Shown here piece after piece: positions 1 to 64,000 of a stretch of DNA of 64,000 nt. How positions within the stretch are numbered: the stretch's first letter is position 1; each line of letters starts with the position of its first letter. A program made the position numbers and the translations under genes. The stretch is from Cliona cf. orientalis (lineage: Eukaryota > Porifera > Demospongiae > Clionaida > Clionaidae), in NCBI GenBank assembly GCA_963930775.1, contig OZ005689.1, forward strand, positions 372,001 to 436,000. Direction: 5' to 3'. The notes under the pieces are model-generated. The model was given only the letters and a program-made list of their open reading frames with translations, was not told where the DNA came from and did not search any database.

Positions 1-2089
1 ACACTCTCTCATCACAATGTTCCAATCATCTTCATCTGTGGTATAATGACATAGTATTACATGTAACTGAAAATGCAAGTGCTTTTATGAGCTGTGCAGT
101 GCTCGAGGGACTGATAGAGATGTCCAAAATGAGTGTCTATATTTTGCTAACATTATACATGTATACTCATTACAAATACAGAAAGAGAGATAAGGCTTTC
201 AAACATGGATGATCGTACTGACTCACCGAAGGTGGTGTCATCAACAATGGAAAGAATTCTTTCAACATCTATAATAGAGAAAGAAATTTGGAATACATAA
301 CACACTATGATATTTTGCTGTCTATTAACTCCATAGCAAAACAATGATGGTATAAAAGGGGCAGTGACTGGAGAATATTATTATGAATACACTATAGAGG
401 GATTCCGCAAATCGATTATCCCGCGGCGCTAATTAGCTAAGTGGCAGAAGTCGACGTACCACGCCTACTGCCACACCCTTTGTGGGCAAAAAGGCCAACT
501 GCTGCATGTTGTTGTATTGAAACGTGTCAAGTTTTTTTTCGAAAATGAGCGACTACCGTAGTGCTAGAAATAAATGCGTGCTATTAATTAATGCGAAAAA
601 TGCGAGTTGCTGAGTGATCGCCTTATTTAATATCGCAATGATTTCAACAACGCATTTTATTCCAATTGGTACCCACCCACGTTTGTATGCAAGAGCATTC
701 AACACAAGGCGAGTGTACTTTAGAAAAAACTGGATCTGAACAGGAAGAATAGTTAGCCGGTGAGTCAGATGACTTTAGATTCTGAAAATCATAATGTCTA
801 TGCATGGCGAACTTAGGAGTACTAGACTGGCAAGGCAGGCTGAAAGCTTCATGTGCATGTCACTGTCAGTGATGCTAGTATGTTACCTGGACTCAGGAGA
901 AACTCGCATGATTAAAATTCGCATTGCTAAGAAAAATTTAAAGAATCGCAATGTTTTATACGCGCAAAAATTTCTAGCACTACGGTATTTTGAAGGTCTG
1001 AGCAATAAAGCGAAGAATCGATACAAAGAGAAGCCCCAAGCAGTCGGTCTTGGTATCCAAGACGATCCTTACAAGCCTGAGAACGGCAGTAGGCGTAAAA
1101 CGTCGACTTCGGCCGCTTAGCTAATTAGCGCCACGGAATAATCGATTTGCGGAATCCCTCTATAAATACAAAGGGGAGGACTAATAGGGAGTAGGTAGGA
1201 GTATCAAGTATCACTATGAATATAAGGAAGTAGCAAAGATAGGTTACAAGATTGCTAATGCTCGTGCATACCATCCAGAGGTCCAGGGTTGAGCTCCACA
1301 TCTCCAGACATGAGTAGACGTTGACGTATGACCGCCCGTAGATACCGCACATGACCTCTCACACCAAACACTCCAAGTGGAGAAGTAAATGCTATGCCCT
1401 TTGAACTGTGGCTATTCTCACAATTGGATGGATCCGTAGTATATCCTTTAGAAATACAGTCCCTATCTTTGCCAGCTTTGTCAGATGAAATCACACTGCA
1501 ACCGTGGCTGAAAGATGTGGTCACAGTGCTGTCTGTCACTTGAGCACGATCAGCTCTATCAGCTCTGACCGCACGTACCACAGCCGCTCGGTTACGGCTC
1601 TTGATCCTGGCAGTGTGAACTCGAAGCTGAAGCTTGGATAAAATTTGATACAGGATGAAGAGGAGAATGAACGAGGCCCCCATCACTGCACTGCATTTTC
1701 CGACTCCCTCCTGGCACAGTGTGTTGACAGGGTGGCGCTGATACAGCCTCTTCATGGCAACTCGACGACTGGCTCGATCACGAAGGAACTTGTCACCACG
1801 ATGACCCAGATCAATAGCAGCTTGGAGGACGTCTAGATCAATTTCCCTGCCGCTCGTGTCTGTACGGACTTCACGAAGACAGACGAAGTCATCTGCATCC
1901 CACCAATTGGGCGTGGCCAATAATGATAACAGCGTCAGCATAGCCATAGCAGCTTGGAGCTCAAGTATCCGATGCCCGCGGCTACTACTGGCTTTCATCA
2001 CGACATTCTAAACATTAATAGATCTAAACAATCATACAGGGTTGCTACAATATCACACTTACAAGATCCAGAGTCCAACAGACGGCCAT
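1..2089 (-). CDS. N-terminal part of a second membrane-2A gene (gene 1, runs off the left edge)
   Basis: Exons (minus): 2089-2063 (MAVCWTLDL), 2007-1272, then probably 268-227 and 35-1 (continuing outside). Exons 1 and 2 have the same borders and phases as gene 2. The N-terminal 130 residues are nearly identical to gene 2, including MAMLTLLSLLATPNWW and the membrane helix ASFILLFILYQIL. The linker before the 2A motif differs strongly in sequence and is longer. Exon 2 ends phase 1 at a GTATGC donor. Instead of a death domain, the next good exon is a 42-nt phase 1-1 exon encoding an acidic peptide (DVERILSIVDDTTF), followed by DEDDWNIVMREC at the window edge. The upstream 2A product would be 251 residues. 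The C-terminal modules are outside the window, so the full architecture is unknown. Confidence 0.65.
395..1162. mobile_element. TIR element with TA target duplication in gene 1 intron 2
   Basis: A 768-bp element whose ends are inverted repeats of about 60 bp (TAGAGGGATTCCGCAAATCG ... complement), including GCGCTAATTAGCTAAG, flanked by TA. It fills most of the intron between 1271 and 269. A plus-strand reading frame (794-1120) contains NKAKNRYKEKPQAVGL and DDPY, which recalls the N-terminal part of transposase-like proteins in cnidarians and sponges. It is too short to be functional. Confidence 0.68.
1279..1305 (-). other. 2A ribosome-skipping motif in gene 1
   Basis: Reads GDVELNPGP after IRQRLLMS, with the predicted break between Gly251 and Pro252. 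The 2A motif is identical to gene 2 while the roughly 70 residues before it have diverged almost completely. That suggests the motif is kept for its function. The exon ends seven bases later at a phase-1 donor, as in gene 2. Confidence 0.83.
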
Positions 2090-3845
2090 CGTGAATCACA
2101 GAGCTGATCACTTACTGACGGGTATTCAGAGTCCCTTCTAAATTGGTTGGTGTGGTAGGTACAAAGTTCAATTTCGAGTTGTTTGGCGGGCTCTATCAAG
2201 AGTGTAGCTGGCCGCTTGTCCCCAACACGGCCGGGGAGAAGGCTAGAGTGTAGTGTAAACATGGAGGCTGTGTTTGTCAAACACACGAGGTAATTTAAGT
2301 CTGCATGCCTGTCTCAAGTTCTTCTAACGTGAGGATCAGAGCTAGTCATTATAATTTTATGACATAAATAGCTATGTGTGTTTGTTGTAGGGAACCGGAG
2401 CTATTCAGTTGTAGTGGTTGTTCAGCAGCTGGTCAGCCTGGGAGCAAGGCGTTCTACTGTCCCAACTCACCTCGCACAATCAACACAAACGAGGCAAGTT
2501 ACTAGAGCAACACTGAACCAACCAGTCAATCCCATGATACCGGCAACAGCTGCTGTATCCATTAACATATAGCTGTTAGTCTTGGGGCCACGGTGATCGA
2601 TGCAAACAATGGAGATTGCAGGTATGTATTAAATTTTTCAAAAATTAATGGTAATTACATTCAGAATTGAAATACATTATCAAAATTTAATTAATTTGTT
2701 GTAAATGCATGGTCAAGTGCAAATTACATGTATACAAAAAAACTTCCTAGTTATTTTTCTTTATTCTCTGTTGTTTACTTCACTTGGTGATTGTAGTTGA
2801 TCAGCTACATGGAAGAAAAACATTTATAAAAGATTTTCTATTGCCCCCTGCATGGGGTTATACAGGGCATTTGTGAGGATTTATAGGGATAAAATTATTA
2901 CTAGCCAAATATCTTCCCCTCAGGGATCCAGATTGACAGGTGAATAATAATTATTAATGATGCTATGTAATTTACGGTGATTAGAAGTCAAAGTGATCAA
3001 TTAATGGTTTTTAGCAAGCTAGCCTCACCACTAGGGTCGAGGCAAGAGTAAGGCCCTTCCCACATTGATTTAAATACAGTTTTTATAGTCATCCAGCAGC
3101 GAAATGTTTCAGTATGCATGCATGGTAGATCTCAGTATCATCTATCTTAGAAAGCTCTAGTTGGGTACAAAGTTAAGAAAGCTTGACTTAGTACAAATCA
3201 TGACATTATTGACTTTATACCACCAACATTCAATTTGATAAACTGTATAAATTAATTTCCTATTGCAAAAGTAATCATTTTGACTTGGGAGGTGAAACAG
3301 ACTTTAGATCCTAGTTGTAACAAATACTGTATTCTCATTGGTCCAAACTAGGGTTCTAAATAGACTCATAGAACCCTTGTAAATATTCATATAACCATTG
3401 TAAATCCTCATAGAACCCTTGTAAAAATTGCATGTCTCAAGGCCATAGCTACATAGCAACAAATTTCTAACCATCATGGCAGCTTTAGAGTAGAAACTAA
3501 ACTACGTATACAGAGGCTTACATAGCTACACACTGCTTGCCTTATCCTCACACTGAGCACAGTGGCAGCTGGCACAATAAGCGTGATTCTATTAGAAGCA
3601 CACATGATGATCGATGGGAGTGGCTATTCTAGTTCAAAAGTTCAATAGCTGCCATGGCACTTACTTGTACCAGCGTTGATTAGATCATAGCTGTAACAAA
3701 TACTGCAATTTGATTGGCTACTGACAGGTATCTATATCTCATAGTCACCTACAAGCTTCTCATAGTCACCTACAAGATTTTCATAGTCACCTACAAGTTT
3801 TGCCCTCTGGCTCTTAGCAATACAAAACTATATGATCTAAACTTG

Positions 3846-3981
3846 TTAGACACTGTTTAGTCGGTTTCTATGTGATTTAGGAGACCTCAGGGCTCTCATA
3901 GAACCCTCGCTTCGCTCGGGATTCTATATAGAGTCCTTTGGTCTTCTAAATCACATAGAATCCTCCTAAACAGTGTCTAAC
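3846..3981. repeat. Foldback repeat, copy 1
   Basis: TTAGACACTGTTTAG, TTTCTATGTGATTTAG and GACCTCAGGGCTC are mirrored by complements around TTCGCTCGGG. Related copies: 4082-4221, 17959-18097 and part at 17740-17812. Confidence 0.6.
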
Positions 3982-4081
3982 TAATATCAAGACCTCGAAG
4001 ATGACGATATTTCACTTGATTTATGACTTGTCGCTAGTATTGCAAAGAAGTTTTCAGCTTGTTGCTAGGATCTAAATATAC

Positions 4082-4221
4082 GTTAGACCGTAGTTACTAG
4101 GTTTCCACGTGATGTAGAAGACCTCAGGCACTCCGTAGAATCCTCGCTTCGCTCAGGTTCTACATGAGTCCCTTCGGTCTTCTAAATAATCACATAGAAA
4201 CCTAGTAACCACGGTCTAACT
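4082..4221. repeat. Foldback repeat, copy 2
   Basis: GTTAGACCGTAGTTACTAGG and GAAGACCTCAGGC are mirrored near the other end. Same family as 3846-3981. Confidence 0.58.
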
Positions 4222-4531
4222 ATTATGTAGGACCTGGAGTACTCATGCTGCTATTACAGTTGCTATAAAGGTTTCTAGCTATATTGGCAATATAGCTCTT
4301 CTTGGTTGAATAAAACTACTCTGCAGACAATTTGCACAATGCCTCAGAGACCTGGTGATTTTTGTGTGCACAAATCGACAATTTTACCAGCTTACATGAG
4401 GTTCTTTAATTTTATTCCAGGTAGATAACTTTTATCTACTACTACAGTTTTCTCATTCCTTATGAACCATGGGATGTTTAATACCTCCAGTAGGAAGATA
4501 TTATTGTACCATTTTATTAGAATATTTACTT

Positions 4532-16904
<12,373 letters not shown>

Positions 16905-17739
16905 CTGAAATAATATTGAGTTCCTTAATTGACTTGGTACATAGTAGTCTATTAAAAAAAGCTCAGCACTCTTGTTACACCAACAAATAATAAATATCAT
17001 GGTCAACCGATTGGCATAACAAGTACAAGAGCTAGCAGTTTAGTGAGGGATGGAGTGCACAGTGGATGCCTGTGGACTTCACTATCGCACAATGTTGAAG
17101 TTTGTAGGCATCATATTCAAACAAGACTGAGATCAGCACACACCATAGCTTTACATCAAGAATAATCCCACCTGATATGAACTCCCTTTCCTTCATGTCT
17201 GGACACCCATGAATGGGATTGGCAAAGTCATTAAGTTGGTGCGCACTATAATATATAATATAGAGGAAACATTCGAGGAAGAAAACTTTTGCAGACCGGT
17301 AGGAAGTGAGCATTTTGAGGAGAAAACTTGTGCAGAATGCTAAATCATGTATAGGCGGGTACCAGGTGTGGATGTTCCCAAATTTCAAAATTTGGTGGGG
17401 AAAACTTTCGTAGGTGGCTCTCAAAATTAATGGTAGCTATTACTCACCAGAGGAGGTAGAACAGACTTAACCTTTGGCTAATAGGTCACTAATTAAAGTG
17501 CTAGTATAGGTTTTCGTGAAGGTTTTTAGAGGATATCATTGCGTCCTTTTAACTCAGTGCTATGGATTTAGTGGGAGAGCCCCTGTTAAGTAGCACTCCA
17601 AAGCAGTTTTAGGTCTTTGGAATGTTAATGAAAGCAGCTAATTAACATTCCAAAGGCCTAAATATTGCTCTTAAGTGCTAACTAAGAGGGCCTCCCTTAC
17701 TAAATCTGATTCACTAAAATTAATCATAAAACCCTCACT

Positions 17740-18097
17740 TCACTCGGGATTCTACATACAGCCCTTCTGTCTTCTAAATCATGTAGAAATCTCCTGAACA
17801 GTGTCTAACTATTATTGTTTTAGATCCTACACTTGTAATAAATACTGTGATCTGATTGGTTAAACTGAAGTATCTATCCTTCATAAGAAAGTCGTGTAAG
17901 CTCTATAAAAAATCATACAAAATTTCTTGCCTATGGTTAGGGTTGTTGCTAGGCAATGTTTAGTTGGTTATAAATAGCTATTACATGATTTAGAAGACCT
18001 CAGGGCTCAGTAGAACCCTCACTTTGCTCAGGATTCTACACAGAGCCTTTTGGTCTTCTAAATCACGTAGAAACCTCCTAAACAGTGTCTAACTATA
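17740..18097. repeat. Foldback repeats, copies 3 and 4
   Basis: 17959-18097 is a full hairpin unit (TGTTTAGTTGGTTATAAATA ... CCTAAACAGTGTCTAAC). 17740-17812 is the right half of another. Both lie in the proposed intron between the death-domain exon and GK-A. Confidence 0.52.
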
Positions 18098-18113
18098 ATA
18101 TTATGTGACCATC

Positions 18114-19106
18114 CACAAGAAAACCATGCATAATGCGCTGAAAAAAAGTTTTGAGTTAAGTCCATTACCAACTACAATCTTTGAGCTATTGCTCCAGAAG
18201 TCTCTAGCCCGTGTAGTCATAGAGATATGAACAAAAACATACCTGAATCGCCCATACTAAAGTTTTGCAAAAAATTTCAATGAACATTGCTACATACGTC
18301 GCACGTGAAAGTCCGTATACTCACCGTTTTTGGTAAATACGTGGCCCCGCCCACCAAGTCAATGAGCTAGCTGGCTGCCAAAACATACCTCCCAAGCGAC
18401 CCTCATCTCACTGGTCCGACCAGCATTTACACGTCAAACTACCCAACCAGCAAGACAAGTCTCAAAACCATCATTTGTGGAGATACCATACCTACTAGTA
18501 GTAGCTATTATAATAATATATATGGGCTTTTACACTTAATTTAGAGCAGATGAAACAAAATATGGCAGTTATCCTGATCATCAGAACACAATTTCCCCAT
18601 TTTAAGTGGCAATTCAGATATATTTGCCACTTGAATTATTTATGCACAATCAATGATATGGGTATACAGCTAGACGACCAGCATTTGGTGTTGATAAACT
18701 TGGGACCTATGCCAAAACGCTCAAACGAGAGCAGCAGCCAACGTTTTGATGGAAAAGAATAAGAAGACAAGTGTTTCTAGAGATCGTTAGGACACAGAAT
18801 CGAAGATAGAAGTGGCTGAAGACTTTTTTGTGTGTGCAGCTGCCATGCTTATCTAACCACAAGGGCTCCATATCATGGCCGCTCTATGTATATAGCTACT
18901 CGCCTGACTTCTTCGAGCCATAACTCGGTAAGTATAGTGTTCTAGAAGCTACGAAGCAGATTTTTGTGTAGAGGAATGATTCCTCTATCGAACTATACAA
19001 AAAAGTTAAAATTGATTAGTTATCACCATGCATAGGCGACTATTTTGGCCTGTATCTCAGATTGATATCCAGCGCATTATGCATGGTTTTCTCGTGGACG
19101 GTCACA
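18114..19106. mobile_element. TIR element in the intron between death-domain exon and GK-A
   Basis: A 993-bp element. Ends TGTGACCATCCACAAGAAAA and TGTGACCGTCCACGAGAAAA (inverted), each followed by CCATGCATAATGCGCT. The flanks are AT-rich. It fills nearly half of the proposed intron 19212-16905. Confidence 0.62.
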
Positions 19107-19212
19107 TATTATTATTATAGTCTCACCCACATAAGGCCATGACTTGTACGGACAGTAGCTAAAGGTTACTTGATCATGAGTTGTTACAATCATTTGCAGT
19201 ACAGTATTGTAC

Positions 19213-19621
19213 CTGATCCAGGGATTTTCTCTCCACTGTTGGAAGTAGTGCTACCAGTTGACATTTCTGCACTCTGAGATGACTTCTCCCGTATAAATTT
19301 GCATAGTGATTTGATAAGATTTTGGAGTCCGTGCTGATTCAAAATATTGGCCAATTTCCAGCAGCTGGCTGCCTTTCCTTCTCTGCGATACCACATATCC
19401 AGCATAGCCACCTTGCGTTGATATTCTGTTTTATTAGCATATTCAATGGCTGTCAGCTGTTCAGAGGGAATGCCCAGGTAGTTGCCAACCGTTTTCCAAT
19501 CGATATCCTCAAGAATAGCAGTTATTTGGGGTATAATTTCTAGAAAGCTTTGTTCTTCTAGCTTTTCCTTTGGTAGTCCATACTGAGATATAATGTCCTC
19601 CAGCTTCAGTGAGTCAGCCAT
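19213..19621 (-). CDS. Death-domain exon, probable 5' exon of GK-A
   Basis: Starts ATG at 19621 (MADSLKLEDIISQYGLPKEK) and gives 136 codons plus one base before a donor (GGATCAG/GTACAAT). Residues about 28-112 form a death domain: ITAILEDIDWKTVGNYLGI, KVAMLDMWYRREG and CWKLANILNQHGLQNLIK are the typical helices. A Ser-rich tail (AEMSTGSTTSNSG) follows. The donor is phase 1 and GK-A exon 1 (acceptor at 16905) needs a phase-1 donor, so splicing would give a 664-residue death domain-glycerol kinase protein. The intron of about 2.3 kb is filled by a TIR element (18114-19106) and foldback repeats. Unspliced, the frame stops at 19190. The exon call is firm; the fusion is inference. Confidence 0.6.
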
Positions 19622-20307
19622 AGCTAATTGAAACAAGCAATTTCCAATCTAGGAATTGTGAGATGCTAGAAGTTTCCCTTATATGCTACTAGCAGTGTAT
19701 TTGCATGCTTGCATGTTAAGATAGATATTTGTTTGGATTAACATTTTTGTGTATGAGTTAAACTTCAGGGCTAAGTACTAAGTCATTAAGTAGCAGGGAT
19801 TCATTTAGTCTCGTTTCCAGGGTGGGGTATGGGAATGAGACTATAAAAATGCCCATAATTATACTATCCACTACACAGTATATACCAAGAGAGTTACTAC
19901 AATTTTGTGTGATACTTTAGTCTACCCAGATTCCTTTGGCTTCTCTTTGAACTTTTAATAGGCCTTTGTGCCATATTATAATATTATTGTCACCAAGATA
20001 CACATTGATCCTCATCAGTTGAGGAGGGAGGCAATTGTAGCCATTCAGCCTATTGTTGGACACACTCTGCAGTAGCTATAGCTGAGGCGTGACTGACTCA
20101 GGCTCCATTGGAGAGGGCAATCCAACACAATCTTGTCTACAGCAGTTATGTGCTTCTGCTGTGTCACCTGCTGTGGATGTGAGCATGTTAAGAACTGTAT
20201 GACTTTCATGTGAGGCTATGGAACTTACAATGTGTAGCTAACACACTAGAGAGTGTATTGTGTACATGTACTTCATTTCTTTCCGTTACTACACATACTC
20301 CGCACTA
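19622..20307. other. Spacer between the death-domain exon and GK-B
   Basis: No gene recognised. From about 20095 onward (CAATCCAACACAATCTTGTC and following) the sequence matches the palindrome arms (about 45060-45110 and 47500-47530), which marks the left limit of the duplicated block. Confidence 0.5.
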
Positions 20308-20348
20308 TCAGACTCCGCTGACATCTGTGGTGCATGGATTATCACATT
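20308..20348 (-). repeat. Recurrent degenerate 3' segment of the GK copies (five copies)
   Basis: A short segment with a good acceptor (CCTTCCTTTCAG) followed by a sequence resembling the end of GK exon 14 (..TATGAACCACAGATG..). It occurs at 20289-20348 (minus), 42185-42244, 44597-44657 and 44878-44931 (plus) and 47664-47722 (minus). Read in its own frame it gives YEPQMSAESDSTEYV-like peptides ending in stop. Read in the phase imposed by GK exon 14 it stops early (for example EHDDL in GK-C). It may be a decayed duplicate of exon 14. I do not treat it as a functional exon. Confidence 0.45.
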
Positions 20349-21444
20349 CTGAAAGGAAGGTGGATAGTGGTGGGAAGGAGACAGAGAGAAAGAGAGAGTA
20401 TCTTGAGTAAGGGATGAGGAGTGGGGGTGGGGAGTACATGCACTCGGCTTGGCTATTCCCCAACTTGTCAATTTTAACTTTTTGGGGGGCTGGGGGGGGG
20501 GGGGGGGGTTGGTGCGGGTTAAATGAGGCTATAGTTACTACACACTAGCAACATGTACATACCATCTGGTTGTATCTGTGGTTCATAGATGTCAGTGGTG
20601 GCTCTTGGCAGCTGTGATGTGTCCTTCCATACGTTGGCTGCCAGGCCAGCTGCTATGGCAGCACCAAGGACAGTCATCTCAGTGAAGTCAGGACGAACTG
20701 AAAGCAAAGGAAAGAACGATGTACATGGATTAATTATAGCACATGGATTTCCCTCACTAGACAGGGAGGGTTTCATCCTGAAAAAAAAATTTTTGGAGGG
20801 AGAAGTGGGCGTGGAACTTTCATGCACTGTGTCCCCCCAATTGATTAATGTGTGTTTCGGATGTCACTGAGGTATCAAAAGTTAATGGTTTTATCTTAGT
20901 CTCGTCCCCAGTCTTTCTTTCCTTATGGGGGGAAACTTCCCCCTTATTGGATGCTACTCGGAGTGTACATGTACATATACGTAGAGAGAATATTATTCAG
21001 GTACGACTAAAGTACTAGTTTTCCCTATCAAAGCCCAAAGATCCAGCCCTATAATATAATAAATATGTATGTATAAGCCACCTACATGTACGTACATGTA
21101 TGGATGGTGATCATACAAATGTGGCCGTACCCATTTTAATTCCGAGGACGTCAGCTTGCAGCTGCAGCATTAGTTTGTTCCCTGTCATTCCTCCATCCAC
21201 TCGAACTGAGCTGAGGGGAAGCTCAGAGTCCTGGTTCATAGCATCCAAGATCTGCATACGTGGAGAGACGGTCAAAGAATACTGTATAGTAGGAAACTTT
21301 TGAGGGAGGAAACATTCTAATGTTGGCAAGTCAGTACATATGAATTCACAGTGACGACCACAAATGGCCATTGATTGAGCTACATGTATGCTTTGGCCAC
21401 GAGCAAAACTTGATCATTTAGGAGCTCAGTGATGTGATATAATA

Positions 21445-21625
21445 CCATATAGCCGAAAAGATTGGCAGGAATTAAGGCGGTTGAGCCCAAAATCGCTATT
21501 GCAAGAACATTGGCAGATTTCAATTTGGCGGTTTGGTACGGGATCGCCATACGTATATATGCGAGTAGGAAATTATGGTGGATTTTAATTTGGCAGTTGT
21601 ACTATAGACCGCCAAATTTTCCAGC
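21445..21625. mobile_element. MITE (CCGTATAGCCGAAAA ends) in GK-B
   Basis: Ends CCATATAGCCGAAAAGATTG and complement (GGAAAATTTGGCGG), TA flanks. The same element stands at the same intron position in GK-E (49647-49841) and is missing from the matching introns of GK-C and GK-D. Confidence 0.55.
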
Positions 21626-21823
21626 TATACGGTAATACTAGTTTATGTAAGACTTAGGTCATGTTACATTGTACCTCTCTTGATTGGAAGCAGACTGCCT
21701 CGAGAGTTGCTCTGCAGATATGAGCCTTGGTTGTGAAGTTAGTCAGACCTATCATCAACCTGGGGGCAGGAGTGTATATCTCCACCTTATACCATATGCA
21801 AACAACTCTCCCTCCTTCCCTCC

Positions 21824-21859
<36 letters not shown>

Positions 21860-21971
21860 TCTCCCTCTCCGTGTCTCTCTCACACACACACATGCTATGC
21901 TTAAACACACTCCCTCGTCTAACCTCCTAGCATCACAAACAACTGTCTCTTTCTCTCTCAACTACATCTCA

Positions 21972-22082
<111 letters not shown>

Positions 22083-22312
22083 TTAACTTTAATGGTCTCT
22101 CCCCAGACAAAAATTCATTTGTATTTAAATTCTCACCAACGTCCTTGGCTTCTTTGAAGAAGTTGAGATTGTCCCTCAACCAGCGGACGCTCTGACCAGT
22201 CATGGACACCGCCCCCTCAAGGGCAAAGGTCACTGGCTTGTGTGGGCCAAGCTGATAGGCCACTGTAGTCAGTAGGCCATGCTGTGACATCACTGGTTGC
22301 TAGGGGAGGGGG

Positions 22313-22355
<43 letters not shown>

Positions 22356-23925
22356 AATGTGGCCATAGACTTCAGAGCAACTTCTGATCTCAGGCAAAAT
22401 ATTCATGGGAATCCCAAAGAATCTATGGAAAGAAATAAATATAATAATTGTTTATAATACATGTACGTGTGTACTGACTATGCTTTAATTGAAGATGCTG
22501 TATGGCTCGACTCAAGGGGGAGATGGAGGGGGAAAGAAAAGAGAGAGAAAGAGAGAGAGAGAGAGAAGGAGTGGGAGAGAGAGGTTCAACATACTTGCAT
22601 AGTTCAGGGTCCCACTGCTGTGTATGAATATTCATGAGCATTGTTCTACTGGCGTTGGTGACATCAGTCATATGTACACCTCCATCAACACCACCTGTCA
22701 GGTTCTAGTAGTCATGGAAACAGATAATATCTGAATAGAACTGCCACTAGAATATGCACCTACTTTCATCAATACAGTACATGTATTGTTTTGAGTTGGG
22801 GTCCCTCTTTGCTCTTTAGTTCTCCCTCTCCTCTCCCTCTCTCCGTCCCTCCCTCCTTCCCTCCTCTCTCTCTCCTTCCCCATCCCTCCTTCCCTCCCTT
22901 TACCCTTCTATCCCTGTCTCCCCTCCCTCTCCTCCCTCTTTCTCTTCTTCCCCTCCCTCTCCCTCTCACCCAGATGAGCCAAGTGTCAACTGTTCCAAAG
23001 AGGCAGTTTCCTTCCTCCATGGCTTTGATAACATCTGGACAGTTCTCCGGATCCATCATCCACTTGATCTTCATGGCACTGAAGTATGTGCTGATTGGCA
23101 GCCCACAGCGAGGCTGAAACAATATCAAAGAAATTAACTCCACTGGGGAAAGGTTCAGAGGTCACTGGGGACTTACTCTGAGGTGGTCAAGGCTCTTAGT
23201 TGGTGTGGCTTCAATCATTCTCTTAACAACACCAGCCGTTCTTCCATCATTCCAAACGATGGCAGGATGAAGGGGTTTCCCCGTTCGTTTGTCCCAGAAG
23301 AGGGTTGTCTCTCGCTGGTTGGTGATGCCAATCCCTCTGAGGTTGTCTGTCTGTAGGCCCTTGGCTGCCATGTCATCAGCAACCTAGTGAGTAGGAGGGA
23401 AAGAAAGAGAGGGAAGAAAAGAGAGGTTGAAGACATTGTTTGCCATGTTCTCAGCTACCTTGTCCAGGCACCTCTTCACTGAGCTCACATACTCCCCTCC
23501 ATCCTGCTCAAACCAACTGAAAATTAATAAAGAAATTTAGTCATCAATATTCGAGTATTTCAACTATCATAGCACTACGGCAGTGGGTAGGACCTCATGA
23601 TATCACAAGCTAGGGGTCGCCCCAGACTATGCCAGAGTACAAAATCATACAAGACAAGCAGCAGCAGTCATGAGTATCTATCAGCTCACCCTTCCTTGGG
23701 GAAGACTTGTTTGATCCTCTTCCTGGTGCTTGGAGACCAGCTCAAACTGCTCATAATTTGAAGACCTTCGAAACAGTATAGAGTACCCACGTGCACGTGA
23801 CACACGTATATTCCATGGTCCAACAAGGATGAAGACAGCTTAGCTTAAATTAGCGGCCATGCAGCTGTACCTACCAGTAGCCGTGAGCTGCCAGTTCCCT
23901 GGTCCACTGCTCCAATCAGAGACAT

Positions 23926-24337
23926 TCTCTCAGGTCAGCTATGTACAGCTTGCTAGCTAGGGGCGGGGAGGTGGGCGTGACTTGTGCATGCATGGTACTG
24001 GTACGAAGTTCATTCAGGCGCGCGCGCCCCTTTAATAGCATGCAAGCCGGCCATCCTCAGTAAATTTCTGCTTATTCCAGAACATGCAAGTAGCTATTCA
24101 TCAAAAAATTCATACGAGTCTTTGGACCGATGGAAATTTAAACAAATCATAATTATTATGCATGGAGACAATCACGATCAAACAATATATAAATTGATAG
24201 TACAAATTCACACAAAATAAGTGACATATGAGATAGTTGACTATAAAAATCTGATACAAAAATATAATACACAATGTATTACTAATCAGTGATGGATGAA
24301 TAATACCAACACTGGTACAACTCAACAACCATAACAA
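23926..24337. other. Spacer between GK-B and gene 2
   Basis: AT-rich, no gene recognised. It holds the 3' flank of gene 2 and the 5' flank of GK-B. The same arrangement occurs at 52768-53227, with scattered differences. Confidence 0.45.
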
Positions 24338-25645
24338 TCACTTTGTTGACAATGACTCCAAATAGCTGACCACATGGCTATGACCGTTGCTACGTGCTCC
24401 CTCCAGTGGTGTCATGTTACGCCATCCTCTGATGTTTGGTGAGCATTGGATGGTCTGGATGTAGTACTGAACCACTTCAAGGTGGCCCTTTCGTGCGGCA
24501 TCATGAAGAGGTGTGTCTCGAACTGCGTCACGGCAGAGTGGGTTACAGAGTTTATCTTCAATTAGATATTTCACTATGTGTAGGTGTCCACACAAGGCAG
24601 CCATATGAAGTGGTGTTACTTGTCGCTCGTCTACTTGCGATGAGTTGCAGTTCATTTGTTCGATGAGGTACTTCACGATGTCCATGCTGCCTCCTTGACA
24701 TGCATAGTGAAGAGGTCTTCTACCCTGCCAACCTGGAACATTGGGGTCACAGTTCAACTCAGAGACAAAGAAGGCCATTACTTTAAAGTGACTTTTGCCT
24801 GCAGCATAGTGGAGAGGAGTGCTGCCTTGAGAGTTCCTGCTGAGTGGATTGCTGTGATGCTTCAGAGTTAGATATCTCACTATATCTAGATATCCAGCCT
24901 GTGCTGCGAGATGTAGTGGTGTCTGCTTCTCCTCACCTGGACAACATGATGGATCACACTTGGCTTCTTTAATAAGGTAGCTGACAACTTCTAAGTGACC
25001 ATGTTGTGCAGCATAGTGTAGAGCAGGCCTACCCTTGAATCCAGGAGTGTTGGGGTCGAAGTTTAGCTTGCAGATGAAGAATTTGATGATTGGTAAGTGT
25101 CCATTGAATGCTGCTATGTGAAATGGAGTGGTTCCATCTTTACTTCTCTCATTAATCACGTCTTCAAGTGATAAGTAGTTTTGCATTTCGTTGATGAGAA
25201 ATTTAATTACATCCATATCACCACCCACGCAAGATGTATGAAGAGATGTGTAGCTATCTTCATCCTTATACAGTGGGTCCACCTGTTGCTCACCAACTAG
25301 ATATTGGACCAGTTCAAGATGTTTGAACTCTGCTGCGTGATGAAGAGCTATCTGTCCATACTGACCCCGACATGATGGAGAAAGACCTTTTTCTTCTATA
25401 AAGAACTTCATCACACTCATATCACCTCCCATTGCAGCCCAGTTTAGGGCAGTGTTTCCACGCTCGTCCTTTAGTAAAGGATTGACGTTTTCAGTTTCTA
25501 CTAACTGTTTTACAGTGTCTATTTCTCCCCTGCGTGAAGCCCGGTGTAGTTCCAGTCCACTGGAGTCATCAGGCGGTCGTAGTTTAGCAGCTTCACGTTC
25601 CATTCTCAGATAAGGCTCATCTCTAAGGTCCCTTTCCAGTAAGTT
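24338..25645 (-). other. Ankyrin-repeat exon of gene 2 (12 repeats)
   Basis: A single 1308-nt terminal exon. After the acidic start NLLERDLRDEPYLR it carries 12 ankyrin repeats of about 34 residues, most with the TPLHxAAxxGHLxxVxYL signature. The repeat-2 helix is NWAAMGGD and the last repeat ends at VVSYLESLSTK, then stop. The internal ATG at 25603 could start a separate 421-residue ankyrin protein. I prefer joining it to the upstream exons because an AG acceptor stands just before the open frame and the phase (0) matches the donor of exon 7. The copy at 54538-53228 has the same borders. Confidence 0.75.
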
Positions 25646-28600
25646 CTGGTGTGCAAGTGTATTGGTGTGTGTGCATGTGTGTGAATGTGTGCATAGCCCA
25701 TCCTGTATGCATATGAGCCTGTCCTGTTTATGTATGTGTATGCATATTAATTAAATCAGTTGCCGGCTAGTCTTGATTAGAATCAGCTTTGATATCTCAT
25801 AAAAGGAGTTATAATTTTGTATTGATACTCTACAGTGCTTTGTTTGAAGCCAATAGACTACTAAACTGTTGGTCCTTATACTCGAGAAAAAAAGCAGACT
25901 AGATAGATATGAAAGGTACCTTGTAGCTATTTCACATTCTGATTCGGTACAACAGGGCATTTGGACCATCCATACAGACTAACTCTCTGCCATACAGACC
26001 CTGGAGACTATAACCCTGATACCCGGAACCCAGCCCCTGAATTCTCTGAATCTCTACTATAGTTGATCACATGCATGGTCCATAATATATTTCTGAAATG
26101 TAAGGGCCGGGGGTCCGAAATATATGTATATGGACCAGGGAAACAAAAAATAGGGGATCCAAATTTGTCGTGATAGGTATCTGCATTTCAGTCAGCGGAT
26201 AGCTAGCAGCCAAACAGTATATCGCTACAACAATGTCAATATTAGATGCATTGTTTACAATAATAATATTATTATTATGTCGATGATCTACATTTGTACA
26301 TACGTATAGGCCAGTAGGCCACTTAGTTGTGTGCATTTATAAGCGGAAAGCACATGGTGTATGTATTATGCATAGAGTGGGCACTGTCGATAGGTGTGGC
26401 TATGATGGCTAACAAAAACGCACTATCTGTGATGCGTGTGGATCGTGTCCCTCAATGTGAAGCTCGCTAAAGCCAGTTTTTTGCCAAATTCAATAGTGCT
26501 TGCAAGTCTCTCAGGTCTCGAGATATGGCAATTTTTGTGCTAATGACAGCAACGGTGATAACACGACTGATTACTATGTGTACCATTACGCATATGCGTG
26601 GGTAACTATCGAGGGGGCGAACCATCGCTCCGTTGCATGGTATTAGCTACATGCTTCAACAGTTGCATGCAGAAAAGGGGATAGCTAAAGGGCTGGGGCC
26701 AGTGCGAGGCTACTAGGATTGGGGATGAGGCTAATGCACAGCAGTGTTGTTCAAAGGTTCAACGGCTCACAGCAGCAACAACTCTGGTGTGTTGTATCAC
26801 ACTCCACACTGTGGTGTCGACATCAATTCAACTTCCCTCACTGTAGCCTAACCTCCAATTCTTGGGGAATTAGCTAGCTACATGTATATATCTTAACCTG
26901 AAGGACTATGATGCAAAGCCTTGGCACTAGACTAATGTACACTGAGCAATGTTGCATATCCAATATTATCACAATTTATGATCACTTGGGTTCAAACACT
27001 GTAATGCCATGCATGTATGTATACAAGCCAGAGAGTCAAAGGGTACCACAAGAATGCACATGGCAATTGGCAGCTAAGCCTTATGGTTGAAAAGAAGCCA
27101 CTGTCATCCCACGATTGTCAAAAGCTCGCCAGTGGACTGAGTGGCGGGATTGATGCAACTGCACATGCATGCGCTGAGGGTTAATAGACGTACATACAAT
27201 ATATAACGCACAACACACAACGTTCTATTTATACGTTAAGTCATGCTATCGCTAGCTTGGGCAAGTCAAGAAGCTTAGAATTGGCAAATGATGTCAAAAT
27301 TGGCGAGCAAAACGTTTTCGTTGAAATCCACACAAATCATGTGTTTGGAACGCTCTTAGGCGCCCTTTGACCTGCCCATGAATTTTTTTGATCTAATTGG
27401 AGGCGCCTGCGTGATCTATAATTATTTGTTAGCAGGGCCTATATAGTTTATGTACGTCAAATGCAGGAATTATATTTTGACTGAACCTCAAGCGTAACTA
27501 CATGTACAGTGGAACCCCACTTAACAGACCTCTAAATGGTGGACACTGCCAGCAATATTATAATGAAATATCCGATTATATCTCCATACAGACTACAAAA
27601 CATTCAAACCCCCTTAGCATACCCAACTATTCTGTACAACATACACCCACTTTGGTCATTAGTCTGCATAATGTACAGTTCGGCACACCTACCATAAAAA
27701 TTGGTAAGTATCAGCGACCGGAAATTGGCTTGGTTAGAGCTAGCCTCGTCCCCAGGCCTTCTGAGGGGGAGGGAGAAGGAAGACCTGGTATCCACTGCAT
27801 GCGCATGCACTACATTTTCTGTATAATTTATCGTAAAAGTGTCCGTACACTAATTCCTACCACGTGCTGAAATGTGAAACGGTCCATGTGTCAAAGAATA
27901 CGGGATGACCTCTTGACCTTTCTACTAGCAATGGTGCTAAACACATGCCCAGGCTGTTCAGAGGCATTCGCCGATCGATGGACAACATTACTCAGGCTAC
28001 CTCGAAATCTCGCTTGAAATTCGAACTGTTTAAGCATGCCATTTCTAGGTATATTGAGCATGATGCATTAAGGTCAAAGGGCAAGTATACTAGGCAGTAT
28101 CCGTGCATAATCGGATTATCCAGAATCTGAATAATAATAGCGCATGCGCATGCAGCGGATACCAGGCCTTCCCTCCCCCTCCCCCCTCAGAAGGCCTGGG
28201 GACGAGGCTAGGTTAGAGCTGGAAATCCCTTATTATCACCTATGGCATAGTCTAACTATAATATCATGATTTAAATACCATGGAATGCCAGAGCTGAAGT
28301 CACCTAAGGTTGGGTGTCCATTTAGGGGCCACTTCACATTAATATTTTTTGCTTACCTCACTAAACTGAGAAGTTTCTCCCATAGTAACTTGGGACCTAG
28401 TAGCAGCACCAGCTGTTGATGTTCCAACTGCTGAATCAGCAGTGATGGAGGAAGTAGACTTTCCCATTACCATAGAAACCAAATCAACATCTGATTCTGG
28501 TGAGAAAGACAAAAGTGTGGTATTAGTGAAATAGTTAAATTAGCTACTACAGATGCATGGATATAAAAAACTATTAGAGCATTGGACTCCTTGTCAACTA

Positions 28601-31600
28601 CAAGGGGGCTTGAGGAGGCGTGCTTCCCCGTAAAAATTTGACCCCTGAGACAGAAATTTTATTACAAGTAGAGAATTGTGACAGTGAGCAAGTTTGGAAC
28701 ATCAGATGGGAGTGGGAGTGGTGGGGGAGGTATCACAGGCCCCCACAATATATACTGTAAAATCCTGCGATTACGCCCCCCCTTTATGCATGCTAGCATT
28801 GGGCAAAAGCGGGGAGGGGGCTTATACGTGGGATCCTAACATTTCCGTATGATGACCATTACCGGCCATCGAATGCCATGTGGGCGCGCGATTTCTGTAC
28901 TTTCTCTGGTTGGTGGGTAAAACTTGAGAAAAACGATAAAGTAAGACACAAATAGCTAGTTTGATAGTTGTATAGCTACTGTTTTTACTTGGCTTATGGT
29001 ATGCAATGTTTGCATTTTATAGTGGGAGCTTATATGCGAGACAAAACTACCTACATGTACGTAGTAACTTGAGCTAAAATGCAGGGGGGAGCATAATTGC
29101 AGGATTCTACAGTATTAGCATTTACCAGCAGCATCATGTGCTTCAGTCACTGAGTCAGTGGTAGAGTCAACATCATCATCCACAACCAGATCAGCCATCA
29201 AACTATGGATTTCACTCATTGACAATGCAGCCACTGTACCACTCAATTTCAGAATCACTTCTTCATCCTATATAAAGCAACATCAAATAAAGCTACATGA
29301 ATATTGCTACAACATGAAGGTATGTAGCTACCTCGTTTGTGAAGTGATAGTCTCCACAGGAGAGGTGGACAACACCCAGACCAGCTAAAGCTCTTTTCTG
29401 ATCAATAGAAAGGGGGAAAATGTCTTCCTGTACAAAGTCGGGGATTTGAAAGGTCAACTTCAAACTTCCAAGCTCAATTTTACACAGCTTTAGTGCAGCA
29501 TCTGAAGAGAGTTTCAAAATCTCAGCTAGCTTTCTCACAAACAGTTTCAATGAGCTGACAGTGTAATTGTCGTATGTTTCATCAAGAGTCATGAACAGTT
29601 CAGCATTGCCGTCGGTCACTGGTCCAAGTTCTGATGGACATTCATACACATGTCGTCTGGCATAGTCACTAAAATCTTTCTTATACTTGGTGAGGTTGGC
29701 CTTGTCTTTTGTTGTTCCTAGTTTGTCAATAACCAATTCTATGATGCCAAAATTGAAGAACGAGCAGTAGTCACCAACTATTCCCATTGCTTCTTCAATG
29801 CGCTCAGCTGTTCTCAGTTGAGGGAAATAGTGCCTCAAAACTGGTTGTTTTGGATCTTGATACGCTGGTTTGACTGATCCCAAACAGACTAAGTGAGAGT
29901 AAAGAGCTTGCGGAGAAGTGTTGCGTTCCTTGAGAGATAGAATGGTGGATGAAAATAGGTGTTGAAATTTGAACGTTATGTCCATTGATTCAGCAAAAAG
30001 TTTCTGGTGAAGTTTCTCCTTCTCTTCCTTGCTCATCTTCTTCAGGTCAAGACTGGGGAAGGTAAGCTTTGGTTTAGGTCGAGGAAGATCGTTGGAACAT
30101 TCAGCACTCCCTTCCTCATGTGTGCAAACTGCTGGAAAATAAATGACTATCTTATCAACAGAAATTTATGCCAAGATAAAATTTTCATGAAAGTTAATTT
30201 CGCCAATGCCAATGCCAATGCCCATGCTGGTCATTGGCAAAAACTGTTCCAGTTAATTGCTCGCTGTTGGATAAGTAGTAGTGCCTGTTATACCTATAGT
30301 GCTCAAAGCCTTTTCTTCTCAATCTCCAATCTAATGTCGCCACTATCATACTTCTGAGTTGTACCTTGGGATCTTGCAGGACCAGTATCATGGATAGTAT
30401 AGTGTTGCCTTGCTCCACTGGAGAGGCCAACATAGCTATAAACCCGAACTATAAGGCCAAGAAAACTATAATCGAGGGGCAGTAAATCAAGAAGACAATT
30501 AAAGACTGACGTAGGAAAGTATTGAGAGATAATAAATGTTTGCTAACTCCACCCACTACTTCCTGGAGGGCAACTTGGGCAATTAGTGAAATAAAATTCC
30601 ACAATTTCTTGTCCCAATAAGAGCCCTTGGCGAACTTTTCTATCCAGTAAAATTTTGTCATAATATTATGATGTAGAAATTTTTTGCGGAGAGAAAAATT
30701 TCGCCACCTATCGCGCGACGTTTTTTGTCCTGCAGTAAAGATTGCATAGAGTGCATGGTGATCTTTACAATAATGGCGAAAAATTTTTCCGCGAAATTTT
30801 TCTACAATATACAAAGGTAGGCTTGGCGAATATTTCATGTGCATGTACACGGTACTGTGTAGTGGGAAACTTTTGGGGAAGAAAATTTTTACGGGTCAGA
30901 GTATATAGGAAGTAAGCAGTTTGCAGTTCACAGTAAATTTTGTGGAGAAAATTTTCATGGGTGGCTATCAAACCACAATCATATTGATAAAATTATTATT
31001 CCTCAAAAGTTTCCCACTATACGGTGTACAAAATTCTGTACATGTATTATAAACCATTTACCTTCACCCGACATGGAACTGGCCAATTGAACACCGCTAG
31101 TCTCTGCTTTCTGAAGTGACTGTTGTGAAGCTCCAACAACAGCTGACTGATAACCTGGGTAGTGATAATAGTACAAGTACCATACCCTCTAAATTTTTAG
31201 TTAATATCCGCAAATAAAGTCATTATTATTGAAAGGTACTAAACGAAATTCTCCTGAAAATAGATCTATCTGGATACATACTCACTCACTGGTTAGATGA
31301 GGGTATACCATATACTTCAAAATTTTCACTAAAAGAAAATTTTCACCAATTTTTCCACCTTTTTCACACTACTCTTTTGCTCTATGCTAAAGATTGCATA
31401 GAGGACATGGCAACCTTTACTGCATTGGTGAAAATTCTTTCCATAAACTTTTTCTGCAATATAAAGGTACCATAGCTGGCCTTGGCAAAATTTTTATCCA
31501 GCGAAAACTTATACGTATACGATATTACGAATGAATATCTAGATATACCTGTTGATGATGAAGGTGCCTCTTGTTTATCATCACATTTCAGCCCTGCTTT

Positions 31601-33549
31601 CTCCCTTAGCTGGTCAGCTAGACCTTTTTCATTGACAAAATGTGACTCTAAAACATCAGTTATTGATTCCCAAGACACAGTAACTTGTGTGTTTCCATTG
31701 AGCCAGAAACTGATCACTTCTGTAAAGCATATGTGCACCATGTGATTGTCGGCTCTAATTTGACGAAGCTTGGATTCACTGACTCCCAGCTGGACTCCAA
31801 TCTGGAACCATTTATCAATCACAGAGCCAAGTTCATTTGTGATGCTCCTCAAATCCAATACTGCATGGTACAAGAGAACTTAATAATCAAAGTTTTCACA
31901 CTATGAATAAATTGTAGGGTTGAATTCAGGCTCTTGAGGGTGTGTATGTGTGTACTAGCAGTCATAGTGGTATCAATAACCCTAAATTCAAGTTCAAATA
32001 GAATCATGAATAGCAATAAGTATCAATATTAACATTGTATGCATAAAAAGGGCAGCGTAAATTAAAGTGCCAATCACCAACACAGAGCAATTACCTGATA
32101 TGCATGTACAGTAGCGGTCAATAAAAAGTTAACGTTCAGTTCCGTTGTACGATCGTTTTGAGGTGAGAACGTTTCCGTTTTCACACCGTTCCGCGTTACA
32201 GGGAAGTACGCACGCGCGCGCATCAATCGTTTTTACGTTCGTGCAAACGCTTAATTGGTAGGCGTGACCGTACTGCAATAATTGACTGTTCTCGATGTCG
32301 CATGGAAGAAACAAGCTTTCGGGAAGCCGTAAGCGACAGAGAAGCACAGGCAACCCTTGTACGGACTCGATAATGTAGCAGACATCGAAAGAAAACTGTA
32401 TCTTTGTGTCTTATTGATCGTCAGGTACGTTTCGAGCGATTAGTTCGAGCGATCGCTTCGAGCTAATGAAGCTATCGGCTTGGCTTCCAGCAAGCGGCTG
32501 AGTAGAGCTGCCTAGCGATCGTAGAAGTCAGCGCAGCAAGCGACCAAGGCTGTCTTATTACGCACTGTGCTCACTCTGAACGTTTGTCACCTACCAAATG
32601 AACGCTTGTCACCTTTTTGTCCGTACCGTTCAGCTATCGTTTCGTTCTCGTTTTCACACCGTTCAACAATCGTAGACTCGTAGGAAACGGAACATTAACT
32701 TTCTATTGGCCTCTACTGTACACTCATCAATTATTGACATACATGTATGTCCTTAGTACTCTGCACTCACCATCCAGAGGTCCAGGGTTCAGCTCTACAT
32801 CTCCAGACAAAAGTAGGAGTTGTCGGATGACTACAAGAAGATATGAACGGCCAGGTTTTGTATCCAGTTTATTCACTCCCTTCTCTTGATTAACAGCAGG
32901 ATTAGCATCTGTCGTTGATCCAGCGATACAGCCGTCTTCACAGTGGGATGAGGTGGTGCTTATTCCATTATCAGCCTTACAACATGATGGACACATACGA
33001 CAGAGCCTAGCAGCACGATCAGCTCTGATCGCACGCACCACAGCCGCTCGGTTACAGCTCTTGATCCTGGCAGCGTGAACTCGAGATTGTAGCTTGGAGA
33101 AAATTTGATACAGGATGAAGAGGAGAATAAACGATGCCCCCATCACTGCACTGCATTTGCCGACTCCCTCCTGGCACAGTGTGTTGACAGGGTGGCGCTG
33201 ATACAGCCTCTTCATGGCAACTCGACGACTGGCTCGATCATGAAGGAACTTATCACCACGATGACCCAGATCAATAGCAGCTTGGAGGACGTCTAGATCA
33301 ATTTCCTTGCCGCTCGCGTCAGTGCGAACTTCACGAAGACAGACGAAGTCAGCTGCATCCCACCAGTTGGGCGTGGCCGATAATGATAACAGCGTCAGCA
33401 TAGCCATAGCAGTTTGGAGCTCATTCCCGCGGCTACTGCTGGCTTTCTTTACGACATTCTAAACATTAATAAAAGATCTAAATAATCATACAGGATTAGT
33501 ACAATACTACACTTACAAGATTCAGAGTCAAACCATAGACAACAGCCAT
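24338..33549 (-). CDS. Membrane segment-2A-death domain-ankyrin repeat protein (complete gene 2, 8 exons)
   Basis: Exons (minus): 33549-33517, 33458-32771, 31860-31549, 31154-31062, 30131-29332, 29267-29126, 28496-28357, 25645-24338. Every intron has GT...AG ends and every junction keeps phase (0,1,1,1,0,1,0), giving 3516 nt and 1171 residues. Order: a hydrophobic stretch (29-44, MAMLTLLSLSATPNWW), a predicted membrane helix (about 112-131, ASFILLFILYQIF core), a basic/Cys-rich linker, a 2A motif (230-238), a death domain (about 241-340), a Ser/Gln linker exon, a conserved region of about 260 residues (376-642), two acidic/Ser-Thr exons, and 12 ankyrin repeats (about 745-1171). By known 2A chemistry the ribosome would release a 237-residue membrane product and restart at Pro238 to make a 934-residue death-domain/ankyrin protein. 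Death domains and ankyrin repeats are protein-interaction modules of signalling, so a receptor-proximal or immune-adaptor role is inference. A transposon lies 41 bp upstream of the ATG. The exon joins are my own reading; no transcript was available. Confidence 0.72.
26625..27330. repeat. Interspersed repeat, inverted copy of about 57313-58320
   Basis: Stretches such as TGCTTCAACAGTTGCATGCA, ACTGGCGAGCTTTTGAC (complement) and GTCATGCTATCGCTAGCT match the middle repeat of the nest at 57279-58740 in inverse orientation. No coding potential is recognisable. Confidence 0.5.
27505..28275. repeat. Repeat starting CAGTGGAACCCCACTTAACA
   Basis: The start phrase and TCCGATTAT are like pogo/Tigger ends. 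The matching copy is at about 58799-59100. In this copy it is interrupted by the MITE at 27741-28210. Confidence 0.4.
27741..28210. mobile_element. MITE with 9-bp target duplication (GGTTAGAGC) in gene 2 intron 7
   Basis: A 470-bp element. Ends TAGCCTCGTCCCCAGGCCTT and complement, an inverted repeat of about 50 bp that also includes GATACCAGG and GCATGCGCATGC. A perfect 9-bp duplication flanks it (27732-27740 and 28211-28219). The duplicated block has the unoccupied site at 59043-59051. A 9-bp duplication fits Mutator-like elements. Confidence 0.75.
28753..29112. mobile_element. MITE in gene 2 intron 6
   Basis: Ends ACTGTAAAATCCTGCGATTA and complement (with GCCCCCC), about 360 bp. The same element occurs at 59631-59984 in the matching intron of gene 3, so it predates the duplication. 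Confidence 0.55.
29332..30131 (-). other. Conserved region of unknown function, exon 5 of gene 2
   Basis: An 800-nt exon encoding about 266 residues. Recognisable stretches are MSKEEKEKLHQKLFAESMD, YCSFFNFGIIELVIDKLG, YARRHVYECPSELG and IFPLSIDQKRAL. From memory, very similar stretches recur in sponge and cnidarian proteins that also carry death, NACHT, TPR or ankyrin modules, and no biochemical function is assigned. The right-hand paralogue (62175-61376) has exactly the same length and only scattered substitutions, which indicates constraint on the protein. The region sits between the death-domain/linker exons and the ankyrin exon. Confidence 0.65.
30849..31025. mobile_element. MITE in gene 2 intron 4
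   Basis: Ends resemble GTAGTGGGAAACTTTTGGGG and its complement (CCTCAAAAGTTTCCCACTAT), joined to an ACGGTRTA motif at each side. About 177 bp. Related phrases recur at 17250-17425 and 21290. Confidence 0.45.
31549..31860 (-). other. Death-domain exon of gene 2
   Basis: A 104-codon exon with phase 1 at both ends. It begins VLDLRSITNELGSVIDKW and contains the six-helix death-domain pattern, including the W in FQIGVQLGV-type helix 2/3 spacing, the FTEVISFWL helix and the VSWESITDVLESHFV helix. The acceptor is a pyrimidine-rich tract ending CAG and the donor is ACAG/GTATAT. It is the first exon after the 2A motif, so it would form the N-terminus of the released downstream protein. The family call comes from pattern recognition of the helices, not from a profile search. 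Confidence 0.7.
32109..32718. mobile_element. Tc1/mariner-like MITE in gene 2 intron 2
   Basis: A 610-bp element. Ends CAGTAGCGGTCAATAAAAAG and CAGTAGAGGCCAATAGAAAG (inverted), flanked by TA. The CAGT..GG.CAA..AAAGTT start is the classic Tc1/mariner end pattern. It separates the 2A exon from the death-domain exon. Confidence 0.65.
32778..32804 (-). other. 2A ribosome-skipping motif in gene 2
   Basis: The codons read GDVELNPGP, preceded by a Leu-rich run (IRQLLLLS). This fits the 2A consensus D-V/I-E-x-N-P-G-P exactly, with the expected helical hydrophobic lead-in. The skipped peptide bond would lie between Gly237 and Pro238 (between bases 32781 and 32780). Seven bases after the Pro codon the exon ends at a GTGAGT donor, and the next exon opens with the death domain, so 2A sits exactly at a module boundary. 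2A motifs also occur at the start of some invertebrate non-LTR retrotransposon proteins, but no endonuclease or reverse transcriptase follows here. Confidence 0.85.
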
Positions 33550-33853
33550 CGTGAATCAGAGAGCGCCTCCTGAAGGGTATTGCCCTGTAAGGCCAGGAAA
33601 AAAAAATGTTTAGTTTCTCAGGCCCGCCCGCATCAATTATTGACCATCCCTACCTTTTTTTTTTTTAATTTATTCATACATCATTATACATCATTATACG
33701 TCATCAATAATCACGTGATGTGTCCAGGCCCCCCTCGCCATATATCGCGCATGCTCAGTCGTTTGATGGACATTTTTGTGGGTTTTTGTGGACAGGACTC
33801 GATCAAAAAGTGATGATCGCGCGTGCCATGTGTGCAGCCAAACTCGCCCGAAG

Positions 33854-35456
33854 ATGCTTCTCTCTACAAGGATCGTGTTTCAGTTCGCAGCTAGAACAAC
33901 TTTGGCAAGGGACTGGAGAGTTGTAAATGTCCCCGATGACGAATCCAGCAACGTAAACTTCGTAGGTCTATACGTGAAAATTGTGGAGCACTCTCTGGAC
34001 GCTTTAGAACCGCTCGTCTTACCCGAGGACAAGAAGAACGCGCCTATCCGTGTTCAGATAGGAAGGAGCCAGAATGCAAGTGATTTTCAAGATGTTCCTT
34101 TGACTGTGAAGGTGTCTGATGCATTAGCGTTGTTTGGCGTGTACGTGAAATTTTTTGTACAGTGCGAAGAACCTCCTTGCTCATCCACGTCGATCCCAGA
34201 TTCAGGAAGGAATGCATTCCAGGTATCTATATTTATGTTTAACATCTGGAAATGTGTATACGTAGCTGAAATGGAAGCCTTTGTTGTTTTTGTTTTTTTA
34301 ATATTTAAAATAAAATAATATTTTGTAGGTCCTTATGGCCTCAAATAGTAAACTACATCTCCCACCTTCCCCATCTGATTCAGCAGTAAGCAAGAGCAAG
34401 AAAGCTGGCATGAAAAAAGATATCATTTTGATGCTGGAAGAAAAAGAGCTTGGATGGAGCCACTGGAGTGTTTCTTCAGAGGGAGAGAATTTTGTAAATA
34501 TCTTGACGGAGTGTCTTTGGTATCTTGATGGACACCATTCCACCTTGAATGATCGTTGCGTAGAGATTCCTTCTGCTTTTCAGCATTTGCAGGGTTACAA
34601 CAAACCCGAAGCTAGCAAGCATAGACGCAAGGATGCTACCAACCTTGATGCAAGCGCATTGGATGCTTACTCGAGTAGTTTGAACAAGCTATTGTTACAA
34701 CCCTGGTTTGATACGAAGAGATGGACAGGTATGAGACGGTCTACTACCATGCTTGCAGAATGTATGACGAAATATGCTGCATACTTGACTGCATACACAA
34801 TATTTTGTGCTTTGCTGGTCAGTTATCCAGAGGAGAGTCAATAGACAGTCCCTCTCTGATGCTAATTAATTTATAAATCACAAAGAATTTCAGTTTCCAT
34901 AGTGGCAGAGAAGGTGCTCCCTCTGGACTACTGATCTGCAGAGCACAATATTATAATATCATTATTAAATTGTTTATCTCCCACCATTTATAGTTCATGA
35001 TATTTTGTATTAATTTTGTAGGCAGAGGCGCACATATGTTGACAAGTTAAAGTGCTCTCCAGTTTTATCATCAAGGGTCATGATGTACAACTACGCAACA
35101 GGAAACAGAGTTGGCACCCTCCATTTCGTATGGAGGATTCCTGAGGATATATCTGAGGAGGCACTTGCTACTGGCAACTCAAGTGCACTGCACAAAATTG
35201 AGCCTTCTCTTCCAGTATTCCACACTAGGACCATGCGTAAGCAGTTCTTTGAAGAGATGAAGCTCTTTAATGCAGCTAAGCCAGCTGTTCTCAGGGAGAT
35301 GTACAGGAGACTGACAGGTGAGAACTATCTTGTAGGTGGTATCTAATGGGCTGGTGCTATGTGACCAGTATCTGATTTGTACTACCAGTAGCCAATTAAC
35401 TATGACAACAGGAGGAGCCTGTGGTTGTTTATCCCTAGGACACACTCTTTCTCTCT

Positions 35457-35534
<78 letters not shown>

Positions 35535-37870
35535 ATGTATGTATGTTTGTTGGAAGTTACTAAGCAACCAAGTACATTAGAGTAGTGTTCAAGAGCTTTG
35601 TAAAACTGGTTGTTGAGAGCACATGTCATGCAGTCTACCCACTATCCAGTTAGGAGTGTAGGCTTGCATAGACTTTGGGTTAACTTCCAACAAAATAGTT
35701 ATCTGTCAGTGAGTGAGCAATATGAGCCCTTGCAGGGCTCATATTGCTCACTCACTGACAGATAACTATTATATGTATGTACATGCATGTATGTATCTAT
35801 GTATGTATTATATTATATTATGTATGCACACAAGTACTGCACTCTCACCATAAATGTGCACACACACAAGGTGACAGCTCTGCCAGTGAAAATGCTGATT
35901 CTGCACTGGTTGATGAACGAATTCGTCTTATCTTGGACACACAAGATCCAAAAATTGTAGGTGATCTACGTCAGCACAACCCTGGTAGGCCCCCAAAATA
36001 CGAACCATTTTGGGAGCAATGCAAACAGTATCTGGCAGAAGAAGTGGAGACTCCAGTAGATGAACGACGACATGGAGAAGTGGCTCACTTGGCTAAAGCA
36101 TTATCTGCGAGGGATTTACTCGAGCAAGTTGCTGAGCGGTGTCCAGAAGGAGTTGCTGTGCCTTCCAAGCAGTGGCTGAGGCTGCAATTCTGGCCAAAAA
36201 ATCCTAGTCTGAAATCATCATTGCAACACACTGGCAAACTCGAGGTGAAATTTATGGTCCAGGCTCGCCAGCTTCGAAAGCAACACGAGGATGCCCATTA
36301 TTGTTCAGCTCTATTTCGCTACCTGAGAGAAATGTGCATCAAGTTTAGAGATCACTGTCAACTTGTATGCTTGGATGACAAACACAAATGCAAAGTGGGT
36401 GAACCAGGACTGCCAGTTGCCGCAATTGAAAGAGGGAAACAAGTGTGTGTTTCTACCAATGGAAACAAATTTGCTGTAGCAGATCACGATTTTACGAAAT
36501 CTAGTGTAATACCGAGTGTGACTCTGCTCTGTGACACACCAGACAGCATTGATGGTAGTTTCTACCGAGGCCAGGTATATGTGGGTATAAAAGATGCCAT
36601 ACTAGAAGCTTCAAGCCCACTCAGACACAGTACAGAGCTCAGTAAGATTCTGAAGGAACAGAAGGGAAACCCTGCAATAGTGCTGCTATACACAGATGGC
36701 GGGCCTGATCACAATGTGACATTCATGAGTGTACAGCTGAGTCTCATTGCCCTCTTTTTGCAGCATGACCTTGATATGTTAGAAGCAGTAAGAACAGCAC
36801 CCTACCACTCATGGAAGAACCCTTGTGAGCGAGTGAACTGTATTCTAAACATTGGTCTACAAGCAGTGGGACTCATGAGAGGAGGAATGAGTGATGCAAG
36901 TGAGAAGAAGATCAGCAATTGCAATACAATGGATGAAATGCGGAAGGTTATGCAGGAGAATCCAAACCTGAAGGAGGATTGGGAAGATTCCATTGAGCCT
37001 GTGAAAATGCTGATGTCATCAGTATTTCAGCGTCTTAATCTCAAAGACAAAGCTTTCTTAGTCTTTCCAGCTGCTACTGATCACGAGATGGAGGCTTTCT
37101 TTTCCTGTCTTTGTGACATTGATGCAGACTTAACAAGAGCAGACAAGTCGAAGCAATGCCTGTCCAGACGAGCAGGATTGAAGAAGTTCATGGATCACTG
37201 TTGTTACTTCAGGAAGTATGTATTTGGTGTAAAAAAGTGCGGACATGATGATTGCAGCATTTGCTTGCCATCACGTTTACCGAAAGAGGTATTCGATCAA
37301 CTTCAACACCTTCCTGATCCAGTAGCAGACGGTGAACACTACAAGAGTTTTGAAGATGTCTATGGTTGCATGACAACAGAGAAAGACTGCCCATCACTCA
37401 AAACTTCTAGCAAGAAATCTCATGGAATTCCATTCTCCCCTAGTGCACAAACAGCTCGCGTACTAGTGTTATGCTCGGAGTGTCTAAAACCTCGTGTTGT
37501 GTACAGCCGACAGAAACTGAAAATACACGAAGAATATGCTTTGGAACGTACATTTGATGGTATTCTCTTCACCTGCGGGAGTACCTTAAGAGGGCTAGAG
37601 GTGAACAAACTACCAAGTGATCCACCATCCATACAAACACTTACAGAGCGTGTTTTTGTTCGAGAAAATCTGACATGTGATGAGCTTGTGGAGATCCCGT
37701 ATTTTTCAAGTGAAAAGTTTCAAGATATATGCATATACTGTGCTTGTACAGTCACCACGGATCGACTGATTGAAGGACAGTACCCAATCTGTCAGGATTG
37801 TCAACAAAGTGGAAAAGTGCCAGTGTTTAAAAGAAAGAGGAAACTATTCTCTCCACCCTCTCTAGATTGA
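33854..37870 (+). CDS. Putative DDE-type transposase of the 33591-38087 element
   Basis: Likely exons: 33854-34222, 34329-34728, 35026-35317, 35871-37870 (TGA). The last exon (667 codons) is the catalytic part. It has LVCLDDKHKCKVGEPG, LLYTDGGPDHNVTF and SWKNPCERVN, which place acidic residues as expected for a D-D-E triad, and Cys pairs near the C-terminus (CIYCAC, CQDCQQ) typical of a zinc ribbon. The 34222/34329 junction is phase 0 and the 35317/35871 junction is phase 1. The junction between exons 2 and 3 does not match: the GTATGA donor at 34729 is phase 1 while the open frame after 35021 needs phase 2 or 0. Either another donor is used or there is a frameshift. I recall similar proteins from sponges and corals without a name; the DDE assignment is inference from spacing. 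Confidence 0.6.
35457..35524. repeat. (GT)n microsatellite in the transposon intron
   Basis: About 64 bp of GT inside the intron 35318-35870 of the DDE gene, followed by GTAT repeats. Confidence 0.9.
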
Positions 37871-38528
37871 GAACTGTTGTGTTTGTGTTCTATAGAAACA
37901 TGATATGGTAATGGTCGTCAAATAAATTTATCTAATTGTTATTGCATGTTATACTGGGACAACTGGCAGCTGCAGTGGGCGTGGCACATCCGGCCACGCC
38001 CCCAAAAAATAAAAAAAAAAAGCCGCCCGCCCGCATCATTTCTTAGCTTAAAAAGCCTGAGAAACTAAAAATTTTTTTTTCCTGGCCTAATTAGCATCAC
38101 CGGATGTTTAGTGTGGTCCCCCCCCCCCGACCAAGCTGACCTGAGAGAAATTATGTCTCTGATTGGAGCAGTGGACCAGGGAACTGGCAGCTCACGGTTA
38201 CTGGTCACCCGTGTACTAGTAGGTACAGCTGCATGCATGGCCGTAAACTAAAGCTATAGGCCTACTGTACGTGTCTCACGTGCACGTGGTACTCTGTACT
38301 GTTTTGAAGGTCTTCAATGAGCAGTTTGAGCTGGTGTCCAAGCACCAGGAAGAGATCAAACAAGTCTTTCCCAAGGAAGGGTGAGCTGATAGCTACTCAT
38401 GACTGCTGCTCCTCTTCTTGCATATCATGATTTTGTACTCTAAACAAGAAACTGGCATAGTCTGGTGCCACCCCTAGCTTGTGCTATCATGAGGTCCTAC
38501 CCCCTTCCACTGCCGCAGTGCTATGATA

Positions 38529-39057
38529 CCGTAGGACGGATTTTAATTGCATAGTTTAATAATTGCGTTCTAGTCAAGTCAGGCCAAATTGCAAATCCAA
38601 TAATTGCGATGCAAGGGGTGGTCACATATATACCTGCTGTACTGACACCCGCGACCGGGATCAAAATTTGATCGGGGCCATTTTTGGACCTTGATCGCTT
38701 GATCGCACCGCTAAAACAGCCTTGACCCTTGATTGCCAACCGGAGGTGGGCGGGGTGTGGGTGGAGTCAAAGGACAGGACCCATCTTGACCTTGATTTGA
38801 GCAGTGCAAACGGACGTCTTGATCGCTTGATCGTCTCCAATTTTACAGCTTGATCGCTTGATCTCACTTTGATCCCGGTCGCGGGTGTCAGTACAGCAGG
38901 TATATACAATGTACGTGACCACCCCTTGCGATGGACGACCCCGCATCATAATGTAGTATACGTGAATGTTTATGTTTGCGAATCTATTAATTGTGATACA
39001 TAGAAAAACTCGCAGTTCGCAATTAATAGATACTCGCAATTAAAACCCGACCTACGG
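38529..39057. mobile_element. MITE with nested inverted repeat in GK-C intron 2
   Basis: Outer ends CCGTAGGACGGATTTTAATT and complement, TA flanks. An inner inverted repeat at 38611-38928 (GCAAGGGGTGGTCAC, then CCTGCTGTACTGACACCCGC, mirrored) sits inside, so one element is inserted in another or the element is composite. Confidence 0.55.
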
Positions 39058-39873
39058 TAGTTGAAATACTTGAATATTGATGACCAAATTTCTTTATTAA
39101 TTTTGCAGTTGGTTTGAGCAGGATGGAGAGGAGTATGTGAGCTCAGTGAGGAGGTGCCTGGACAAGGTAGCTGAGAACATGGCAAACAATGTCTTCAACC
39201 TCTCCCTCTCTTCTCTTCCCTTTCTCTTCCCCCCCCCCCCTCACTCTCTCTCCTTCCCTCACTAGGTTGCTGATGACATGGCAGCCAAGGGCCTACAGAC
39301 AGACAAGCTCAAAGGGATTGGCATTACCAACCAGCGAGAGACAACCCTCCTCTGGGACAAAAGAAAGGGGAAACCCTTTCATCCAGCCATTGTTTGGAAC
39401 GATGGAAGAACGGCCAGAGTTGTCAAGAGAATGATTGAAGCCACACCCACTAAGAACCTGGACCACCTCAGAGTAAGTCCCCAGTGACCTCTGAACTTTT
39501 CCCTAGAGTAGTTAATTTCTTTGATATTGTTTCAGCCTCGCTGTGGGCTGCCAATCAGCACATACTTCAGTGCCGTGAAGATTAAGTGGATGATGGAGAA
39601 CTGTCCAGATGCTATCAAAGCCATGGAGAAAGGAAACTGCCTCTTTGGAACAGTTGACACATGGCTCATCTGGGTAAGGGGGAGAGGAAGAGAGGGAGAG
39701 AGAGAAGGGAAAGGGAGCTAGGGAAGAAGGGAAGGGGAAGGAGGGAGAACAGAAGTGCAAAGAGTAATCTCAACTCTAAACAATACATGTACATACATTG
39801 TACTGTATTGATGAAAGCAGGTGCATGTTCTAGTGGCATGTATTGAGATATTGTCTGTTTCCATGACTACTAG

Positions 39874-40017
<144 letters not shown>

Positions 40018-40287
40018 TAATAATTTCTGTTCCATAGATTCTTTGGGATTCCTATGAATATTTTGCCTGAGATCAGAAGTTGCTCTGAAGTGTATGGCCA
40101 CATTGTAAGCCATCTTTTGATGACATTGTGCTGATGGTCACAGGTGTATGTATTCTCTCACTACATTGTTATTATCAGGCTGATGGTCCATTGAAAGGAA
40201 CACCAATATGTGGAGTAAGTTGTAGTGATATTTGGAAGATTCTCTCCTTTCACAAGTTTCCTCTGTCCTTTCTCTTTCCTCTCCTGA

Positions 40288-40524
<237 letters not shown>

Positions 40525-40551
40525 TAATATTTTGGCTCTGTAATGTCATGA

Positions 40552-40693
<142 letters not shown>

Positions 40694-40825
40694 CTCCCTA
40701 GCAACCAGTGATGTCACAGCATGACCTACTGACTACAGTGGCCTATCAGCTTGGTCCACACAAGCCGGTGACCTTTGCTCTTGAGGGAGCGGTGTCCATG
40801 GCTAGTCAGAGCATCCGCTGGTTGA

Positions 40826-41029
<204 letters not shown>

Positions 41030-42288
41030 TGAGATATAATCATAATGGTTGAGAGAGAGAGGGGGGGGGGGGGAGACAGTTCTCTGTGATGCTAGACAAA
41101 GATTATTGAGGGAGTGTGTTTGAACAGAGATGTACACTCCTTCCCCCAGGTTGATGATATATAGGTCTGACTAACTTCACAACCAAGGCTCATATCTGCA
41201 GAGCAACTCTCGAGGCAGTCTGCTTCCAATCAAGAGAGGTACAATGTAACGTGTACTAAGTCTTACATTGACTAGTAAATTTATATTATGTCACATTCGT
41301 CAGCTCCTAAATAATCAAGTTTTGCTCGTGGGCCAAAGCATATGTAGCTCAATCAATGGCCATTTGAGGTCGTTACTGTGAATTTGCATGACATTGTGTA
41401 GCTATGTGTACTTATTTGCCAATAATATTAGAAAATTTTCTCGAGAGTTTACCGCTGTACTGACTTTCTCTTCCATGTGTATGCAGATCTTGGATGCTAT
41501 GAACCAGGACTCTGAGCTTCCCCTCAACTCAGTTCGAGTGGACGGAGGAATGACAGAGAACAAACTAATGCTGCAGCTGCAAGCTGACATCCTCGGGATT
41601 AAAATGGGTACAACCACATGAATTTTGTATCGTACTGCTCGCTCCACACTGCAGCATCCAGCTGTTGGAGAACATACGTTGTGTAGCAGAAAACACGAAA
41701 AAATACCTTACTCTAGTACTACACTCTACAAATGCGGGGAATCAACCTCAGGTGGTGGGAAACCCATATGCTCCCAAGTCCCCTCCCTCAAAATAATAAT
41801 ATTATTAATCTGTGGACACATAAAAGTCTGTCACGTTCTTTCCTTTGCTTTCAGTTCGTCCTGACTTTACTGAGATGACTGTCCTTGGTGCTGCCATAGC
41901 AGCTGGCCTGGCAGCCAATGTATGGAAGGACACATCACAGCTGCCAAGAGCCACCACTGACATCTATGAACCACAGATACTACCAGATGGTATGTACATG
42001 TAGCTAGTGTGTAGTAACTACAGCCTCATTGAACCCCCACCCCCCCTCCCCAAAGTTAAAATTGACGAGTTGGGGAATAGCCAAGTCAAATGCACATACT
42101 CCCCACCCCAATTCCTCATCTCTTACTCGAGGTACTCTCTCTTTCTTTCTCTCTCCTTCCCGCCACTATCCACCTTCCTTTCAGAACACGATGACCTATA
42201 AACCACAGATGTCAGCAGAGTCTGATAGTACAGAGTATGTGTAGTACTGAAAGAAATGAAGTACACAATACACTCTCCAGTGTGTTAG

Positions 42289-44020
<1,732 letters not shown>

Positions 44021-45200
44021 GTATGTACAATGTTATGTAGTTAATGGCTAACTACAGCCATGGAGTTTCTTAGAATGTCTCTACTGTACATGTACAATGC
44101 CATGTAGTCACCCAGGATAACTATGATGATCCTAAGAGGATCCCTTGATTTTGGTGATCACGGGAATTCTGTACACCGCAATCTCATCCCCAGACACTGT
44201 TCTCAGCTTTAAAACATGAGGGGAATAGGGCATGCATTGGTTTAAGAGAAAGCCAACTGCACGTGCTCTCCCCCGCATCTCCATCTCTCTCTTTCTGTTT
44301 GCACCCACTCCCCCCCCCCCCCCTACCCCCGGCCCCCTTTCCTTCTCTCTTCCTCCCTCCCTCTTCATAAACAGGAATTTTGCTCGGAAAAAATATTCGA
44401 TGTCCGACTGCTACTAGTATACTATTATATAACTACAGCCTCTTCCCCCCCCCCCAATTAAAGTAAATATTGATAAGATGGGGAATAGTCAAGCCAAGTG
44501 CGTGTACTTCCCACCCCCCAGTCCTCATCTCTTACTTGAGCTACTCTCTTTCTCTCTCTCTCTCTCTCCTTCCCGTCACTATCCACCTTCCTTTCAGAAT
44601 GTGATGACCTATGAGCCACAGATGTCAGCAGAGTTTGATAGTACGGAGTATGTGTAGTAAGGAAAGAAATGATGTCTGACTGCTACTAGTATACTAAGAG
44701 CACTGCTAGTGTGTAAATAACTACAGCCTCATTCACATCCCCCCCCCCCCCAATTAAATATTATTGATAAGGTGGGGATAGCCAAACCAAATAATATTAT
44801 ATGTACTCCCCACCCCCACTCCTCATCTCTTACTCTTTCTCTCTCTCCTTCCCGCCACTATCCACCTTCCTTTCAGAACGTTGATCCATGAACCACAGAT
44901 GTCAGCAGAGTCTGATAGTACAGAGTAAGTGTAGTAAGGAAAGAAATGAAGTACACAATACACTCTCCAGTGTGTTAGCTACACATTGTAAGTTCCATAG
45001 CCTCACATGAAGTCATACAGTTCCTAACATGCTCACATCCACAGCAGGTGACCCAACAGCAGAAGCACATAACTGTTGTAGACAAGATTGTGTTGGATCC
45101 CAGCTGCTGGGGAGAACTGGCTCACTATACAAAGAACATGCCTGCACAACTCAAAGAGCAGCATGAAAGCAAATTAACGCTTCAAGTTTGTGCATTTATT
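44021..45200. other. 3' flank of GK-D
   Basis: No intact exon. It contains two degenerate 3' segments (44597-44657, 44878-44931), C-runs (44307-44323, 44445-44456) and short CT tracts. The mirrored sequence on the right arm (47530-48300) has one such segment. Confidence 0.5.
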
Positions 45201-45204
45201 ATTA

Positions 45205-45891
45205 GGCCACTCCAAATCAATCATTAGTTTCTGGTCACCAGCCTGAATGATATTTTGAAAAGCCAATTTATGAGGACTATAATGATATTCATAGTAAAAG
45301 ATGATGTAAAACGACGTATTGAGTCACATAATACTCCTTGATCTCTGAGGCTAGCTCATTGCCTGCTGCACATGGTGATCGAACACTAACTGTGCTGTGG
45401 GATATCAGTTCGTCGTTCTGCATAATAATTGTATAAATTTTACTGCTGAACTGGCTGTGTACTTGAACAACTCTAGCAATGCTGCATGAGCTACCGGGGT
45501 ATGTGTGATCTGACAGGCTGTTGTTTGCACTCGAGAGCATGCATCTGTGGTGTGGTTTAAGTATTTCTTCCTGTCTTAAGTCAATTACGGTAGTCATAGT
45601 CCCATAGTCCCAGGGCTGCCATAATCTTTTGACAATAAATCCTAAGAAATACACCCCAAATCCTGAGATAATCACGGAAAACATTGTACCTTATGGGAGT
45701 AGAAGGCTAAAAAATCCTAATATTCCTAATTTGCATATGCTAATGAAGCAAAATTTATGCTCAAAAATCCTAATATTAGGATAAAATCCTAATCTTTGGC
45801 AGCACTGTAGTCCTAACTGGCTGCCCGCCCCGCCTGCATGTACTTGAGACAGTTGATGTGACCAGAAACTAATGATTGATTTGGAGTGGCC
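45205..45891. mobile_element. MITE with GGCC ends, left palindrome arm
   Basis: A 687-bp element with ends GGCCACTCCAAATCAATCAT and complement, TTTCTGGTCA subterminal, and a cGCCCGCC box inside the right end. The target duplication is TTA. Its mirror copy at 46900-47395 occupies the matching place on the other palindrome arm. It contains an open stretch on the minus strand (45684-45289) that I regard as non-coding. Confidence 0.68.
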
Positions 45892-46263
45892 TTATAGTAC
45901 AGCCATCATATTTTTTATTATCATAATCCACTATAGATATAGACAAATTCTTGTTTTAATTAAATTTTTGTTGAGGATTTACCTCTCTTGACAGGAATAG
46001 TATTGAACACTCTACATGCCTAGTACATGTCATATCATGGTAACTTATCACTGCGTGCTCTAGCTTTAAATTTCTCTTAGTCTGACACCCAGACCATATT
46101 TCTCTAGTCTGCATGGTTAATAAGACAGTGATTGGCTGGTTATCATTGTAGTATAACTTGCCTCATTTGTGTTGATTGTGTGAGGTTAGCTGGGACAGTA
46201 CTGACTGACTGACAAACATACATTATTAATAATGCATAATGCACCTATCAATGTATTGCCCCA

Positions 46264-46498
46264 CCTACCACCTACCCCCCCCCCCCCCCCCCCCCCCCCC
46301 CCCACTAGCAATAGGTGGGGATTTGATCGCATTTGACCATAAAACATGCCCCAGATCAGGGGAATTTGATCAATATTTATGGCTAGTAGGGGGGAATATA
46401 TTGTCCTAAGGGGCATTTGATCCTAGCATTTGCCCCAGGGGAGAGGCAATTGATTTCATATAGGTCAAATCCCCCACCCTTGCCCGTGGGGTGGTACC
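46264..46498. other. Spacer at the centre of the palindrome
   Basis: About 235 bp between two inverted arms. It starts with a run of 29 C (46275-46303), followed by GGGGATTTGATC-like repeats and CCCCAGG/GGGGCA stretches. No gene. Confidence 0.6.
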
Positions 46499-46899
46499 TG
46501 GGGCAATACATTGATAGGTGCATAATATTATTATTATGTTTGTCAGCCTGGGAGCAAGGCATTCTACTGTCCCAGCTCAATCACCACAAACAACGAGACA
46601 AGTCACTAGCTACAATGACAACCAGCAAATCACTGTCTTTAATATTAAACCATGCAGACTAGAGAAATTTAGCCTGGGTGTCAGACTAAGAGAAATTTAA
46701 AGCTAGAGCACGCAGTGATAACAGTTACCATGACATGTACTAGCTATAGGTATGTAGAGTGTTCAATATTATTCCTGTTGAGGGAGGTAAATCCTCAACA
46801 CGAATTAATTTTAATTAAAACAAGAATCTGTCTATATCTATAATATACACAGCAAGAGTGGATTGTGATAATAAAAATTATGATGGTTGTACTATATAA

Positions 46900-47395
46900 G
46901 GCCACTCCAAGTCAATCATTAGTTTCTGGTCACATCAATTGTCTCAAGTAAATGCAGGCGGGTGGGCAGCCAGTTAGGACTATGGGACTATGACTACCGT
47001 AATTGACTTAAGACAGGAAGAGGAAGTACTTAAACCACACCACAGATGCATGCTCTCGAGTGCAAACAACAGCCTGTCAGATCACACATACCCCGGTAGC
47101 TCATGCAGCATTGCTAGAGCTGTTCAAGTACACAGGCAGTTCAGCAGTAAAATTTATACAATTATTATGCAGAACGACGAACTGATATCCCACAGCACAG
47201 TTAGTGTTCGATCACCATGTGCAGCAGGCAATGAGCTAGCTTCAGAGATCAAGGAGTATTATGCGACTCAATACATCATTTTACGTCATCTTTTACTATG
47301 AATATCATTATAGTCCTTATAAATTGGCTTTCCAAAAATTAATATCATGTGGGCTGAGCTGGTGACCAGAAACTAATGATTGATTTAGAGTGGCC
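46900..47395. mobile_element. MITE with GGCC ends, right palindrome arm
   Basis: A 496-bp inverted counterpart of 45205-45891, with the same ends and the TAA duplication expected for the reverse orientation (46897-46899, 47396-47398). It is about 190 bp shorter than its mirror copy, so one arm lost or gained internal sequence after the inverted duplication. Confidence 0.68.
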
Positions 47396-49646
47396 TAATA
47401 ATAAATGCACAAACTTGAAGCGTTTGCTTTCATGCTGCTCTTTGAGTTATGCAGGAATGTTCTTTGTATAGTGAGCCAGTTCTCCCCGGCAGCTGGGATC
47501 CAACACAATCTTGTCTACAGCAGTTATGTGCTTCTGCTGTGTCACCTGCTGTGGATGTGAGCATGTTAGGAACTGTATGACTTTCATGTGAGGCTATGGA
47601 ACTTACAATGTGTAGCTAACACAGTGGAGAGTGTATTGTGTACTTCATTTCTTTCCGTACTACACATACTCCGCACTATCAGACTCTGCTGACATCTGTG
47701 GTACATGGATCATCACATTCTGAAAGGAAGGTGGATAGTGACGAGAAGGAGAGAGAGAGAAAGAAAGAGAGTAGCTCAAGTAAGAGATGAGGATTGGGGG
47801 GTGGGAAGTACATACATTTGGTTTGGCTATCCCCACCTTATCAATAATATTTAATTGGGTGTGGGGGTGTGAAAGAGGCTGTAGTTATTTACACACTAGC
47901 AGTACTCATAGTATACTAGTAGCAGTCAGACATCAGACATTTTCCGAGCAAATTTCCTGTTTGTGAAGAGGGAGAGAGGAAAGGAGGGGGTGCAAACAGA
48001 GAGAGAGAGATGGAGATGAGGGGGAGAGCATGTACACTTGGCTTTCTCTTAAACCTATGCATGCCCTATTCTCCCAACTTTTTAAAGCTGAGAACAGTGA
48101 CTGGGGATAAAATTGTGGTGTACAGAATTACCAAAATCAAGGGATCCTCTTAGGATCATCACATTAATCCTCGATGACTACATTACAGTAGAGACATTCT
48201 AAGAATCTCCGTGGCTGTAGTTAGCCATTAACTACATGACATTGTACATACCATCTGGTTGTACATGTATCAAAAAGGAATATACGTACATTCAGCTACA
48301 TAACCCTATGCCCCATTAAGCCCCTCCGTAATAAAGGTATAATACATTGATATGCCACCAATAACACAATATCATGTGCTGTCTTACTTTTGCCATTGAT
48401 TTTTTCTCTCCCTGCGTTTACGATCTTCTGTCCCTCCCTCCCAGTGAAGGCAGCGCTCCACTGCATCCTTCCAGCGGCTGTACTTCTCATCTCGCTCTGA
48501 AAGGATGGAGAAAGGAGGGAGAGAGAGAGACAGAAAGGGAGAGGGGGAGAGAGAGAGATGGAGATGAGGGGGAATAGAGAGAGAACATGCACTGGGCTTT
48601 CTCTTAAACCCATATTCCCCCAAGTTTTCAAAGCCGAGAACAGTGTCTGGGGATGAGATTGTGGTGTACAGAGTTACCGTGATCACCAAAATCAAGGGAT
48701 CCTCTTAGGATCATCACAGTAATCCTCAGTGACTACATATACATGCAGAGACATTCTAGGAATTTCCATGGCTGTATTTAGCCGTACACATACTGGCTAC
48801 ATGTACATGTACTGTTGTACCATCTGGTTGTATCTGTGGTTCATAGATCTTAGTGGTTGCTCTTGGCAGCTGTGATGTGTCCTTCCATACGTTGGCTGCC
48901 AGGCCAGCTGCTATAGCAGCACCAAGGACAGTCATCTCAGTGAAGTCAGGACGAACTAAAAGCAAAGGAAAGAACGAGACATCCTTCTACATGTCCATGG
49001 ATTAACAGATATAATACAAAATTACCTGTTCACCTTACTTTAGTACTACACTAATACTCTACATATACACTTCAGAAATTTTAGGAGGGGGAATCAACCT
49101 CAGGGGGATAGCAGATTCCGTATCTTCGTGTTTTCTGCTATATATTATACATAATATGCTAGCAGATGTCCTATACACATGCTCATGCACTTCGTAAATG
49201 CTTGCATTGTGGAGCAGGAACATGATGATATGAGTTTATCTTCGTAATCTGATTTTCCCTCCCAAAGAGCTAGTAAAATGGTCAGTACGTGACATACATG
49301 CCACCTAAAAGTACATAATAATATGGATGATACAAATAATATGTGGTCGTACCATTTTAATTCCGAGGATGTCAGCTTGCAGCTGCAGCATTAGTTTGTT
49401 CTCTGTCATTCCTCCATCCACTCAAACTGAGTTGAGGGGAAGCTCAGAGTCCTGGTTCATAGCATCCAAGATCTGCATACATGGAGACACAGTCAAAGGG
49501 CGAGAAACTTTCGAGAAAACTTTGTAATATTGGCAAATAAGTACACGATTCACAATAACGACCTCAAATGGCCATTGATTGAGCTACATGTGCTTTTCCC
49601 ACGAGCAAAACTTGATCATTTAGGAGCTCAGTGATGTGACATAATA

Positions 49647-49841
49647 CCGTATAGCCGAAAATATTGGCAGGAATTAAAAAATATGGCGGTTGAGCCCAAA
49701 ATCGCTATTGCAAGAATATTGGTGGATTTAAATTTGGCGGTTTGGTACGGGATCGCCATACATATATATGCGAGTAGGAAATTTTGGTGGATTTTAATTT
49801 GGCAGTTGTACTATAGACCGCCAAATTTTCCAGCTATACGG
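49647..49841. mobile_element. MITE (CCGTATAGCCGAAAA ends) in GK-E
   Basis: Counterpart of 21445-21625 with an extra small internal insertion. The shared position shows that GK-B and GK-E descend from one copy that already held the element. Confidence 0.55.
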
Positions 49842-50034
49842 TAATACTAGTTTATGTAAGACTTAGTACATGTTACATTGTACCTCTCTTGATTGGAAGC
49901 AGACTGCCTCGAGAGTTGCTCTGCAGATATGAGCCTTGGTTGTGAAGTTAGTCAGACCTATCATCAACCTGGGGGCAGGAGTGTACATCTCCACCTTATA
50001 CCATATGCAAATAACTCCCTCCTTCCCTCCCACC

Positions 50035-50165
<131 letters not shown>

Positions 50166-50439
50166 CTCTCCCTCTCCGTGTCTCTCTCACACACACACAT
50201 GCTGTACTTAAACACACTCCCTTGTCTAACCTAGCATCACCAACAACTGTCTCTCTCTCTCTCAATTACATCTCACCCCCTGGCGTCCGGCTACCAGTGT
50301 GGCGCTAGGAGACCAGAGAATGCAGGTACAAAGTACACACCACCAGTGTCTTCCACCTGACGAGCATACTCCTCTGAAAGAGAAATTTAATGGTCTCTCC
50401 CCAGACAAAAATTCACTTGAGGTGCATTTAAATTTCTCA

Positions 50440-51250
50440 TTCTAACAAGTATGTATAATGTCACAACAATGTAATTATGCACTACAATAATGACACAGGA
50501 GCGCATGATCATGCGCTCCTGAATGACATTATTATGCTGACTATAAATTAAATTATTTGTATCAGCATGACTGTATTCAATAATTATTAGAAATGGATAA
50601 ATGTCATGATGTTTTTAATATATGAACGCATTCAAGTCGGTATCTCAACTCAGATAGTCAGGGTTGCTCCTCAATGTTGTTAAAGCTTGAAACTCCCATA
50701 TTGCCACTAAAATGTATGCGCATGCGCAGACAAACGGATCTGTAGGCCACACCCCTCACTGCAGGTGGAATTTAATGAGCCAAGAGGCTTAGCTCCACTC
50801 CAGCATGGATACTCTAGTACCGGTATGACAGCGAACAGTTAACTCGCCTCTTCAATCTTGCTTTGCAAGAAGCATAGATATGCGAGAAGTCGGAGACTTT
50901 GGTGGGCCCAACTTGCGAGTACAACGATGACGTTCTCACTCCGCTCAAACCGGCGTCGATGCTGGCGCCGGCGCAAGATCGAGAGATTAGGGCTAGGCTA
51001 GGCTAGGCTATAGCTAGCTAGCTGTACTGCAGCCTAGGCCGAGGGCCGGTCGGCCCCAAGGCTGTACTCGTATGTACTCGTACTCGAGTACTCGAACTCG
51101 CGATCGATGGCCGGCCGCGCCGAGCGCGCGGCGCTTTGCGCCTCGTGCATATGCATCTCCATGGTTACCATATTTTTTGCACACGGCCCTACGGTTCTGA
51201 CCAATCAGGTGCGTTATGACACAAAACGACACTTTCTGAAAATATTTTTC
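50440..51250. other. Insertion in GK-E between exons 10 and 11
   Basis: About 800 bp absent from the matching intron of GK-B, GK-C and GK-D (55-75 bp there). It contains GGAGCGCATGATCATGCGCT (a perfect short palindrome), a GC-rich part (50940-51130) with TAGGCTAGGC repeats, and the junction that destroyed the exon 10 donor. No clear terminal repeats and no gene. Confidence 0.5.
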
Positions 51251-53227
51251 GTTGTATATAGTATAACCAACGTCCTTTGCTTCTTTGAAGAAGTCGAGAT
51301 TGACCATTGCTCTGACCAGCCATGGACACTGCCCCCTCAAGGGCAAAGGTCACCGGCTTGTGTGGACCAAGCTGATAGGCCACTGTAGTCAGTAGGCCGT
51401 GCTGTGACATCACTGGTTGCTAGGTGACACAGAGAACAGAGAAAGAGTGAATATTGATAACTGACATGCATGTACCCAAATAAGGTTCCACACCTGTCCT
51501 GTGTTGTAGAGAAGAAAGCATCCGGTGCCATAAGTGTTCTTAGCATCTCCTGGGTTGAAACACTGCTGACCTACCAGGGCAGCCTGCTGGTCACCAATAC
51601 ACTGAGGGAGGGAGGAGAAGGACAAGGCGGGGAAAGAGGAAGGGATTGGAGCCCTTTTCCTTTCCCTCTCTCTCTGTCCCTCCCTCCCTCTCTCTCTCCT
51701 TCCCTTCTCTCTCCCTCCCCATCCCTCCTTCCCTTTCTCTCTGTCCCTCACTCTTTCTCTCTCTCTCTTCTTCCCCTCCCTTTTCCCTTCTCTCTTCCCC
51801 TCCTTCCCTCCTTTCCTCCCTCTCACCCAGATGAGCCATGTGTCGACTGTTCCAAAGAAGCAGTTTCCTTCCTCCATGGCTTTAATAGCATCTGGACAGT
51901 TCTCCATCATCCACTTGATCTTCACGGCACTGAAGTATGTGCTGATTGGCAGTCCACAGCGAGGCTGAAACAATATCAAAAAAATTAACTACACTAGAGA
52001 AAGGTTCAGAGGTCACTGGGGACTTACTCTGAGGTGGTCCAGGCTCTTAGTGGGTGTGGCTTCAATCATTCTCTTGACAACGCCAGCCGTTCTTCCATCG
52101 TTCCGAACGATGGCTGGATGAAGGGGTTTCCCCGTATGTTTGTCCCAGAGGAGGGTTGTCTCTCGCTGGTTGGTGATGCCAATCCCTCTGAGGCTGTCTG
52201 TCTGTAGGCCTTTGGCTGCCATGTCATCAGCAACCTAGTGAGGGAGGGAGAGGGAGAGAGAGGGAGGAGAAGAGGAGGGAAGTTAAAGACATTGCCACAT
52301 TCTCAGCTACCTTGTCCAGGCACCTCCTCACTGAGCTCACATACTCCTCTCCATCCTGCTCAAACCAACTACAAATAAAGAAATGTGGTCATCAATATTC
52401 AAGTATTCAACTATCACAGCACTACGGCAGTGGGAGGGAGTAGGACCTCAAGTTAGGGGTGGCCCCAGACTATGCCAGTTTCTTGTTTAGAGTAGAAAAT
52501 CATGCAAGATAAGCAGCAGCAGTCATGAGTAGCTATCAGCTCACCCTTCCTTGGGGAAGACTTGTTTGATCTCTTCCTGGTGCTTGGAGACCAGCTCAAA
52601 CTGCTCATTGAAGACCTTCAAAACAGTACAGAGTACCACGTGTACGTGAGACACGTATATTCCAACAAGGACGAAGACAGCTTAGCTTAAATTAGCGGCC
52701 ATGCAGCTGTACCTACCAGTAGTCGTGAGCTGCCAGTTCTCTGGTCCACTGCTCCAATCAGAGACATTCTCTCGGGTCAGCTATAGCAAGTTAGGGGCGG
52801 GGAGGTGGGCGTGACTTTTGTTACGCTCATGGTACAAAGTTCATTCAGGAGCGCGCGCCCCTTAGCATGCAAGCTGGCCAGGCAGTTTGTTCAGAACACG
52901 CTATATATATAGCTCTATCTGTTTATTTTGTGGAAATCCGGATCCACACGATTATCTGGGTGCCAGCCCATTCACACGAGTCTTTGGATAAATTGAAATA
53001 ATCATAATTATTCTGCATGGAGACAATGTCACGGTATGGGCACACAATAGCTAGTACAAGTGATACAAATTCACACTATTAGTCACAGCGAGTTATGAAA
53101 AGAGTTGACCATCATAATAATAAATTAAAGGCTGATCGATACAAAAATAAAATAAATACAAACTATGGTGACCAAAAAAATTAATTAGTGATGGATGAAT
53201 AATAACAACACTGGTACAACTCAACAA

Positions 53228-56200
53228 TCACTTTGTTGACAATGACTCCAAATAGCTGACCACATGGCTATGACCGTTTCTACGTGCTAGTTCCAGTGGT
53301 GTCATATTACTCCATCCCCTTATGTTAGGTGAGCATTGGATGGTCTGGATGTAGTACTGAACCACTTCAAGGTGGCCCTTACGTGCAGCATCATGAAGAG
53401 GTGTGTTACGATCACTGGCACGGCAGAGTGGGTTACAGAGTTTATCTTCAATTAGATACTTCACTATGTGTAGGTGTCCATGCATGGCGGCCATATGAAG
53501 TGGTGTTACTTGTTGCTCGTCTACTTGTGATGGGTTGCAGTTCATTTGTTCGATGAGGTACTTCACGATGTCCATGCTGCCTGCTTGACATGCATGGTGA
53601 AGAGGACTCCTACCCCACTGACCTGGAGCGTTGGGGTCACAGTTCAACTCAGAGATGAAGAAGGCCACTACTTTAAAGTGACCATCGAGTGCAGCAAGAT
53701 GGAGAGAAGTGTTGCCACGAGAGTTCCTGCTGAGTGGATTGCTGTGATGCTTCAGAGTTAGATATCTCACTACATCTAGACGTCCGTCCTGTGCTGCGAG
53801 ATGTAGTGGTGTCTCCTTGTCCTCACCTGGACAACATGATGGATCACACTTGGCTTCTTCAATAAGGTAGCTGACAACTTCTAAGCGACCTCCTTGTGCA
53901 GCATGGTGTAGAGCAGGCCTACCCATGAATCCAGGAGTGTTGGGGTCGAAGTTTAGCTTGGAGATGAAGAATTTGACGACTGGTAAGTGTCCATAGAGTG
54001 CTGCTAAGTGAAATGGAGTGCTTCTATCTTTCCTTCTCTCATTAAGCACGTCTTCAAGTGACATGTACTTTTGCATTTCATTGATGAGAAATTTTATTAC
54101 ATCCATATCACCACCCTGACAAGATGTATGAAGAGACGTGTCGCCCCAGTGTTCATCCTTAGAAAGTGGGTCCACCTGTTGCTCACCAACCAGATACTGG
54201 ACCAGTTCAAGATGTTTGAACTTCACTGCTGTATGAAGAGTTGTCCGTCCATACTGTCCCTGACATGCTGGAGAAAGACCTTTTACTTCTATGAAGAACT
54301 TCATCACACTCAGATCACCTCCCTCTGCAGCCCAGTGTAGGGCAGTGTCTCCATGCTCGTTCTTTAGTAAAGGATTGACGTTTTCAGTTTCTACTAACTG
54401 TTTTACAGTGTCTATTTCTCCCCTGAGTGAAGCCTGGTGTAGTTCCAGTCCACTGGAGTCATCAGGCGGTCGTAGTTTAGCAGCTTCACGTTCCATTCTC
54501 AGATAAGGCTCGTCTCTAAGGTCCCTTTCCAGCAAGTTCTGGTGTGTAAGTGTATTGGTGTGTGTACATGTGTGTGAATGTGTGCACAGCCCATCCTGTG
54601 TGCATATGAGCCTGTCCTGTTTATGTGTGTGTATGCATATTAATTAAACCAGGTGCCGGCTAGTCTTGTTTATAATTAGCTTTGATATGTTGTAAAAGGA
54701 GCTATAATTCTGTTTTGACAATGCTAAGCCAATAGACCCCTAACTGTTGCTCTATGGGATTGGAGACTAGACCACATACATGTATACTCAAGAAATAAAA
54801 TTGAATTTTTTTATACACTATAAGTACTCCATAGAGAGCACATACATTGCACAATCTGTATCTACTTTAAATTTGTGTGCATGATTAAAATTTTGTGAAT
54901 TTAGGAAAAACAATGGAAATGCTGCTTGGTTGTAGGGGTTCCGATGATGTCAGCCAAAATACCATTCTCTCTCTGTAGACTAGAAAGATATGAAATGCTA
55001 CTACATGTACCTTGCAGCCATTTTACATTCTGATTCGGTTCCATAGGCCATTTGGATCCCCTATACAGACTAACTAGACCTTGGAGATCGACTACATAAC
55101 CCTGATACCCGGAACCCAGCCCCTGACCCCTCTGAATCTCTATTACATATACCGTAGAGCGGGAAATTTTCGAGGGTATTAATTTTCATGAAAAGTAAGA
55201 TTTAGCCTCCAAATTTAATTTTCGTGAGTCTAAATTTCTTGGCTCTTGACAATTGCACTTGCCACGCCCCGTTCGCCATCATCAAGCAAAGCTACCGATG
55301 ACTGTCACCGAAGTGACAGAAACAGAAATTTTCCAGTCTCATACTGTGTTCAATGATCGCAAAGACTCAACAGATTGGAGGCAGATGCCATGCGTTTGAT
55401 CACGATCGCGTGCATGCTCGTGGCAACTTTACCAGACGACCTTTACCTACTGTGGCAAATTTTCGTGGGGTGTAAATTTCGTGACCGTTAGAGCAGTCAT
55501 GAAAATGACGAAAATCAGCCCCCCACGAAAATTACCTGCTATACGGTATATTTCTGAAATGTAAGGGCCGTACATGTATATGGACCGGGGGAATAAAAAA
55601 ATAGGGGGGTCCAAATTTGTCGTGACAGATGTCTGCATTTCAGCCAGCGAATAGCTAGCAGCCAAACAGTATAGCACTTCAATGTCACGAGCATTATTTA
55701 GAATACTATATCAACGATCTATGTATATTTACAGTAGGCCACTTAGTTGTGTGCATGAACAGAAAGCAGAGTGGGCACTATTGGTAGGCGTGGCTATGAT
55801 GGCTAACAAAAGAGAGCACTATTTATGATGCGCATGGATCCTGTCCCTCAATGTGAAGCACACTATAGCCAGTATTTCAACTGATTCATCGTGCTTACAA
55901 GTCACTCAGGTGCCTAGTTCTCAAGATATGGCAATTTTTGTGCTATTAAAAACAACAGCAATGACATATGACCAGTTACTATACCCATTGTGCATGGGTA
56001 ACTATTGAGGGGGTGAACCATCGCTCACAGCATGATAATCTAGTATGACCCACTTGAGGGGGATATGCTTTAGCTAATAAAAATCCATCATCTATGGTTC
56101 ATCTATGAAATTCAGCACCTCTTCAACATATTTTACACAAAATAAGATTACTAGGGTGATGTAAATCATCGAGGGGGCGAGCCTTCGCTCGTAATAGTTA

Positions 56201-59200
56201 TTGACCAACTCCCGAGGTTTGTATGCAGTATAGAAGCACAAATCCCGAGGGCAAAGCCCGAGGGATGAGTGCTTCTATACTGCATACAAAGCGAGGGATT
56301 GGTCAATAACTATTTTCTAGCCCATTGTTTCCATGGATACAATAAACATGTTTTTAGCCCCCAAGAACTGTATGAATGTTTGCCCTCACCCTCAGGAACT
56401 GTATAATAGTAAACATATGGACATGAACCCTACAAGGAGGGACTGTATCACATATACAGTACCTTGTATACCTTAGTAACCACATAGCAATGGGCTAGAA
56501 ATGATATTATAAACTTTATTAAAATTTAATAGTAGAGGGGGAGGATTGGGATGCCCCTCTAGTACAAGCAGCTACATGTATCTGTTGCTTAGCTGACTCG
56601 GTGTATATTGTCACTATGAAGACCAAGGGATGAGGAGTATGCATGATTCATCCCCACTACGTCGGGAGTTTTGCCACTGAGCAGCTACTCTGACTACTAC
56701 AATGTCATGTAAGTACCGGTATGTGGCTACAGAATTGTACAACTAGCTAGCTAGGCCACTCCAATGAAATTCCTTGTTTCTCATCACTTCAGTATCTCCT
56801 GGAGGATGCGGGCGGGCGGTCATTATCATTATTCATTATCAGATTTGGACAGTAATCTGACGACCACTACCTACAATTTTATTCTCGAGCATGCGCATTA
56901 AGAACCCAAGTATGGAAAGTTGCTACTGCGCATGCTCAAGAATAACATTGTAGGTAATGGTCGTCTAGTAACTGTGGGTGATAGTGCTCGAAATCAATAG
57001 TAGAACGAACTGGCACCAAAATAATGAATAATGAGTTTAGAAGTGCGGCTCAAAAAAAGCAGGCGGGCGGGTGATGAGAAACAACGCATGCGCTATGAGC
57101 TAGCAAGCACGTGTTTGACGTATCGCTACATACATACAAACATACATACATACATACATAAGTACAGCGATTTTCTCGTAGTACTGATTAGTGTGGGGCT
57201 CACTCAGGCTCACCCCAATTAATAGTAATTTGTGGCAAAGGCATGATACTCATACAGGAGTAAAATGTATAGTAATTACCGTATAGCGGGAAATTTTTGA
57301 GGGTATTAATTAACCCTCGGCGCATGCGCGAGGGTTACAGTAGTTGGTCTGTCTGTCTGTCTGTCTGTTATCACGCTAGCTGCTACATACCTCGTTTGCG
57401 AGTCCAATTTGCGGTGTTGTAAGGTTCCTTATGGCGTTTTCAACCCATGATTTGTGTGGATTTCTCGGGAAATGCTTTGTTCGCTAGTTTTGGCGTCATC
57501 TGCCGATTCTAAGCTTCTTGACTTTGCCCGAGCTAGCGATAGCATGACTTAACGTATAAATAGGTTGTGCGCTATATACGGTATGTATGTCTATTACCGT
57601 ATTTCTTCTAAAAATTCGGCATGAAAATAATAATATTGCCTTAGCTTCGCCGAATTTTTAGAGGTTAATATTCAAAATTCTGTCTGCGTGTGCATTCTAT
57701 TCCTGTTTATAGCATATATGCGTGACGATCTTTGCCGAAAATTAGAGATTATTTTCGATCACTCGGTAAAGGGTGCTGAATAGTTAGAGGGGCCGAATTT
57801 TTAGAAGAAATACGGTAACCCTCAGCGCATGCGCGGTTGAATCAATCCCCGTTGCTCAGTCCACTGGCGAGCTTTTGACGATCGTTGGGATGATAGATCT
57901 ATAGACTCAGTGGCTTCTTTTCAACTCTAAGGCTTAGCTGCCAATTGCCATGTGTATTCTTGTGGTACTCTTTGACTCTCTGGCTTGTATGCATGCATGG
58001 CATTACAGTGCTTGAACCCAAGTGAGTTGCGATAGCTACTGTTGGACATGCAATATTGCTCAGTGTGCTTCAGTCTTGTGCCAAGTGTTAGTGTGGAGTT
58101 CGATACAATATATTATCCCAGGGTTGTTACTGCTGTGAGCCGTTGAACCTTGCATAACACTGCTGTGTATTAGCCTCGTCCCCAGTCCTGGTAGTCTCAC
58201 CCCTGGCAGCCCACAGCCCTTTAGCTACCCCCTTGTCTGCATGCAACTGTTGAAGCATGTAGCTAGCTAATTACGCCATGCAACGCGCCGAGGGTTTTGT
58301 GCTCGAGAGAGCTCTAGTTTTTGCTGTTTTCATGGATCAGGGTGAATCCACGAAATTTTATACCTCGAAATTTTTAAAACTTACGACCACTTCCACATAG
58401 CAAGCCAGTGCTGTTCACGTCAGGTATAAGTAAATGCCGTCACATGACACGTTTTGCTTCTCTAGCTAACTAGCACCTTGAACGTGGAACGAGATGCTTT
58501 GATACTCGTGGTAGCCACGGATCATCGCCTCCACAACATAGCTTCGTAGTTCAGACATAGTTAGCTCATGTTTAACACTATCTGCACACACGTGTGAAAG
58601 AAGAGGGGCGTGTTTTTTATTACATCCAATTTGTGGGTGTGGCTTTGCCTCAGGGCTGATCCTCAAATATTAAAACGCGAAAAAGTTCAAAATCCCACAT
58701 CCGCAAAAATTACTACCCTTGAAAATTTCCTGCTATACGGTATTATGTACGTCAAATGTGGAAAATATTTGACTGAACCTCTAGTGTAACTACACGTACA
58801 GTGAAACTCCGCTTAACAGACCCCTCAATGGTGGACACTGCTGGCAATATTATAACGGAATGTCCGGATTATATCTCTACAATGTACACAGACCACAAAA
58901 CAATCACTATACCCTACTGTTCTGTGCAACAGACACTTACTTTGGTCATATTTGAGCCTGCACATTAGTCTGCATAATTAATTTTACAGTTTGGCATACC
59001 TACCATAAAAATCGGTAAGTATCAGCGACTAGAAATTGGCTTGGTTAGAGCTGGGAATCCCTTATTATCACCCATAGTCTAACTTTATCATAATTGATCA
59101 TGATTTAAATGTAAATGCCAGAGCTAAGGACACCTAAGGTTGGGAGTCCATTTAGAGGTCATTTCACATCAATATTTTTCGCTTACCTCGCTAAACTGAG

Positions 59201-62175
59201 AAGTTGCTCCCATAGTAACCTGGGACCTAGTAGCAGCACCAGCTGTTAATGTTCCAAATGCTGAATCAGCAGTGATGGAGGAAGTAGACTTGCCCATTAC
59301 CATAGAAACCAAATCAACATCTGATTCTGATGAGAAAGACAAAAATGTGGTATTGGTGAAATAGCATACTTATTTACATGTAAATAAGCTACTACAGATG
59401 CATGGATATAAAAAACTATTAGAGCATTGGACTCTTCGTCAACTGCAAGGGGGCTTGAGGAGGCATGCTTCCCCATAAAAATTTGACCCCTAAGACAGAA
59501 ATTTTATTACAAGTAGAGAATTGTGATAGTGAGCAAGTTTCAAGAACGGGGAACATCATGCAGATGGGAGTGGGGGTGGTGGGGGAGGTATCACAGGCCC
59601 CCACATCGAAGGATAATAATATTATATACTGTAGAATCCCGCGATTATGCCCCCCCCCCTTTATGCATGCTAGCATTGGGCAAAAGGGGGGAGGGGGCTC
59701 ATACGCGGGATCCTAATATTTCCGTGTGATAACCATTACCGACCATCAAATGCCATGTGGGCGCGCAATTTCTGTACTTCCTCTGGTTGGTGGGCAAAAC
59801 TTGAGAAAAACGATAAAGTAAGACACAAATAGCTACATGTAGTTTGTTAGTTGTAGCTACTGTTTTTACTTGGCTTATGGTCGGTAATGTCTGCATTTTA
59901 TAGTGGGAGCTTATATGCTACCTACATGTATGCAGTAACTTGAGCTAAAAATGCAGGTGGGAGCATAATTGTGGGATTCTACAGTATTAGCATTTACATG
60001 TACCAGCAGCATCATGTGCTTCAGTCACTGAGTCAGTGGTGGAGTCGGCATCATCATCCACAACCAGATCAGCCATCAAACTAGGAACTTCACTCAATGC
60101 AACCACTGTTCCACTCAATTTCAGTTCTTCATCCTACAATTAAGTAATATACAATTATTGCACACTCCTTCATTGAATAGTGTGATTTATTACTACCCAA
60201 GGTGTGGGTATATTCCACGAGGCCGAAGGCCGAGTGGAATATTCACACCGAGGGTAGTAATAAACACACTATTCAATGAGAAGGAGTGTGCAATTGTTGT
60301 TTTATTATAATAGAATAGGACTAATAACTGTAGTGCTAGCTAGGAATCAATGGCTGTATCTCAGACTCAGAGAGACATTATAGGAATTGCTACAGCACAG
60401 CCACCGCGCACTTGCCTATATTACTCTGGTGTGTGCATGTACTCTGACCACACATTGTCATGTCAACCAATTACCACTCTGTGGCCACGTCATCTTAGGC
60501 ACCGCCCTCTTCACGCTTGATTCACTGCTGACAAGGCACAGCTGGGTTCGCGCGAAAGGCAGCCAGCCATGGCGCCGCACATCGACGAACGTGACAAGTT
60601 TTAAACAGCTTTGGAGTGGAAAATAAGCTGGTGAGTCTATAAGGAATCCATGCATAGACCACTCTGCCTATAGACTACTGGTGTTCACTGTACAGTACTA
60701 GCTAGTCAGGCTGCATGTAGGCTAGTGATGGCCACCGCTACAACGTGGCCGTCATTGTGAGCGGTCGAACTAGCTTTCTTCTATCCGTTTGTGAATGCCT
60801 GAGAGTCTGTTGGACAGAGCTAGCAATAGAGCTTACCTAACCATAGCGTTATTCTGGACTACTGATTTGATGTCGCCATTCTTTTTTGTTTGAATCGCCA
60901 TGGTTACTGTGTGGAGCTCAACTACGCGCATTGCGCGTTCTGGCGCAGTGGAATACCGTGAATTATTCTACGCTAATTGACCAATCAGATTACAGTATTA
61001 GTACTATACTATATAGCCCCGTTTACACTAGGCCTTTAAACCAGCTTGGAAGCCAGCTTAGTTTAAGCTGGCTTAGTGTAAACGCGCTAAACCGCTTTAC
61101 AAGTCGCCTTCTAAACTGGTTTGTAAACCACGTCTGGGAGGTGGTTTGAAACCGGTTTCAAACCGGTTTAGGATATGTTGCTGTACAAACTGTCCATGTG
61201 TAAACGCTCTAAGCTGGCTTAAGGCGCTTACATAAGCTGGCTTGAGGCCCTACGTGTAAACGCGATTAAAGCGCATTCCAAAGCGGTTTAGTCTAAGCCA
61301 GCTTGTATGTGTAAACGGGGCTTATAATAATATCAATTATTGAAGCTACATCACATTGACACAACATGAAGATACCTCATTTGTGAAGTGATAATCTCCA
61401 CAGGACAGGCTGACGACACCCAGACCACCTAAAGCTCTTTTCTGATCAATAGAAAGGGGGAAAATGTCTTCCTTCACAAAGTCGGGGATTTGAAAGGTCA
61501 ATTTCAAACTACCAAGCTCAATTTTACACAGCTTCAGAGCAGCATCTGAAGAGAGCTTCAAAATCTCAGCTAATTTTCTCACAAACAGTTGCAATGAGCT
61601 GACAGTGTAATTGTCGTATGTTTCATCAAGGGTCATGAACAGTTCAGCATTTCCGTCGGTCATCGCTCCAAGTTCTGATGGACATTCATACACATGTCGT
61701 CTGGCGTAGTCACTGAAATCTTTCTTATACTTGGTGAGGTTGGCCTTGTCTTCTGTTGTTCCTAGTTTGTCAATAACCAATTCTATTATGCCAAAATTGA
61801 AGAACGAGCAGTAGTCACCAACTATTCCCATTGCTTCTTCAATGCGCTCAGCTGTTCTCAGTTGAGGGAAATAGTGCCTCAAAACTGGTTGTTTTGGGTC
61901 ATGATATGCTGGCTTGACTGATCCCAAACAGACTAAGTGAGTGTAAAGAGCTTGTGGAGAAGTGCCGCGTTCCTTGAGAGACAAGACAGTGGATGAGAAT
62001 AAGTCTTGAAATTTGAACATTATGTCCATTGATTCAGCATACAGTCTCTGGTGAAGTTTCTCCTTGTCTTCCTTGCTCATCTTCTTTAGGTCAAGACTGG
62101 GGAAGGTAAGCTTTGGTTTTGATTGAGGAAGATTGTTGGAACACTCAGCACTCCCTTCCTCATGTGTGCAAGCTG
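53228..62175 (-). CDS. Third 2A-family gene, C-terminal exons 5-8 (gene 3, runs off the right edge)
   Basis: Exons (minus): 62175-61376 (800 nt), 60133-60004 (130 nt), 59326-59187 (140 nt), 54538-53228 (1311 nt, stop at 53228). Lengths, order and phases (1->0, 0->1, 1->0, 0->end) match exons 5-8 of gene 2; exon 6 is 12 nt shorter. The ankyrin exon has 12 repeats and starts NLLERDLRDEPYLRMERE. The death-domain, 2A and membrane exons would lie beyond 64000, judging from the collinear intron sequence still present at 63480-64000. Its longer introns come from insertions missing in gene 2. No frameshift is visible in these four exons, so both copies look functional. Confidence 0.68.
55152..55546. 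mobile_element. MITE with CCGTAGAGCGGGAAATTTTC ends
   Basis: Ends CCGTAGAGCGGGAAATTTTC and complement (GAAAATTACCTGCTATACGG), TA flanks, 395 bp, in gene 3 intron 7. Related to the outer element of the nest at 57279-58740. Confidence 0.55.
56188..56317. repeat. Foldback (hairpin) repeat in gene 3 intron 7
   Basis: AATAGTTATTGACCAA, TTTGTATGCAGTATAGAAGC and CCCGAGGG are mirrored by their complements. Same design as 60157-60297. Confidence 0.55.
56754..57090. mobile_element. Partial MITE of the GGCC/CCGCCCGC group
   Basis: The left end reads GGCCACTCCAATGAAATTCC, then GTTTCTCATCAC, and GCGGGCGGGCG lies inside. The right side has the complementary GGCGGGCGGGTGATGAGAAAC, but the terminal GGCC is not found. 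It lies in intron 7 of gene 3. Confidence 0.5.
57279..58740. mobile_element. Nested MITEs, outer element
   Basis: Outer ends CCGTATAGCGGGAAATTTTT and complement (GAAAATTTCCTGCTATACGG), TA flanks. A second repeat (about 57313-58320, starting AACCCTCGGCGCATGCGCGA) is inserted inside and itself contains the third element at 57598-57814. The second repeat also occurs inverted at about 26625-27330. Confidence 0.55.
57598..57814. mobile_element. Nested MITEs, innermost element
   Basis: Ends CCGTATTTCTTCTAAAAATT and complement, TA flanks, 217 bp. The empty site (GTCTATTAACCCTC on the complementary strand) is visible at about 27184-27197. Confidence 0.6.
59631..59984. mobile_element. MITE in gene 3 intron 6
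   Basis: Counterpart of 28753-29112 with the same ends (ACTGTAGAATCCCGCGATTA). Confidence 0.55.
60157..60297. repeat. Foldback (hairpin) repeat in gene 3 intron 5
   Basis: GCACACTCCTTCATTGAATA, then TATTACTACCC and TATTCCAC, are mirrored by their complements around GAGGCCGAAGGCC. Almost the whole 140 bp can pair. Absent from gene 2. Confidence 0.6.
61016..61321. mobile_element. MITE with GCCCCGTTTACAC ends in gene 3 intron 5
   Basis: Ends GCCCCGTTTACAC and complement. The interior is built of AAGCTGGCTTA, AAACCGGTTT and GTGTAAACGC repeats. 306 bp. Absent from the 64-bp intron at the same place in gene 2 (29268-29331). Confidence 0.6.
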
Positions 62176-62287
62176 CTGGAAAACAAATGACTAATAGTAT
62201 CTTATAAGCAGAAATTTTCACCAAGATAAAATTTTCATACAAGCCAATGCAGGATTGCATTCAGAAGGGGGGGCGCATGCACTGAAA

Positions 62288-62288
<1 letters not shown>

Positions 62289-62323
<35 letters not shown>
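62289..62323. repeat. Poly-C tract
   Basis: A run of 35 C. Runs of 15 to 29 C also occur at 8881-8899, 10261-10278 and 46275-46303. Such runs are prone to assembly error. Confidence 0.9.
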
Positions 62324-62715
62324 AGAATTCCATGATAATATAATATAATATTATGTATATAGCACAAAATTAAAAATATGATTACATACATAAGAAAGAA
62401 GACATCGTTTGTTATCACAGCATTATTGTGTGATTTATTAATTTTACTAGTATACACATGGCAGCGGTGCACATATACACACGTACAAAGTAAGTCATCT
62501 GTGAGATCCCCCCTCCCCAGAAAAAATATCCTGTATGCAACCATGCAATGCCAATGCCAATGCCATGCCGATCATTGGCAAAAAACTGTTGCAGTCAATT
62601 GCTTGTTGTTCGATAAGTAGTACTAGTAGTACATCGTCAATCATCTGTTATACCTGGTGTTCAAAGCCTCTTCTTTCTCAATCTCTAACCTAATGTTGCT
62701 ACTGTCTCAGGTGAA

Positions 62716-63479
62716 TTAAGGACTGGGACCGCGCACGCGCGTGCAATAATTGGTGGGCGTGGCCAACGTCAGTCGTAAAGCCGGCCAAGACGACCTCTAA
62801 CATAGATTCTAACGCAGAATACGTGGACTATATGTGAAATAGAGCGTATAAGACGCCAAAAGGATCGAAGAAGGCTTCAAACTATGCTGTTTCAGCGGTC
62901 TGCTCGATCAGCCACCTGCCTGGTCACGTGACCCTGCCACACCCATTCCTGTACAAAGTATAGGTAACCTAGTAGGGTGGCTCGATCGGAGAACAAAGAA
63001 GCCCCTGATGCCTCGCTTAACATTTTCTACAGTTTGTTTGTACCTACCTGGAGTAATCTGTCCTTTGGCAGTTTTGAAAAATTCGACAAGACGGCCGTGA
63101 GGTAAGCTTTTATAGTTGGGCGGATGGCAAAAAAATCATAATTTAGGCTATAGCGCCTAAACTAAGACAGCTTACAAAAAGCACAGGGGCAATATTGTAG
63201 ATTAGGATGTGTAGATTCTTATGAATGCCCTACCATGATGCTAGCAAGGGTGCTTGTTCTCCGGATTTTGGCTTTAATGCTGTAATAGTGCACGTACGAG
63301 ATCGGCCACGCCCTCCAAGGTGATGGTGGGCGTAGTTAATTAGTAAGCGCCTTTGATGTAGTAAAAGATTAACATTCATGTGGAGTTTGTTTCATGTCTC
63401 TGACATGCTCACAAGTGGAGATCTAAGGCCTTGTATACAAGGGACTTATCACTGTTTTAGTGCTGGTCCCGGTCCTTAA
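62716..63479. mobile_element. TIR element with TTAAGGACTGGGACC ends
   Basis: Ends TTAAGGACTGGGACC and complement (GGTCCCGGTCCTTAA). 764 bp, no long open frame. It splits a block that is continuous in the gene 2 copy (about 30337-30365). Confidence 0.55.
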
Positions 63480-63660
63480 CACACCTGAGGTCATACTTTT
63501 GAACTGTAACTTGGGACATTGCAGGACCTTTATCATAGATAGTAGTGTTGCCTCATTCCATCAGGGAGGCCAACACTGCTAGCTAAGGCCAAGAAAACTA
63601 CAATCGAGGGGCAGTAAATGAAGAAGACGAAGATCGAAGTAGGAAAGTATTTTAGCGATA

Positions 63661-63781
63661 CCGTGTTTACGCTAATAAAACGCATAATCTAGAAAATTCG
63701 CGTTCTAGGATTTTTCATAGTGTATCCTAATTTAAAATCGTAATTAATTTTTTAGCTTGCATTCTATTAGCATAAACACGG
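63661..63781. mobile_element. Short MITE with empty site in the duplicate
   Basis: 121 bp. Ends CCGTGTTTACGCTAATAAAA and complement, TA flanks. The matching position in gene 2 (30530-30531) has a single TA and no element. Confidence 0.65.
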
Positions 63782-64000
63782 TAATAAATGTTTGCTAGCT
63801 CCACCCACTACTTCCTGGAGGGTAACTTGGGCAGTTAATAAATAAAATTCTGCAATTTCTTGTCCCAGTACGAGCCCTTGGCGAAATCTTCTATCCAGTA
63901 AAAATTACCGTATACGTAGAAATTTTCGTGGAGAGAAAAATTTCACCAATTTCGCCACCTGTTCTTATTAGCGAAAATTTTATCGCACGACTTTTTTGTC

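Follow-up and report, generated by a model that had tools for sequence, protein, structure and literature searches.

The window analyzed here, a 64,000-nucleotide stretch of a Cliona cf. orientalis contig (OZ005689.1), contains a minus-strand gene at 33549..24338. Its eight exons join without an internal stop into 1171 codons (3516 nt including the stop), and all seven introns are GT-AG. Exon 1 (33517..33549; this and all following exons on the minus strand) provides the start codon and 11 codons, and has a counterpart in two tandem paralogues, A and C. Exon 2 (32771..33458) encodes a leader with a predicted membrane helix, and carries a 2A sequence and a phase-1 donor at its end; exon 3 (31549..31860), with the death domain, is entered in phase 1. 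These are followed by a linker (exon 4, 31062..31154), a module with a TRADD-like N domain (exon 5, 29332..30131), exons 6 (29126..29267) and 7 (28357..28496), and an exon of ankyrin repeats that ends in the stop (exon 8, 24338..25645). The first-pass annotation of this DNA had described a canonical GDVELNPGP, a phase-1 to phase-1 splice into a death-domain exon and eight exons in frame, and its coordinates, frame and lengths were right, as were the predicted product sizes of 237 residues up to NPG and 934 from Pro. A Pfam scan of the gene found no NACHT, no reverse transcriptase and no viral domain, and a search with the full-length protein returned no relative. Intron 2 holds a MITE-like insert (32100..32727) with 42-nt inverted ends that are 83% complementary; most of it has no counterpart in the same intron of paralogue A.

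Within the leader, a transmembrane segment is predicted at 33099..33155 of the minus strand (CSAVMGASFILLFILYQIF; hydropathy 2.04 over 19 residues), and it falls inside a long helix of the low-confidence structure model of the leader. The 2A segment (YLLVVIRQLLLLSGDVELNPGP; 32778..32843, minus strand) is supported by the gene model, the leader alignment and dN/dS. Its GDVELNPGP, at 32778-32804, conforms to the 2A core pattern (D/G/C/N)(V/I)ExNPGP, and the stretch upstream of the core, YLLVVIRQLLLLSG, is hydrophobic and conserved in the leader alignment, a putatively suitable context for skipping.

Exon 3 was assigned through its family. At E<=0.1, Pfam Death (PF00531) was matched by 46 of the 56 members of the exon 3 alignment, the best of them (P0074, E 1.7e-5) over the cut-off; the homologue alignment, A2, was built from 55 of the 74 homologues found. 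The window's own exon 3 matched weakly (E 0.059) and under the cut-off. Its AF2 model was poor (pTM 0.38), giving no PDB match with E<=0.001 and no match to a death fold in Foldseek, and PDB sequence searches returned nothing usable. The earlier claim of a death domain in exon 3 stands for the family, whose profile evidence carries the assignment, and falls short of the cut-off for this particular copy. There is no in-frame ATG ahead of the death domain, and the intron before exon 3 has no ATG-open frame with a phase-1 donor above our home-made score cut of 2.5; thus exon 3 needs an upstream exon.

The TRADD-like N domain (TRADD-like_N, PF20694; 29437..29553, minus strand), a region overlooked in the first reading of the gene, was found just under the cut-off, with E 7e-4 in the whole protein and E 1.2e-4 in the exon 5 frame (22.3 bits, cut-off 23.7); a relative in another locus, L034, reached 28.2 bits and passed it. 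The ankyrin repeats matched Pfam with E 5e-75, and the domain order of the gene is Death, TRADD-N, ankyrin repeats. The first-pass annotation had taken this architecture as not known. Its downstream part had in fact been described in another sponge, Amphimedon (Kaur et al. 2021, PMC8195603, in the available portion of the text), and the new part of the window gene is the 2A leader.

The leader, the 2A and a downstream death-type exon are kept in both tandem paralogues. All eight exons of paralogue A align with those of the window gene and retain GT and AG at their boundaries; the sole change in the octapeptide is silent, while the intron between 2A and death domain is mostly unalignable between the two genes. 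The ankyrin exon of paralogue A lies at 53231..54541 and the exon of its TRADD-N module at 61376..62176 (both minus strand); its leader, 2A and death exon extend to the right of the window. Paralogue C has its exon 1 at 2063..2089 and an open frame with the leader exon and GDVELNPGP at 1255..2007 (both minus strand), followed by a death-type exon that was recognized by eye; most of its downstream exons lie to the left of the window.

Of 66 leader sequences in the alignment, 63 retain D(V/I)E(L/V)NPGP, even though they are as little as approximately 30% identical to the query; one of the 66 is paralogue C, P0061-P0065 were probably found mainly through the 2A stretch, and the three leaders without the core were looked at over their last 40 residues. 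Because the loci used for dN/dS were selected on an exact match to the octapeptide, which nearly bars 8 of the 20 codons from amino-acid change, the comparison is tilted towards constraint; read in this light, dN/dS was lower for the 20 codons ending in the 2A than for the remainder of the leader in four groups out of five (0.14 vs 0.53 in the window group, of four sequences, and 0.26 vs 0.43, 0 vs 0.49 and 0.49 vs 0.57), with hardly any signal in group V and none in group II (two sequences; 0.43 vs 0.38).

The gene is not an isolated case: our searches place it in a set spread over the whole genome, with NACHT (NLR) genes among its members. A pattern search for D(V/I)ExNPGP identified 152 sites in the genome (105 DVE and 47 DIE), and none for the reversed patterns, so that the octapeptide occurs more often than by chance. 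One contig (C1) carries DIEVNPGP copies. Contigs of prokaryote genomes, when scanned, had 58 pattern matches and no relative. Among 14 control genomes, the NACHT model had matches in 11 (3 over the cut-off), and Death and TRADD-like_N in none.

We then compared the location of these sites with that of the domains. All candidates were scored in the genome searches for TRADD-like_N (48 of 48) and for the leader (58 of 58), and the best ones in those for Death (150 of 1292), NACHT (103 of 490), exon 3 (150 of 692) and exon 5 (144 of 225). Of 16 TRADD-like_N matches, 14 had a 2A no more than 9 kb upstream on their own strand (0.05 expected), and so, at no more than 7 kb, did 11 of the best 103 of 490 NACHT matches (0.25 expected; 103 of 104 entries, two being pieces of one match); the expected values presuppose evenly spread sites, which tandem arrays violate, and understate chance because tandem copies are not independent. 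In the controls for NACHT, one of these 103 matches was found within 7 kb upstream of a 2A and none within 7 kb on the other strand. Relatives of exon 5 behaved likewise: among the 101 highest-scoring of the 144, a 2A was present within 9 kb upstream on the same strand for 46 of the 52 with at least 200 bits, and for only 4 of 20 and 5 of 29 weaker ones. For exon 3, with all 150 considered, the figures were 15 of 17 for the closest relatives (>=88 bits) and 10 of 133 for the rest. Pfam Death was a poor probe of co-location, with none of its best 150 matches (of 1292) downstream of a 2A; the death domains of the 2A loci are divergent.

A phase-1 GT lies 1-13 nt after NPGP at every one of the 20 sites read that are not in transposons, with a low donor score in some short-leader loci (0.5 in L016, 0.5 in L018 and 0.3 in L022). 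A death-like exon lies downstream on the same strand at all 19 loci that hold these sites, as judged with a profile derived from three domains in the region of the tandem cluster, which match it by construction. NACHT frames follow the 2A at six loci (L016, L017, L018, L021, L022 and L035), and sister loci have Death-NACHT downstream of it, once with LRR. In total, at least 81 of the 152 sites precede immune-type modules, a lower bound rather than an unbiased rate because the matches near a 2A were chosen by eye (13 of 104 NACHT and 33 of 150 exon 3 matches, added to the 19 loci with a death-like exon).

The most probable explanation, in our view, is an expanded host family in which a leader ending in 2A is spliced onto a Death-headed, receptor-like protein and two products arise by skipping. 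Specifically, the leader, which evolves fast and has a 2A (StopGo) at its end, would be joined by a phase-1 to phase-1 splice to a death domain that heads a receptor-like protein, Death-TRADD-N-ankyrin in the window and Death-NACHT in the sister loci. The ribosome would most likely release the leader at NPG and continue from Pro, yielding two separate proteins in a near-fixed ratio, a small one with a predicted membrane helix and a Death-TRADD-N-ankyrin one; any unskipped share would be tethered to the membrane or the secretory route through the leader. On our best reading, the StopGo leader module serves receptors of two classes, NLR and Death-TRADD-N-ankyrin, with a putative role in immune signalling. 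The two-product interpretation of the first-pass annotation is well supported at the level of sequence, given the core kept in nearly all aligned leaders and the adjoining phase-1 donor.

We considered whether the leader-2A exon might be a small gene of its own or the remnant of a retroelement, unspliced to the death-domain exons. Locus L024 is the case in its favour, a PHD-endonuclease-RT element with its own 2A, two relatives of which start at other 2A sites. L024 has no good phase-1 donor beside its 2A and its downstream frame is a reverse transcriptase. Against this reading, no reverse transcriptase was found in the long downstream frames scanned with Pfam at non-transposon loci (19 of 23). 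The uniform phase of the GTs, the startless exon 3 with no alternative first exon in its intron, and the recurrence of the arrangement throughout the genome also speak against it. We rejected this highly improbable reading on exon phase, missing start and absence of reverse transcriptase from the scanned frames. A 2A that is read through or mostly inactive would leave one membrane-anchored Death-TRADD-N-ankyrin receptor, with NPGP kept for other reasons, e.g. as a structural linker. This is unlikely, though less so: in the available parts of two studies (PMC4981915, PMC12846837), the octapeptide alone does not settle 2A activity, which also depends on the context upstream of it, and membrane-spanning proteins have been described, namely receptor-like TRADD-N proteins with a transmembrane helix in Crassostrea (PMC8195603, in part) and NLRs with transmembrane domains in Dysidea (PMC12909245, in part). 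A linker would not need a core that is so widely intact and recurs after several different-looking types of leader, and SGDVE is preceded by a hydrophobic stretch of a type that made a difference in sea urchin 2A tests (PMC4981915, available sections).

A narrower form of the preferred two-product reading is that dual targeting is its whole point, with skipped chains cytosolic and unskipped ones entering the membrane system, a proposal already made for the 2A of sea urchin NLRs; the leader would be only a signal or anchor with no further job. We regard this as a serious possibility, somewhat below an even chance. Hydropathy over 19 residues peaks at 1.8 or more in 18 of 23 non-transposon leaders, with the peak directly before the 2A in all four group V leaders, and the sea urchin precedent was tested in mammalian and plant cells (PMC4981915, in part). 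Against it, hydropathy is only weak in 5 of the 23 (upstream exons not included), and long leaders (>200 residues) keep near-invariant residues far away from the 2A, beyond what an anchor needs.

It is nearly an even call, in our judgement, whether the innate immune repertoire of this early-branching animal makes general use of StopGo as a building block, with dozens of receptor genes of two unrelated architectures each bearing a lineage-specific membrane leader as a fixed-ratio partner. If so, one mRNA would encode a membrane anchor or effector plus its sensor, and the sponge genome would be a natural system in which to ask why receptors come with a skipped partner. Cells are described as rarely using 2A (PMC12846837, available text), and the sites preceding immune-type modules would make a striking exception within one animal lineage. 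Given the 2A of sea urchin NLRs, the association of 2A with a death domain would either predate the bilaterians or have arisen twice, in the latter case perhaps from 2A-bearing retrotransposons; such a genome would bear on the origin of 2A in immune receptors, whether ancient or captured from mobile elements.

Viral StopGo/2A sequences (Li et al. 2026, PMC12846837, in part) share the canonical core motif, but the window gene is cellular, spliced and free of viral domains in the Pfam scan. The 2A-bearing non-LTR retrotransposons have the same octapeptide and are present in this genome (L024), and differ from the window gene in donor and downstream frame as described above. Together with the NLR loci, the sponge genome has a second, non-NLR class of 2A genes, Death-TRADD-N-ankyrin, which sets it apart from the sea urchin system. 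This combination with 2A was not found in the literature searched, mostly open-access, and may be listed in Rao et al. 2025 (Cell Rep. 44, 115822), reportedly a survey of eukaryotic 2A sequences. The downstream half of the window gene resembles the NCOA6-clade TRADD-N proteins of Amphimedon, a very large expansion with 1-3 Death-like domains, TRADD-N and a variable C-terminus, most often ankyrin or SH3-LRR; Death plus TRADD-N then ankyrin is among the commonest themes in 357 Amphimedon TRADD-N proteins (PMC8195603, available portion), and the main text of that study has no occurrence of NPGP, 2A peptide, 2A-like or ribosome skipping. Since our set includes NACHT genes, the NLRs of the sea urchin Strongylocentrotus purpuratus are the direct parallel, and the 2A that the first-pass annotation had named for them agrees with the available text of Roulston et al. 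2016 (PMC4981915). There, approximately 35% of a large immune family (85/241, authors' count) have a 2A at or near the N-terminus of DEATH-NACHT-LRR proteins, and a 2A with the same core motif was tested in mammalian and plant cells, with skipping estimated by the authors at approximately 80% and dual targeting proposed. Both systems share D(V/I)ExNPGP, and the sponge genome also has short hydrophobic leaders that precede death-type exons and NACHT. Unlike the sea urchin NLRs, the window gene has no NACHT, and the sponge, from another phylum, has leaders that often exceed 200 residues, contain a predicted membrane helix in their interior and are joined to the death domain in phase 1.

We rebuilt the gene model on the minus strand (33549-24338) and obtained eight exons totalling 3516 nt, which encode 1171 residues and a stop, with GT and AG ends at every intron. 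Residue 237 is the last of the NPG in GDVELNPGP, and 934 residues follow from the proline on, as the first-pass annotation had proposed. Exon 2 (33458-32771) ends with CCT CTG GAT G and exon 3 (31860-31549) starts with TA TTG; thus the 2A exon and the claimed death-domain exon are predicted to join phase 1 to phase 1, as that annotation also held. Exon 3 has no in-frame ATG ahead of its domain, and the 910-nt intron before it has no ATG-open frame with a phase-1 donor above our own score cut. This intron contains a MITE-like insert, and most of its length does not align with its counterpart in the tandem paralogue A.

The leader (exons 1 and 2, up to NPG) has a single strong hydrophobic segment at residues 113-131 and no match in the Pfam scan of the gene. 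A low-confidence structure model places this segment within a long helix, and a short helix directly before the 2A. In the second half, the Pfam scan identified ankyrin repeats (exon 8, 25645-24338; E 5e-75); its hit to TRADD-like N, in exon 5 (30131-29332), lies slightly below the cut-off. The death domain claimed for exon 3 holds at the level of the family: PF00531 was matched at E<=0.1 by 46 of the 56 members of its alignment, with one member, P0074, above the cut-off, although the window's own copy, taken alone, fell below it. The structure model of exon 3 was of poor quality and of no use for the fold. Judged by its relatives' sequences, exon 3 is a death domain.

The gene has tandem relatives, both within the window and in the flanking DNA. 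All eight exons have aligning counterparts in paralogue A (about C1:438630-425223), where the leader exon is 92% and the death exon 89% identical. Paralogue C, leftwards from C1:374089, keeps exon 1, the leader and GDVELNPGP; further on are a candidate small phase-1 exon and a death-type exon (both by eye) and, beyond these, a TRADD-N module and ankyrins with 47% and 84% identity, respectively. Between paralogue C and the gene, the minus strand carries an additional death-domain exon (window 19190-19648; Pfam Death E 1.8e-10), with no 2A site within 12 kb upstream. An extra ankyrin exon at C1:361080-359770 is 84% identical to that of the gene; among the matches listed, no leader or exon 5 match lies just upstream of it. 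Repeated open frames at window 21111-23161 (minus strand), 40702-43239 and 50000-52000 are, by eye, putative glycerol kinase exons. Upstream of the gene, on the opposite (plus) strand, a 703-residue open frame (35759-37870) had no Pfam match at E<=0.1.

Across the genome, exact pattern searches gave 105 matches to DVExNPGP and 47 to DIExNPGP, and none to the reversed patterns. We read 24 of these 152 sites (the three tandem genes, and 20 loci holding 21 sites). All 20 non-transposon sites read outside the tandem genes have a phase-1 GT 1-13 nt past NPGP, with a low donor score in L016, L018 and L022, the last having a slightly better phase-1 GT further downstream. At all 19 loci with these sites, the same strand carries a death-like exon further downstream, as detected with a home-made profile. 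Among the long downstream frames (19 of 23 covered by the Pfam scan), NACHT was found at six loci (L016, L017, L018, L021, L022 and L035) and ankyrins at six (L020, L026, L030, L031, L032 and L034). At L027-L029, the 2A and death-type exons are followed by frames of 857-956 residues without a match in the Pfam scan, possibly a third class of 2A receptor. Leaders vary: some are long with several conserved stretches, others short, hydrophobic and ending in the 2A. About a dozen near-identically spelled DIEVNPGP sites, which may represent a mobile element or a gene family, lie at 18-36 Mb of C1, and on C1 only among the matches listed.

A PHD-RT family of non-LTR elements was matched at three 2A sites (L024, C13:1374287 and C1:32630860), where the RT-bearing frame runs from the 2A; PHD, endonuclease and RT were all confirmed at L024 only, which is the one retrotransposon among the 21 sites read outside the tandem genes.

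Immune-type modules lie downstream of at least 81 of the 152 sites, a lower bound from partly hand-picked source lists. With all 48 TRADD-like_N candidates scored, 14 of 16 hits were within 9 kb downstream of a same-strand 2A (expected 0.05). For exon 5 relatives (the 101 highest of 144), a 2A lay upstream in 46 of 52 scoring >=200 bits; this dropped to 4 of 20 between 120 and 200 bits and to 5 of 29 between 85 and 120 bits. For exon 3 relatives (the best 150 of 692), the counts were 15 of 17 at >=88 bits (expected 0.05), against 10 of 133 below that score (expected 0.42). Since the 2A is frequent upstream of the top relatives of both exons and rarer upstream of weaker ones, it belongs to one branch per family. 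Eleven of the best 103 NACHT hits were within 7 kb downstream of a 2A (expected 0.25), and none of the best 150 Pfam Death hits was within that distance downstream of one.

Of 66 leaders, comprising the query and 65 relatives of its leader exon from the database, 63 keep D(V/I)E(L/V)NPGP. In five groups of the paralogues read, we compared dN/dS of a 20-codon stretch with the 2A at its end to that of the remaining leader. The contrast, partly built in because the loci were found by exact octapeptide match, was clearest in the gene's own group of four sequences (0.14 against 0.53); the others gave 0.26/0.43 (six sequences), 0/0.49 (three, with only two silent changes summed over pairs), 0.49/0.57 (four) and 0.43/0.38 (two).

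The architecture had been regarded as unfamiliar; however, going by PMC8195603, the receptor half belongs with the Death-TRADD-N-ankyrin expansion already described in Amphimedon. As far as our literature searches show, a 2025 eukaryotic 2A survey aside, it is new that TRADD-N proteins carry a 2A, that the spliced leader is long, and that one genome, probably that of a sponge, uses 2A on such a scale. In StopGo, as outlined in PMC12846837, the ribosome lets go of the upstream chain at NPG and continues translating; by this established chemistry, it should here release the leader at NPG and go on from the proline. The long leaders suggest that one mRNA would yield a membrane protein in fixed ratio with its receptor. 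2A sequences are already known in sea urchin NLR genes where, according to PMC4981915, the short N-terminal 2A also serves as the signal sequence: chains released by skipping are cytosolic, and those that fail to skip enter the secretory route. The short leaders of this genome fit that dual-fate logic.
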